DNA from: Trametes villosa
Lineage: Eukaryota > Basidiomycota > Agaricomycetes > Polyporales > Polyporaceae
DNA: 64,000 nt
Assembly (NCBI GenBank): GCA_002964805.2
Contig: PUDQ02000113.1
Location: forward strand, 1-64,000
Direction of reading: 5' to 3'
This document shows, piece after piece, positions 1 to 64,000 of the stretch (position 1 is its first letter; every line of letters begins with the position of its first letter). Position numbers and translations under genes: made by a program. Below the pieces are notes generated by a model. It did not search any database. It was given only the letters and a program-made list of their open reading frames with translations, and was not told where the DNA came from.

Positions 1-953
1 ACGCGGACGACAACGACGTTCGACGCGGGCTGACGGACGACTCCGATAGCGACGAAGACGTGGACTCCGACGGGTGGTACGGCGCTCACGAACCCAGCAG
101 CTCCGAGGATCCCGATGTCGTCGTGCCCGACCAGGACGCCGCCGATCAGTCCGACGCGAGCGAGGAGCCGCAGCCCGAGCCGCAGGCGCCTCCCGCTGAG
201 TCCAGCGAGGACGAGCTCGCGGACGACGCCGACGCTCCTCGCGCGAGCGCCGTCCCAGCCCGGGTACGTTCGCGCTTCTCTCACGTCGAGGTGCGTCCGC
301 TTCGTGAGGTACTCCTGCGCCGAGGCCTGACTTCGCTTCTCCAGGTCTCCCGCGCGCCTTCGCGTGCCTCGTCGGTGCGCTCGGCTGGCCCGTCGCAGGC
401 TCCCGCCCCTCCTTCTTTGCCGCCTTCGCCTGACCTGCCCGAGATCGCTCTCGAGCCGCCTCCGCCCGCTTTCGGTCCGGCGCCCGCCTATGTCCCCGCT
501 CCGCCCTCCGCTCTCGCCTCCGTGGACGCAGAGGGACTCCAGCCCGCTCCCGACGTCTCCCTCCTCACCTCCACGCTCCAGTCCTGCGCCCTCAGCGACG
601 CCGCGATCGACGCGATCGTCGACAACCTCCTCGCGCAGATGGGCCAAGCCGCGCGCGCGCACCTGCGCGCTCAACGCGACGGGAAGCCGTCCGAGCCACT
701 TGATCCCCTCCCGGCTGGATCCTCGTTGGTTCGCGCCGCGCACCGCGACGCCTCGCTGGCCGCGGACGCGCACATCGTTGGCTACGCCTCCGCGATGCAG
801 GCTATGCGCGCCGTGACGATGAAGAGGCTCGAGATGGTGTACAGCCCCGCGTGGACCGACGACCTGGCCGGCCCCCTCCCGCTGCTCGCCGTCGCGGGCC
901 CGTCGTCCGACGCAGGTGAGCCGTCCGGGTCCGGCGCCGCGCGCGCTGAGTAG
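1..953 (+). CDS. Partial acidic/Pro-rich protein, 3' end only, unknown
   Basis: An open frame runs in from the left edge (frame of base 3) and stops at TAG 951-953, so the 5' end lies outside the window. The visible protein starts with an Asp/Glu/Ser-rich stretch, continues with a Pro/Ala/Ser-rich linker, and ends in a helical Ala/Arg-rich region with motifs such as AIDAIVDNLLAQMG and HIVGYASAMQAMRAV. I recognise no catalytic motif. It converges on the Ty3/gypsy pol on the other strand and may belong to a neighbouring mobile element, given the similar acidic Ser/Asp style of the pol C-terminus; this is inference only. Part of the frame may be fortuitous in such GC-rich DNA. Confidence 0.4.
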   Translation, partial: ADDNDVRRGLTDDSDSDEDVDSDGWYGAHEPSSSEDPDVVVPDQDAADQSDASEEPQPEPQAPPAESSEDELADDADAPRASAVPARVRSRFSHVEVRPLREVLLRRGLTSLLQVSRAPSRASSVRSAGPSQAPAPPSLPPSPDLPEIALEPPPPAFGPAPAYVPAPPSALASVDAEGLQPAPDVSLLTSTLQSCALSDAAIDAIVDNLLAQMGQAARAHLRAQRDGKPSEPLDPLPAGSSLVRAAHRDASLAADAHIVGYASAMQAMRAVTMKRLEMVYSPAWTDDLAGPLPLLAVAGPSSDAGEPSGSGAARAE

Positions 954-1426
954 GGGGAGGCTGGAGGCCGCTTTCTTGGTGCGCGCGCGGGCAGGCTGGC
1001 TTGTCTCGGACGCGCCTTCGTGTTGTACGTATCCGCTCTTCGCTCGCACCGCTCGCTTCGCTCCTGTAACCCTCGCGTCAGTATGTATCGCCGCACCCGC
1101 CCGTACTCTTCGTCCATAGTAGCCGGCTCATAAAGGTACATAGAGAAAATCAATGAAAATTGTATAGTTCTTGGCAAACGAATGTGTGAGGTTGGGAATA
1201 ACGTGCCTAGTCGCACGCTGCTCGTACTCGCGCGTACTTCGCGAGCCTGGAGGACGAGGCACGGACTTAGCGAAGCGTACGCGCACATAAAGGACTCGCG
1301 CGCGCGCTTGAAAAGGAAGCGAGACAGAGTCTTAAGTGGAAAAGCCGGGTCGAAGAAAGAGAGACTGGTATTTGGTAAGAGTGGTCCATCGTCGTAAAAG
1401 TATCGTACACATCACACGGAGTCTGA
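954..1426. other. Gene-free stretch between convergent frames
   Basis: No supported coding frame. The 3' LTR of the minus-strand Ty3/gypsy element should lie here, but I could not match it to a 5' copy near 24.9-25.7 kb. Confidence 0.4.
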
Positions 1427-4400
1427 TTACTCGTCGTCCTCGGAGTCGCTACTATCGACGTCGCCGTCTACGTCGCGCGCGCCGTCGAGTAGCTCTGGTT
1501 CCGGGTCGTCGAGGCCATCGTCGTCGCCCTCCGTCAGCTCCGCTAGCCTCTTCTGCGAGATGTCCGCGAAGTTCTCGGGGAGCGGAATAGTGCGTCGCGC
1601 GGCGTAGGGGATCAGGCGGAACGCGCCCACCGCGCGATGTAGCACGGTCCCATCGAGTTCGCACAGGACGTACGCCCCGCCGCGGTTGCGCGAGATCACT
1701 ACCAGAGGGCCCGTGTACCGTGGTCGCATCTTGCGGTTGAGTGACTTCTCGATCTGCGTGTGTCGCATCAACACCAGCGCGCCAGCCTTGAAGTCGTAGT
1801 CTCGGATCGTGGCCGCGTGGTCGCGCTCGAACTTGCGCGCCGCCTCCACTCGTGCGCGATAGACTCTCGAGTTCAGCGTCGCGAGCTGTTCTTGACGCTT
1901 TTGTAGCTCGGTCGCGCGACGTGCGAGCAACTCTTCGGTGGATAACAGCCCGACCGGTGGCGGTAGTAGGTACGTAGCCTCCGCGACGTCCAGGGGGAGG
2001 ACCGGGTGGCAGCCGGTCACCGCGAAGTACGGCGAGCAGCCCATGCGCCGTCGGATCGTGACGCGCTCCGCCCAGAACGCGTAGTGCGCGTACTGCGACC
2101 ACTTGTGCTGGTCTCCGCCCGCCGCCTTGTAGAGAACCTGGCGCGTATCGAAGTGAGAGCGCTCCACGATGCCGTTCGCCTTCGAGTTGTACGGGCTGAT
2201 GCTGATGCGGTTGAGGTTGTAGCGCTCCTCGAGCTTGCGCGCTGCGCTGATGAACGCGGAGCCGTTGTCCGTGATGATCTCGACTATCGCGCCCCAGCGG
2301 CAGAGTAGCTCCTGGAAGAGGAAGTCACTGACGGTCTTCTCGTTTTCCGAGCGCAGCATCCGCCACTCCGGCCACGCTGACACGGAGCAACGCGCGACGA
2401 CGATGATCGTGTATCCGCCTGAGCTAGGCATCTTCATGATGTCGATGTACCATCGTACGCCGAGTCCGCCCGGGCGAGCGACGACTGGAGGGATCAGGAC
2501 CTTGCGGTGCTGGCGCGTCTGACAGATATGGCAGGTCTTGACATACCACGTCGCGTCGTCGCGGAGCGAGGGCCACCAAAAGCGCTCGGCGACGAGATGC
2601 AACGTTGCGTAGCTGCCGCGGTGTCCTATGTCGTTGTGTGCCGCTCGGAGAGTCGCCAGCCGTCTCGCGCGCCAGACTACGAGCTTGTGTGCGCCTTGCG
2701 AGTCCTTCTTCCACAGTCGCTCGCCATCCACGAAGAAGCCTTGCGCGTACTTGATGAAGGTGCGGTACTCCGCGTCCTTGAGTCCCTCGGGTCGCTGGAG
2801 CGTGCGCAACCAGCTCGCGACGCGTTCTAAACGCTCGTCCGCTCGCCGTGTGTGCTCCGCGTAGGGCATCTCTGCCTCGCCCTCCGGTTCTGGGATCGCG
2901 CGCGTGTCGTCTTCTGATGCGAACCTGACCTTCGCTCGTGCTTTGGCCCTCTTCGCCCTCGTACTCGGCCCTCCTGCTTCGCTCGCGTTCTGTGCCTCCG
3001 TGTCCTGCGCCTCCTCCCCCTCGCTGAAATCGTGACCGTCCTCGGTCGCATCGGCGAGAGCGAAGAGGTGTATGGGGTCGCGTTCGCGAGGAGGGCGGCT
3101 GCGCGGTCGCGGAAGTAGCTGGTGCAGGAAGCCGTGGATCTTGTCAATCCAGTCCTCGAACTCCTCGCCGTCTTCTTCGTCGACTTCAGGGTCTCCGGGT
3201 TGTCGCGGTCGTCGCGAGAGACCGTCAGGTCCGTGGGAGGTTCCGGGAACGTGAACGAGATGGAAGTGGAAGGTTAGGATTCCGAGGATCCAGCGGTTTA
3301 TACTCGCGCTGGGGGCGAGGTCCGGATTCTGTAGCATTCCGCGGATGTACCGCGCGTCCACTTCCACTACTAGCCTGCGGATGCCGACTAGGTAGAGCTT
3401 CGTCGCTTGCAGGGCGCGGAAGAGGCCATAGAGCTCCAGTTTTGGTTGGGAGAAGCGCGCCTCCCGTTCGTTGAGCGTGATCGACCCGAAGCGACTGTAG
3501 AACCGCTTGCGCGGGTCCTCTTCATCGCACTGGCAAAGGTGGTAACCAACGGCGATGTAGGACGTGTCGACCGCGAGGATGACGGGCGCGGGGGAGTCGT
3601 AGTTGATCGCGCGGAGGGCCGGGGACTCGAGAAGCGCTTGGCGCAGATCATTCATCGCGGCGAGCTGCGCCGGTCCGAACTCGAAAGGCGCGTCCTTGCG
3701 CGTGAGCTGGACTAGCGCGTTCGCGCGCTTCGCGAAGTTGCGGATGAAGATGCGCACTACGCCCACCGTTCCGAGGAAGGCGCGTACTTCGGACAGGTCC
3801 TTGCACGGCCCCCAGTTCTTGATCGCTGCCACGCGCGACTCGTCCGGTAGACGTCCCTCTGGTGTGCACCGGTGCCCGACGACCATGATCTCGCGCGCGC
3901 AGAGGATCGACTTCGTGCCCGAGAAGGTGCCTCCCGCGTACTTCATGCGCTGCACGATACGGTTCATGTTGCCGAAGTGCTCCCAGACGAAGCGCCGAAT
4001 GCCTGGGTTCGCGGGGATCGTCTCGTACGTGCCGTCCTCGCCGCGATAGTCGGATTCGGGGCCCTTGCCAGGTACGTCGTCGATGTAGGGTACCGTGAAC
4101 TCGGGGATCTCTGGTCGCAAGATGTAGGTGACGTCCTCGTGGAAGATGGGGACGGAATTGGACCATCCCATCGGCAGCGTACAGTGACGCAAGGCTCCGA
4201 AGGGGGTCTGGAAGGTGGTGAGGTCGCGCGAGGTCTCCGCGATCATCCGCTCGTCGTAGCCGACATAGAGGTCGAGGATCGCGCCGCACGCGCGCCCTCC
4301 GAACTGCTCTGCGAGGTAGTCGGGCGTAGGCGGGACCCCCGAGTGCTGGATCGTGACCTTATTGAGCGGCTCGAGACTGTGGACGATGCGCAGAGACTTC

Positions 4401-4939
4401 CCGTCCTTCTTGAGAACGCAGAACCAGCGCGACCGATAGGAGGAATTGGAGGGCTCGTACACGCCGGCCGCGATCTTCTTCTTCAGCATCTCGCAGACCT
4501 GCTTGTAGAGCCCTGGAGGGATGGGGATATTGCGCTCGACCCACGGGGTGTGTGGGAGGACGGGGAACTCCACCGGCGGGAAGTACTCCGGTTTGAAGCA
4601 CCCGCGCTCCGCGTCGCTCCAAGCGAAAGCGTCGTGGTGTAGCGTCATGAAGTGATGGAGAAGGCGCTTCTCCTCTGGCCAGAGGAAGTCGCCGCCGTGG
4701 AGCTTGTCGAACGCCTCCTTCCGCTCCGGCGTGTAACGGCCGGTGGGTACGAACTCCGGCGGGCGCGGGTCGAGCCGGGGCATGTTCGCGAGCGGGTCGC
4801 CGCGAATGTCGCGCTCTATGCGGAACTGGGTTGGCACGGTGCCGAGGACGGCGCGGACCTTTTGCGCGACGGGCTTGTACTTCTTCTTCGACTGGATGAA
4901 GGCCGCCGCCGTGTCGCGAGAGTCTTCGCGCGCGTATAC
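1427..4939 (-). CDS. pol: Ty3/gypsy Pol: reverse transcriptase, RNase H, integrase (3' part of interrupted pol)
   Basis: About 1170 residues without a stop. In order: reverse transcriptase (approx. residues 90-370) with catalytic YIDDV near 288; RNase H (approx. 430-560) beginning AVDTSY; an HHCC integrase zinc finger (approx. 765-800, with CHICQTR); and the integrase core with DIMKMP, TDNGSAF and VERSH, 34 residues between the second Asp and the Glu. The tail is acidic (EGDDDGLDD...DSEDDE). It copies the element's RNA and inserts the cDNA. The first codons abut the KDZ transposon, whose 7-bp target duplication CGTATAC (4933-4939) encodes the V-Y of VVYARED. Protease and gag lie beyond the insertion, so the protein cannot be made as one polyprotein now. 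No internal stop or frameshift suggests the copy was young when hit. Confidence 0.95.
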   Translation of the reverse strand, partial: VYAREDSRDTAAAFIQSKKKYKPVAQKVRAVLGTVPTQFRIERDIRGDPLANMPRLDPRPPEFVPTGRYTPERKEAFDKLHGGDFLWPEEKRLLHHFMTLHHDAFAWSDAERGCFKPEYFPPVEFPVLPHTPWVERNIPIPPGLYKQVCEMLKKKIAAGVYEPSNSSYRSRWFCVLKKDGKSLRIVHSLEPLNKVTIQHSGVPPTPDYLAEQFGGRACGAILDLYVGYDERMIAETSRDLTTFQTPFGALRHCTLPMGWSNSVPIFHEDVTYILRPEIPEFTVPYIDDVPGKGPESDYRGEDGTYETIPANPGIRRFVWEHFGNMNRIVQRMKYAGGTFSGTKSILCAREIMVVGHRCTPEGRLPDESRVAAIKNWGPCKDLSEVRAFLGTVGVVRIFIRNFAKRANALVQLTRKDAPFEFGPAQLAAMNDLRQALLESPALRAINYDSPAPVILAVDTSYIAVGYHLCQCDEEDPRKRFYSRFGSITLNEREARFSQPKLELYGLFRALQATKLYLVGIRRLVVEVDARYIRGMLQNPDLAPSASINRWILGILTFHFHLVHVPGTSHGPDGLSRRPRQPGDPEVDEEDGEEFEDWIDKIHGFLHQLLPRPRSRPPRERDPIHLFALADATEDGHDFSEGEEAQDTEAQNASEAGGPSTRAKRAKARAKVRFASEDDTRAIPEPEGEAEMPYAEHTRRADERLERVASWLRTLQRPEGLKDAEYRTFIKYAQGFFVDGERLWKKDSQGAHKLVVWRARRLATLRAAHNDIGHRGSYATLHLVAERFWWPSLRDDATWYVKTCHICQTRQHRKVLIPPVVARPGGLGVRWYIDIMKMPSSGGYTIIVVARCSVSAWPEWRMLRSENEKTVSDFLFQELLCRWGAIVEIITDNGSAFISAARKLEERYNLNRISISPYNSKANGIVERSHFDTRQVLYKAAGGDQHKWSQYAHYAFWAERVTIRRRMGCSPYFAVTGCHPVLPLDVAEATYLLPPPVGLLSTEELLARRATELQKRQEQLATLNSRVYRARVEAARKFERDHAATIRDYDFKAGALVLMRHTQIEKSLNRKMRPRYTGPLVVISRNRGGAYVLCELDGTVLHRAVGAFRLIPYAARRTIPLPENFADISQKRLAELTEGDDDGLDDPEPELLDGARDVDGDVDSSDSEDDE
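4933..4939. repeat. Left target-site duplication of the KDZ transposon
   Basis: CGTATAC, identical to 18825-18831. Extending to 8 bp gives one mismatch. In the gypsy frame (minus strand) both copies encode V-Y, so one copy belonged to the uninterrupted pol. Confidence 0.8.
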
Positions 4940-5105
4940 CACCAGTAGGTGTAGACTAGATATGACTTAACCCTGCTGTGTCTGTAAACGACGTTACAGT
5001 TTCCCCTGAGATTCCAGGCGCTGACCTTGCTGCACACGACATGTCGCGTTGCGACATGTCTTCACGCAGGAATCTCTGCTACGGGAACTACTGCACAAAC
5101 TATGT
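4940..5105 (+). repeat. Left terminal inverted repeat of the KDZ transposon
   Basis: About 165 bp that align, at roughly three quarters identity by eye, with the reverse complement of 18660-18824. Best conserved are CTAGATATGACTT (4956-4968) and the block with two GACATGTC palindromes. The outermost 8-15 bp match poorly. Confidence 0.85.
5038..5060. promoter_or_regulatory. Paired GACATGTC palindromes, candidate transposase binding site (left)
   Basis: GACATGTC at 5038-5045 and 5053-5060, start-to-start 15 bp. The right end has the same pair with the same 15-bp spacing while surrounding bases have diverged. A binding role for the transposase is inference. Confidence 0.55.
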
Positions 5106-5134
5106 CGCGCCAACCTCACGTGCGCGCGCCCCGT

Positions 5135-5775
5135 CTCCGACGTGCCCGCTCCCCGCTCCCCGCTCCCCGCCGCCGTCCGCTCGCGCCGTCCGCGCCCCTC
5201 CGTCCGCGCCCCTCCGCTCGCGCCGTCCACGCCCCTTCGCTCGCGCCCCTCCGCTCGCGCCGTCCGCGCGCCCCTCCGCTCGCGCCGTCCCCGCCGCCGT
5301 CCGCTCGCGCCGTCCACGCCCCTCCGCTCGCGCCGTCCGCGCGCCCCTCCACTCGCACCGTCCCCGCCGCCGTCCGCTCGCGCCGTACACGCCCCTCCGC
5401 TCGCGCCCCTCCGCTCGCGCCGTCCGCCTGCGCCTCTCGCCATCCGCCCGCGCCCGCTGTCCGCTCGCGCCCCCCGTCGGCGCCGCCCATGCGCACGCCT
5501 CCCGCCGTCCGCGCACCTCACGCCCTCCGTTCGCGCCGCCCACGAACCTGCCGTTCGCCCCGCTCGCCGTTCGCTCCGACCGCATTCGCGCCCTCCGCTC
5601 GTGCTGACTGCGCTCGCGCCCTCCGCTCGTGCCGACCGCGCTCGCGCCCTCCGCTCGCGCCGACCGCGCTCGCGCCCTTCGTTCGCGCTAACCTTGCTCG
5701 CGCTCCCGCCCCCCGACCGCGCCCCTAGGCCCTCTGCTCACCCCGCCCGCACCCTCCGCTTGCGCCGTCCCCGGA
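5135..5775. repeat. Left subterminal GC-rich degenerate tandem array
   Basis: About 640 bp of short units of the CCGCTCGCGCC / GTCCGC type in irregular order, changing toward its right end to longer CGCTCGCGCCCTCCGCTCG-like units. It keeps all six frames open for long runs, producing false Ala/Pro/Arg-rich frames. It lies directly inside the left inverted repeat. Confidence 0.85.
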
Positions 5776-5950
5776 CGTGACGTGAAGCCGCCCCGTCACC
5801 TTGTTGCCCGCGTTGTCGCCTGTGACCAGATATTTGCACGAGATGCCGTCGATTATGTGCCGATGTAGGATAGGAGTAGGAGGATAGATGGAGAGATTGA
5901 TAAGTAGGTTATAGGGTAGGGATGGGAGGTTGTGTCGGAGGAGAAAGCGG
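5776..5950. other. Left-end spacer of the KDZ transposon
   Basis: Short AT-richer, partly purine-rich stretch between the subterminal array and the stop codon of the first cargo gene. It probably holds that gene's 3' UTR. Confidence 0.4.
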
Positions 5951-8761
5951 CTAGCGCCGGCGCTTCCTGGGAATAGGCTCTACCATCGCAGAGCTTCTCT
6001 TACTGTAAAGCGCTGGATGAGAACATACACGAGGTTATCACTTGAACGATGACGTACCTGGGCACCGCCTGCGATGCTTCTGCTGCAGCCGCTCGCACAG
6101 CATCGAGGACGCAGCCGAGAGCGAACGAAATGTCGTCGACAGCGTCCAACCACGCCTGTTGTTGCTCGATCCCGCACGCATGGACTGCACGGCCCCACCA
6201 CGCAAGGCTGTGGAGGAACAGTACAAGCCCCGTCGGCCCGCAGACGTTCAAGACTGCCCAATCGGTGTCGGGGTCGACTCGATGGACGTATGCACCGCTT
6301 GAAGGGTCCACCGGACGTTGGGGAGGCTGGTTGTGGCACCACCAGGTCCACCACTGCGCCTGGAACTGGGAGACGTTCTTGAGGGGGAAGTCGTCGAGAG
6401 GCCGGTGTTGCTTCATCCATGAGGCGACCTCTGATGGCCGTCCATCAGTCGCTTTGATGAATCGGCCCCGAGGGGTGAACCCGCCAAAACGCTCGAGCTC
6501 AACCCACGTGCTAACACAGCACTCCCACTGATCGCCCCACCCGCCATCCCCGAGGAGATAGCGGACGACCAGGCGCATGTCGTCCGGGCAGTCGAGCAGA
6601 TGGGGAGTAGGGCGGAGGCGGCTTGATGAACGAGGGGCGGAGGGTCCCCGCAAGGGCTTGGCGGCAATAGTTTGCTGCACGGTGCTCTCGAATGGCCGCA
6701 GACTCGAGGAGGAAAGTCCGTGCGCGGACGTTGATGTGATATCTGAGTCGGGCGTTGACAGCGCGGGAGTGGAGACTGTCAGCGTAGACGGCGATAGAGC
6801 GGGTGTCGACGGGGTGAGCGCCGAGAACGCAGGTGTTGAGGACGGCGGAGCCAGCACGAACGGCGTTGGCGCTGTCGGTGCAAGCCTTGACCCCAACAAC
6901 GCAGGTGTCGAGGCGGACGCAGGCGTACTAGAGCCCAGGGGCGCCGATGGCGCAGCGGTATGCATTAGCGCTGGAGGTGGCGTGGGCGGCGTGTGGGGCA
7001 CAGAAGTCTGCAGCGCCGTATGCTTGCGGCGCGGCGGCATTGAGGGCGTTGAGGGCTCAAACGGCGCGGAGAGAGCGCGAACACGCGGGGGGCTTCCGTC
7101 AACGCCACGACTCTGGCCAACATCGAGCGCAGCGCGCAACGACGGGAGCGGCCGGGGTGTTGTGGGGCTATCCGGGGCTGGTGGCTGCGTCGGCTGAGCC
7201 TGAGGTGGCCGCGGAGTCGTGATGCTGAACGGGCTGGGGCTGGCAACCGGCTGGGATAGTAGGTCCGTCAGACAGAACGCCGAACGGAGGGGGCTTGGAG
7301 TTGGGGTGGATCCTGGCGTCGAAGGACGGCTGGCAGCCGCACGAGCCGCAGCATGGGCTAGGGGGGATAGGACGGGGCGCGCCGTCGACTTAGCAGCAGC
7401 AGGGGTGGGAATGCTGGCTTGACCGGAGAAGGGCGACGGGGGCGGCGGTGTGCCGGCGGACATAGATGGGCCAGCCTCCTCCGATGAACCCGTGAGCGCT
7501 CCTGGCAACGCCCGAGAGCGACAAACGTCCTCTGCTGCATGTAGACGGTTAGTATGTGCGCACGAAGTTGCTATAAACACAAACAACTCACAGTAGCACG
7601 CGTGTGCAAATCGTATCATAGACTTCGATATTGTAGCATAACCGGCCTGGTCGTAATCAGGCCAGAGCCTTGGAGAGAGCTCCTCCGACCTGCCAGAGTG
7701 AACGCTACGCCTCGTCAGCATGAATGCGGTGCACGACAGTAAACGAACTCACCCATGAAGCTCTATTGCCCCCCCATTCCGTGCCACGGGGCCGGCGAGC
7801 AGTACGGAGACGTTCATACCCAGCCGGCCTGAGAGGTAATCTGCGAAGGGCCCGAGCCATTTACTAACGGCCTCAAGCTCCCTGCGTACCCGTCAGCGTA
7901 TGAAGAAGAAATATAGACTATGACATACCTGTCGAAGTCTTCCGGTGTAGAAGGGCGCGCCGTGGCTGACGTGGAGGCGTGCCGGGCGGCTGCGACCTCC
8001 GCCTGGTACTCCGCCTCCGCCTGCTGCTTCAGCCCCGCCCGAAACTCCTCGCTCTCCTCGGCGAGCAAGCGTTTGGCCGTTGTGTTGAGCACGTTGACGA
8101 ATCGTGGGGGAGGCGCTCCCTGGGCCTTCGCATCTGCGCTGAGTCGCGCGAAGTCGACCTCGACGACCGGCTTAACTCGGGCTTCATAGTAACGGCGTTG
8201 ATAGTATTGATGGAGGGGAACGCGGCGGGGAGCTTTCGACTGCCAGGAGGTGAAGTCGCGGAAAAGCTTTTCGACGGCATCCACCTTGTCGGTGGTCAGC
8301 GTCTTCTGGCCGTGATACCGAAACCATCGCTGTATCTTCTGCACGTAACAGGTCAGTTAGGCAGGATGGCAGTAGGGCAGGACAGCACTTACGTCACGAG
8401 CGGTGTGGTAGAACTTGCTCCGGTGGGCCTTCTCCTCCTCAGACAATCCAGCATCGTCGAGAACCTTGTCCAAGTCGACTTCCGTGGGATCGTCGCCGGC
8501 TTCAGGGATGTCGGTCTCCACCGGGGTATTCCAGCCGTACTTCTTGATGAATAGAAGGGCCACGTTGTCGTAGAACTTGGAGGCCTCGTTGAGGTCTTCA
8601 GCCGTCCTCCAGGCCTCGAGGCGAGTCTCCAGGAAGCGATACTTCGTACCAGTTGCCCAGCGGCGCCCATCACCTTCGGTCGGGTCGGCACTAGGGGCCT
8701 TCTTCTCCTTCTTCTCCTTCCGCGGGCGAGGTTGAACGACGCCGGTACGCTTTCTCCCCAT
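5951..8761 (-). CDS. Large conserved mushroom-family protein of unknown function, KDZ cargo (6 exons)
   Basis: Model: complement of join(5951..6002, 6058..7534, 7592..7689, 7753..7881, 7929..8338, 8393..8761), 844 aa. All introns are 47-63 bp with GT..AG ends and phases agree throughout. N-terminal about 300 residues: basic start (GRKRTG), then a helical region with YRFLETRLEAW, FIKKYGWN, KIQRWFRYH and DFARLSADAK, then VSVLLAGPVARNGG and a PRLWPDYDQAGY block. The middle is a long Ser/Thr/Pro-rich spacer. A C-terminal domain (approx. 650-820) has LVVRYLLGDGGWGDQWECC, WVELERFGGF, GRPSEVASWMK and WWTWWCHNQPP. The last short exon adds a basic PRKRRR end, a likely nuclear signal. I recognise the type from many mushroom genomes as a multicopy family without assigned function. 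It is transcribed divergently from 9191. Confidence 0.82.
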
Positions 8762-9190
8762 TGGGACGCGAAGAGATGGGGAGGGGATGGGGAAGGAGGG
8801 TCATCCGGCAGGTCGAGAACACGACAATTATGGGGGTTTGCGCTTGCCGCGCGAGCGTCTCTGCCCATGAGAATGTGAATGTACAAAAGAGGAAATCATC
8901 GCTACCGCTCACGTCGTCTGCAGTGAGCTCCTCTCCTCTCGGCCAACCACATGTCCTCGCTTGGACGGAGACTCTCACAACGTACGAGCGCCATTTCACC
9001 AGCCAACCGCGTACCATCCGCTTCCAGTTCGCATCTCTTGGGGCCTCCGGAAATGACCGGCGAGAGGTCTATTTAAACCGCTCTGTTGCGCTCGAGCTCT
9101 GCCATCCCTCTTCCCCTCCTTCCTCCTCCATCTCCTGCAGCGGGCAGCTGCCCCTAGCCTACACGCTCCTTACCGCCTCTCTGCTCCATC
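8762..9190. promoter_or_regulatory. Divergent promoter region in the KDZ transposon
   Basis: 429 bp between divergent start codons. TATTTAAA at 9070-9077 lies 121 bp before the plus-strand ATG and is a good TATA candidate; pyrimidine-rich sequence (CTTCCCCTCCTTCCTCC) follows before the ATG. Confidence 0.55.
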
Positions 9191-10557
9191 ATGGCCTCCC
9201 GCTCTGTCGCTGACGCGCACAATGGTGCTGACGATGATGACGGGATGACCTTCGGCTGCATCACTCCGACGTACCGTGCATCGCCCTCGCCTGTTTACTT
9301 AGGCCAATTTTTGGATGAGCAAGCCTTGGCGCACGGTAAGTGACTGCCCAAATCAGCTCTAACCGCCGCCTAACACTTGGACAATAGCGCTCCAAGGTTC
9401 GGTTTGCATCGGGCCCCTTGGCCGCACGGTCGACATCTACGATCGCCGCTTGTACAAGATGTTCGCGGAGGAATTCCCCGACTTGGTCGGGAATTGGTAA
9501 GTCGGCAGCTACGACCGCTGTGTGATAGTGCGACTAACGGTGGCTGTCAGGTTTGAGCACGCATACGCTAACCGGTTCTTCGACACTGCGCCGGAGGTTC
9601 AGCCGACGCCGAGTGCGTCGGCGCGCTTCGCCGTCTTCCGTGCCCTTCCGCCCGGCCCTGGAGTGTACAAGGACTGGTAAGTTTGTGGCAGATTGGACGG
9701 CGAGCTTGCTAACGTCATGGCAGGGAAGAAGTCGCTAAGATTACTGTGGGCGTGCAAGGCAGCCTGTTTCAGTGGTGCGGAAGCCTGCAGGAGGCCGAGG
9801 CCCGCTTGGTGCAGGCCTTGGACATCGGCGAGATCATCGCGACGATCCCGCCGGAGGCAGTGCAGTCTGGGGACACCGCGCTGTGGGCGCGTGCTGTCAT
9901 GCGGTCGCCAATTCCCCGCTTCCACATCCCAGAGGACGACCGCCCGCTGCTGCCAGCGCGGGTGCCGCCTATCAACGAGCACGGGCCGGATGAGATACTC
10001 GACGGCCCCCCGGGTTTGAAGAGGACGTGGCGGCGCTATGCGCCAGGGCGCAAGCCCGTGCTGCCGTGCACGGCGACGGTTGGACTTGGCAGAGGCGCTC
10101 CAGGCTGCGTCGTGCGGGCCACGGGCGTTGTAGCGCCTGATGACGGCTCTGCCCAGGTCTGGACGTACGCGCCGGCGCCCATCCAACGGCCGCCTCACAT
10201 GCCGACTCTGTCGGCGGTCGGGGGGCCGAGCGCGCTGGATGAACGTGTGCTGCATGAACGCGTGTGCCGCCGCGTGCGCACTCCAACGGTGATGCCTCTG
10301 GAGCGCGACGGGCACTACGTCGTGTACCGCGGACGCGTGCCGGGGCTGTACTACGAGGAGTGAGTAGTAATCCCGCTTGTTCGGTATCTGCTAATCAGTG
10401 AGTTAGTGTCGTCCGCCGCTACATGATGTCGGGGTGCAGGTTTGCTCATTATCATCGGTACGACAGCTTCGACGACGCCCTCCGAGCGTTCCGCCTGGCC
10501 CTTCGCGATGGTCATGTAACGGTTGCCGACCCGTCCGAGTGGCAGCCCGCGGCCTGA
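9191..10557 (+). CDS. Protein with two RNase H1-N/viroplasmin-like domains, KDZ cargo (5 exons)
   Basis: Model: join(9191..9335, 9388..9496, 9551..9676, 9724..10359, 10440..10557), 377 aa; all junctions are GT..AG and in phase. Two segments resemble the RNase H1 N-terminal/caulimovirus viroplasmin-like fold. One is residues about 108-160 (RFAVFRALPPGPGVYKDW ... SLQEAEARLVQAL). The other is about 320-367 (HYVVYRGRVPGLYYEEF ... FDDALRAFRLAL). Both have the aromatic-Val, PG-(V/L)Y and EA/DA pattern. In RNase H1 this domain binds RNA-DNA hybrid or dsRNA; no RNase H catalytic domain is present here. The last exon completes the second domain, which supports the fourth intron. The start is the first ATG after a TATA-like box. 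Job in the element unknown; nucleic-acid binding is inference. Confidence 0.82.
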
Positions 10558-12151
10558 GTTTATGTTTTCCTGCTTTTGTTAGCTCTGTCGCTCTTGTGTT
10601 GTGTCTATGTACATTGGACTTGTGTTACCCCCACCAATATACCCGTTCCATGGTATTATATCTGGAGTGAATGTGATGCAGTGTGAGAGCCTGGATTGAA
10701 TGTCTGGGTGTGCAACTTTTGTGCTAGAGTTGAGATGCATCGGAACCTGAAGTGCTGAGGCATCATGTACGGTTTAACGGAATCTGCTCTTGAAGGGTGC
10801 AGGACCGTCGACAAGCTAAGGAGTGGTGCGTGAAGATATGAGCTCGAGAGCGGGTTGCCATTCTATCCGGGTGCGTGCTGTGAGGGAGAGAATGTGTTGT
10901 CGAGATACCAGCCTGCGTTGCGGCCGGAGGTTCGCGCGTAGTGCTGCTGCTGCTCATAAGCACGACATTTGCTTATCCCCCCGTTGTGCTTTCAAGAACT
11001 TGAAGGACGTACTATCCAGTTTCTGCGTGACCTTGGGTTCTTGCGGGAAGTCCATCTCTGTGTAGTAGTGCATCTACGGTACGCTGGAGTACTTGTTCGT
11101 GGATGTCGAAACGTTACTTACATGCAACACCGTACGCATCCAACCGTGCCAACTGCAGCTGCGCTCTCTACTACGTCCAACTCGGTATCACAACCTCTGG
11201 CAACAAACTGTGTAAATCTCTCAACAACATGGCCGTGCTTCCCTATCTCCCGCTAGGACCTTCGCTCGGCCGCGTGAACGGCGAAGTCTTGATTGTTCAA
11301 ACTCGACTTGGAAGTACTAACCTCACGTTCCCGTCGTTCCAAACGGTGCATATTTATAAAGCTCGGGCGCCGTGGCTACGATAGTATTTACGAGGCCCAT
11401 GTAGGGCGTATTCAGGCGTACATGAGTGCGGGAATATAAAGATGGATTTCCTGCCATTACCCGCCACTGGTTGCCGTGGGCTTTGAGCAGCCTGCCAGTG
11501 GTCGGAACCGGCGAACACTCATCACCTAGGCTCCGAGGTCCGAGCGTCCTTTCGAGTAAAGCAGCCAGCGTACTCTCCGAAATGAGAGTGAATTTGTGTA
11601 GTCGTTAGTCTTGAGCGAGCCGCAGGAGGGTGCTCGGAGAAGGGCGTGCTACTAGTCGACGCTAGTAGTAAACTTCAAAGAGCTTTAGCAGAACTCACAA
11701 CACGGGTCTTACGCAAATGCCTTACTACCATTAGGCCGAGGGGCTTAAGACGGAGAAGGTTACAACGACAGGATTCTCCTTCAAAGGAAACGCATACTTA
11801 TGTTGAGCAGGTGCTAGTACCTCCGACCGCGAAGTTCAATAGCTGCGGCGTGACAGAACCCCTCTGTTGCCATAATGGGACGGCTATAACCGTTACGCTG
11901 GCGGCTGTCACACCGCATTTTCACCTCTCCCTCGTACCTCGCTCATCCCCGACACCCCCGAACCTGGGCCTGTAAGTTACTCCCGGGCTCAACGTCCTAC
12001 GCGTTGGCACGCCTCGGGGAAGGGCAAGAACTGGTCGCTGGGTCACACTATGGCCCTACGGCTTCGTTCGAACCTCTTTCTTGAGCGTGTACAACGCGTC
12101 GGCTCTTTCCTTGCGCCCGACGGACCTTACTGACGCGCCGTCTGCTTCAAC
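10558..12151. other. 1.6 kb without a supported gene inside the KDZ transposon
   Basis: Less GC-rich than the flanking genes and with only short frames. It probably holds the 3' UTR of the upstream gene and the leader of the dioxygenase gene. An undetected multi-exon gene cannot be excluded. Confidence 0.4.
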
Positions 12152-13929
12152 ATGCACGCGTCGCGCTATCTGAAAGATGGAGTTAGGGGCGGTCAGTGTC
12201 GTTGCCTTCAGCTTCCTACAAGTTTTGCTCAACGTGCTTCCCTGCAGGACGCCGGCGGCCAGATTCGCTCGGTGGTGCAAGTGCTCGAAACCGACGCCGA
12301 TACTGCGCGGCTTGTGGAGCTAGCACTGGGGATTCCGGAATCTGGACTAGACGACTGGGCGCTGGAGCCCCTTACCCCTCTGCCGTCGCCTTTCGCCTCG
12401 CCGACAGCGTCACCCTCTCTCTCGCCTGCCTCGCCTGTCCTCGACCCTCCCGCTTTGCCGTCTGCTCTGCCGCCGCTGTACCAGCTTTCGCACCCCTTCC
12501 CGTCGCTCTCCACCTTCGCTGGCCACGCCAACAGTACTCAAACTCGCCCCCCGCAGGCCCCGCCTCTACCACAGCCCCTCGGCACCTCTTCGAACGCGAA
12601 GACGCGTGCAAAGGACGGCAAGCGGATACGTCGCCAGGCGAAACGGATCGCTGCGCGCGGCGACCCGTTCTCAGCCAAAGTCAAGGCTGCCGCCGCTGCC
12701 AAGTTCGTCGCCTCCGCGGTATCCCAACCAGTACGCTCGTCCTTGGACGTCAAGAAGCTCCCAATCGCCGTAGGAGGATATGTCGGCGTGAATCAAAAGG
12801 TTAAGAAGGATTTGTTCACTCTGGAGGAGCTGCGGGCAGAGGGCTATGGGTATTACGCGTGGGACGGGGTGTGAGTATGCGAAGCTTCTCTTGGGGAGCA
12901 GAACGGCTCACGCTCGCGCACGCCGGGTAGTCGCCCGTTCGTCATCACAGACAAGGACGGCCTTGTCGTCGCGCTCTTTGCGGGGCAACCGAAGGACCCC
13001 GACTGGCCCTCCGTCGTCCAGGAAGCTAGCCGCGCGCTCGCTATTGCCGCAGATCTCTGCAGCTTCGACGACAGCGATGTAGACCACCGGCGCGGAAAGT
13101 TTGCTACCCTCGCGCGGGGCATATCGTTTGGGGGAGGGCGTAAGGTTTGTGCTACCTGCCGCTAGCCCGGGACTTTGCTAATAGTTGGTTCAGGCTCCGG
13201 GCAGAGTTGGAAATAAGTCGAAGAACGAAAAAGCGCTGCGCGAGCTGTGCGCCAACCCGGCGATCGGGAGGATTGCGGGGTTTGGCAGCAGTGCGTAGGC
13301 GTTCGTAGCTGCCAGGTGCTGTGCTGACGCGGCCAGCAGACATGCTAGCGACTTACGCCCCGCTGGCGTATGCAAACATGAGGGACCGGCTCTCCCAACT
13401 GTTCGCCCATCACCCGTCCCTGCGCCTCAACTTTCCGAACAGTATCTACCCCGCCGTCAGCATCAACTTCGGCCCGTCGACAGCCTGTTACCCGCACACC
13501 GACGCCGCGAACGACCCGTGTAATTGGTGCCACATCACGGCCCTCGGACAGTTCAACCCTCGAACCAGCGGACACATCGTTTTACATAACTTGAAGGCTG
13601 TCTTTGAGTTCCCGCCCGGCTCCAGCAGCCTCATACCGTCCGCGATCTTTGAGCACGGCAACGTGCCCGTGCAGCCGAACGAAACGCGGCAATCGCTCAC
13701 GCAATACTGTGCGGGCGGCCTTTTACGCTGGGTCGAGTGCGGGTTCCGCACGCTAGGCGATTTCAGCCGGAGCGACCCTGGGGGGAAAGCTGCGTTCGAC
13801 GCCTCGCTGAAGGACCGCGCCAGTCGCTGCATACGGCGTTTCTCCCACATCGACGCCCTCGCTTCAGGAGCAAGGATGACGGATGGAGAGAAGGGGAGGC
13901 TTGCGGTGGGAGGGTTGCTTGGCGGCTAG
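12152..13929 (+). CDS. TET/JBP-family 2OG-Fe(II) dioxygenase, KDZ cargo (4 exons)
   Basis: Model: join(12152..12870, 12931..13144, 13194..13290, 13340..13929), 539 aa; introns are 49-60 bp and in phase. The N-terminus is Pro/Ser-rich with a basic patch (KRIRRQAKRIAARG). Then come a WDG-VRPFVITDKDG segment and a region with RRGKF, ISFGGG and NPAIGRIAGF. The double-stranded beta-helix core has NFPNSIYPAVSINFGP, iron ligands H396-x-D398 in YPHTDAAND and distal H449 in IFEHGN, and R460 in ETRQSLTQY as the 2-oxoglutarate-binding arginine. This matches mushroom TET/JBP proteins, which oxidise modified bases in DNA (5-methylcytosine, for some also others). The third intron removes an in-frame TAG at 13297-13299; its acceptor could be 3 bp earlier. 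The 5' start is the least certain part. Removing DNA methylation from element copies is a plausible role, not shown by sequence. Confidence 0.88.
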
Positions 13930-14202
13930 TCAAGAGAGGCTAGCGGTTTTAGGTGAGCTCACTACTCGTCTCAAACGGCCTGCAATCTTACGTGTCCGCT
14001 AGGTATCACGTCTGTACACGTATGTTGTCTGCGAATACGCCTGCGAATACACCACGCCGCCCGTTGCGGCTACTTTTCTGTATATAGGTGAGCACAGGTG
14101 CCCCCTCCCGTTTTAGGCCTCTGTGCTGTTTCGTCAAGCCCCAGCCCCTGCCCGCCTCTCCTACCGCCCCTCCTCTTTCCCCTGCCTCCTGTATCCTCTG
14201 CC
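13930..14202 (+). promoter_or_regulatory. Promoter of the KDZ transposase gene
   Basis: TATATA at 14081-14086 lies 122 bp before the transposase ATG, almost the same distance as the TATA-like box before the 9191 gene. Pyrimidine-rich sequence follows. Confidence 0.5.
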
Positions 14203-17200
14203 ATGCGCCAGCGAACGAACAAAGCCGCCCGCGGCAAGGCGCAGGCGACCGGCTTTTACACGCCCCGTCACAACGCCTCGCGATCATACTCGATATCAGG
14301 CGACGGGCGGCGCAAAACAACGCTCACAAAACAGTTCCTCGACTACCAGTCGGTCGCGCCGCTCGGGAATCCTGCTCCAGCAACACAGCCCTCCTCGCAG
14401 GTAGTACCTCCTCCGGCAGGCGGTGTGCTGCTCGACTCTTCTCTCGGCGACGAACGCCCTTCTCCCGAGCGAGTGCCAGGGCTTAACGGCGTTGCAGTGG
14501 CGACGAAGGCGCGTGCAAAGCGTTACGAAAGCTCGGTGAGTCGTCATGTGCCCCTTGTTATAGTTTTCTCAACAGTGCCGGCGCTGTGCTGTTAGGACGA
14601 GCCGTTAGCCACATGGAAGCCGTTTCGAGACGAATACCTCGACGAGGTCCTCAGGCTCGAAGGTCGCGGGCGACATGCTGGCCGGCTGACGTGTCCTGCC
14701 TGCGGGACGGGCCGTCCTGAGCTCCGTTGCTGCGAGTGCCTTGGTGGAGAGCTGCTGTGCCAGCCCTGCTGTGTGGCTAGGCACGAGCTGCTTCCGTTAC
14801 ACAGGCTCCAGGTGAGCCCGGCCGTGACTTACCGCCCTTGCTGCGGGTGCTAATCTCTCTTGCAGAGGTGGCAGGGAACTCACTTCAAGAAGGTTGATCT
14901 ACGCGACCTGGGCCTGGTTCTGCGGCCCGCACACCACCGCGGCGAACCCTGCGTCATCACAGCAAAGGTGCACCCGGTGGTGGTCCTGGACGTGAACGGC
15001 GTACACGTCGTCAACGTCCAGTTCTGCGACTGTAAAGCAGACCCTCGCCGAGTTCAACTCCTGCGCCTCAAATGGTGGCCTGCTACACCGCTCGAGCCGA
15101 AGACCTGTGCGACGTTTGCGCTCTTGCGGCACTTCCATCTCCTAAACCTGCAGGGCAAGGTCACCGCGTACGACTTCTATCGGTCCCTGGAGCTCGCCAC
15201 CGATAATACAGGGCAGATGCCACTACCGGTGAGTAACAGAGGCCTGTTCCGTATGCTGTATTGCCGCCATATAACGCTTGCGATTTACAGGATCGTTCGG
15301 TTGCATTTGCTGTCATGGTCCGAGAGTGGCGTCATATCACCATGGCCAAGCGAGCAGGGCGTGGCCACGACGCATCCGCAATCGCAGGGACGGAGCACGG
15401 CGGTCTTGCCGTGGCGTGTCGTGCATGCCCTCGGCCAGGAGTGAACCTCCCACCCGCATGGGCAGACGCTTCGCCGAATGATGCGTGCGTCTTCTGGGCA
15501 TTTACTTAGCAGCCTCATCACCGCGCTGACGGCCGTGAACACAGATGGTTATACCAGCTGATGGTGTCGCAAGACGCCAATTTTCGCTTGAAAAGCCGCC
15601 TTCGTCAGTCGAATTCGCAAGACCCGTGGCTTGCTCCCGGCCTGGCTTACTTCGTCGACGACAAGCCGTACGGAGAATATGTGTCGCGCTTTGCGACGCA
15701 GGAGGACGTGCGTTGCGCACTCCTGTTAGCCCGCCCCCGCTTATTTCTCTGCCTTTCTAGGTCAGGACTTGCTCGGGGTTCGCGGCGTTGCTCAACGCTA
15801 TGACTCGTCACACGAAGGGACTCCGTGCAACAGGCGTGGTCGCGGTGAGCTGCCGCCATGAGTTCTTCATGCCCAAAGGCATGGGAGACATGCAGAAGGG
15901 CGAGCGGTGCGTGCAGCCCCTTCGCTTCTTCATGTGGGCTGACTTCCACCTAGCTGGGCAAACGTCGACTACGTACTCGCATCGGCAGTCTCGGGGATTC
16001 GCGTCAAACTCATTAAAGACTCCTACGACGTCGGATGCGAGCACGAGAAGCACTTCTTCGAGAGGGCTCGCGGTCTCCCGGACGCTATCAAGTTGGAGGT
16101 CCCGCAGGAAGGGTGGACCTTCGTAGTCCCGAAGTTCCACATCAGCGCGCACAAGGAGGCGTGTCAAGCCGTCTTCTCGCCCAACTACACGCCGCACTTG
16201 GGCCGCTTTGACGGCGAGGGCGTGGAACGGAACTGGCCCAAGCTGAGCGGAGGAGCAGCGAGCACTAAGGAGATGAGCCCAGGCGGGCGATGGGAGACTC
16301 TAGACGATTTCTGCGGGTATGCAAACTGGAGGAAAACGGTTCAACTAGGTACGCTTGCCTTACTCCATCCCGCTTGCTAATCTAATTGGTAACTCTAGGG
16401 GACGACCTTCTACGCCTCATGATCGAAGCGATTCCGGAGGTGTCGAAGCATAAGGACATTTTCGCGGCGTTCGACAAGCGGCTCCGATCGAAGCAGCCGC
16501 AGGACGTCCAGCGCTGGGAGAAGATGGTTCTGGATTGGGAGAGTGACCGGCGCAAGTTTCCCAGCCCTTTCTTACTCAAACGATCCAGTACGTTCGCACA
16601 GCCCGCCCTCGTTGCTCGTCTTCTTATTGTTGTGTAGCAATCACTCGCGCTGAGGTTCGACTACGGCTTCTAGCCGCGGAAAACATGGCCGCTGTGAACG
16701 GCGCCGCTGCGGTACACGACGCTGGGCCAAGCTCGTTTGTGGTGCTCGGCCTCGACATAAGAACCTCCCAGTACGTACGCCTTTGCCTGTTGCTGACCAG
16801 GAGCTTACTGCCAACTACGTAGGCTGGCATCCTCGCTCAAACGCAAGGAGTCAGTAACAACTCTACAGCAGATCGATTTTCGAAAGCGGGCGGCAGCTCT
16901 TCTCCAGAAGATCCAGAGGTTTCGAGAGCTCCAAACGGTCTACATGCCCCAGCTTCAGGCGGTTTCTATCCCCGAGCTGGTAGCTACGCCGCCGCTCTCT
17001 GTCGACACCGTCGAAGCATACCCCGTGGTCCTTCCTTCCGACATACCCTCTCCTCACCGCCTCCAACTCTGCGGCGATCAGCTGATCAAGATCGAGGACG
17101 AACTGCAATACGCTGACGCGTGCGATGCGCTCGAGGATCTGCGCCACTCCCTCCGCATGCGCACTGCCTACAACCAGGATAAGGTCGCGAACGTTACTGG

Positions 17201-18044
17201 ACAAGTGCCGAACACACGGGCTCGGGACATGCAGCAATCGGTCGAAGATGCTGTCAAGAACGCTCGTGATCGCTATCGCAAAGCGCGAGGTGCGGTGGAG
17301 CGCCTTCGCGGCCCCGGGGACTGGCAAAATACTTTGAAAGTTCTCGCCGACGTCGACGTCGTGGGGCTCAACGAGCGTGCGCTCACCCGCGAGGAGGTCG
17401 CAGAACACGAACGGGTCCGTGCGCTGGGCCAGTCCGCCGAGGACTTCGGCGTCGCGCTTACAGGTGCCGTGGCTACAGGAGAGGGCCGTCGTACGCTCTC
17501 GTGGATCTGGTATAGCGGGGACGTGCATGCACCTGCTTCCCAACACGGCACCGACCCTGGCCTACAAGATGGTAAGCTGCGCCAAGTTGACGGCGTGCTT
17601 GACCTACCTAAACTGACGTGTTATATATCCACAGCTCTCCGTGTCGAATGGGCTAAAGCACGCGCTCGCGCACACCGGTGGTCGGAGCAGGTCCGGCTGC
17701 TTCATGAAGAGATGCGGCGCGTGCTTGCATCCACGCGGCACACAGCAGGAGAGTGGAACCTCCGTCGATCCAAACGCCAGCAACAAGCAAGTCTTGCCAT
17801 ACCAGTCGACGACACACTTGACGAAGGGCTCAAGGCCTACGCCGATGAGCACGCTGCCATGGAGGCCGAGCTTGGCGACACGTTCGAGAGGAAGTGGGCG
17901 GTCATGAGGAAGATGGCCGAGGCCGCCATCAACGGTACTCTGGAGAGCTCCCAAGCGCCGACCGACGGCGGCGACGTGCCGGTTGTCGAGCTGGAAATCG
18001 CCGCTGAGGATGAGGTTTACGAGGAGGAGGAGGAGGATTTGTAA
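14203..18044 (+). CDS. KDZ (Kyakuja-Dileera-Zisupton) transposase, 11 exons, apparently intact
   Basis: Model: join(14203..14535, 14596..14811, 14866..15228, 15291..15484, 15545..15707, 15761..15906, 15954..16348, 16399..16587, 16638..16770, 16823..17571, 17635..18044), 1096 aa, every junction GT..AG and in phase. Residues 144-180 form the CxC2-like cysteine cluster typical of KDZ transposases (CPACG, CCECLG, CQPC, ending HELLPLH). Then come GVHVVNVQFCDC, QLLRLKWWPATP, WRHITMAKRAGRGHD, CRACPRPGVNLPPAW, the DANFRLKSR block, GDMQKGER-WANVDY, KDSYDVGCEHEK, VVPKFHISAHKEAC, GEGVERNWPKL, ASTKEMSPGGR and RTLSWIWYSGD, ending in a coiled-coil-like acidic tail. These are the conserved landmarks of the family's RNase H-fold core. 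Acidic residues at 477 (NVDY) and 497 (SYDV) are candidates for the active site. It should cut and paste the surrounding element. Confidence 0.95.
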
Positions 18045-18119
18045 CACGGGGATACGGTGCGTCTTCTTGGCTTCCGCGTTCTCCCATTGGCTGACTTGAT
18101 CACAGCACATATAGCGGCG

Positions 18120-18615
18120 GCGAATGGTGAGGGGAGCGCGCGGCATTGGCAGCCGAACGGCCGAGGCAGACGGCTGGAGGAGCAGGGAAGACAACGCGCG
18201 GGGCGCGGACCACGACAGCGGGAGGGCGATGGGAACAACGGCGGGTGCGGCGGCGATGACGACGGCGCGCGGGACGCGGACCACGATAGCGGGTGCGGCG
18301 CGGATGGGGACGGCGCACGGGGCGCGGACGGGGACGGCGAGCGGGACGCAGGCGACGGCGGCGAGCAGGACGCGGACGACGACGGCATGCGGGGCGCGGA
18401 CGACGACGGCTCGGGCGTGCGGGGCGCGGACGACGACGGCTCGGGCGTGCGGGGTGCGGACGACGACGGCTCGGGCGTGCAGGGCGCGGACGACGACGGC
18501 GGGCGCGGCGCGGACGACGACGGCGCGCGGGGCGCAGCCGACGACGGCGCGCGGGATGCGGGCGACGACGGTGCGGGCGGCACGGTGCGGACGGCGCAAG
18601 CGGGGACGGGCGGGA
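18120..18615. repeat. Right subterminal GC-rich tandem array with a 30-bp unit
   Basis: Irregular GCGCGGACGACGACGGC-type units. Three successive near-identical 30-bp repeats, each containing GACGACGACGGCTCGGGCG, occupy about 18392-18481. It lies just inside the right inverted repeat and is the counterpart of the left array, but unit sequences differ between the two ends. Confidence 0.85.
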
Positions 18616-18659
18616 GGGAGCGGGCAACACGGCGGGCGGGACCGGGGAGGAGAGCTACA

Positions 18660-18824
18660 ACGTAGTGTGTGCAGCAATTCCTGTAGCAGATGTTTCCACG
18701 AGAAGACATGTCGTACCGCGACATGTCGCAGACAGCAAGATCAGTGGCAGAAATCTTAGGTGAAATTGTAACGCAGAGCATAGAAACAGTAGGGAAAGTC
18801 ATATCTAGTCCACACGGACGCCTC
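18660..18824 (-). repeat. Right terminal inverted repeat of the KDZ transposon
   Basis: Inverted partner of 4940-5105. AAGTCATATCTAG at 18796-18808 is the outer conserved core. Two GACATGTC palindromes and a TGCWACAGGAA-like block follow inward, as on the left. Confidence 0.85.
18705..18727. promoter_or_regulatory. Paired GACATGTC palindromes, candidate transposase binding site (right)
   Basis: GACATGTC at 18705-18712 and 18720-18727, again 15 bp apart, in the inverted right end. Confidence 0.55.
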
Positions 18825-18831
18825 CGTATAC
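18825..18831. repeat. Right target-site duplication of the KDZ transposon
   Basis: CGTATAC, matching 4933-4939. It lies in the pol linker at the codons for RVVY. Because GTATAC is palindromic it could be mistaken for inverted-repeat sequence, but frame restoration favours a duplication. Confidence 0.8.
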
Positions 18832-19245
18832 GACCCGCACGCCTTCCTCCGTCCTGAGCGCGAACTGAGGGAGAGTGGCTCGGTTATCGCGAACCTCGGG
18901 TTGCGCCGGGTTCGGGGAGCAGTGCGTCGCTACGCGATCCACTCCCGAGACAGGGAAAGAGTCCGAAGCTGATAGAGAGGTCGAGCCAGAGAGACGTGAA
19001 ACCGGTTCGCTTTGTGGGTTTTGTTCTAGGGCGTAGGACGCCGCGATTTCTGGGAGACGGTCGCAAGCAGAGAGATAGAGCGCAGAGAGAGAGAGAGAGA
19101 TAGACGAGTCCGCGGCAGAAGGGGTAACTGGGGTATAGGCACTGATGAAAGGGACATCGCCGTCCGCTTCCACGATCACGGCCACCTCCGCGCTTTCCGC
19201 GTCCGCGAACAGGTACGAAGATGGCGACGCGGGCGCGTTAAGCAC
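18832..19245 (-). CDS. pol: Ty3/gypsy pol linker between protease and reverse transcriptase (interrupted)
   Basis: Ser/Ala-rich open frame starting at VLNAPASPS and reaching the KDZ insertion at EEGVRVVY. Across the transposon the same frame continues as ARED...KKKYKPVAQ of the reverse transcriptase part, so this is the pol linker. It is in the +1 frame relative to the protease, overlapping its end by 8 bases. The overlap bases read CGT GCT TAA C in the protease frame and GTG CTT AAC in this one. This is either a one-base mutation in an ageing copy or a +1 frameshift site. Confidence 0.75.
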
Positions 19246-20438
19246 GAAATCGAGCCTTCCCGCGCGGCTGCGTCGGGATGGTGACGACTTGCCCCGTGTT
19301 CGGACAGTGGAGGGTGATGGTCTGCCCCTCGTCGTCGAGGTTCTTGACGACGCTCCGCGTGAGCACGTCGAACGGTCGCCCGAGCAGCATGTCGTAGGGA
19401 GGATTGCGGATGATGTGGACCTGCAGGTAGAGGACGATGTCCGCGACGCGGAACGGGACGTTCCGAACGAGCCCCAAGGAGTAGTCGCACGCGCCGTTCG
19501 CGGACTGCATGCGGAGCTGGATGGTGGGATCGTACCCGAGTCCCAACGCGTGACAGACTCCTTCGGACATCGCGATGATCATGCATCCCGGGTCGATGAT
19601 CCCCTCGATCCACTCCTTGTTGTCGACCAACCCCGAGATAGAGCGCAGTGCGTGAGACTCCTTCGCGACGCTGAGGGGAGGCGTCTCGTCCTTCGCCGCG
19701 TTGCTGCATAGGTAGACCTCGTACGGGTCCGGGATGACCAAGCTTCCGGGCTCCAGTGGGTCGCCGTGACATGACACGTCGTTCTCGAGATGGTCCGGGA
19801 ATGAGTCGACGTTGGCGAAGTTCACCGACCGCGCGCCCGTCGGGACGCGCTTCGGCGAGACCGCCTCGCGGTACTTCGCGCGCAACTCGGGTGAGATCGA
19901 CAGGAGCTCCTCTGGCGAAAGCGTGATCACCGGCGTCTTCATCGAACGCTCAAAGATCTCCTCCGCGAACTTGGCGTTATAGACCGGGATGTGCGTGCGG
20001 TAGGCTGTCTCGCGCTCGGATTCCTTTGGCTTCGCAGGCGGCGCTCCGAAGTTACGGTTCTGCGGAGGAGCGTACGTCGCGTCGCGCGACTTCGCGAACG
20101 GGTGCTCGCGACTACCGCTCGGCGCTGCTTCGCGGGGCGCGGCAGGCTCCTTGAAGGGGGTAGGTGGCCGGGCCGCTGCGCGTGACGCTTCCTGCTCGCG
20201 CGCGGAAGTGCTGATAGTCGTGTCACGCGCCTCGCGCGCGCCCGAGTCCCGTGGGGGGGCTGGCTGGTGAGGCGGAGGATCGCGCTGGCGCTGCCCTGGG
20301 CTGGCTGGGTTCGACGGGGGGCCGATCCTTTGCTGGGAGGGGTCTCTGGTGCGCGGCTGCTCGGAGCGCGCGTCACTAGAGCGCCCTCGCTCAGGTCGGA
20401 ACGGCGACGTCGGGCGCGAGCGCGGACCCCGGTACAGC
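19238..20438 (-). CDS. pro: Ty3/gypsy gag C-terminal region and aspartic protease
   Basis: Open frame from the foldback insertion (LYRGPRSRPTSPFRPERG) through a Pro/Arg/Gln-rich stretch and HPFAKSRDATYAPP to the first ATG (19942) and the protease, stopping at TAA 19238-19240. The protease active-site motif is IIDPGCMIIAMSE, that is D-P-G where most retropepsins have DTG or DSG, followed by VRNVPFRVADIV and MLLGRPFDV. The last is the usual second landmark. A D-P-G active site recurs in this basidiomycete gypsy group as I recall it, so it need not be inactivating. The protein cleaves the Gag-Pol precursor. Confidence 0.82.
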
Positions 20439-21400
20439 AGCTGTGGTAGTTCTATTATAACATGGTCCGTCTAATAGCCCAGAGCGCATTACATTATAAA
20501 CCGTAGGCCTTTTATTATAACATTTTCCGGCCCTCCCGCCCTAGTAGCAGCCCGGGCACCTGCCTAATACGGCCGATTTCGGCGGATGGCTGCTTATCAG
20601 CCCGGGCCCTTCTTATCTCCTCTAGATAAGACTCTAATCTCATCAATCCGAGCTCCCGGCCACCGCGGTGGCGCGGGAATACGAGCACTTTGGCTCTCGG
20701 CTGGGAACCACCCCGATTAGGCAGGTTCTGCTCTTCCCTCCTCCCTTGGGCCGCTCTCTAGCTTCATATCTCACTCGGTTTTCATCCGAATTGCCTCGCA
20801 AGTGGCTCATTCAATTCACAGCAACAGGGGCTACATTTCGCTCCAATAGCGCAAGTTGATCCGGTACGTACTCATCATGATATAGCGTGTACAGATAAAC
20901 TTACTGGGGCGACACGATCCGGGCGATATCTCGCCCGTTTCGCGTCTCCTCGGGGCGCGTGTGGGCTCCCCAGAAAGCGGCCGAGCAGGGCGTTCTGGCG
21001 AGCCCGCGCGCGCGCAATTCTGCCCAGTGGTTCGTGTTCTGTGCTCTGCCCATCCAGGGCAGGAGCACAGATTTACCTCCCGGGCTGTACATCGCTCAAT
21101 TCGCATCAGATGCGGCTTGAACGTTGTACAGCCTCCCAACACTCAATGGGCATTCGCTCATCCAACTTTCCAGCCCAGCTAAAGCATCTAGAAAACCCCA
21201 GAAAGCGTCGTTCTGGGGCCTTGCCCCTGGACGACGGTTTCCTCGATATCTCGGGCATACGACCGCGCGCCGCCACCGCACGCATATCCCCGGAAAGCTG
21301 CTGAACGCAGCTTTCCGTCGGTATGCTTGTTGTGGCAATCCGACCGCTCGTTGCCGTGCAGTCCCTTGTCCCCCTCCCCATGCTACTCTCCCCCCTCCCC
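20439..21400 (+). repeat. Left arm of the foldback element
   Basis: Inverted partner of 22085-23046. It includes a perfect 10-bp hairpin at 21292-21316 (GGAAAGCTGC / GCAGCTTTCC, 5-nt loop). Confidence 0.8.
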
Positions 21401-22084
21401 TCCCTTTCCTTCTCTCAGATACCATTCTATCAGCAAGGTAACTAATGCCTGGGTATATTCCATTATGTATGTATATGCCTGGACTGCCCCTACATGTACA
21501 GGCTCCTACAATACTACCCAAATGTACAATATTGTTGTTCTGGCACCCTGAGTGCCCCATATATCACCCTGTAGTCGGTGATGGCAGCCATGGGTAAATC
21601 AACTGATAATCATGCTGTATGCTACTACTGTACACCTGTCCAGGACATTAAGAATGATGGGAAACGGTTAGAAACTCGCAGAGATATGTATTTTACACCA
21701 GCTGATGGGCTCCCTACAGTGCTGTACTGTATGCAAGCCCAGGGCAGCCGCCGAGACCGTCTTAAGACGGCCTGTGGCTGAGCCCTCCGCGAGAAGATAT
21801 CGCCATAGCTTCACCACCGCAGCTCCTATTCCTTAGCTTTTTTGTATATACGTAGCCATAATGTATACCTACCGAGATCTGCGCTCAACACGCTTATCGG
21901 GCGCGGGACGGGTCGAGGATGGCATTGCCTACCTGGAGAGGCCTGGAGGCACTGATAAGGCCGGGAACCTGGGAGAAGGGGTTAGTATACTGATCGCATG
22001 GTACTAAACCATTCTGCTACGTATTGGGAGGGAGTGACAGCTTGAATCAAGCGAAACGGGTAGGATTTGGGCGAGTAGTGGCTA

Positions 22085-23046
22085 GGTGAAGGGGGTAGGG
22101 GGGTGGGGAGAGGCATGTGGCGACTGCAACGGTTCCTGCGGTCGGACCACGACGAAAAGCATACCGACGGAAAGCTGCGTTTAGCAGCTTTCTGGGGGTA
22201 TGCTTTTCGTGGCGGTGCGCGTCCGCGTTTGCGGGATATCGGGAAAACGGCCGTCCTGGGGCCAGACCCCAGCTTGAGGCTGTCTGGCGCTTTTGGGTTG
22301 TTTTACCTGGGCTGGAAAGCCAGATGAGCGAATGCCCACCGATTAATAGGGGCATGTACAAAGTTCAAGCCGCATCCAATGCGAATTGAGCAATGTACGG
22401 CCCGGGAGGTGATTCTGTGCTCCTGCCCTGGATGGGCAGAGCACAGAACACGAACCACTGGGCAGAATTGCGTGCGCGTGGGCTCGCCAGAAAGCCCTGC
22501 TCGGCCGCTTTCTGGGGAGCCCCGACGCGCCACGGTGCGACGCAAAACGGGCGAGATATCGCCCGGATTGCGTCGCCTGAGTGGGCCTATTTGTACACAG
22601 TGTAGCGGCGTTAGTACGCACCGTATCAGTTCGGGCTATTGGAGTGTATTGAAGCCCTTTGTAATGCGAACAAATAGAGCCACTTGCGAGGCGAATCGGC
22701 CGCGGAACGAGCGAGATACGAGGGCAGCAAGCTGCCCAAGAGAGGTGGGATGAGGGGAACCTGCCTAATCGGGGCAGTTCCCAGCCGAGAGCCAAAGCGC
22801 CCAGATTCCCGCGCCACCGGAGTGGCCGGGAGCTCGGATTGATGAGATAAGAGTACTATCTACAGGAGATAAGAAGAGCCCGGGCTGATAAGCAGCCATC
22901 CGCCGAAACCGGCCGTATTAGGCAGGTGCCCGGGCTGCTACTAGGGCGGGAGGGCCGGAAAATGATATAATAAAAGCTCTACGGTTTATAATGTAATGCG
23001 CTCTGGGCTATTAGACGGACCATGTTATAATAGAACTACCACAGCT
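22085..23046 (-). repeat. Right arm of the foldback element
   Basis: Inverted partner of 20439-21400. The matching hairpin (22169-22193, one mismatch) is extended by GCATACC/GGTATGC pairs into a palindrome of about 50 bp. Confidence 0.8.
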
Positions 23047-24341
23047 TGTGCCCGGTAAGGCGGGATCTCTACTCCGTCAAAACGACTCCCACCCTGTCGC
23101 GCACTAGCCTGCTTGAGGGCGTAGATCTCGTGTTCCAGTTGCGCGATGCGGTCCACGGCACTGAACTGAAAGCTCTGCAAAGGGGGGTAGTCGTAGTCGT
23201 CGTTCGCGATCTCGAAGCTGAGCTGGGTGGCCGCGGGCGTGTTCGCGTTATGCGCCAGCGCGTTCGGGTTGCGACGGTGCCACTCGTAGACGCGGTCGCG
23301 GATCGTCACGCCTTCGAAGTGAGGGTTGGAGAGCGTCCTCGGGATGAAGTTACCGTTCGGGAGTACCACGTAGCCCTGCTCGTTGCGCATGACGCGACCA
23401 CCACGCACGTCTTCCTCCACGAACGGGCAAGTCCTCATCTGGCAGTTCGCGTTGCCGCAGTAGTGGCAGAAGTTCCCCCCGGGCCCGTTGCCAGGCGGAT
23501 AGCGAGCGTCCCCTCGAGCGTGCGGTGGGGGCTGGAATCGCTGCGGACCGCCTCCGGGCGGACCTCCGACGCGGTTCGCGACGTTCGCGATCGCGTTCGC
23601 GCTCCCTTCGCCAACCGACTGCGCGAGGAGCCTGAGGATCGAGCCCAAGTCCTCGACCTTCACGGTCGCACCCCCGCTGCTCGGCGCGCCTCGCGCTTCG
23701 CTTGCTGCGGGAACCGAGGGCGGACTAGAGGCCAAGGTGCCATGAAGGACGAAGGCCGCCGCGTTGTAGACCGTCTCGAGCGGGTACAGGTCGTCGGGGT
23801 AGTGGTCGGGCTCCTTAAGCTGAAGACGCTGCGAGACTTGCTCCCATAGAGGCGAGCGGATGCTGCGAACGAATAGGCGCGACTGCTCGGACTTCGAGAT
23901 GCGGTCCTTGCTGATGAGGTAGGTGGTCATGGCGAGGAAGTCGCGGTGGTAGCTCGATAGCTCCGTGATGCTGGTGATGGGGCGCGCGCCGCGCGCCGCA
24001 ACTAACGCCTCGACGTCGGCGACGGAATACTTGCGCGTCTCCCCTGCCCCGGGGTACAACTCGGTGATCGCCTTCTTCAGGTCCTCGTACGACTTCGCGG
24101 CCTCGGTGTAGGCGGGTAGCCCTTCGCAGAGGTCGCTCACGGCGATCGGGAGGTAGCGGATGACCCACCGCTTCTTGGCTTGGTCGTCCTCCACCTCGCA
24201 GATCTCGAAGAGCGCCTCGAGGTCCTGGAAGAAGCGACGCAGCGTGCGTACCTCCTGCGGGTCGAAGATCGGCGCCGTGGAATGGCGCGCGGGCGGCATA
24301 GCGCGCCGCGAGCGCGATTGGTCGTCGTGTTCTCCCGGCAT
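23047..24341 (-). CDS. gag: Ty3/gypsy Gag (capsid/nucleocapsid), 3' end cut by the foldback element
   Basis: About 430 residues. The capsid region contains LRRFFQDLEALFEICEVED, KKRWVIRYLPIAVSDL, AITELYPGAGETRKYSVAD and LSSYHRDFLAMTTYL. A nucleocapsid-type finger, CHYCGNANCQMRTC (about 288-302), has spacing C-x2-C-x4-C-x4-C, so the usual knuckle His is a Cys. YVVLPNGNFIPR and a C-terminal coiled coil (DRIAQLEHEIYALK) follow. The frame then enters the foldback element and stops within 20 bases at 23025-23027. The start at 24341 is the first in-frame ATG. Gag assembles the particle that packages element RNA. The His-to-Cys change looks like a family trait but was not checked against relatives. 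Confidence 0.88.
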
Positions 24342-25814
24342 GTTGGCGCTAGGTGTCGGGGGCGAGCGCGAGCGAGACGACAGAGTCGGGGATGGAGGGC
24401 TGATAGACGGTACGCTTGGCGACGACGGTGTTTCAGAACGCGGCTGCGAGGCCTGTTCGTCGGAGGCGGACTGGTCGATGGGAGAGAGCTCGGTACGGCG
24501 CAGGTTCGGACTCGCTGCTGGAGTCTGGAAGATTGCCGAGTCGTCGAGGATGGAGAGGTCGTCGAGCTCTTCGGTCTGACGGGGTTCGACAGCGGATTCG
24601 ATGACTTGAAGCGCAGTGTCGCGGATCCACGCGGTCGCGTCGGGGTCGCGAGCGAGTACTGCTGCTCCCTTTTCGAGGATAGCGTGAATGGGTTCGAGGA
24701 TCGCCTGCGTCTGCTCGAGGTCGAGCCTGTTGCGGAGTCGCGAGACGGCCTGCTTGAAGCTAGTGAAGAGGAGCTCCTCTGAGAGGGAAGCCTGTCGCGA
24801 GCGGGAGCGAGTCTTTCGCGTAATCGCGACGGGGACGGCGCTGTTGCCGTCGAAGGAGGAAGCCGACTGTGAAGTTCTAACTCCACCCCCCTGTGGTGGT
24901 CACCAGAATGATGCACTCAACTATCCCCTAGGGGCAACCAGAGACAGGCCGAGGGCCTTCGGAGGACGAGGCCTGTAGGGAAGCTAAGCGCGAAGCTGAG
25001 GAGAAGCGAGGTTCGAGTCGGGGTGCCCTTGCGGCGAAAGCGCGATGCGCTGGCAAGTCTCGCGCGGATCGCAACGCGTACGCGGAGAGCTGGCGGGAAG
25101 GCTTCGCAGTGAGAGCGCAAGCGGAAACGCTAGGGAAGACGCAGGGGCGCAGTTCGCAACGCAACGCAACGCAACGCAGGACGCTATTCGCAGAGGGGAC
25201 GCAGACGCAATTGAGCTCCTGAGGGTGAGGGGGGAAGGAATCTGAGTTCTCTGGCGCCCGAGGTGCGTAGGTACATGGCCGGATCGTGCTACCAAAGCCT
25301 AGGCCAGCGAAAGGATCTAGAACACCTTCGGGGGCCCGCGCCGTGAATCGCGAGGACAGCGGCCCCGCCGCGCGCGAGTCCACGCGCGCTCGCGAATGCC
25401 CGCCCTACGATTGGCGGTCGCGCCCGATAAGGCTGCCCGCGTGCTGCGCCCGCCCTTGGCGATGACTCGCGCTCCGCCCGCTCGGCCGATAGTCCCGCTC
25501 AACGCGCGCGAAGCCTCCAGACCCGTCGCGAGCGGAACCACCGCGTCCTTGCAGATACCTGAGGGGAGGGACGCGCGCACTTCCGCGAGCGCGTGCATAG
25601 CGCGCGGGGCGCCGAGCGTAGAGGCCTGGCGAAGGATCCTGGGGTCAGCGTGGCACCGTGCGCATCAACGCCATCGGCGGTTCGTACGCTGGCCCTCGTA
25701 TCCCAGACACGCCGCGGAACACATCCGCCCAGCCCGCTGGGCATTCGCGCAACTCAGTAAGTATATTCCTCTTCTCTCTGCCGGCCATGCGAGCTGAGTA
25801 TTTATCCATGTTAG
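24342..25814. other. Gypsy leader/5' flank and GC-rich sequence without a supported gene
   Basis: Expected place of the gypsy 5' LTR and leader; LTR ends were not recognisable. A short pentamer run (GCAAC)x4 lies near 25157-25176. The 25622-25757 stretch is open in phase with the next gene and may be its upstream exon, joined by an intron 25758-25814, but it contains no ATG. Confidence 0.4.
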
Positions 25815-26863
25815 CTTGTGTCTCTGGTGCCCGACGCCATCATCACCGGGGATACGGTCGAGCCACCCAAACGAAAGAAGAAGCGTGCAAGCAAGACACA
25901 GGTACCAGCCACGCAATCGCGCGGGGCGTCTGGGCTGCCGGGATGGGCTGAGGACACGGTACTCACGAACATTGTGCCCTCAATGATCAAGCACTATGGT
26001 GCACACGAGCAGTCGCCGTGGGACCTCGATCACGCAAGTGGCAAGCACTTCCTCAAAACACTGAAGTCGATCATCAACCAGCTGCACCCTGGTAAAGGGG
26101 ACGCGCTGGAGCGCTCTGACAAGCTATACCAATATGTAAGTCAGTCAACCCCTCTCCGCATCTATCTAACACGCTCTACAGGTCCGTCAACGCGTTTACG
26201 ACTGGCGCAAGGGATTCCAGATCCATGCGATCAAGATCATCACGGAAGCTGTGAAGCAGCGTCTAGAGGAGGGCGGCGGTCGTACAGCAGTCCGCAAGTG
26301 GGTGAGCGATGCCCTTGCCACCGGCGGTGAAGCAACATACGCTTTTCCAAACATCCAGGTGAGTGCAACACAGTCGTGCCCCTACTTCAAACTAAGTGGT
26401 CCACAGAATCCCAAGGAGGCGCACGGCATCCTCCAGTCCGGATACATCACGAGGCTGATCGCATACCACCTAAAGGTCACTCAAGGAGCCATCCAACGCG
26501 AGGGTTATCCCATCAATGCGTTCGCGCTCGCGGCTGTCGCTGTAAGACCATGTCATCTTTGTGGTTTCAGACTCTCACGTGTCCCCGCAGCTCCGGCGTG
26601 CGTTCAGGATGTTCACCTCCGGCGCCTTCGTACCGCTCACGGAGGAGTTCGGCGAGGACACCGTCGGCGCCCAGACCAATGCAGCGAGGTCCGGTTCGGT
26701 CAAGAACTTGTGTAAGCACCCTCATCGTGTAGCCGCTGTGTTGGAGAATGCGTGGGCGGAGGTTCCGGCTAGTGAGGCTACTAATGGTAGTAGCAGCATG
26801 GCTCAGGATGACGAGGACGCTTTTGGAGCATGCGACCGTAGTAGTTCGCCTGTCTTGAATTGA
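25815..26863 (+). CDS. Mushroom multicopy-family protein (DUF6532-like), unknown function
   Basis: Model of the supported part: join(25815..26135, 26182..26358, 26407..26541, 26591..26863), about 302 aa, introns 46-49 bp and in phase. A basic segment (PPKRKKKRASKTQ) precedes a helical domain: TNIVPSMIKHYGAH, PWDLDHASG, LKSIINQLHPG, VRQRVYDWRKGF, ITEAVKQRL, GGEATYAFPN, ILQSGYITRLIAYHLK, GYPINAFALAAVALRRAF, ending in HRVAAVLENAWAEV. I know this pattern from families repeated through agaricomycete genomes, often near transposons, with no assigned function. The first coding exon is missing: no ATG is in frame before 25815, so the 5' end is unresolved. Confidence 0.7.
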
Positions 26864-27108
26864 GTATGAATGTGCCTGCGGAATGTTACTGCATTGGCGT
26901 CGACATCATATGGCTGCAGTTTTCGATCGCCTACAGCCTCCCTTGGGCCCAGTGCCACTGACCCGCTGAAGGCTGAGGAGACTGATCTGAGCTAATTATT
27001 GACAACTGTCCACTGACAGCATCTACACTGAGCCCTGGGTTACTGGTGGCTACTGAACGCCCCTGAGGGTACTGAGGCAGTGCTCTCAGTGAAATACATG
27101 TTCTTCTG

Positions 27109-28180
27109 ATGAAAGACGTCTTCCTCGAGCTCATCAAGGAGCCGTTTGACCAGACGTTCACAGAGGCGACTATCCTGGCTGCATTTCGCTCTACAGGACT
27201 CGAGCCAATCAACGCATCGGCGGTCCTCCCTACGCAACTGGCTCCTAGTGAGGAGCACTCCGCTCCGTCCGCTTTCCCGCTGGAGCTCCCTGCCCCGGTG
27301 AATGCAATGATGCCGCTCCTGCGAGCCGTGCAGTCACATCCGTTGGACACTACCACCGAGGATTTGCAGGTACGCTACCCCGCTTCAGAGACTGGGGTAC
27401 AAGAGCTCACAACTATCAAAGACGGCTGCCCTAGAGACCGCTCAGCTACTGCGTCAATCATCAGCTGCATTTACGGTTGGTCCCCCCTCGGAAGTCAATG
27501 CCGCATCCATCCTCCCCGAGCCGATCATTCAGCACCCCGCACATAGTTCCCCATCCCACACAGCACCCGTGTCAGCGGCTCAACACGCCGGAGACACCGA
27601 GACACTCAAGTCGGAGCTCACTCGATACCGTGCAACCATCGAGGACCTACAGAAGCAAAACCGCACCTGTCGAGACATAATCGACGCCCAGAACTGCACC
27701 ATTGCCCTTCAGGCAGTCGGTTTCGAGGCCCAGCGGCGAAAGCTCTCCGAAAAGGAGGTCCGAAAGGAGTCGAATCGAGATAAACTCCTCGCAACCAAGG
27801 TCGGGCGGCACCTCTCAGGAGACGAGTTTCGGGCCGCTGTTCGAGCGGACGACGAGGAGCGAGAGAAGGCGAAGCGGAAGCGGACCACAGCGCAGGCCAT
27901 GCGGAAGGAACGAGCTGATCGCCGTAAAGCCAAGACGGATTGGCGGCGAGCTGAACAGGCGGCACGGAAGGCACAGCGCGACCGAGAGCTTGAGGAGTGG
28001 AAAGCGGAGTGTGCGCAGTGCCGTGGGATGAGAATCAGGCAGCCGAAGAAACCCCGTGCACCCAAGAAGGCCCCGACCCCAGTGCGCTTCCAGACACCAT
28101 CGGAGGAGGAGGCAGACAAGGAGAATGCGGAGGACGAGGAGGACGAGGCGGGTAACGGTGCTGTCACGGACAGTGACTAG
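27109..28180 (+). pseudogene. 3' remnant of a pogo-like (DDE_1) transposase
   Basis: Two exons, 27109..27369 and 27446..28180, in one frame (intron GTACGC...CTCAG). The start resembles the end of a fungal DDE_1 transposase (FTEATILAAFRSTGLEPINASAVLP). It continues into the usual tail: a coiled coil (LKSELTRYRATIEDLQKQN), LLATKVGRHLSGDEFRAAV, a Lys/Arg-rich helix and an acidic end (EEEADKENAEDEEDE). The HTH DNA-binding part and the DDE core, several hundred residues, are absent upstream, so it is a 5'-truncated copy. Residues before 27109 do not read as the transposase core. Confidence 0.68.
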
Positions 28181-29393
28181 ATGTGACTTTCTTTGAACTC
28201 CCCCCACTCAATTCCTTGCAGTCGAGACATAATCTACATTTTCTGTTAATCATCATTAAACTGCGGCTATCCCTGTGCACATGTGTGCACGAGAGACACC
28301 TTTTTGCGGGACGTCAATACGAAGGTCGAGGGCGCCTAGTGTGATGTCACAGCGTCTCTCATTTTCCACCTGACGGTCAACCGGCAAAACCGGTGGCTCG
28401 GCGACGACGGCCACTCTACTCGTGGAACACCATCGCCTTCCGTAAAAACAACACACGCGTGGAGCCCCGAAGCTGTATCACCCAAGTCCGCCAAAATTCT
28501 GACCTCGCGAGTTACATTGAACACGTAGCGTGGCCCGCGCAAAAGGCTTTCCACCTGGCGCTCAAATACTGTACCAGGAACTTGCGGCAAATTTGTCGTT
28601 AACAGGTCACGGACCTTTTCGCAGCCACCGGGCCTCTGGCGTTAAGGACGCGCGGTGGCAGTGCGCTCCATATTTGGTCATTTTGGATACCGAGCTTTTG
28701 GTCGAAAGGCCGGGGAGGATGCTTGGGTCGCATTTTTCTCAGTCAGGCAAGGGTTTATAGCCCTGAGGGTGAGGAATCCTCATAACTGAGCGCCTAGGAC
28801 GTCAACAGGGCCCTGCAGCACTCCAAAAGAGATGCAGGGTGCTGCTCAGGACAGTAATTCCTATCCTCATCCTAAAATGATCTAATCTTGCCGACGATGA
28901 GGCGCTAGCTAAGCGGGTTATTTATACTGATTGGCGGGCTTGTCGGGCCAGATCGGGGCAAGTAACCTATTGATTTGGCCCTCCCCCCGCTCGCGTGCCT
29001 GGCTGGACCTTGATCGCCGCCCATCCGTCATAAATGCTGTCAAAAACGGCGTCTACACATGCACTCAAAAAGGTACTTCCAGCTCCCGACAAGCCCATTC
29101 CGAGCATGCCGATCAATGCTCCGGTTCCCAATAAGTAGTGACAAAATCACAAGTAGTGCACCTCGCTGCAATTCATCCTTGAAAATACATAGACATAACA
29201 CTGATACTCGAAGAGTTTACTGCTACAAGCCCAAAGGTCTGGATGTGTGTTACTTACAGCGATAAAGGTCCGAAGTCTGAACTAGCGCGATTATAGTAGG
29301 AATACCGTACACAAGAAGCAACAGAACGAGTCCTGAGTCCATGAGTGTATCGCTACACTTTCCCCGCCACCGGGGAGCCGGCGAGGTCCAGCT
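28181..29393. other. 1.2-kb gene-free stretch
   Basis: No supported gene. It marks the border between the transposon-rich left part and the host gene cluster. Confidence 0.5.
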
Positions 29394-31289
29394 TCACCTG
29401 TACACTCTAATAATCAGCCCTGTATGCCGCCGTGTCACGCGGGGAACCCTTACCTTCCCAACGGCCCTCTCGATCTCCACGGCGAGCCCCTCCGCGTACT
29501 CCCTGAACCCAGGGAGGAAGTTCGCGCGGCAGCACTCGCACTCCGCCGCGCGCGCGAGCGCGGAGCGCCACAGCCCTCGGTCGAGCGCGCCGTCGCCCCA
29601 CGGCCGATTGCGCACGACAAGGGCGAGCTTATACACGTACATGAGCCACCAGCGCGGTGCGCTGTGCGCGCGGAAGTGTGCCCACGCGTCCGCGCTGCGC
29701 TCGTCGAGGAAGACGTGGCAGGTGCTCCCGCGCCGCTTTGCGGGCGAACATGCGCGCAGGTCGCGTGCGGGGTCCGGCGGCGGCGCGGGGATGCGCTCGG
29801 AGCGGTGCGAGGACGAGCGGTGGTGTGAGGAAATGACGGCGGGTGCGGGAGCGTCGGTTGCGCTCGAGGAGTTGCTTCGGCGGTGAGTGCGGCTGGGGCT
29901 CATGTTTGGGCTGTCGCCAGGAGAGGGCAAGTCGGAGGAGGGGGTGGCTCCGGAGTAGGCGAGCGCGTGTGCGAGTACGCAAGAGGAGGCGGCCTGACCG
30001 CACTGGTCATGATACACGAGCAAGCGGAAGTAGTCGGCGGCGGGGATTTCCTCGAGCTCCTCGACGTAGCGATGTCGAAGCTCTTGATAGGATACGCGCA
30101 AGAGCGAGCGGGCAGCAGCCGTACGCAGTTCGGGCAGTTGGAAACGGTGCGCGAGGGCGAAGACCCGGAGGGCCTCGGTGGGGAGGTGAGCTTGTAGTGC
30201 AGGGCGGAGCGACGAGAGCACGTGGGGGAGTTCGTATTTGTGAGCGGCGGCGAGGAGGGACTTAAGGGCAGGAAAGGAGGTAGGGGTGAGGCGACATAGG
30301 GGATAGATGTGTCGTAGCAGGGCGCCGAGTGTTGTGCTGTCTTCGGAGACGAAGATGACGCCAAGGCATGTGCTGCCCTTGTCCGGGGGATCGCAGGTAC
30401 GCTCGGCCTGCCGGTCCATCACCAGCTTCCGAAAGACGGGAGACGCGAAGGATAGCAAAGGTGTGTGCAGCCGGAAGTCGACAGCGTCGGACGTACGGAA
30501 AATGACATCCGCGGTAGGGGAGTCGAGCAGCTCGGACGGGATAGCCTCCCTGGTCTCCTCGCGGCCGGGATGGCGGCTGCAGGCCGGCTTCGGGCTAGGT
30601 GGTGGCTCTAGGATGGAGGTAGCGATGGAGACGGGACGTGCCTTCCTCGAGCTGCCGCCGCCATGCTTCGGGCTGGTGCACTTGGCCATGTAGTGAGAGA
30701 CGCGGTAGTACACGCCTGCGGAGATGTCTTTGAGCTCGTCGACAAAGGCGCAGTGCGCGGTATATGCGAGCGGGACCAGCGACTCGGCTTCAGGGGTGAG
30801 GTCGAGCGCGCACGCAATGGCGAATGCTCGGAGGGGTTGGGAATGGCCGAGCTTGACGAGACGGGTGCGGAGGAGAGACGTTGCCTCTTCCATCATGTAC
30901 TTCATCGCGGCCTCGAGGACAGGTCGAAGCTCGTCGAGGGTGGCGAACTCGGGGTCGTCGATGGGGTAACAGAGCCGTAGAAGCTTGTCGAGGGTGTGGC
31001 TGTCCTCGGTCAGGCGAATGACGGGGAGGCCGTCTTTGGTGTCATCGTCGTCGAGCGCACCAGGAGGGGGTTGGGGAATGCTGAGCATGTCCTCGAAAAT
31101 GCACGAGGCCTCTGCGAGTATGCTCCTGCGCACCCAGAAGTCGACATGGTCAGCCGAGCGGAGGATGGCGTCTGCAGCAGCCTTGTTGAACGGGTACGCG
31201 GCGTTTGTCGTCTTTGTGGGCTTCCTGGGCGTCGCGGGCGCCGACGTGGACGGTGTGGCGGGCGGCGTGCGCAGAGCAGGGGCGGTCAT
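29394..31289 (-). CDS. Protein with two BTB/POZ domains
   Basis: Single exon, 631 aa, from ATG 31289. BTB 1 (about residues 33-140) has ADAILRSADHVDFWVRRSIL, PVIRLTEDSHTLDKLLRLCYP and AAMKYMMEEATSLLR. BTB 2 (about 250-370) has TADVIFRTSDAVDFRLHTPLL, VIFVSEDSTTLGALLRHIYP and AAHKYELPHVLSSLRP. Each is followed by a helical extension (LRAFAIACALDLTPEA; LRVFALAHRFQLPELR). A Ser/His/Pro-rich linker leads to a C-terminal segment with a Cys pair (CECCRANFLPG). BTB domains mediate protein-protein contact. Mushrooms have many such proteins with a BACK-like helix pair; partners are unknown. Divergently transcribed from the 31509 gene over 219 bp. Confidence 0.88.
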   Translation of the reverse strand: MTAPALRTPPATPSTSAPATPRKPTKTTNAAYPFNKAAADAILRSADHVDFWVRRSILAEASCIFEDMLSIPQPPPGALDDDDTKDGLPVIRLTEDSHTLDKLLRLCYPIDDPEFATLDELRPVLEAAMKYMMEEATSLLRTRLVKLGHSQPLRAFAIACALDLTPEAESLVPLAYTAHCAFVDELKDISAGVYYRVSHYMAKCTSPKHGGGSSRKARPVSIATSILEPPPSPKPACSRHPGREETREAIPSELLDSPTADVIFRTSDAVDFRLHTPLLSFASPVFRKLVMDRQAERTCDPPDKGSTCLGVIFVSEDSTTLGALLRHIYPLCRLTPTSFPALKSLLAAAHKYELPHVLSSLRPALQAHLPTEALRVFALAHRFQLPELRTAAARSLLRVSYQELRHRYVEELEEIPAADYFRLLVYHDQCGQAASSCVLAHALAYSGATPSSDLPSPGDSPNMSPSRTHRRSNSSSATDAPAPAVISSHHRSSSHRSERIPAPPPDPARDLRACSPAKRRGSTCHVFLDERSADAWAHFRAHSAPRWWLMYVYKLALVVRNRPWGDGALDRGLWRSALARAAECECCRANFLPGFREYAEGLAVEIERAVGKVRVPRVTRRHTGLIIRVYR

Positions 31290-31508
31290 GGGGGTCAAGA
31301 GCAAAGGACTTGGACATGGCCGTGAAATGGACTGGTTAAGAGGACGGAGAGAGGGGTGGTGGTAGAATGCAGATCTCTCCTTATCCTCCGAGACAAACAG
31401 CGCAGACGCGTCCCCCGCGCGTTTTCCCGCGCACGTGACCGCGACTCATTAATCATCGTCACCTCCGCCCGGCGCTTGCGGGGCCTCGCAAGTTGTCTGC
31501 GAACCTGG
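31290..31508. promoter_or_regulatory. Short divergent promoter region
   Basis: 219 bp separating the BTB gene and the DNAJC28-like gene. No TATA box is evident. Confidence 0.45.
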
Positions 31509-33083
31509 ATGAGCTCTGTCTGCCGCCGCTCCGTTCTACGCTCTCCCTCGCTTATCCGTTCTGCCGCATGTCTTCCGCCGCACCCGCCACTCAACTCTCG
31601 AAATGCATCTACGCACGACCACTCCGCAAGCTCGAAGCTCTTCGAGGACGCCGCTCGAGAGGAGGCTGAGGAGGAGGAGGAGGCTGCAGCACGCAAGTCG
31701 TCGACTCTCTCCGCAATAGAGAGTAAACAGGAAAACTGGGACGGCGACGAACCGATTCAACACGCCGTACTGCGCATGCTTGTTGACAAGTACAAGCCCA
31801 TGCGCTCGGGTCCGATCAGGTCTGCCGAGGAAAAGCTGAAAAAGGCCCCGCCTCGGATACGCACACCCGACTCGCCCGCGAATGCAGATGCGCAGGAAGC
31901 CGCCACTGCTCCTATAAACACGGATGGCGTCAACATGGGAGCTTCGGAAGATGCACCTGTCCGACGCTACGTTCCCGGAGAACCTATCCTGCCCGGCATT
32001 GAGGGGCATCGGCCATGGCACACCACTTTCTCGGTACCCTCTCATGCCACCTCCAATATCCGATACGGAAACATTCCGCCTCCGCGTTCAGCCCGACAGA
32101 CGGGCCCCCTCCCCCTTGACGAGAAGGCTCTGCGGAAGGCGCGGGAGACGAAGAAACGTATGGAGCAGGGCACGAGACTCTCCCAGGCCAGAGAGTCTAC
32201 CATCGACTATCGTCTCGGTATCAAGGGAGCTGCCGCTGAGAAACTTAGGCGGCCCAACCCCGTGTCATTGAAAGGCTGGGCGAACTTGGTTGAGGATCGA
32301 ATAGAGGTGCGTGTCGCTGATTCCTCAGTGGAGTGCATGGTTCTCATATCACTTCGTCGTTCTAGAAAGCACGCCAGGCTGGACATTTTAACAATGTGAA
32401 AGGCCGGGGCCAGCCCATTGCACGGCTCGCGGAAGACAAGAACCCCTTCATTGGCCGTGAGGAGTTCCTCATGAACCGCATCGTGCAGAGGCAGGGCGCG
32501 GCTCCACCCTGGGTCGAGGTGCAAGGCGGTACGTCTCTTCCATTCCCCGCTATCTCGCTACCTGCCGCGGCGCGCTCATCTTCACCTTCTGCTATTCTAT
32601 GCAGAGCTCGAGAACGCGGTGGCCGCCTTCCGCGACGTGGTCAAACAGTCCTGGACTCGCCGCGCCCTGCGTACCATCACTGCCGCGCATCCTGCCGCGC
32701 TCCTTCCGCGGCTCACGCTCGCGGACGTCACCGCGCTGCGTGACCCCGAATGGGAGGCGCGTGAGCGCGGGTACCACGACACGGCGCTGGAAGAGCTGAA
32801 CTCCCTCGTCCGCAAGTATAACGGGCTTGCGCCGTACGCGGTTCGGCGGCCGTACTATATGCGCTCGGTCGAGCTCGAGCGCGTATATGCCGAGGCGGGT
32901 GAGGATATCTTGAAGGGTTTGGAAGACAGGGCGAACGGGATCAAGGCGAGGAGACCCGCCCATGCCTGGTCAGAAGAGGAGGGAGGAGGAGGCGGGTCTG
33001 GGGGAGGGCCGGGAGTGGATTGGGGAGCCCTCAAGTTGCGGGACATGTTCCGCGACTTGGTGGGCGCGTTCCGCGGGCGTTGA
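31509..33083 (+). CDS. DNAJC28-like protein (DUF1992), probably mitochondrial
   Basis: Model: join(31509..32306, 32366..32528, 32605..33083), 479 aa. The N-terminus (MSSVCRRSVLRSPSLIRSAA) is rich in Arg/Ser and lacks acids, like a mitochondrial presequence. The conserved DUF1992 block spans the first two introns: NLVEDRIEKARQAGHFNN, GRGQPI, then NPFIGREEFLMNRIVQRQGAAPPWVE. This is the signature of DNAJC28-type proteins, which here as in other fungi lack an obvious J domain. The C-terminal half has a helical region (ALEELNSLVRKYNGLAPYAVRRPYY) and a Gly-rich end. Molecular function is poorly known; in animals the relative is linked to Golgi/COG or mitochondrial roles, so the cell location is an inference from the presequence only. 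Confidence 0.85.
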
Positions 33084-34280
33084 CTGGGCTTCCTCCCGGA
33101 CTCGCTACCTGCATGTATGTGCCAGTACGTTGGCTACTCCTGCCTTTGGCCGTAACTTCCCCTCTTCCTTCGGCGACACTCTTGCTGTTCCCCCACCACT
33201 CCGGACGTTGCTTCACCACTCCCTCCTCTCATTTAATCGACATCGTGTATCACTATGTAGGTCTGTACACCAGAACAGCCTCGCGCGAGGCGTGTAATCC
33301 ACCTGTCCCTCTGACGCCTCTCCTGCAGCCCCGGGCCACGCAGACGTCGCGTGGCCTGCTGTCACCTCACATCGTGGCTTGCACGTCGATCAGTGCGGTG
33401 CTCCGAAGTACGAAGGAGCACTTGCCCTCGGACCACCACTCGCACATCCGCGCGCTCGCAGGTACTGCTAGCGGTCAGCTGCGATCTTCCTCATCGCCCG
33501 CGATGTCGTCGGCCTCGTTGTCTCCTACTGTGCAGCTGATGCCGCACGGTTTCGGTGCGTGCGTTCAGCGCTGACGCCTATAGATGCCGCAATAGCCTCC
33601 TCGCCCGCCGACACCCCCTTATCTGACCATCTGCCGGTTATTCAACTTGAACGATGATAGAGCTCACGCCGAGCATGCGATCAATGCTCCCGAAGCTTGA
33701 CATTTCATCGCGCTGCTCGCGCGTGTCGGCCTGAGACGTCGGCGGCGCTCACGCTCGCGGAATTGGGCCAGAAAGTCTGGGAAGCCATCGCGCAAGGTTC
33801 GCGAGCGCCGCCAAGCCGCGCCCCCCGCCGAAATGAACGTTGTACCAGTACAACGCACGCCGCCCTACGACGCGCGCGAGCATCTGCAAATATTTGCACA
33901 CCGTGGGGGTCCGTGCACGAACAATGGCCACGGGCAGACATCAGACGGCGCCGGAGCGCGGACGAATAGCGCGAGGGAGCGGGGCTCGCCAGGGACGGGG
34001 GGCGCCTCATGGCTGCCTCGCGCTCGCGGGCACCCCAAGAAGCGAGCCCTGCACATCTAATCTATAAAAGCCCCCTGCTGCGTTTTTCTCCCCCTCATCC
34101 CTGGTCACCTCAGCGTCCTCGCCCTCGTCCCCGCCGTCCCCGCCGTCGTTCAAGCCGACCTCGTCGCCCCGTCGTCCTCGGTTCCCAGCAGACCGCCCAG
34201 CAAGCGCCCCAACAGCGCCCGTTATTGTCCTCGCGCACCCCGTCCTCAAATTTCACAAGTCCACCCCATCCCCCGCAGCC
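33084..34280. promoter_or_regulatory. Intergenic region with TATA box for the small gene
   Basis: Nothing coding is supported for 1.2 kb. TATAAAAG at 34063-34070, 211 bp before the next ATG, is followed by pyrimidine-rich sequence. Confidence 0.45.
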
Positions 34281-34832
34281 ATGTCTTCCTACGAATACAC
34301 TGAGTCGGATATCGTTGTACGCATCTGTTTTCTCGCGCAGTCGCAGACCTCGGGCAAACGTGCCCCAGCGCGGTAATAGACATTGGTGACTGATTTCAAG
34401 CGTTTTACAGCCCGGCGATGTCGTCGCTGTTACGGCTGCTGGTGGCCGCCGCGAGGGCCTTGTCGTCGGGTCTCACCTTGACTATGCTGTACGCCTCATC
34501 TCACGTTGCCTCGCGCATTGTCTGACATACGTTTCGTTGACAGGGCCGTCAGGTTGTTGAGGTCCGGCTCGATGGTGGCGAGATCTACAACGCATGGTAC
34601 GTGCCAATTCTCACAACCCATGCCTCCACCCCCTTCTACTGCATTCGAGGGACGTCCATTCGCAACGCCTAGCGCCTTTGCAATTTGAGTCGCGCTGAGA
34701 GATCGCGGTGGCTGATGACGTCTTCGCCTGCGCAGGTACCCGAGTGTGACGCGCGTGCGCCGCACCATCCAGTACACCCGCCCTTCGCCGCAACAACACA
34801 AGCGCACCATCGAGCGCACCATCTACTGGTGA
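34281..34832 (+). CDS. Small 87-aa protein from four exons, SH3/KOW-like fold suspected
   Basis: Model: join(34281..34316, 34411..34488, 34544..34596, 34736..34832), 87 aa; none of the exons makes a notable frame alone. Each junction is GT..AG (GTACGC, GTACGC, GTACGT donors; TTACAG, TGACAG, GCGCAG acceptors) and the phases agree. The protein starts MSSYEYTESDIV and contains PGDVVAVTAAGGRREGLVV, GRQVVEVRLDGGEIYNAW and YPSVTRVRR. This alternation of short strands, PGD opening and conserved Gly is what a KOW/SH3-like barrel would give. Function unknown. Confidence 0.7.
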
Positions 34833-35557
34833 TCGCGCCCACTCCCGCTACCTCCAAGTAGCACTGCACGGATTTCCCGGCCCCCGACTCGACTCGACAC
34901 GGACACTTTGGATTCGCCCGCGTGCGCGCGACCACCAGCTGTACCATCCCGCGAAGGCGCGGATGCGGTCGCCCGCGCCCTCCGTACCACACACTACCTG
35001 CTCCCGTGATACCAGCGCACTGTTGTGACATACATAGGACGGCGTGCGGCGCCGATGTACACTGGTGGTTCCCCTGGGTGGATCCCCCTCGCCTCTGCTT
35101 GGTTACCCTCCATTATCATCTCTTGCTTGCAACTCAACTCTTCCGCCCGCTGTGACATATGTATGTAGATAGATACGCATCCCATCGTTTTCCCTTTCCG
35201 CGGCGTGTCTTCTCGTTCTCGTTACCTTTGGCTAGCCGTGTCTGAACGGTTCACTAGCACCAACTTATGTATGTATATCTTCAAAATCACGCGAATTGTC
35301 AGTCACTACGCCTTCGCGGGCATTCTGAGTCAGGCTTGTCTTCGCCGTGCCACCGACACAGACCGTGAGCACACATCATAAGCAAAATCGTGTGTATTCC
35401 GGCCAGAGGTGTGGTTACATAGGGCGGAGGAGGGGAGAGCAGCAGGCGCTGTGGGTGTAGTGGGCGGTGGGTAGTATAGTGTGGGTGAGTGCAGGGTGTC
35501 GCATACGATAGACTAAGCCAATAAGTGTAGAAAGCAGAGAGGCAGGAGGACGACGGC
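34833..35557. other. Convergent 3' regions
   Basis: 725 bp between convergent stop codons; 3' UTRs of both neighbours presumably lie here. No gene seen. Confidence 0.5.
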
Positions 35558-38222
35558 CTACGCGCGTAGCGAGGCCGGAGGCGTGGCGGCCTGCGAGGAC
35601 GAGACGGGGTGCGCCTCCGACTGCTGCGAGATCGACCGCCGGCTCTTGCGCAGCCGCCCGGACTTGCTCGACGGCGTGGGCGACAGCGGCGGGCGCTGTG
35701 GCGAGATCTGCGGCGGCGCGCCGCCGTTCGGAGGGGTGCGCGGACGCGAGTGGTGCGAATGCGAGTGTGAGCGCCCGTTTGAAGAGGCCGCGGGCCTCGC
35801 GTCCCCATTGGTGGTGGTGGTGGTGGTAGAGGAAGAGGTAGAGTGGTGGTGGTGATGGTGACTGCTGCTGCTAGCACTTGTACTGGTGCTGGTGTGCTTC
35901 GAGCTCGTCGTAGCCGTGGTGCTGGAGCTCTCCGTGCGCGACATGGGCGGCGCACTTGGGCGCCGGTGCGCAGACGTTCGCCGCACAATGCGCGGATCGA
36001 AAACCTTGTCGTCGCGCCGCTCTCTGCTCTCCCTCCGCCGGCCCGCGTCCCCGTTCTGCGTATGCCGACTACTCTCCCGCCGCGCAAGCTCCGGCCTCCC
36101 TGAAGATGCCGGTACGGGTACGGGAACAGGAGTGGGAGAAGGTGCGTGCGCCTCCTCCGGCTTCACAGTCTCCTCGGAGCCGCGTGGCGAACCGGTGTAC
36201 GGCGACCCGCGCGGCTGCTGCACGCGCTCATAGTACAACATGAACGCGCCCGCGCCCTCCTGCAGCACGCGCTCGATGCCGCACTCCTGCACCGCGTCGT
36301 CGCTGATCCTCAGCCAGCCCCGCCCTGGGCCTTGCCGGGGATCGTCGTCGTCCCGGACAGGCCCGTACCGCTCACAGCGCGCGCAGTCGCACCCGACCGG
36401 GCACGCGAGCTTCGGCGGGGCGAAGCGGCGGGAGCCCGCGGCGGGCGGGCGGGGCTTGCGCCGGAAGCAGACGTAGTGCCCGAAGGAGTGCTGGCCGTAG
36501 TGGCAGACGACGGCGGAGAGGCGGTAGAGCGTGCGCGGGACGGCGTAGGTGGAGGGCGTGGGGGTGACGGAGCGCTGGATGGGGATGGGTGGCGGTGGAG
36601 AGGAGATGGGTGCGGAGGGCTGGGTGGAGAGCTGTCCGGAGGTGGTGAAGGGCGTGAGGTCGAGGATTTCGGGGAAGACCACGCGGCAGGTGTTTTTCGA
36701 GGCGTGGTTGCCGTAGTGCATTGAGCGATTCAGGTGGAGTGCGAGGACAGGTGGCGGCTAGTTGGTAGTTGTGAGTGAACGCGTCAATCTAACCGAGTCA
36801 AGGGAGAACTCACACGAGCGACCATAGATTGCTTGGTGGATGCGCGGCTGAAGACTTTCTCCATTTTCAGGCCCTTGATATCTTCTTCAATCCGACCGTT
36901 GTCTATGGCAGCCTTGACTTGAGTCAGGAGTCTCCTCGCATCGCGAGCGCGCTTCTTCTTGGAAGAAGAGGGCTCGTTCGAAGCCTGTGAGGCCTCGGTG
37001 AGCCTGTCTGCTTCCTGCTCCAATCGGTGATATGTGGCGAGCATGGAACACTTCCGACAGATACAGTCGCTCAGCAGCTCCAGCCTAGTGTAGTCTTCGA
37101 GGCATTCCTCGAGACGGCACGCGCCCTAGCGGAATCGAGCGAAACATTAGGAACCATTCACCGTGCAGCAGGAATGTACGTACCCCAATACCAGGCAGCG
37201 CGAGCTGCCAGTTGTCGAACGGGAAGTGCATCACTGCTTCTGTATATCCGCACTGCATACAACTGCGTCTATTCGCAGTGAGTCCGTCGAACACCGTCTG
37301 GCTGCGGTCGCGGATAACACGAGCTTCTTGCTTCGTCAGTGCGCCCAGACCAAGGTCTCTTGTGCTCTCCTTGGCGACAGCGGTGGTCTCGTTCTTTATG
37401 CATTCTGAGAGCAGCTGGAAGAGCTCCTGCGCGTCCTGGTGTTCGCGAGACGAGAAGAGGGAGTTGTGTTTGCCGGGACTGTGGTTCGACAGCGCGGCGA
37501 TGATGTCAACGGGGCGTAGTGCACGCGAGTGGGAGGACGGCGTGTTCAAGACTGTCATGAGCGGGTCAAGTGGTGGACACGTGAGCAGGGGGCGAGGCAC
37601 TGACCACGGACGAGTTCACGGAGGGCATCGATGACGGGGGTGGGGACGTCTAGAGCCTCCGCTCTCGTATGTATCTCCTCTAGCTGGGGTTGGAGATATG
37701 CCAATGAAGCCATAGCCTAGAGCGTGCGGAGGGAGTTGTGAGAGAAAGGGCATGTGGCGAAAGAGATGGCGCACGCACCTGCAGAGTCGAATTCATGAAA
37801 CAATATGTTCCAGAGATGTTGACCAGGCCAGGATAGTACCCGTCCTCACTTGCGCCATCATAAGTGGTGTCTGAGGAGGTCGATGGTTGATTTGGCTGCA
37901 GGTGAGGGCTTCACCAAGAACGCGTACCTTGACTGGAGGTCCGGGCAACCTGTTCGTCGCGGGACTTCAGGTGTTTCCGCTTCAACCTCTTTCTCTCTAG
38001 ACTATTAGAAGACGAGGAGCTATCGGACCAGTTCCAGGGTAGCAAGTTGGCTAGGGAGTCGAAGACCATCAGGACTGTGGCGGCGATCGAGTGTCGGTAA
38101 GAGTTTAGGACGAGCACGAGTGTGGGGACCAGGATGAGGATAACCAGCGGCGCAATCTGCAGAAAGGCGGGGTGCGAGAGAACGAGGTAGGCGTAATGTT
38201 CGAGATGGCCGTTCGGAGGCAT
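35558..38222 (-). CDS. Membrane-anchored ubiquitin-specific protease (USP30/Ubp1-like), 6 exons
   Basis: Model: complement of join(35558..36757, 36814..37125, 37184..37551, 37605..37716, 37779..37870, 37928..38222), 792 aa, all phases consistent. An N-terminal transmembrane helix (approx. residues 18-40, IAPLVILILVPTLVLVL) precedes the catalytic domain. The Cys box NISGTYCFMNSTLQ has nucleophile C122. The central USP region has HQDAQELFQLLSE and zinc-type pairs CMQCG and CICRKC. The His box is HYGQHSFGHYVCF with H487, followed by GWLRISDD. The long C-terminal tail is low-complexity Ser/Thr/Arg with a His run. It should remove ubiquitin from proteins; one N-terminal helix before the domain is the layout of USP30 and yeast Ubp1, which sit on mitochondrial or ER membranes. 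Confidence 0.9.
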
Positions 38223-38365
38223 TGAGCTCAGGGAGAGAGGCCTCTTCGCACTGACGACATGGGTCAGTGAGAGTTGCAGAACTTCGCGGGGTCTCAGCAG
38301 CTGTCTTAGCAAGGGGGCGGAGGACAAGCTAAGGACTCAACACCTCAACGCGGCCGCTCTCCCAT

Positions 38366-38472
38366 GGCTACCTGGCGCAATGGTAGCGCGTTTGGCTTCG
38401 ATCGCCTGACGGTTACATTTCACGTGAATCCACGTGACCAAAAGGTTGCAGGTTCGAGTCCTGCGGTGGTCA
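38366..38472 (+). tRNA. tRNA-Arg (anticodon TCG) with a 35-nt intron
   Basis: Acceptor stem GGCTACC / GGTGGTC (two G-U pairs), D arm GCGC-AATGGTA-GCGC, anticodon stem TTTGG/CCAAA with loop C-T-TCG-A..A, and T arm GCAGG-TTCGAGT-CCTGC; discriminator A at 38472. An intron of 35 nt (38402-38436) lies one base 3' of the anticodon, the canonical place. It begins 143 bp from the USP start codon and ends 211 bp before the kinase ATG. Confidence 0.88.
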
Positions 38473-38477
38473 TTTTT
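38473..38477 (+). terminator. RNA polymerase III terminator
   Basis: Run of five T directly after the tRNA. Confidence 0.75.
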
Positions 38478-38683
38478 CTCGCACTGTGCGGGAAGCCGGT
38501 CCGTGTTCCGAGGGCTCGCGCGACGCGTCTGGTGGGTGTCGATCGCGTCTGTGGCTGTTTGAACAAGAGTGTTTGTTGGAGCGCCACCGCGTCGTGCTCG
38601 CGTTCGCGTTCGCGTTCTTCCCTTCCTGGCATCTGTCTCCCCGTGCAGCTTCGGCAGCCCGTCGGGCTCGTCTTCTTGGATAA

Positions 38684-40958
38684 ATGGCTGCCACCGCCCT
38701 TCTCTCCCAACACTCCTCCAACCCACTCGAAGTTTCTTCCTCCGATACCCGCAACAGAGCCTACCTCAAGGAGCTCATGGACGCACAACATATTGCACGC
38801 GACTACGCCCCCGACCACCCATCCTCGGACGACCCGCTCAATGACTACAACGTTCCCGAACTCGAACGCTATCACACACACCTCGCTCAGCTCTACCCAA
38901 ACGCGCAAAGTGCGTCCGCGTACCAGTACGGCGCGTCGACCAGCAATGTCTCAGAAAAGGAGGTGGTGGACGAGGACATGCTCAGCGACGGTGGCTCTGG
39001 GGACGAGGACATGGAGCAGGAGGAAGAGGAAGAGGACGATGACTCGGGCGGGGACACGGACGAGGAGCTCACCATCTACCTCAAGTCGCGCGACGAGCAG
39101 ATGGAGATTGAAGAGGAGATCCTCGACCTCGAGACTGCCGTGCCGGAACTCAACGAGGACTACAAGATCATCGACCGTCTGGGCACGGGCACCTTCTCCG
39201 CCGTCTACAAGGCCATCGACCTCAGCTACCACACGAAGTGGGACAACACCGAATGGCACGGACAACATCCACCCAATTCCTCCTCATACTACCTGACCGC
39301 GCCGAACCCGCCCGGGAGCAAGGTATTCGTCGCCGTCAAGCGCATATATGTGACCAGCGGGCCCGAACGAATACGGAACGAAATATCCATCATGGAGGAC
39401 TGCAGAGGCTGCCGGCACGTCTCGCAGCTTATAACCGCCTTTCGACATCGTGACCAGGTCGTGGCCATCATGCCATACCATAAGAACGAGGACTTCAGGG
39501 TAGGTGTGACTATATGCGCGCATATATGCTGTTAACTCACGCATATATGCAGGATTACTTCAGGTATCTCCCATTAGAAGGCGTGAGGGCATACTTCCGC
39601 TGCATGTTTCGCGCGTTACGCGACATTCACGCTAGAGGGATCATACACCGCGACGTCAAGCCCGCAAACTTCCTCTTTGATCCACGAACAGGAATCGGGA
39701 CCCTCTGCGACTTTGGACTGGCTTGTGTGAGTTCTTAGGAGAGCCCTGCCCTTCGCTAAACGTGACTCACCGCCTTGCTCTTCAGCGTGTAGAACGCGGG
39801 CCGTCACATGGCGCATGTCTACACACAACACCGACGCGAGAATTTCCTCATGGCCGGCTAAAGCCACGAACGGAATTCGACATCGACCACATTAAGCGGA
39901 TGCAGAAGGAGGGCCGCATTCGAAGCGCGGGCCAGTCGGACAAGGTGGGATACCCTGAAAAGGACACCCGGTAGGACGTTCGACAATACTTCCTCGTGTG
40001 CAGTTCGCTAGACGTTACCCTGAGCAGACCACACTCGAAAGCCAACCGTGCAGGCACAAGAGGCTTCCGAGCACCGGAGGTATTGCTGAAGTGCGGCGAG
40101 CAGACAGGAGGTGCGTTCCAGGTGATCGAAGTAACATTGTATGGCCAGAGGTTGAACGGGTCACCCAGCTATCGACGTCTGGTCAGCGGGAATGATCCTG
40201 TTATTCTTCCTTACGAAGAAGTTTCCCCTCTTTCAGTCCAACGACGATACGGAGGCGCTCATGGAAATTGCTGCTATCCTCGGACGACGAAGGATGGAGA
40301 AGACAGCCACCCTACACAGTATGTTACGTCCCTTCGTGCTGCGTGTAAGACAGACCTCAACCGCTGTCTAGGTCGGTTGTTTCAGTCCAACGTGCCCTCA
40401 CTATCCCAAGAGGGCATGTCCTGGACAGACTTCGTCGAGCGGCAGAACCCCGAACTGCGCGTCCCCCCAGAACCCGAACCGTCCTACTACCCCTACACAC
40501 TCCCCGAACACCGTATCCGCACGCGCCCTCCACCTTCCTCCTCCTCCTGCTACTCCCCAGGCCGCTCCTCCCCCTCCTCCCCCGGCGCCGAGCCGCGCCC
40601 ACCCTCGCCCACGCGCTCCGAGCTCGACCGGCACTCGGCCGAGATCGACGTCGCGCTCGACTTCCTCGAGAAGGCGATGGAGCCCGAGTCCACGCGGCGG
40701 ATGACACCGCGCACCGCGCTCTACCACGCGTTCCTGCGCGAGCCGGACGCCCTAGGCGACGACGAGTTCGTGCCGCACCCGTTCGCCGATGGGGTGTGCG
40801 GCGAGCTGCACCATATCGACGAGCAGGAGGATTTGTGGGTACGCGTGCGCGTGGAGGGACGGGAGGGCTTCGTGTCGAGGAGGGTGCAGGCGGGCGAGGG
40901 CATCGCGATCGGGAAGCAGCCGTGTGAGTTCCATCGCGGGATGCCGGAGTTTAGCTGA
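38684..40958 (+). CDS. Cdc7-type (DDK catalytic subunit) protein kinase, 6 exons
   Basis: Model: join(38684..39499, 39553..39726, 39786..39970, 40028..40110, 40169..40318, 40372..40958), 664 aa, phases consistent. An acidic N-terminal region (EEEEEDDDSGGDTDEE) precedes the kinase domain. Glycine loop GTGTFSAVYKA is near 166, VAVKR near 216, HRDVKPANF and CDFGLA lie in exon 2. A long activation-loop insert (FDIDHIKRMQKEGRI) follows, then GTRGFRAPEVLLK, AIDVWSAGMILLFFLTKKFPLF and a Pro/Ser insert before the last helices (RRMTPRTALYHAFL). Split kinase domain, kinase inserts and the FPLFQS motif are typical of Cdc7/Hsk1, which with Dbf4 phosphorylates MCM helicase to start DNA replication. Starts 212 bp after the tRNA. 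Confidence 0.9.
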
Positions 40959-41760
40959 GAGTGAGGGCGAGGGGCGGGCGGAGTGGTGGTGTAGCCATAG
41001 CGTGTATGAACATAATGCCATCTCCGATTTGCGACAGCTGTTACAACTTCAGCTAGGTTTAATTATGGTAGGGATATTGATGCTAATATGACAGGACGAA
41101 CGAACGAACACGAGATGCATAGTGCCCCAGCTACAAGACTCAACGTTCCGTGTACTCCGGCGGCACCTCCGAGAACGCGACGTCGGATCTAACATCGTCT
41201 TGAGGGTCCTCTTCCTCCACAGGCGGGCCAAACCGAATTCCCGAATCCGTATGGAACAACCTCTGAGGCGGCGGAACCGGCGTCGCGACCTGAGTCTTCC
41301 CAGACGACCCGGGCTCGGATGAGGCTGACACAGCGGCGGGGGCGGAAGACAACGACGATGTCGCAGGCGAGGGCACCGTTGGTATTATCGGGGTATGTGA
41401 GGGAGCACGTCCGAGGGATTCCACCGGAGGCGTAGCGAAAGCGGGTAACAGGGAGGTACCGGAAGAAGACGGATTGAGCACGGCGGTATCGTATTGAAGG
41501 CTGTTGGTTCCTTCTTGTGGGCTCGACAACGCCGAAAGTTCGCAATCGTATCCACCGTATGAGGAGGTAACGGCTGTGGTCGACGGCGGAGCCACCGAGC
41601 GTACTGCGGCCGTCGGTTTGGCCTCTAGAAGCGGGTACCGCGACGTAGCTTGGAGTCAGCATAAGACGTGGTAGGATGTATGAGTACGGGAATATGGACG
41701 CTCACCCTGGTCCAAAAGGTCGAAGCGTTTGGTCGGGAGGGAGTCGAAGGCCCTCCCATG

Positions 41761-41772
41761 CCTCCTACGCTT
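41761..41772. repeat. LINE target-site duplication, 3' side
   Basis: CCTCCTACGCTT. On the host (minus) strand it encodes K-R-R-R after the transmembrane helix. Confidence 0.92.
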
Positions 41773-42421
41773 TCTTTCTTTCTTTGACTCCTGTTTATTG
41801 CCCGAGAGGGCCTGGCCCTATGGTAGGCAGAAACTGTACAGTAGCTACTACTAGACGCGACTCGAATGCACGGATTAGAGAGGACAAAACGGGAGCCCCG
41901 AGGGGCCCCTGCATGCCAGGGGGAGGTTGGGGGAGCAGTGACGAGTGCGCTAAGGTAAAAGGGGACGTCGCGCAGACGCACAGGAAAGTGAGGACGAAGG
42001 GAAACCTAGGTAGGGAGAGGGGCATGCACTGCGAGCGCGCGGCTGCTGCTCCCGGCCATTAAAGGCAAGGGCATGACTTATAAAACCTGCCGTGCTTCTG
42101 GGTAGCGCTTGCGCCCCCGGGTCTCGCCTCTTGCCACGGTCAGGAGTACGCCTGGCAGTCCCCTGCCAGTCGTCAGAACTCCGCCACCCCTGGAGCGAGC
42201 CACGAGCTCGCAGTGCACGGCGCCGAAGCGCGCAGGGTCAAAGAAGTATAGTACTAACTGTAAAACCGACACCTCGAAAGGCCGAAAGCAAATCACGAGA
42301 AAACGGGTCCCTCCTGCGGGTACCGAGAGCCGGAGGCCAGCTGACCGAGCCGAGGCCGGGCGGCGCACGCGTGGCTACATCGGGGGGTTGTCAGCCATGC
42401 AAGGGTGATGCTAACCAGTAC

Positions 42422-45400
42422 TCAGCGTGTTCGCCCATCTCGTCCTCTATCCGGCTTTAGAGCGACCGCGCCAAACGTCTGGTGGAAGCGCCGGGTGGCG
42501 TTGATGAACGCGAAAAGGGGTGGGAGAGCCGCGGCGGTGTTGAGCAAGCACGACAGCTGCCGGCCGCGCTGTCCCAGAGGGCGAAGGTGGACGGCTCGGG
42601 CCGCCGCATAGCAGGGACAGGCGACGAGGAAATGGAAGACCGACTCCGCCACTTCCCCACACGCCGGGCAGCTCGCCGATTCCGCCTTCTGGATGCGGCA
42701 GAGATGCGCGTTGAGCGGCGCATGCCCGGATCGTAGCTGGAAGAGCAGGCAAGCCTGCCGTCGCGGAAGAGCCTTGATGAGCTTCGCAAACTTGCCCGAC
42801 GGCAGGCCCGACGCGACCGGCTTGAGCTGTATGCCTCTGCGCGAGGTTTGCCAACGCTCCTTGGCCTGCTCTCGCAGCGAGGACAGGTGCGTCTGCCGCG
42901 CCTTGGCCGCGTTCACCGGGAGCGGCTTCCGCAGTGCCGCAGGGAGGCGGGCCAGCGTACTCGACTCCCCGTGCGCCGCGTCCTTGGCAGCATCGTCCGC
43001 CCTTTCGTTACCGTCCACACCCAGGTGCCCTGGTACCCACCGAACCGTAAGATCGAGCGCGGCGTGCGTCTTGTGCGCCTGTCCAAGCACGCGGTGCAGA
43101 ATTGCCATTGTGACCTGCCCCGGCTTTGCCTCTGCCAACACCGAAGCCTGGGGCACCCCGCGGTTGTCCAGCGCGACCGACGCCCGTGAAACCGCTCGTC
43201 GCTCGCGTCGGATGAGCTCGACACCCAGCGCGAGCCCGACCACTTCTGCCTCCGGCACCGAATGCTCACTCGATGGTCCGAGATGCAGCTGAAGCACTCG
43301 CGGAGGGCGCACCCCTCCGCGCAAGAGGACTGCGGCCGCGCCTACCCCACCATCAATGTCCGAGCCGTCGGAGTAGACTCGGAGTCCCTCTCGCCGCACC
43401 CACTCCTCCTCTGCCCCGAGTGCTGCCAGCTTGTCCTCGCGCACCTCGATGCGATGCGGCGCCGTCCAGCGCGGGTGCTTCCAGCGTGGGCGGACCTTCT
43501 CCATCCTTTCTGGGTTTGCGGTGTCGGCATATCCATGGAGGAGCTCGTGCAGCGCTGAGCGGTGGAACTTGACGAAGCGCCGCTTGGCCGTGCGGAGGTG
43601 TGCATGGAGCGGGTGAGTCCGGGGAAGAGTGCATAGGCGCACCGTCGACCGCTGGCAGAGTTTGTCGACGAGGAGGGGGAAAGGAAGGAGGTCTGCATGC
43701 GCTTCCATCACGTCTGTCGCCGTAGTCCGCATTCCACCTGTCATGATTAGAAGTGCCTGACGCTGCACCCGCGCCAGCTTCTTGATCGCGCCAACCGAGC
43801 CATGCAAGCGGCGCTGGCCAAAGAGCTTCCTGGTTGGGGTGAGGAAGGTGTCGACCGCATAGAGCATGCTAGGGACCGCGACTGCGAGGTAAAGCCGCTT
43901 GACCAGATCCATGCGAAGCCCATACTGCAGCCGGGAGAGCCGACGTATGAGCGAGACCCAGGCCTCGCCCTTCGCCAGAGCGAGTGCGACATGCTGATGA
44001 AAGCGCAGCTTGTGGTCGAGCAGGACCCCCAGAAAGCGATGGTGATCAGACGGGGATATGACCGTGTCGCCAAGAGTGAGAGCCGGGCCCAGATCAGAAC
44101 CACGAAGCTTCCGAGAGCAGTTCAGTAGGCCAAACTTCTCCACCGAGAAGGCCGAGTTGGACGCGCGCGACCAGTCCAGGGCGCCGCCGTCCCGCTCCAT
44201 AAACTGGCGAATACGGTCGTGCACTTGCGTGAAGGTCTTCCCTGTGACCACCAATGCCACATCGTCCATAGAGCCCACCGCGGTCTCCCCGTTCGCCGTC
44301 ACAGCACTGTCGATGAGGTCCGAGTTATAGAACGCGTAGAGGATGACCGATAAGGGGCAGCCCTGGTCAATTCCACTCTGGATCTCGAAGGCGTCAGATG
44401 CGTAGTCGTCGAACTTCAGATATGTCTGCCGGCCACTCAGCTTCACTCGCAACCAGTCCGTGATCTCCGCCGGTACCCCACGCTGCCGCATGACATGGAA
44501 AAGGCGCTCTGGCGTGGCCGCGGGGAACGCTGACTTGATGTCCAGGAAGAGAACGGAGGCGACCTTCTTGACGCGCCATGCGTCCTTGACCAGCTTCGTG
44601 ACCAGATGGAGCGAGTCAGTAGTGGTACGCCCCGGGCGGCCGCCAAACTGGAACCCGGCGAGCATCGCCTTGGCCTCCGCCTCGTAGACGAGCACGTCCG
44701 CCACGCAGCGCGACAAGATCTTCGACATGCAGCTTAGGAGGGCAACCGGACGATAGGCCTTTGCAACCGTGTAGTCGCTCTTCCCCGGCTTCCGCAAGAC
44801 GACCGTGTCCGAGACCCGCCACCGTTGCGGGTAGTAGCGGAGCGTAAAGGAAGCTCGAAAGAGCCGGCCGAGAATGGGCGTGAGGACCTCCTCACAGTGC
44901 TTGTACACCTCGTTCGGTACGCCATCCGGGCCCGGTACCTTGAACGCCCGCAGCTGTCTCGTGGCTCGCGCGATCTGCTGGTCGGTGATGCTGCGGAATC
45001 GGAACACTGGTTCGGGATAGAGGGGCTCGCCAGGCAGCTCAGGTGCCGGCCCCGGCGGGAGGAAGAACGTCTTGTAGAACTCCTCCCCTTTCTCTTCGTT
45101 CGTCGTCAGTGTCGCCTTAGAGCCGTCCTGCCTCGTACAGTGTATCGGAGGTATTCTGGAGCTGCCGCCATCTGACGGGCCGTTCTTGACGAAGCGGTGT
45201 GCTGCCCAGATAGAGTTCGCGTCGACAGAATCCAGCCAGGCCTGCCAGTGATCGCGCTTAGCCGCTCGAATACAGTCCGTGTAGCGGTTTCGCGCCGAGC
45301 GATACTCTCTGTGCACCGGATGCGACGGGTCGCCCCGGAAGCGGTAGGTCTGACGCCCGAGCCGCTTCACGACCTTCCTCATCTGCGTGAGGTCCTTGGA

Positions 45401-46354
45401 CCACCAACGCTTGGCGAAAGGGGAGGGGCGAGTGACCGGGACCTCCCGCGCCACCGCTGCAGAGAGAGCATCCTCGACACAATCGAGAGTGCGCTCAAAG
45501 TCTTGCGTGGATGTGATGACCTCGGGCGGCGGCCGGCGCGCAAGCTGCTGCCGAAGGACGTCTCGGAACGCACCCCAGTCGACCTCCCGGAAGTTACGGC
45601 GCTCCACTACAGCCGCTGCCGCCAGCCCTAGTTGGACTTCGGTCAGAATCGGAAAGTGGTCAGTCTTCGGGGGGCGAAGGTGGGGGGCCGTGGTGCAGCG
45701 CAGGAGGCACTCCTGCAGCCCATCGGAGCAGAACACGTTGTCCGGGCGGGTGAGATTCTTCGTGCGTGACGCCTCCAGCGTCGGCAGACCGGCCGGGAGG
45801 GATAGCTCCAGCCCCAGTTCCGCAACATAGTTCAGCAGCGTCTGAGCCCGATCGAGGTTGGGGGTGGTGAATAGATGGTGGTTGCGAGCCTCGTCCCAGA
45901 GGGGATGGTGTCGATTGAAGTCGCCAAGCCAGATTATGTTGTCAGAGTGACGTCCCGTAGCTGCCAGTCGCCGCGTCGCCCTAGCAGTCGCGTGCAAGGC
46001 ATTATCGTGAGACCCATCGACGTACAGATTAAACAGATGTAGTGTAGATTCGCCAGTAGTGAGAGAGATAGCAGTGATGTCAGGGGAGGGGATGGCGATG
46101 GGAGACCAAGCGTTCGTGGACAACGCCGTGCTGACTAGTAAGACCGAACGCGTGCGCTGCCCAGAGTCGTGGTGAGCCGTCGGGTAGACCACTCGCCAGT
46201 GTCGGGTTGCCCTAGTGAGGTTGAGATGGTCAAGGTAGGGCTCCTGTAGCGCTAGGATGTCGAAGTCCTTGGGGGAGGCAGAGTGGAGGAGGTCCGCCAG
46301 CGCGTCTGCCGACTTGTTCAGATTCTGCTGCCAGATACGTATCGTGTTAGTCAT
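42422..46354 (-). CDS. LINE ORF2: APE endonuclease, reverse transcriptase, RNase H
   Basis: 1310 aa without a stop. Endonuclease (residues 1-240): IWQQNLNKSADAL, ALQEPYLDH, WLGDFNRHHPLWDE and PKTDHFPIL, with the usual acidic and His residues. Reverse transcriptase (about 430-760): KVPGPDGVPNEVYKHC, YRPVALLSCMSKILSRC, AGFQFGGRPGRTTTDSL, FLDIKSAFPAATPERL, SGIDQGCPLSVILYAFYN, and catalytic SMDDVAL near 697. RNase H (about 990-1130): YSDGSDIDGGVG, EAEVVGLALGVELI, GHLGVDGNERADDAA. C-terminal zinc motif near 1228: CPACGEVAESVFHFLVAC. The protein nicks the target and copies element RNA in place. Its ATG overlaps the ORF1 stop as ATGA. Confidence 0.96.
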   Translation of the reverse strand: MTNTIRIWQQNLNKSADALADLLHSASPKDFDILALQEPYLDHLNLTRATRHWRVVYPTAHHDSGQRTRSVLLVSTALSTNAWSPIAIPSPDITAISLTTGESTLHLFNLYVDGSHDNALHATARATRRLAATGRHSDNIIWLGDFNRHHPLWDEARNHHLFTTPNLDRAQTLLNYVAELGLELSLPAGLPTLEASRTKNLTRPDNVFCSDGLQECLLRCTTAPHLRPPKTDHFPILTEVQLGLAAAAVVERRNFREVDWGAFRDVLRQQLARRPPPEVITSTQDFERTLDCVEDALSAAVAREVPVTRPSPFAKRWWSKDLTQMRKVVKRLGRQTYRFRGDPSHPVHREYRSARNRYTDCIRAAKRDHWQAWLDSVDANSIWAAHRFVKNGPSDGGSSRIPPIHCTRQDGSKATLTTNEEKGEEFYKTFFLPPGPAPELPGEPLYPEPVFRFRSITDQQIARATRQLRAFKVPGPDGVPNEVYKHCEEVLTPILGRLFRASFTLRYYPQRWRVSDTVVLRKPGKSDYTVAKAYRPVALLSCMSKILSRCVADVLVYEAEAKAMLAGFQFGGRPGRTTTDSLHLVTKLVKDAWRVKKVASVLFLDIKSAFPAATPERLFHVMRQRGVPAEITDWLRVKLSGRQTYLKFDDYASDAFEIQSGIDQGCPLSVILYAFYNSDLIDSAVTANGETAVGSMDDVALVVTGKTFTQVHDRIRQFMERDGGALDWSRASNSAFSVEKFGLLNCSRKLRGSDLGPALTLGDTVISPSDHHRFLGVLLDHKLRFHQHVALALAKGEAWVSLIRRLSRLQYGLRMDLVKRLYLAVAVPSMLYAVDTFLTPTRKLFGQRRLHGSVGAIKKLARVQRQALLIMTGGMRTTATDVMEAHADLLPFPLLVDKLCQRSTVRLCTLPRTHPLHAHLRTAKRRFVKFHRSALHELLHGYADTANPERMEKVRPRWKHPRWTAPHRIEVREDKLAALGAEEEWVRREGLRVYSDGSDIDGGVGAAAVLLRGGVRPPRVLQLHLGPSSEHSVPEAEVVGLALGVELIRRERRAVSRASVALDNRGVPQASVLAEAKPGQVTMAILHRVLGQAHKTHAALDLTVRWVPGHLGVDGNERADDAAKDAAHGESSTLARLPAALRKPLPVNAAKARQTHLSSLREQAKERWQTSRRGIQLKPVASGLPSGKFAKLIKALPRRQACLLFQLRSGHAPLNAHLCRIQKAESASCPACGEVAESVFHFLVACPCYAAARAVHLRPLGQRGRQLSCLLNTAAALPPLFAFINATRRFHQTFGAVALKPDRGRDGRTR
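46351..46354 (-). promoter_or_regulatory. ATGA overlap of ORF1 stop and ORF2 start
   Basis: On the minus strand ATG (46354-46352) of ORF2 overlaps TGA (46353-46351) of ORF1. This layout is used for termination-reinitiation in some LINEs. Confidence 0.8.
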
Positions 46355-48054
46355 TGAGCTCGGCCAGGGCTGCGGCCCGCGCGCGAAGCGTTCTCCTGCG
46401 AATCCAGGTGCTTATCAAGTGTCCCTTGCATCAAAAAGCGTGTACTCATCTGCGATGCTCGATGCCTGCCAGCACGTCCTGCTACCTGCCACCCCTCGTC
46501 CCCCATCTCCGGGGATCTGAAGCGTAGACTACCGCCGTGGCGCGGGCCGCCAGACCAGTCAGGACCGGCGAAGTCGGTCTCGGGGAGCCAAGTGTCGGGG
46601 TCGTCCGTCGGGAAAAGGCGCAGCCCGGCGTCCGGCTGCCGCTGCTGCAGCTTTGCCGTCTGCGCCAGGTAGGTCGGGCAATCACGGTCCCATGACGCGT
46701 GGCCCGCCTCTCTGCAATTGACGCAGTACAGCTCGGCCTGAGCAGTGACCTTGCACGCCTCGGAGCGGTGCTCGCGGCTGCCGCACGACCCGCAGACCTC
46801 GTGATCCTGCTTGCAGTCCCGGGCGAGGTGCACCGGCTCGTACCGGTGGCACTTGGTGCAGCGGAACGGCTCCGCCAAGCACTTACGAGCGCGTACCTTC
46901 TTCCCAGCTATCACCAGCCCCTCCCGGATGGCGGAGTTGGCGACCTCTGGCCTCGCAAATGACAGCATGAGGTGCGCGACCTGCTGCCCCGGGCGGCGTC
47001 GGCCTGCTGGCTTAATCCACCGCGCATGAACCACCGAACCCTGGGGCAGCCCGCTCCTGTCCTCCATCTCCGTGATGTTCAACGAGCTGTTAGGCTCAAA
47101 TGCCACTGGAACGAATTCCACGACGAGCTTGAACTGGCGAGTCTTGACCTGAGCGTTCGCCCCAAGTCCTGAAGCAAACCCGTGAGCGCGCTCATCTGAC
47201 TCCCGCAGCCACGCCGCGGCCTCCGAGGTCGAGAACTCGAACACCACGCCATCGTTCCTCAGCACCGTTGCCGCCACCACTCTCAGATCCTCGGGAACGG
47301 TGTCATCCGCTCCCCGCATGATCTCCAGTGCCTGCTCCGCCTTCGCAATCAGGACCCGCTCGGTGATCCTCTCGCCACCCCCGGCTTCGAGCGGCACCCC
47401 GTCTACAAGCACCTGCCGCGCGCGCATGCGCGCTCGGTCAACCGCGTGCGATGCCGGGACCGCCACCACAGGCCGACCCGTGCGGGCAGCATCGGCGTAG
47501 CTCCCAGCCGCGGTTCCCCCTCGCGCCCGCTCTGCCTCCGCGCGCAACTCGTTACAGACCGCCTTCATCTCCCCGAGCGTCTCCCCAGCCTCCGCAACCA
47601 TTGCCTGCATCGACCCCTGCAGCTGCTCCTCCGTCATGAGGATCGAGTCCAACATCGTCGCGACCCGGTCGGTCGCCCCCTCCACTACGCTATCGGCGAG
47701 AGAGTTACTCAGCTTCGTGTCCAGTACCGCCCGCGCGTAGTGCGCGAAAGCAATAATCCCCTTCACAGCGTACTCCTTCGACGAGGCCAGGGCAGCCAGA
47801 TGTAGGAGGCCCGTGATCAGTCCTTCTGGTGTGGGTTCGGGGGTGGTGGGCACAAGCGTGTCCTCCTGCAGAACCCTCACGGCGGTCTCCAGGTCGGGCA
47901 GGACCCCACTGAAGTGTCTGAAGAGGTCTGTCGAGTTCATTCTTCGCAGCATTACGGCATCGGCGGCTCGCGTCGTAGGCGACGGCTGAGAAGCCGCCGC
48001 CGGTGACGCTCGCGCTCCCGATCTTTTCGGTCCCGAGCTACCCAGAGGACCCAT
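46351..48054 (-). CDS. LINE ORF1: nucleic-acid-binding Gag-like protein with three CCHC-type knuckles
   Basis: 567 aa. A Ser/Pro-rich start (GPLGSSGPKRSG) precedes a helical region (about 30-200). A middle domain contains VVAATVLRNDGVVFEFSTSEAAAWLRE and VVEFVPVAFEPNSSLNITEME. Three zinc knuckles at about 400-460 are CTKCHRYEPVHLARDC, CGSCGSREHRSEAC and CVNCREAGHASWDRDC; only the second has exact C-x2-C-x4-H-x4-C spacing. It probably coats element RNA and chaperones reverse transcription. The ATG at 48054 follows a leader of about 150 bp. Confidence 0.92.
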   Translation of the reverse strand: MGPLGSSGPKRSGARASPAAASQPSPTTRAADAVMLRRMNSTDLFRHFSGVLPDLETAVRVLQEDTLVPTTPEPTPEGLITGLLHLAALASSKEYAVKGIIAFAHYARAVLDTKLSNSLADSVVEGATDRVATMLDSILMTEEQLQGSMQAMVAEAGETLGEMKAVCNELRAEAERARGGTAAGSYADAARTGRPVVAVPASHAVDRARMRARQVLVDGVPLEAGGGERITERVLIAKAEQALEIMRGADDTVPEDLRVVAATVLRNDGVVFEFSTSEAAAWLRESDERAHGFASGLGANAQVKTRQFKLVVEFVPVAFEPNSSLNITEMEDRSGLPQGSVVHARWIKPAGRRRPGQQVAHLMLSFARPEVANSAIREGLVIAGKKVRARKCLAEPFRCTKCHRYEPVHLARDCKQDHEVCGSCGSREHRSEACKVTAQAELYCVNCREAGHASWDRDCPTYLAQTAKLQQRQPDAGLRLFPTDDPDTWLPETDFAGPDWSGGPRHGGSLRFRSPEMGDEGWQVAGRAGRHRASQMSTRFLMQGTLDKHLDSQENASRAGRSPGRAQ

Positions 48055-48207
48055 ATCGTTTCCGGTGAGTGTCGCCAGCCCAGAGATATCCCCGTAGTAT
48101 TCCTAGAGGTACAGTACTACTGCGACCGCACGTCCGTGGCCCGCTCCTATTGGCTCGGAGCGTGGGAAAAAGCCTGGAGGTGGTGGTAGCAAGTCAAGAG
48201 GAGCCCA

Positions 48208-48219
48208 CCTCCTACGCTT
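48208..48219. repeat. LINE target-site duplication, 5' side
   Basis: CCTCCTACGCTT, identical to 41761-41772; next bases differ on both sides. Confidence 0.92.
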
Positions 48220-48892
48220 GAGGAACCACAAAGCCGCAAACAAGACCACGAGTACCGCAACGCCTCCGATAACGCCTCCCACTATCGGGCCGATGGACGA
48301 CTTGGCTCTGGCTGACCCCGCTGCGATGGGCGACGCTGTGTCCGTGGGCGCGGGCTGCGTCTGCGTCGACGAGGAGCCGGCCTCCGGGTCGAGCGGAGTA
48401 TACTGGATGTAATCCAGCACCCACGGCCACTGAACCGTCTTGTCTCCGCGGTCAACATGAATCACCAGCGTGTGCTCCCGCGGCTCCAAGTTGACGCTCT
48501 GGTACCACATCCACCCGTAGTGCGGCTTGCTGTCGAGGACGGACGTCTGGGGCCCCGAAGAGACACCGTCGACGAAGAACGTGACGACCGGCGCCGGGGC
48601 GGGCGAGGACGTTTTCGGGGGCGCGAGGATGACGCCGTACACGAAGACGTCTGTGCCTGTGCGGCGCAGGGTCCATCGAGTGTTCAGCGGGATGTTCTCC
48701 GCGAGAGAGGTGCCGCTCGAACTCACCGTTGAAAACGAACGTGGCCGTGGCGTTGGTGTACCCTGCGGAGTAGGTGCTGTTCATGACATTGTCCTGTCGG
48801 TTGAGGTGTGCCCAGAGGCTCTCCGGCTGGTACACGATGGAGGGGTTGGAGTCGTCCACGATCACGGTAGATGTCATGGTGAAAGCATTCAA

Positions 48893-50063
48893 CTGGCCCT
48901 GCAGCAGGATAGGACCGCACAGCGAGTTCCAGCAGTAGCAGGGTAGAATGGGGTGGCAAGAGAGCGGTTGCTCTGCAGCGCGGACCCATGTCAGTGAGAC
49001 CGTTCCTCACCGGCCTCGTACGGGTAGCACTCCTGTGATCCTCGAGGCCATGTACTCAGACGGTGTCTGATGCCCTGCACCTCGCGAAGCCGCGAGTGCA
49101 TTGTACCTGGCACGACGGACGGCCCGGTTATGACGCGTTGTCGTGGACCCTCGCGCGTACCTGCAGCTTCATGCTTGTGGCAGTACTACCAGGATATGCC
49201 CTACACCGACAAGCAGGTCCTCGCGCTGTGTCGTATACCGAGCCAAAGTCAGCGGCCTTTGGAGGATCGTGGAGAACTACGCACATAGTACTATTCACAG
49301 ATGTTTGACGACGTGGCTCGACAGCGCAATGACGTCTAAGTCGCTGTAATCGGGGCGGAAAGCTCTCCATATATGCATGGCAGCTCGAGGCTGAGACTCA
49401 TCCTAGGAGGCGTGCATCGATCGCACACAGCCCAAACGCGCCGCAAACCTACCGAGAGCTTCTCGAATGTCCTTTCAAAAGAGCTGTTCGGAAATGCTCG
49501 GGATACATGCAGCTTCAGAAGAGCCGAGGCTCTAAGCTTCCTCATACGCGCGCGATGCGATGGACCTGTCGTCGTCGATGTGCAGCCTTGATTTAAGACT
49601 GGTCTTGCGGCTTAACGAGCTGTACAGACGCACCACTACCGCCGCACAGCTGTGGTTTCTCGTGCGTCATCTTCTTGAGGGCCAGTACGGTGGAAGATGT
49701 GGCTCAAGACAAACCTACCAAATGTGCATACGCGCTACGGCATCTGTGGGCGCCAGTTGGTATTTGCATCGTACGTACACACTCACGAGACTCTGAGGAA
49801 TCGCTGGGAAATTGCAGGGCGGGAAAATCCATCCATGTCATTAGATCCGTCACAGGGACAAGAAGGGTACTAGCTACTATCATACAAGCATCAAGTGGAA
49901 GTCGTAAGGGGTAACAACATGGAGGGGGCGCTAGAGTGGTATACAGTTTGACATGCTACTCGCCGTACGCAAGTGCAATCAGCTAGCACAAGATATGAGA
50001 AGGAGGGGAAGCGGAGAGGGGTGGAAGGGTTGCCAGGGGAGGGGGGGGGGAAAGAGAGCCGCT
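48893..50063. other. Intergenic stretch, 1.2 kb
   Basis: It should include the upstream exon and promoter of the disrupted membrane-protein gene (right next to 48893) and the 3' UTR of the stomatin gene (near 50063). No other gene is supported. Confidence 0.45.
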
Positions 50064-51330
50064 TTAGACTTCGCTCACGCTGGAGAGCAGGCCGGCTTGA
50101 GCGACGGCGCTGCTGCCCTCGCCGCTCTCGTTCTGGAGGAGGCCCCTGCTCCCACCGGAGCCAGAGCCGGACGCCTCGGGCTGGGTGTTGATCTGCCCGA
50201 TGACGTCGCTCTGGAGCTGCATCGGCACGAACACGACCTTGCTGTTCGCGTTCTTCGCCATCGCCTGCAGCGCCTCGAGCTGGCGGATCTGCATCGCGGC
50301 GGGCGAGGCGAGGATGTCGGCGGCCTGGCGCATGAGGCGCGCGGCGTCGACCTCGGCGCGCGCGGCGATGACCTTGCTCTCGCCGATGCGCTTCTGCTGC
50401 GCGGCGGAGGAGAGCGAGGCGGAGACCTCGGGCGAGAAGATGATGTCCTTGATGAGGATGCCCTCGATCGCGACGCCCCACTTGTCCGCGACGTCGCCGA
50501 CGATCTCCGCGATCTCGAACGCCATCGCCTCGCGCTCGGTCACGACGCTCTGCACCATGCGCGCGCCGACGACGTGCCGGAGCGTGGTCTGCGCGCGCTC
50601 GATGAGCGCCTGGCGCAGGTCGGAGATGCCGAACGCGGCGCGGTAGGGGTTGGTGATCTGGAAGTAGATGACCGAGTCGCTAAAGCGTACATGTCAGTAA
50701 CATGTTAGGGGGAGACGTGGATAATACTGACATCTCGACGTCGACGTTGTCGCGTGTGATGACCTTCTGCCGTCCAATGGCACTGATCTGGATCTTCACG
50801 TCGACGACGCGGAGGGACTCCGTGCAGACATTGACCTGGACAAGGCCAGGGTCGACCGACTTGTAGAACTGGCCGAACCGCGACACGAGACCAACGGAAC
50901 CTGCATGGATGCGTTGTGAGTATGCATATGAATCGAACTGGCTGCACATCACTCGCCTTGCTGAACCTCGCGGAAGGGGTTGGGGCATGGGCAGCAGGGA
51001 ATAGCTCCCAAAAAACCGATGCACAACCCGAGGCCGTTCAACAGGGACCCATAGACGCCATGAGTGACCTACAACGCAGTTAGAACACTCCCTTGATGGA
51101 CGAGAAGAGCACGTACCTCTGATGTACCCAAGTCCTGCGCGTACGAGGGCTGGAGGGATGACGCAACGAGATTAGATACGGGAGAAGAGATTGGCCGTGC
51201 GCGGGAAACGGACCTGCATCTCACTTCGCTTGAGCGGCTGGACCTTGATGAACTGCTCCCCATTTGGCTTGCGCGTGGGCGCCGAGGACGACCCGCGGGG
51301 CTCATCCGTGACTGCGTTGGGTGCGGACAT
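50064..51330 (-). CDS. Stomatin/band-7 (SPFH) membrane protein, 5 exons
   Basis: Model: complement of join(50064..50679, 50732..50900, 50957..51068, 51117..51149, 51214..51330), 348 aa. After a polar N-terminus comes a hydrophobic Cys-rich hairpin (GLCIGFLGAIPCCPCPNPF), the usual monotopic membrane anchor and palmitoylation region. The SPFH domain follows: GSVGLVSRFGQFYKSVDPGLV, VDVKIQISAIGRQKVITRDNV, DSVIYFQITNPYRAAFGI, LRQALIERAQTTLRHVVGARM, WGVAIEGILIKDIIFSPEV and a coiled coil (KVIAARAEVDAARLMRQAADIL). Stomatins form oligomers that organise membrane microdomains. The third intron (50901-50956) starts with GC rather than GT; the family sequence requires this junction (VQQ-GSVGLV). Confidence 0.9.
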
Positions 51331-52707
51331 GGTCAGCGCGTGCACGAGCGACGAGGGCGGGTGGGAGAAAGGCGGCGGGGACTCAGCGCGGGCCAGCCGC
51401 CTGCGTCCCACCGGAGCCTATGGCGGTTCGGGCGCCTCACCGTTTGGGGCATCGTGGTCGACGACGTTCCCACGGGCGGAGCGGTCGCTGGGGGTGTATG
51501 CGCGCGCCTTGGAGTCCATGTTGCTCATCGGGTACGTCTGCGTCGTGGGCGAGGGCATGTGCGGGCGGGCGCGGCCAGGTGAATGGAGGGCGCGGGGCGT
51601 GGACGCTGGTGGAGGCAGCGAGAGAGCGTGCGCGCGCGCGAGGTCTTATATGTGCGCGGGTGAGAGCGGCAGTCAGCTGGGGCAGCTTCCGCAGCTGAGC
51701 TTGTTCCCTCCCATGTTCCCGTCCGCTCCCACCGCCGCCCCGCCGTCTGACAGTTCGCGCATATCGTCGCCTCCTCCGCAGCTCGCAGAGGCGATGCCAT
51801 TCATTGCGAAACCGTCGCGGACTTCGGAGTATCTGCGCGCTCAACTCTGTGCTTCGTGTGGAACCGGAGGAGACAAGGCGGACCTCCATCTCTTGCTGTC
51901 AGTTGTGCGCTGCGCATAGCCGCCTATCAGCCCCTTGCACCAGAGCATATGCTGGAGGTGCAGTGCATTCTCAAACATTGACGTACACTAGGGTCCGCGA
52001 TCGTCCTAGGTCCGCGGCTTGACCTGATGTTCTTCGGTTTTTAAAACACCGGTGTGCATGCACCTGACCCATGCGCAGTCCCCGACGAGCTGCGAGCCCA
52101 CCCAGGTGCGTCCAGATGCCGCGCGGCATAGAGAGTGTATACAGGTGCCGAGGGTACGGCGAACGACAGGACGCCAAGATTTCTGCGAGGGGCACAGCAT
52201 CGACGAAATGTATGATGTCTGCCCGCCGACTCCGAGGACGCCATGCCGATCGGGGTGTAGCGCCGTCGACTCCGGACCATGGCATGCGGCACCACATCGC
52301 AGCAGGGGAGCATCACCAGGTATGTGACTTGCAAGGTGCTGTGCGCAAGACAACGACTGCGAGAGAGTGAGAGGGACAAAACAGTTTCTATATTATACAG
52401 CAGCGAACCAGACGACACGCGCGGGTCGACAACACCTTCAGAGCGAAAGCAACGATAGGATATGGATGATACACCGAAATGCCCTAGAAATAGGTATGCG
52501 AGATCGCGACGCCACGAAGCACAGACACCGGAGCGCACGGATACGAAGCGGGAGTGGGGTTAAGGGGCGGGAGCGGGAGAGGGGACTGCAACGAGAGACG
52601 AGGGAGAGAGATGCATGGTGAGAGGCAACAAGCAGGAGAACAGTAGGGTAGGGATGCGTACGATACTATGTACAATCACTGGATATCGGAGGGGCGCAGT
52701 CGACGCT
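51331..52707. other. Upstream region of the stomatin gene and 3' flank of the RasGAP gene
   Basis: 1.4 kb without a supported gene. A 242-codon plus-strand frame here runs antisense through the first stomatin exon and has no recognisable domain. Confidence 0.5.
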
Positions 52708-55700
52708 TCACTCGATCATCTTCATGACGAGCTCGGAGATCCACTGGATCATCTTCGTCGCGTGCCCGCGGTTGAGCGGGAGGAACTGGAAGCTGTTCAC
52801 GAGCCCCTGCATGCCCTGCTCCTCGAGCGCGTTGAGGTGCCGCCGCCCCGGCCCGTGCGCGACGCCCTCGTCGACGGTGCTCAGCGTCGACGCGGAGCCC
52901 GCACCGAGCCCACGCATGCTTGGGGGGCCGCCGTTCCGCTCCATCTCCTGCGTCGCGACCCGGAAGATGTTCGACACGGCCTGCAAGATCGTCGGGCTGT
53001 TCGAGTTCGCGAAGGCCTCCTTGATCTTGTCCTGCAGGCTCTCGTACCTACGTCCAACGCAGTTAGCATTCAACCTGCTGCGATACGAACGTGCGTATAC
53101 TCACGTCACCCCAATCACCTCCGGCCACGCGTCTGCGACGTCCGAGAGGATGTTGTACAGGATCGCGGACTCGTTGTCGTCCCCCTGCGCCGTCGCGAGC
53201 ATCGCGGTCACGAACGACGTCACGAGCAGCGCCGTGTTGCTGTCCGCGAAGCCGATGAGCCCGATCGGGAGCTTCACCACCGCGTCCTCGCCGTCGTGCG
53301 ACATGAGCGTCTCCTCCGCGAGCCACGCCGCGTCGACGTTCGCCTCCTCGAGCAGGCGCCGCAGGCTGTGCACGCGCGTCGACATCGGGAGCAGCGCGAG
53401 GAAGTAGCCCAGCACGTCCTGGCACACCGGCGCGCCGGGCCCGTCGTCCGCGTGTTCGACCTCGACGCACGAGCGCACGGTGATGCTCAGCAGGCTCCGC
53501 AGCGCGCCCTCCGCGGCGTCGCGCAGCGCGGAGTGCCGGACGCCCTTGAAGATGGTCGCGGCGAGCGAGAAGGAGAAGCTCGAGTCGAAGGAGAGCCCGA
53601 GGAGGTGGTCGAGCTGGCAGGCGATGTCTTCGAGCGGCACGCGGCCCTCCAGGAGCGTGGCCGGGACGCCCCGTTCCTTGAAGTGGCCGTGTTCGGCCAT
53701 GTTCTCGACGGTGACCCGCAGAAGACGGATCGCCTCGACGTAGAGCGCCATGTGGCTGGACTGCAGGAGGGCGACAGCCAACCAGAAGAGCTGCGAGAGA
53801 TAGCGCGAATTGCCACTGGTTGCGGGTACAACGTTCGTGATGCACCGCAGCATGCTCAGGACGGAGGTTGTGTCAGTCTCGCTGGCTTGGGATAGGGCGG
53901 TCTTGAAGGCGACCAGCATCTGGTATAGCAGGTCGTCATCCACATCCGAAGTCGCGAGTACGCCCAAGGAGACGAAGGCTCTGCTCTGCACTGCTGGCGA
54001 TAGCTGGAACGCCGAAGAGGTGATGAGGCTCATCCACCGCGCACGCCACACGTTCAACAGCCCTGCAGATCGTGAGCAAAGATCGCGTAGCAGATGAGTT
54101 TACGTACCTTGGGTGGCCGAGATAGTCTCCATGACTCGAAGCAGCAGGCGATTGAGCGACTCGAGGTCGTCGATGACTGCTTTGCTGTTCGGCGGGTCGT
54201 ACAGCATGAACTCACTCGTTGGCGTCGGCTTGTTCAGCCCGAACAAACGCAGGCCTTCAGGCTGGGAGCATTCCTCGACCATAGCCTGAATCTCCGGGCT
54301 TGCAGTGGCGTCGGTGAGGCGCACGGAGTAGAGCCCGTGCAGCATATGCGTGACGATCGCGAACACCGTGCAACGCACGTACAGCTGGCCCGAAGCGGCG
54401 ATGAGTGCGACCAGATGCATCGTCTCCGGAACGAAGAGCTGGATTTGCACCGAGTTCTTCGCGGAGTTGACGAGGACCAGTAGGAGCCGAGTCAAGCACG
54501 CGATCTCGTTCCAGTGGACGTTGTCGGCCAGGTTCCGGGTGGGCTTGATAGACGTCTTGCCAATGACCTACAGCCATTGTCAGACGAAAGGATATGACAT
54601 ATTCGTCTATGCCTCGTACCTTGCGAATGCGGGCAAGCACACGGCCGCGTACGTTGATGGAGTTGAGTGAAGTCATGAGTTCAGCTACCTTCTCACAGCG
54701 CAGAGAACCCATCCCGCCATCTACAGCGGCGCGCATCAGCTCATCCAAGATGAGGTTGACGGTGTTGGCCTCGAGTTTGCCGATCTCCGTCCAGATGAAC
54801 TTCTGCAGGTAGCTTTGAAGCTGCTCGACCGCATCAGCAACTCACGCCGAAAACGCAGGAGGGATGAGCTTGGACTGACCTCGTTCTCTGCTGTGGTCAT
54901 GTCCACAAGCATGCGGATGCAGTCCCGGAATCGCGTCTGCGATGGCTCGTAGTGCTGACTGCAGGGGTCGGTGAACAACGCTAGGTTCTTCGTCCAAGGT
55001 CCCATGTACTGGTAGCAGTACGCCTTCTGGGCAACGTTGAGCTTCGAGATGCCGCCGCACAGCTCTGAGATGAAGTCCATGGTGAGGTGAGGAGAGTGTC
55101 CGGCCAGGCTATCACTGAGCATGACCAGGAATGTGCCGATATGCCCAGAAGTGTAGAAGCCTGATGATAGCCGTTGAGCTCAGTTGGACTGAGCAAGGCT
55201 GATGAGAACGCACCTTTCGAGGGAATGGCAGGCCGTCCCTCGAAGTCTAGGTAGGCACATATCGCCGACAGGAGTTCGACGCAGGCTGCACGGGGCTCGT
55301 CCTCTTCCTGGCTGATGCCAAACAACGCGATGCGGAGGAGGGTGGTGATGATGTTCGATAACCTGGAGTGCCGTTCGGCCGTCGGCAGCTGCACTGTGCG
55401 AAGGAGGCCCTTGGCGTTCCGGATCGTCTGCGCCATATACTAATCAACGCTCGCTCTCGAGGCAGTAATACTGAACTTGATCACCTTGACGATGGCATCT
55501 CGGTGAGGGGAGGAGAAGTACAGGGTGACGCCTTGACGAATCTTGCGGATGATGAACTCATGAGAGTCATGTCCCGTGGAGACGTTGTAGACGTCGTTGA
55601 TGTCGCTCAACGGAATGATCTCGGTGGCCTTGCAGGACAGGAGGTTCGAGATAGGCAGCGCTTTCGTCTGCAAACGTGTGAGCGATGGAATGCGCTTCAT

Positions 55701-58700
55701 AAACGAATGCCTTACCGTCGTGATTCGAATGTGACTCTGGGAAACCCGCATGGTGACGGGGACGCGCATAGGGTGTGTATGTCGCATCGTCACTTCTTCG
55801 TACTCAGTGCCGGGTTCATCCTCCAAGACATCTGTGGATAGTAAGAGACAAATTACAGACCGAGAGGCAGTGACGTACTAGCGTAGCTCAAGGATGGCGC
55901 AGACAGGCCGTCCTGATAGTTGTTCAGCAGGTCACCGAGGGAAGTGTGAATGGTGATGTTGATAGACTCCGTACTACCTGCACAGACTGTCAGAGAGCGA
56001 GAGGTTTAGTCGCAACAAAGACCTACCAGACGTGAGGTTATTGTACAATCTACGAAGATAGCGGAGGGCAAAGGTGTTCGGCGCCAGGAGGCGCATCGTC
56101 TTGAACCGCTTCCAGATATCCAGGGGTATCGTCTCCGCAGCGAATTTGAGCCATTGTGCGGGCACTTGCGAAGTGGATGTGAATCCGGTATAGTCGAAGA
56201 TGATGTCGAAGTCTCGACCCTCGTTCGTAGGCGAGGTGACACACTGGTCGCCGATGTCAATGAGACGTTTACGGAGGCCTTCCAGAAGCAGCAGACGTAC
56301 CTTGAATACATAATAAAGCAATAGTTCGAGATCCAGCACTTCCACGTCGATCTTTGATACAGATAGCACAAATACAGCATTTGCATTCTGCGTCGTGTGA
56401 GCACACACGTTTAAGAACGGGGCTGAGCGGCACTCACAGGAGAACCAATGGCTTCCACGAATAGGTCTTGCACGGTGGTGGTATCACGACGGTCGCATCT
56501 CATCATCAAGTCAAGATACTCCCGGTGTTCCCGGCTGGTCAACATTGAGAGCTTCGGACTCTCGAGAGGCTGCCCGAGATCGACGAGCGCGGCGCAGAGC
56601 GCGTCCCACGCCCGCTTACCGTTGGCAGCAGCCGCTTCGGCCTCAGGGGTCATCTTCTCCGCGGACACCTTGGAAGAGCTCAGCAGCTCCTTGCCGATCT
56701 TGTCGGCGTGCTTCTCGAAGAACCGATGGAGAATGATCGTGTCGGTCTCGTCGTAGGTCCGCTCGAGCCACTCGTCAACCTCGTCTTCGGCACTTGGAGG
56801 GACGTATTTCTACAGGCCAGCTCAATACCAGCGCGAGCTCGAACTAGACAGCGTACACGTACGTTGATCTCGCTCAGGAACTTGGTGACGGTGACGATAT
56901 TCTCCTTCAGGAAGTCGTTCAAGATGACCATGTGGGCTTCCTTGCCGAACAGGATGTTGTTGGCCAGATTCTGGATGATCTTCGCGATGACCATGAGCCC
57001 GCGGCGGACGGTTGCGTCACGAGGAACGGGAACGTCGACGGTCTCAGGCGTCACGATCGCAGGAGAGATGAATCTGTTGAAGAATGAGCTGCTGTGTCAA
57101 CGAAGCAACCTGTCTGCACACGTACCGCAGGAAGATGAAAGCACCGAGGGCAGCGAACTTGGCTTCTGGCCACACCTCGTTGCTGCTATGCATTAGCACC
57201 TGAATTTCTCAAACCGTGTTGCGTTACTTACACCGACTTAGCAATATGGGCGCAGATCTCCCGAATGATCCTACAGAAAGGTTAGCTGTGTCCATAGAGA
57301 GCAGTATGTTGGACGTACGAGGGAAGAGCGGGTATCGAGGACGAGATGATCTCCAGGAATTTCGCCGTGATCAACTCCACCGTCTCCTTGTTCTGCCTGA
57401 GCTCGTCCTTGCTGACCCTCGACGGGTCGAGTTCGTAACCGCGCCCAGGCGGCATGGTCGTGACCAGCTTGACGAGAGGGAGGATGAGTGAGCGAAGGTA
57501 ATTGTACCCATACACCCGCGCAAACGCGGATAGGAACCGTGTGCACGTCGAGTTACTCCGGAAGAGTGCTGTGTCGCTGTCTGTATGACGGGTAAATGAC
57601 ACCTCACTACGCTAAACCGGGGTAGAGGTGCATACCGGTCTTCTGGATCTCGTTGTCGATCATGGTCTTCAGCAATCCCATCAGGGACGACCTGGTGTCG
57701 AAGAGGTTTAGCAGAACGGCATTCATGCTATCGACTTCGTTCGGAGGACAAATCTCGCAAATAGCCAAAGCAAGAACGTTCTGCATATGGATGAGCTACA
57801 GCGTACGCGTCGGAACTTGATAGCAGCTTACCTCCTGGCCTTTCACGAGCTGGAAAATAAGGTGTGAGCCCCTGTCTGTCCAAATACCAGAATAATACCG
57901 GCGGGTACTGACCTCACAGAGGCGACTCTGCCGGGCGATGACGGGAGTCTCCTCATAGTGCGTGAACTTGATACCCTCCTTGAGGACCCGGGTGAAGACG
58001 TGCGCGAATATCAGCCGCCGGGTGATGTCCTGGTCATCCGCCATCGACAGGCAGTGCTTGACTCCGCATTCCGTGTTCGCACTGATCAGCGAAGCGAGGC
58101 CGTCGATGAGCAACTCCCGCAGTTCGCCGTCGCGCTGCTGTATGCGCATCTACGGAGAGTGTGAGTTCGGTGACCGCGTAGTCTGTCCATGTAATGAGAT
58201 ATACCTTCGTCAGCGATGACTTCTCTGAGATTCCATCGTCGCGCGACTAGAAGAGAGTCAGAGTGGGCGGCTGTGCATGCTGGAGTACACTCACGTTGCC
58301 GTCGTATCTCGTGATTTCCCATGTCTTGAGGAGGAAGGTCGCATAGCGGATGAACAAACGCGAAACAGCATGAGCGGTGTCCTCGCCTGTGGTCCCGTCG
58401 GAAACCTCTAGCTGTAGCCGATCGAACGTAGCTACCGCAGCCCTGAAGATCGCGACATTGAGCTCGTACTGCAGGAGCATGACATGGCTGTCCTCCTGAT
58501 GATTACATCAGCATACGCCCGGCAGGTAGACGGATGGCCACGCTCACCATAGCAGTGTCCTGGACCCAGTCGATGATGATGTCTACGAGGCTCTGACGTA
58601 CGGTCGACTCCTTGTTCCGCTTCAAGACTGGGTCGGGCTTCGTGAAGACGCTCCCGCACAGCTGACAGAACTTCAGCTTCAGACGGAGAGAAGACGCCTC

Positions 58701-61700
58701 GGAGTCGTCGACACGACCGATGAACGAGGCGAGGGTGTAGAGCGTCGAAGGCACGTCGGTCGACCGCATGTCCTCGGCAGTACCCTGGGAGTTCTCCAGC
58801 AATACCTTCAGGATAGTGATGAACTGCGCAGGGATAAGCGAGATGTGGCATTGTGGGTCCATGTGGGCCTACCTGGTCGAGGAACACCGCGAGCACCGGC
58901 GTGTTCACATGCTCGTCGTCGGTCACCATCCGAATGACACTGCGGGATACACATCAACACAACGCCCCGCCAACCTCACACCACACAGCCACGTACTCGT
59001 CGAGCTGCTTCACGATCCTCGCATACAGGCGCGGGCTCGCCTCGTTGCTCAGCGCCTCGCGCGCGATGTCGCGCACCTGCGGCAGGTCCGAGACCAGGAA
59101 GTTCACCGTCTCCGTGAGGAAGTTCGTGAGCAGCTCCGACGGGTCGCGCAGCACGCGGCAGCAGTCGGGGATGATCGTCGGCGGGATGATCTTCGTCAGC
59201 GCGGACGGATCGTGCTGCTCGCGCATGCACGCCGCGCCGAACGCGGACAGGAAGAGCGTGAGGTTCTGCCACTGCGCCTGCCGGTCCTCTTGGCTGAGCG
59301 CCTTGTCGCCGACGGGCGCCGAGCCATTCTCGAACCCGTCCGTGGTCTGCTCGAAGGTCATCCGGATCGTCATCTCGGTCAGCGCACACCACCGGAAGAA
59401 CAGCTCCTGCCACACGGCGACGTGCACAGCGGTGGGGGTGGTGATCAGACGCATGAGCTTGCGAATACGCTTCTGGTGTCCCACTCGACCTGTTCGGTGT
59501 CAATTTCGCACATTCGGCGGTGCCCTGGCATGGTACGCACCGATCATCGACACCTTCGGGTCCCCGAGCTGCTCGTAAACCGGATGGCGCTTGATAGCCT
59601 CGTCCTCGTTGCCTTCAGCGTACGGCGGCGCATCAGGTTGTCGCTCAACCTGTGTCAGCAGCCGCAAACAGTTGCAGGCAGTAAGAGAGACGACGCCGTC
59701 GGCAGAACATAGGCACACGAGAAACGCAATCTCGGTGAGCGCGAAGACGGATGCACGACTAGGGAGGATGCGGAGGGCGTGCTGGAGCTGCTTGTTCTAT
59801 TGGGGTGTTTGAATCAGACGCGGAAATTGTGATGCCAACTTGCACTCACCGATTCGGGGTTGGCGTAGCAGTACATGATCTCGTACAACTGCTGAATGAA
59901 CATGCGCTGCGACTGGAGGTCCGTTCGCGCGTTCAGCAGATGGTTGGCGACCGATGCCAAAATCGCAGGACTAAGTCGGCCGTTAGTATAGAGCGAAAAC
60001 ACAGTACACTTTGAGCATACCCGACTTCCTCGACCCACTTGACGAGCAGCGGATACCGAGGACTCTCCCTTGGACACTGCACAACGGACTCGATGAGGTA
60101 CCGGAACGTCCTGCCTAGCGACCACTTCACGGCAGGGTCCGCCGGCGCGCTGTACACCGTCACACACGCGGCAAAGACGCCCTCGAGCTCCCCTGGTTTC
60201 AGGCAGTCGTGGTACCACCAGATATCGGTGCGCCACAGGGTCAGCAGGCTCAGGATGAACAGGTCCCTGTCTGGCAGCGTCTCCGACGTGTAGCGCTTCG
60301 CCTTCGGGCGGATGGCGCTCTTCCGGGAGGAGCCGTTCGCGTCGACCTCGCTCCGGCGGGTGTACACGCTCTGTAGCGGGTTTGAGGTTGAGTCCGTTAG
60401 AAAGCTGCGAGGAGCAACTCACGAAGAAGATGGCGTTCAGACGCGTTTGAAGCGCCTCCTTCAGCGGGGTGACCGATCTCTGCCAGGGAAGCTTCCAACC
60501 CTGCAGACGTGTGAGCAAAAGCCTTACGTGGCATGTGCGGCGAGCAGAATCACCTCCACAATCAGCGCTAGGCAAGCCTTGACAACGCAGATCTTGACGG
60601 CCTCGGACCGCTCGGGCTCGAGACACTGCAGGAAGATAGGTATCGACTCGTCCTCTGGCAAGAAGCGGTAAAGAGAGGCGAGCGCGTCCGCAATCATCGC
60701 GACGTCGATCTCATCCGGACACTCCCAGAACGGCTTGTCCTTCGTCCACTTCATCAACGTCAGCTAGTTCGGAAGCGCGTCAGTTTGGCTCTCCCCAAAC
60801 ACTTCGAAGATGCACACCTTCAACTCGTGCGCGAAGTCGAAGGCGGTAGAGATGAGGGGGATGTCGACTTCCCCTCCTGGTGGCCGTAGTCGGGACGCTG
60901 CTCTGCAGACGTCAATGGCGCAGACCATGCTGACTTCGTAGTACTTCGTCCCATAGGGCAAGTTCTTCAGAAGGAGGTCCGTGAAGTTGCGGTCCTAGGG
61001 CATATGCGTAAATGGACATTCTGATGCGTTGTATGATGCGACACTTTACCTTCCGGTAGGACGTCTTGTGAACACCCGCGTTCGACTCGAACTCGAATTT
61101 CATACGGTCATAGCTGATGCTCAGCAGCACAGCGAGCGTCGGCCACGCGCCAGCTTTGTCCGGGGTCTTCTCCTGGAGGTCAAAGAGCAGGTCGAATACG
61201 CGCTCGGGCGCGCCTTCCAGGCGGCGATGGGACAAGAGAGCCTCGTTGAACTCATCCGGGCAGAGCTCAATCCAGTTCCAGATCGCCGTCCTGAGCGCGA
61301 TGGACACGGGCACTTGCGCATCCTTCTTGATGGTCATGAGCAGCGAAGAAAGCTCTGTAGCAAAATCATGATGTCGGATCCTTACGGGTGGGATAACACG
61401 TAAACGGCCATACCTTGCAGACACTGTATGAGTTTCGTCTTATCCAGCGCGCTGTGAGTAATCAGCTGCAGGTCAGCGGTGTCGGGCTCCTCGTCGGCGG
61501 CGCTGTCCAGCGCGCGGATGCGCTGCCGTATTCTGTTGAGAACCACGGCCCAATTCGACGCTGACAGGTGATAGATGATGCGGCCCGTGTACTTCGCGAT
61601 GGACGAGTGCAGGGATAGAATCGACTTCGCCACCAGAAAGGACGTCTTCTCGTACACCACGGAATGTTGGGGGAGCCGGCTTGAGACCGAGCTGGAGATG

Positions 61701-62696
61701 CCCGCGGAATTGAGCGAGTTTGACGACGGGTACCGCGCACGGTTCATGGACCTGGGCACCCCGGAGATGATGGGCGGCACGGCGCCGAGCGAGTCGTCGC
61801 TCGCACCGAACTCGTGCGATTCCACAGACTCGAAGTCCTGGAACGAGGCATCGAAGCTCAGGTTAGCGGCGGAGGCAAGACGGTGCTTCCTGGGTGCGGT
61901 CTGGCGCAGGATGAGAACCATCACGCTAATGATGTAGCGGGCGCAATTGTCGTCAAGGGCCGGAGGCTCGACCAGGGTAGTGGTGGGCGTGGATAGCTGT
62001 TCGGCGGAGCCGTGGCGGCCGCGACCTGATGATGGTGCTGACGAGTCCGGGGTAGCAGGCTTGGACGAGGGCGCGGGCTTGCTTCCGCGGGAGTTCGGCC
62101 TCGTGTCGTCTGGACGCGATCCCCAGCGCGACGCCATGGCCAGGGAAAGAACCTTGAGTAGGAAGAGCTGTGATTGCAAGACGTCCGCACTCCGGAAGCC
62201 CGCGCCTTCGATTTGCTGTAGAATAGATGCAGTGCCAATTCGACAGCCAAGCGAGAGTCGCGGCGTACCTTCGCGAGCTTGTCCACTTGCTCCGTAAGTG
62301 CGAGAGAGATCATATCCAGCGAATCCTTTGAGAGCTCGACCAACGAGTCTACCGTCTGTTGCACCGCTTCGTCCGCCTCCAGTTCCGTTAATGAGATCCC
62401 CGAATTACATGGAAGCTACGCGCATATGGTCAGAATCCTGGCCACGGGCGTCCTTCTCGGACGCGTTCCGCAGGTATACGGTTGATGCGCACCTTGTTTT
62501 TGAGCCTGTTTATGAGGACTTGGACTACTTTTTGCTGTGGGGACGGCGGGATGTTCGTGGACGAGGCGTATGGGAGGTTCTGTGATTGGAGCACTGGCGA
62601 CTGCGCCGATATACTGTGATTTGAGCCATTGCTCCTGTGGACACGGGTGGAAGAGCTGGCTATATTATGGCTGGCGGAGGCACGCCTGGCCGGCAT
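52708..62696 (-). CDS. Neurofibromin/Ira-type Ras GTPase-activating protein, many exons
   Basis: Roughly 2,800 aa spread over about 10 kb with very many introns of 50-70 bp. I checked several junctions, not all; the outer limits are ATG 62696 and TGA 52708-52710. N-terminal: MPARRASASHN..., then PQQKVVQVLINRLKNK. The central RasGAP domain (about 56.7-58.1 kb) has the arginine-finger segment LFRSNSTCTRF (Arg codon near 57558-57560), ILPLVKLVTTMP and the split signature FLR-FISPAIVTP. After it come the Sec14/CRAL-TRIO part (about 56.0-56.4 kb: FDIIFDYTGFTSTSQVPAQW, LAPNTFALRYLRRLYN) and a PH-like part (about 55.4-55.9 kb: YNVSTGHDSHEFIIRKI). A long helical-repeat tail reaches the stop. This order is that of NF1/Ira2. 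It switches off Ras and so dampens cAMP/MAPK signalling. Confidence 0.9.
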
Positions 62697-64000
62697 TGCT
62701 CATGAGTTGCCGCGTGTCGGCGTGTAGGTCGTGAGGAGGAGAGCAGCGAGGGGGAGGTGGTACGGAGGGAACCAAGAAGGAGAGGAAGGGGGGTATGGGG
62801 AAGCCAAGAGGCCTCTGGGGACGACGGCACAGAGAGCGGAGCGCGACTCTCACTGGCAGTCGCAGAGCCGGCAACTGGACAGTGGACAGCGACTTCGAAT
62901 CGCACGCGGGGCGCGCGCCTCCCAGCCAGTTACGCGCTTACGTACGCCCCATATATGGCAGTGCCGTCGGCTCCCCAAGCAGAACTTCATGAATTCGGCC
63001 CCACGTGTTATACATATGGGCCCGTGTGTACAGCACATGCCACATCCCTCCTCAACACTACCTTTCTCAGCCATGGATAACGCGAGATGCCACAGTGGTA
63101 CACAGAGATCCCTTTGCAACGCTCGAATCGGTACTCCAGTGCGCGCTGGGCCAATGATGGGACAAGTGTCGCAGGTACGGGGTTCCCTCGTCGGCCCAAT
63201 GAACGGAGAGCATTTCACCCTGCAGCGCCCTGAGCAGACCAACTGGCCGACATGCACTGCGATGAACATGATGGTCTGATACACAAGGAGCGAGTCATGA
63301 TCGGACACACCTCGCTGGCGGTGTGGGGTCCGAGCACCACACTTATAGCGGACAATAGGCCGCATCGATGCTCAGTACCCCGTCGTCAGTCGGCATCTTG
63401 ATCTGAGTGTCAAAAGTTCCGACGGCTGGTCGACGAATGGGGCACAATAGGCCAGCCACAGGGAGGTATGGGCGTCGGCTTATCCGAGGAAATCATTTGC
63501 GCCTGAGGGGTTGATGGTCAGTTTGACTGGGATAGGACAATATTGTATTTCGCACATCTAGAGCTCTCAACGTCTGCGGTCTCGCTATGTGGTTCTCCGG
63601 GACAGCAAACTGTCCGTAGCCGGCACGAATGGTGGTCAGTTCACACAGGGGCGGGCCGCGGATGTGGTCATAGCGGAACATCCGGTACAATGCAGAACTT
63701 ATCCAGACGCGCGCGCACGATTCGTGCTTGGAAGATTGATCCGCCGTGCGGGGGCGTCCACAAACGCGTCTGCGCCTGCGCCCGCGCCATACTTAAGTAC
63801 AATAAATTATTGCCCAGGAAAGGCCTAGATCACGCTGGCCAAGGCCGGGTATATATACGAGCCCCCGCCTCCTGTCCCTACAAGATGATATCCTGCGATA
63901 GCCTCGTGGTTGCCTGAGTCGCGGCGTCACCCTCCGGAAACTCCGCCACAATCTGCACTCCGCATCGCAGAGGACTCGGCTGGCTTGTCTCTGTCCTCCT
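62697..64000. other. Right end: 5' flank of the RasGAP gene, no gene supported
   Basis: 1.3 kb. TATATATA near 63850 followed by a pyrimidine-rich run may be a promoter for a plus-strand gene beyond the window, but no coding frame can be defended. Confidence 0.4.

Follow-up and report, generated by a model that had tools for sequence, protein, structure and literature searches.

The window analyzed here, a 64-kb stretch of a Trametes villosa contig (PUDQ02000113.1; all coordinates are positions within it), contains a complete 13,885-bp KDZ transposon carrying a gene for a TET-like dioxygenase, inserted in the pol gene of a Ty3/gypsy element. Its borders, its 7-bp target duplication, the corresponding empty sites, four open genes, and a second complete and a third element with the same gene set are all observed. 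We consider it probable that this is an apparently autonomous, Kyakuja-like KDZ cut-and-paste transposon whose dioxygenase counters silencing, with the two remaining genes (genes 1 and 2) assisting.

Borders of the element and its insertion site

The element, its ends, and the interrupted gene are laid out as follows.

4940..18824, + strand: whole KDZ transposon, 13,885 bp (borders, empty sites, second element on C1)
4933..4939, unstranded: target site duplication CGTATAC, left copy, 7 bp; single copy in close empty gypsy sites
18825..18831, unstranded: target site duplication CGTATAC, right copy, 7 bp
4940..4949, + strand: left-specific terminus CACCAGTAGG (C1 counterpart CACCAGTGTG); no inverted repeat of the right end
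18815..18824, - strand: right-specific terminus, reading inward GAGGCGTCCG (same on C1; GAGGCGACCG on C53)
4949..5105, + strand: left inverted repeat
18660..18815, - strand: right inverted repeat
5038..5060, + strand: left pair of GACATGTC boxes, at 98 bp from the left end; putative transposase binding site
18705..18727, - strand: right pair of GACATGTC boxes, at 97 bp from the right end
1427..4939, - strand: 3' piece of the interrupted Ty3/gypsy pol, with RNase H and integrase domains
18825..20470, - strand: 5' piece of the interrupted Ty3/gypsy pol, with an aspartic protease frame at 19238-20470

A preliminary description had placed the borders at 4940 and 18824, flanked by a 7-bp CGTATAC duplication, and these coordinates proved exact. 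The inverted repeats pair over a long part (4971-5105 with 18660-18794, 76%) and an outer part (4949-4968 with 18796-18815, 95%); as they begin 9 to 10 bp inward of the borders, the outermost bases of the element are not inverted repeats. The paired boxes are present at +97/98 in 5/5 ends compared, and the four occurrences of the 8-mer GACATGTC in the window all lie inside the two transposon ends; the C1 element has one additional internal copy. A chance origin of the borders is excluded because this second element has its own 7-bp duplication, GTCGCGC, and the same termini.

RNase H, integrase, and aspartic protease domains were detected in the flanks of the transposon. Matches to the left flank occur at 12 further genomic places, of which 11 are close copies (95 to 100%); the twelfth (C1:6636427; 69%, partial) stops short of the insertion site and was excluded. 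In all 11 close copies, the sequences matching the two flanks share exactly 7 bp, a single 7-mer. The single CGTATAC that the preliminary description had proposed looking for at an empty gypsy site was found in seven of these copies, and CGTAAAC in the other four. An open frame of 368 to 382 codons spans the insertion site in each of the 10 close copies of at least 1.1 kb, and the eleventh (554 bp) has two frames open over its full length. Insertion within gypsy, as originally described, is supported. The disrupted gypsy copy differs from its nearest relative at only 10 of 1,169 bases (0.9%), so the insertion is fairly young; a comparison of the left flank with 18825-30000 yielded no gypsy LTR pair for dating.

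Transposase and placement among KDZ elements

The element carries four genes.

5951..8761, - strand: gene 1, 849 aa; exons 8761-8393, 8338-7929, 7881-7753, 7704-7592, 7534-6058, 6002-5951
9191..10557, + strand: gene 2, 377 aa, 5 exons; RNase H1 N-terminal (Cauli_VI) domain
12177..13929, + strand: TET-like 2-oxoglutarate/Fe(II) dioxygenase, 512 aa; exons 12177-12191, 12248-12870, 12931-13144, 13194-13290, 13340-13929
14203..18044, + strand: KDZ transposase, 1096 aa, 11 exons; matches to PF18758 and PF18803

All four splice through GT-AG introns to complete frames of these lengths, as had been claimed; the dioxygenase start codon was picked by conservation with the C1 copy. In a search with its first 960 residues, the transposase matches KDZ (PF18758) over profile positions 1-217 of 217 (E = 2.6e-56) and CxC2 (PF18803; E = 1.3e-37). 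A KDZ domain with its associated cysteine cluster is combined with a mobile unit having defined ends and a target duplication, and the earlier designation as a complete KDZ transposon is supported. The duplication is exactly 7 bp in both elements that have both ends, the length given for Kyakuja in the available part of PMC12730594, where Zisupton and Dileera have 8 bp. The element ends in CA..TC and has sub-terminal inverted repeats, unlike the CA..TG without repeats reported for two Laccaria families of Kyakuja, and we therefore call it Kyakuja-like.

The TET-like dioxygenase

The metal- and oxoglutarate-binding residues of the dioxygenase (H369, D371, H422, and R433) are invariant in 22/22 aligned sequences. 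Grouping of 70 exon matches gave 33 TET-like loci in the genome, and these residues are retained at all 26 distinct loci examined and in each of the 21 homologues. Fold prediction used a relative, P0009, which is 52% identical to the spliced window protein over 62% of the query (mean pLDDT, 71.5; at least 90 at 210 of 509 residues). Among 1,000 realigned chains, CcTet (22.5), NgTET1 (19.2), TET2 (18.4), and CMD1 (14.3) outrank other dioxygenases, with FTO (12.5) next. On this model, the double-stranded beta-helix fold is closest to known TETs. Searches for a sequence-level tie to CcTet, by phmmer with the window protein and then by a 22-sequence profile and with a second locus as the query, reached no TET structure, which the fold comparison alone did. 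The Pfam Tet_JBP profile (PF12851) gave no match to the window protein and weak matches to 3 of 22 members (best E, 0.0073). Run genome-wide, exon by exon, at E up to 1, it gave 0 matches; 14 control genomes gave none over the cut-off, so this search had no positive control.

Asn occupies the H+5 position, equivalent to CcTet 331, in the window protein, at 26/26 loci examined, and in the 21 homologues. H+11 is Cys, and in the window protein H+9 is Asn, with no Asp at either. This differs from AG-type TETs, where CcTet position 331 is Gly/Ser and 337 is Asp, with the reservation that the +11 equivalence is uncertain because two other TETs appear to use +9. The dioxygenase also has H-x-D and not the H-x-E of PE-type TETs. 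Should this residue pattern be borne out, CcTet, the mushroom enzyme of known structure and activity, and the main TET family of this fungus would have different substrates.

Genes 1 and 2

The gene 1 product has a helical N-terminal region (predicted on a relative, P0001), a long low-confidence middle, and a basic C-terminal tail (KRSS..PRKRRR); a Pfam search gave nothing above the cut-off, and fold comparison gave no reliable match. Residues 121-153 of gene 2 form an RNase H1 N-terminal domain (PF01693; 26.3 bits, cut-off 21). No homologues of gene 2, or of gene 1 residues 1-354, were found outside the three elements in a search of the genome. Elsewhere in the genome, 5 of 10 places have an RNase H1 N-terminal domain lying 1.1 to 2.1 kb upstream of a KDZ transposase match on the same strand. 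The 2.5-kb limit was chosen after the distances were known, and the binomial figure of 5e-10 is indicative only, as related copies are perhaps not independent. Alternatively, these domains could be the front part of transposase genes. In Lentinus brumalis and Polyporus arcularius, homologues of gene 1 and of the dioxygenase are listed with the same length for the longest contig (15,628 and 15,791, respectively), which suggests that they are linked.

Family members and selection

Three family members were found (window, C1, and C53), sharing all four genes, their order, and their orientation; gene 1 of the C53 element is truncated at the contig end. The preliminary description had reasoned that ends at different positions, or cargo outside the repeats in every other copy, would make the gene set accidental. 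Instead, the end positions coincide (left, 2/2 available; right, 3/3), and the four genes are carried by 3/3 members; the earlier placement of the cargo inside the element is supported. Ends were sought at these three of the 33 TET-like loci. The end search found no near-identical sister copy, and one of the three copies is split by about 34 kb. The C88 relative was set aside: its dioxygenase and transposase are ~50% identical, but it is without gene 2, and gene 1 was not found, the one match to it (27%, in the low-complexity middle, at the position of the dioxygenase gene) being taken as chance.

Against C1, pN/pS was 0.40 for gene 1, 0.35 for gene 2, 0.35 for the dioxygenase, and 0.15 for the transposase; against C53, the values were 0.44, 0.42, 0.26, and 0.18. 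Every bootstrap range (about 95%, 300 draws) lay below 0.5, and by this measure the four genes are under purifying selection. Codons reading as stops were dropped beforehand (C1 gene 1, one; C1 dioxygenase, two; C53 gene 1, one; C53 transposase, one); these need not be real, as some alignments run across introns. With dS at about 1.0 to 1.7, near saturation, the only three members found are old relative to one another, so no recent sister copy attests to current activity.

Methylation and the proposed mechanism

CpG observed/expected ratios are 1.13 for the transposon and 1.34 to 1.36 for gypsy, with no depletion in either. Among gypsy copies, CpG-type changes make up 246 of 600 transitions (28 pairs of eight sequences, which are not independent), close to the prediction from the 42% share of CpG among C and G positions; between the window and C1 dioxygenase-transposase stretches, they make up 210 of 864. 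With CpG undepleted and CpG-type changes near expectation, we see no mutational trace of cytosine methylation, although absent depletion neither proves nor excludes methylation. Cytosine-C5 methyltransferase domains were found at three places in the genome. The self-demethylation put forward in the preliminary description is plausible, on the basis of the predicted fold and of published biochemistry, CcTet being reported to oxidize 5-methylcytosine in passages of PMC11040006.

In the mechanism that we favor, the transposase would bind the inverted repeats, probably at the paired boxes ~97 bp from each end, cut at the side-specific termini, and integrate with a 7-bp stagger. The dioxygenase would oxidize the element's 5-methylcytosine, and probably that of other sequences too, countering host silencing so that the transposase stays expressed. 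Among the weakest parts of this scheme, gene 1 may be a nuclear accessory protein assisting transposition or expression, and gene 2 may use its RNase H1 N-terminal domain to bind RNA:DNA hybrids or double-stranded RNA and likewise assist. We think it improbable that the four genes form an anti-silencing and transposition module in which a TET class not separated before, with Asn at the 5-methylcytosine contact position as in human TET2, is predicted to be 5mC specific without the 6mA activity of CcTet, and the hybrid-binding protein or gene 1 steers it to the element for element-specific demethylation.

Quite possibly, although we lean the other way, the dioxygenase of the same transposon has a general or signaling role, oxidizing methylcytosine genome-wide or producing oxidized cytosine as a mark of its own. 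With 33 TET-like loci in the genome, targeting of one element would be redundant, and the available parts of PMC8889193 (Open Biol 2022) and PMC12730594 place oxidized cytosine on retrotransposons and DNA transposons with nearby genes silenced, the former tying it to silencing and not release. However, purifying selection on the copy in each element argues that the element gains from its own enzyme.

We regard it as unlikely that the element is dead or domesticated, maintained by the host and no longer mobile: the small number of copies found, the lack of a near-identical sister in the end search, and the split copy would fit, but four open frames, a perfect duplication, and a gypsy copy 0.9% from its nearest relative argue otherwise. 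Transposons do capture host genes, yet accidental trapping of the TET-like gene and two others as passengers is very improbable and already contradicted by the same selected gene order in three elements at dS >1, the failure to find other homologues of gene 2 or gene 1 residues 1-354 in the genome, and the suggested linkage in Lentinus brumalis and Polyporus arcularius.

Relation to known systems

Whether host DNA methylation can be lifted by a mobile element is a question that transposons carrying TET genes put to a natural test, and this locus adds a clean case, with exact borders, 11 empty sites, and genes that move, and are selected, as a set. Basidiomycete TET/JBP genes were reportedly linked by Iyer et al. 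(PNAS 2014) to KDZ transposases and further genes, said to include a divergent HMG-domain protein; that study is reported to describe linkage, without borders and empty sites of the kind documented for the present element.

The preliminary description took an intact, bordered KDZ element with a TET gene to be new, but TET-carrying Kyakuja transposons have been reported by Kojima (Biology 2025, PMC12730594), and the window element is a well-documented further example with some unusual details. In the accessible portions of that report, Kyakuja elements likewise combine a KDZ transposase and a TET gene with 7-bp duplications, occur in Agaricomycetes including Polyporales, and are already proposed to escape silencing. 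Two Laccaria families have CA..TG termini without inverted repeats, whereas the window element has CA..TC and inverted repeats from about base 10; the Laccaria termini may not define the whole Kyakuja branch. Kojima's TETs have Gly/Ser and Asp at CcTet 331/337, in contrast to the Asn and missing Asp seen here, and those portions name no extra genes (the term HMG does not occur in the main text), whereas the window element has two.

CcTet of Coprinopsis cinerea (PDB 7VPN, 7W5P, and 8JKK) is 11% identical to the window dioxygenase and was not retrieved in a profile search allowing E values as high as 1. The pocket position permitting 6mA is Gly331 in CcTet (PMC11040006, in part) and Asn here.

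The short conserved end boxes make transposase-binding and mini-transposon assays designable. The anti-silencing factor of the Arabidopsis VANDAL transposons is not known to be a dioxygenase, nor is their transposase known to be related. If the demethylation reading is right, the window element would resemble VANDAL, which PMC12730594 cites, in that a DNA transposon supplies an anti-silencing factor from its own genes.

Insertion site and gene content

The element in the window, a KDZ transposon, has the following features.

Features of the window element
4940-18824: the whole element, with CGTATAC at both borders
gene 1: minus strand, 849 aa
gene 2: 377 aa, RNase H1 N-terminal domain
TET-like dioxygenase: plus strand, 512 aa, precedes the transposase
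transposase: plus strand, 1096 aa, KDZ plus CxC2

In the genome searched (46.7 Mb in 140 contigs), 11 other close copies of the host gypsy element were detected, and all 11 are uninterrupted at the insertion site. At these empty sites the flanks overlap by exactly 7 bases, reading CGTATAC in seven copies and CGTAAAC in four; a 12th, distant copy, which stops short of the insertion site, was left out of the count. The exact borders claimed in the preliminary description are thus confirmed. So is insertion into a gypsy element, as the flanking sequence carries gypsy RNase H, integrase, and protease domains, and an open frame spans the insertion site in all 10 gypsy copies of at least 1.1 kb. The interrupted copy and its nearest relative differ at 10 of 1169 positions, so the insertion postdates a retrotransposon copy that is itself young. 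A 2.6-kb stretch at 20439-23046, with inverted arms of ~909 bp (84% identity), appears to have inserted into this gypsy element too.

A family with a fixed gene set

The left-end DNA query matched the genome four times, at both ends of the window element and at both ends of a second element on contig C1. The C1 element is 33,538 bp long, with GTCGCGC on either side and the same termini as the window element. It carries the same four genes in identical order and orientation, but genes 1 and 2 are separated by ~19.6 kb of other mobile DNA. A third element, on contig C53, also has all four genes, although gene 1 runs off the contig (757 of its 849 codons could be aligned) and the transposase is split by ~34 kb. 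The right end of this element is found at base 6029, and the left end falls outside the contig. The preliminary description had considered that the gene set might be accidental, as ends at different positions, or cargo outside the repeats in every other copy, would indicate. Since the C1 and C53 elements share the gene set and such ends as are available, the gene set withstands that challenge.

It is also worth recording that the C1 insert contains an inverted pair (85%) similar in length to the arms at 20439-23046. Long open frames in the C1 element (L005-L008, bases 11224-13629) resemble, by eye, a putative second, different KDZ-type transposase nested there.

Judged from codon comparisons, all four genes are clearly under constraint. 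Against the C1 and C53 copies, pN/pS lay between 0.35 and 0.44 in genes 1 and 2, between 0.26 and 0.35 in the dioxygenase, and between 0.15 and 0.18 in the transposase. With synonymous substitution close to saturation (dS 1.0-1.7 between family members), these ratios are rough. The comparisons covered 1093 and 986 transposase codons (C1 and C53, respectively) and 363 to 827 codons for the other genes, after removal of codons reading as stops.

Homologues of gene 1 came from Lentinus, Polyporus, and Mycena (8 proteins among 7994 candidates scored), and the basic tail of its product is suggestive of nuclear import. Within this genome, homologues of full gene 2 and of gene 1 residues 1-354 turned up only in the window, C1, and C53 elements. 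Taken by itself, gene 2's RNase H1 N-terminal domain is found at ten further places, five of them 1.1-2.1 kb upstream of a KDZ transposase match on the same strand, a range within which 0.5% of the genome falls. The domain thus seems to be a recurring component of KDZ elements, encoded either by separate genes or by the front part of transposase genes.

RNase H1 N-terminal domains upstream of a KDZ match outside the family (same strand)
G000:C14:777660
G000:C14:865219
G000:C3:77800
G000:C3:2983923
G000:C67:101221

In a predicted protein of Mycena filopes (P0007), which may be a true fusion or a product of merged gene calls, this domain is joined to a gene-1-like region, and this hints that genes 1 and 2 belong together. 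For both Lentinus brumalis and Polyporus arcularius, the gene-1 and dioxygenase homologues are listed with a longest contig of identical size, which suggests that the two genes are neighbours there too.

Anatomy of the ends

Five ends (2 left, 3 right) were available for alignment. Their outer ten bases are side-specific, with CACCAGT.. in both left ends and GAGGCG[T/A]CC in all three right ends. Further in, starting at about base 10, the five can be aligned as inverted repeats. Every end has a strongly conserved block at +97/98, made up of two GACATGTC palindromes with a spacing of 15 bases. In the 64-kb window, GACATGTC is present four times, always within the two ends of the element; in the C1 element it is present five times, four at the ends and one internal; and it is present once in the 80,865 bases examined from other TET loci. 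We infer that the block is a candidate transposase binding site. GC-rich short tandem repeats, in part mutually related as inverted repeats, lie directly inside both ends (5120-5790 and 18198-18640), and repetitive matches are also found inside the C1 and C53 ends.

Is the dioxygenase a TET?

By sequence family, the window dioxygenase would barely count as a TET. PF12851 did not match it, gave weak matches in 3 of 22 aligned members, and had no match across the whole genome in a search run without a positive control. By predicted fold, it is a TET: in the model of a relative (P0009), whose core was modelled with high confidence, Coprinopsis cinerea TET (CcTet), NgTET1, TET2, and CMD1 rank above the other listed dioxygenases. 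The metal ligands and oxoglutarate arginine are invariant. The nearest relatives of the dioxygenase come from Trametes, Cubamyces, and Polyporus, so that, judged by its homologues, the genome would belong to a polypore-like agaricomycete.

Five residues downstream of the first histidine, CcTet has Gly331 and human TET2 has Asn1387, according to the available text of PMC11040006. In the window family this position is Asn at each of the 26 distinct loci examined, out of 33, as well as in the 21 homologues; for one of these, P0015, the residue was taken from the alignment, the first match of the scripted pattern having fallen elsewhere. The accessible portion of Kojima (PMC12730594) gives Gly or Ser at this position in Kyakuja enzymes, so the window dioxygenase fits neither the AG nor the PE type as worded there.

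Ahead of the dioxygenase gene, positions 12050-12134 hold an upstream ATG and a short open frame (~28 codons, by eye), with ~30 bases before it. Frame and preceding bases are strongly kept between the window and C1 copies, and the short frame could possibly exert translational control.

TET-like loci across the genome

The 70 TET-like exon matches group into 33 loci, at least 11 of which have a transposase match no more than 20 kb away, a lower bound because the transposase search scored 48 of 191 candidates. The dioxygenase is upstream of the transposase on the same strand in the window family and on C88; the two are on opposite strands on C16, C3, C5, C45, and C93. Two opposite-strand loci, G000:C16:578579-584507 and G000:C3:2992536-3001078, have near-identical match patterns and may represent a family that was copied more recently and has its genes arranged differently. 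The C88 locus (G000:C88:33889-36793) is a diverged relative with ~50% protein identity and the same tandem order; in genome searches with genes 1 and 2, neither gene 2 nor a convincing gene 1 turned up there.

Silencing and relation to known elements

The window element family has moved in the past, with a fixed gene set held under constraint. As for mechanism, the transposase would act at the GACATGTC boxes, the dioxygenase would oxidise 5mC, and the other genes would take helper roles. Cytosine-methyltransferase domains occur at three places in the genome, and no CpG loss was found in the transposon or in gypsy. The idea that the element frees itself from silencing is attractive and already in print. 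Oxidised cytosine in mushrooms has also been linked to silencing (PMC8889193, in the text available), so the chances of self-freeing against a broader or signalling role are about even.

The preliminary description took an intact, bordered, TET-carrying KDZ element to be new. This has to be given up, as the available sections of Kojima 2025 (PMC12730594) already report complete Kyakuja transposons that carry a TET and have 7-bp duplications, from Polyporales and from other orders. The window element is like these in being complete, carrying a TET, and having a 7-bp duplication, but differs from them, as described in those sections, in its ends, enzyme residues, and cargo. These differences may amount to a variant of the TET-carrying Kyakuja.
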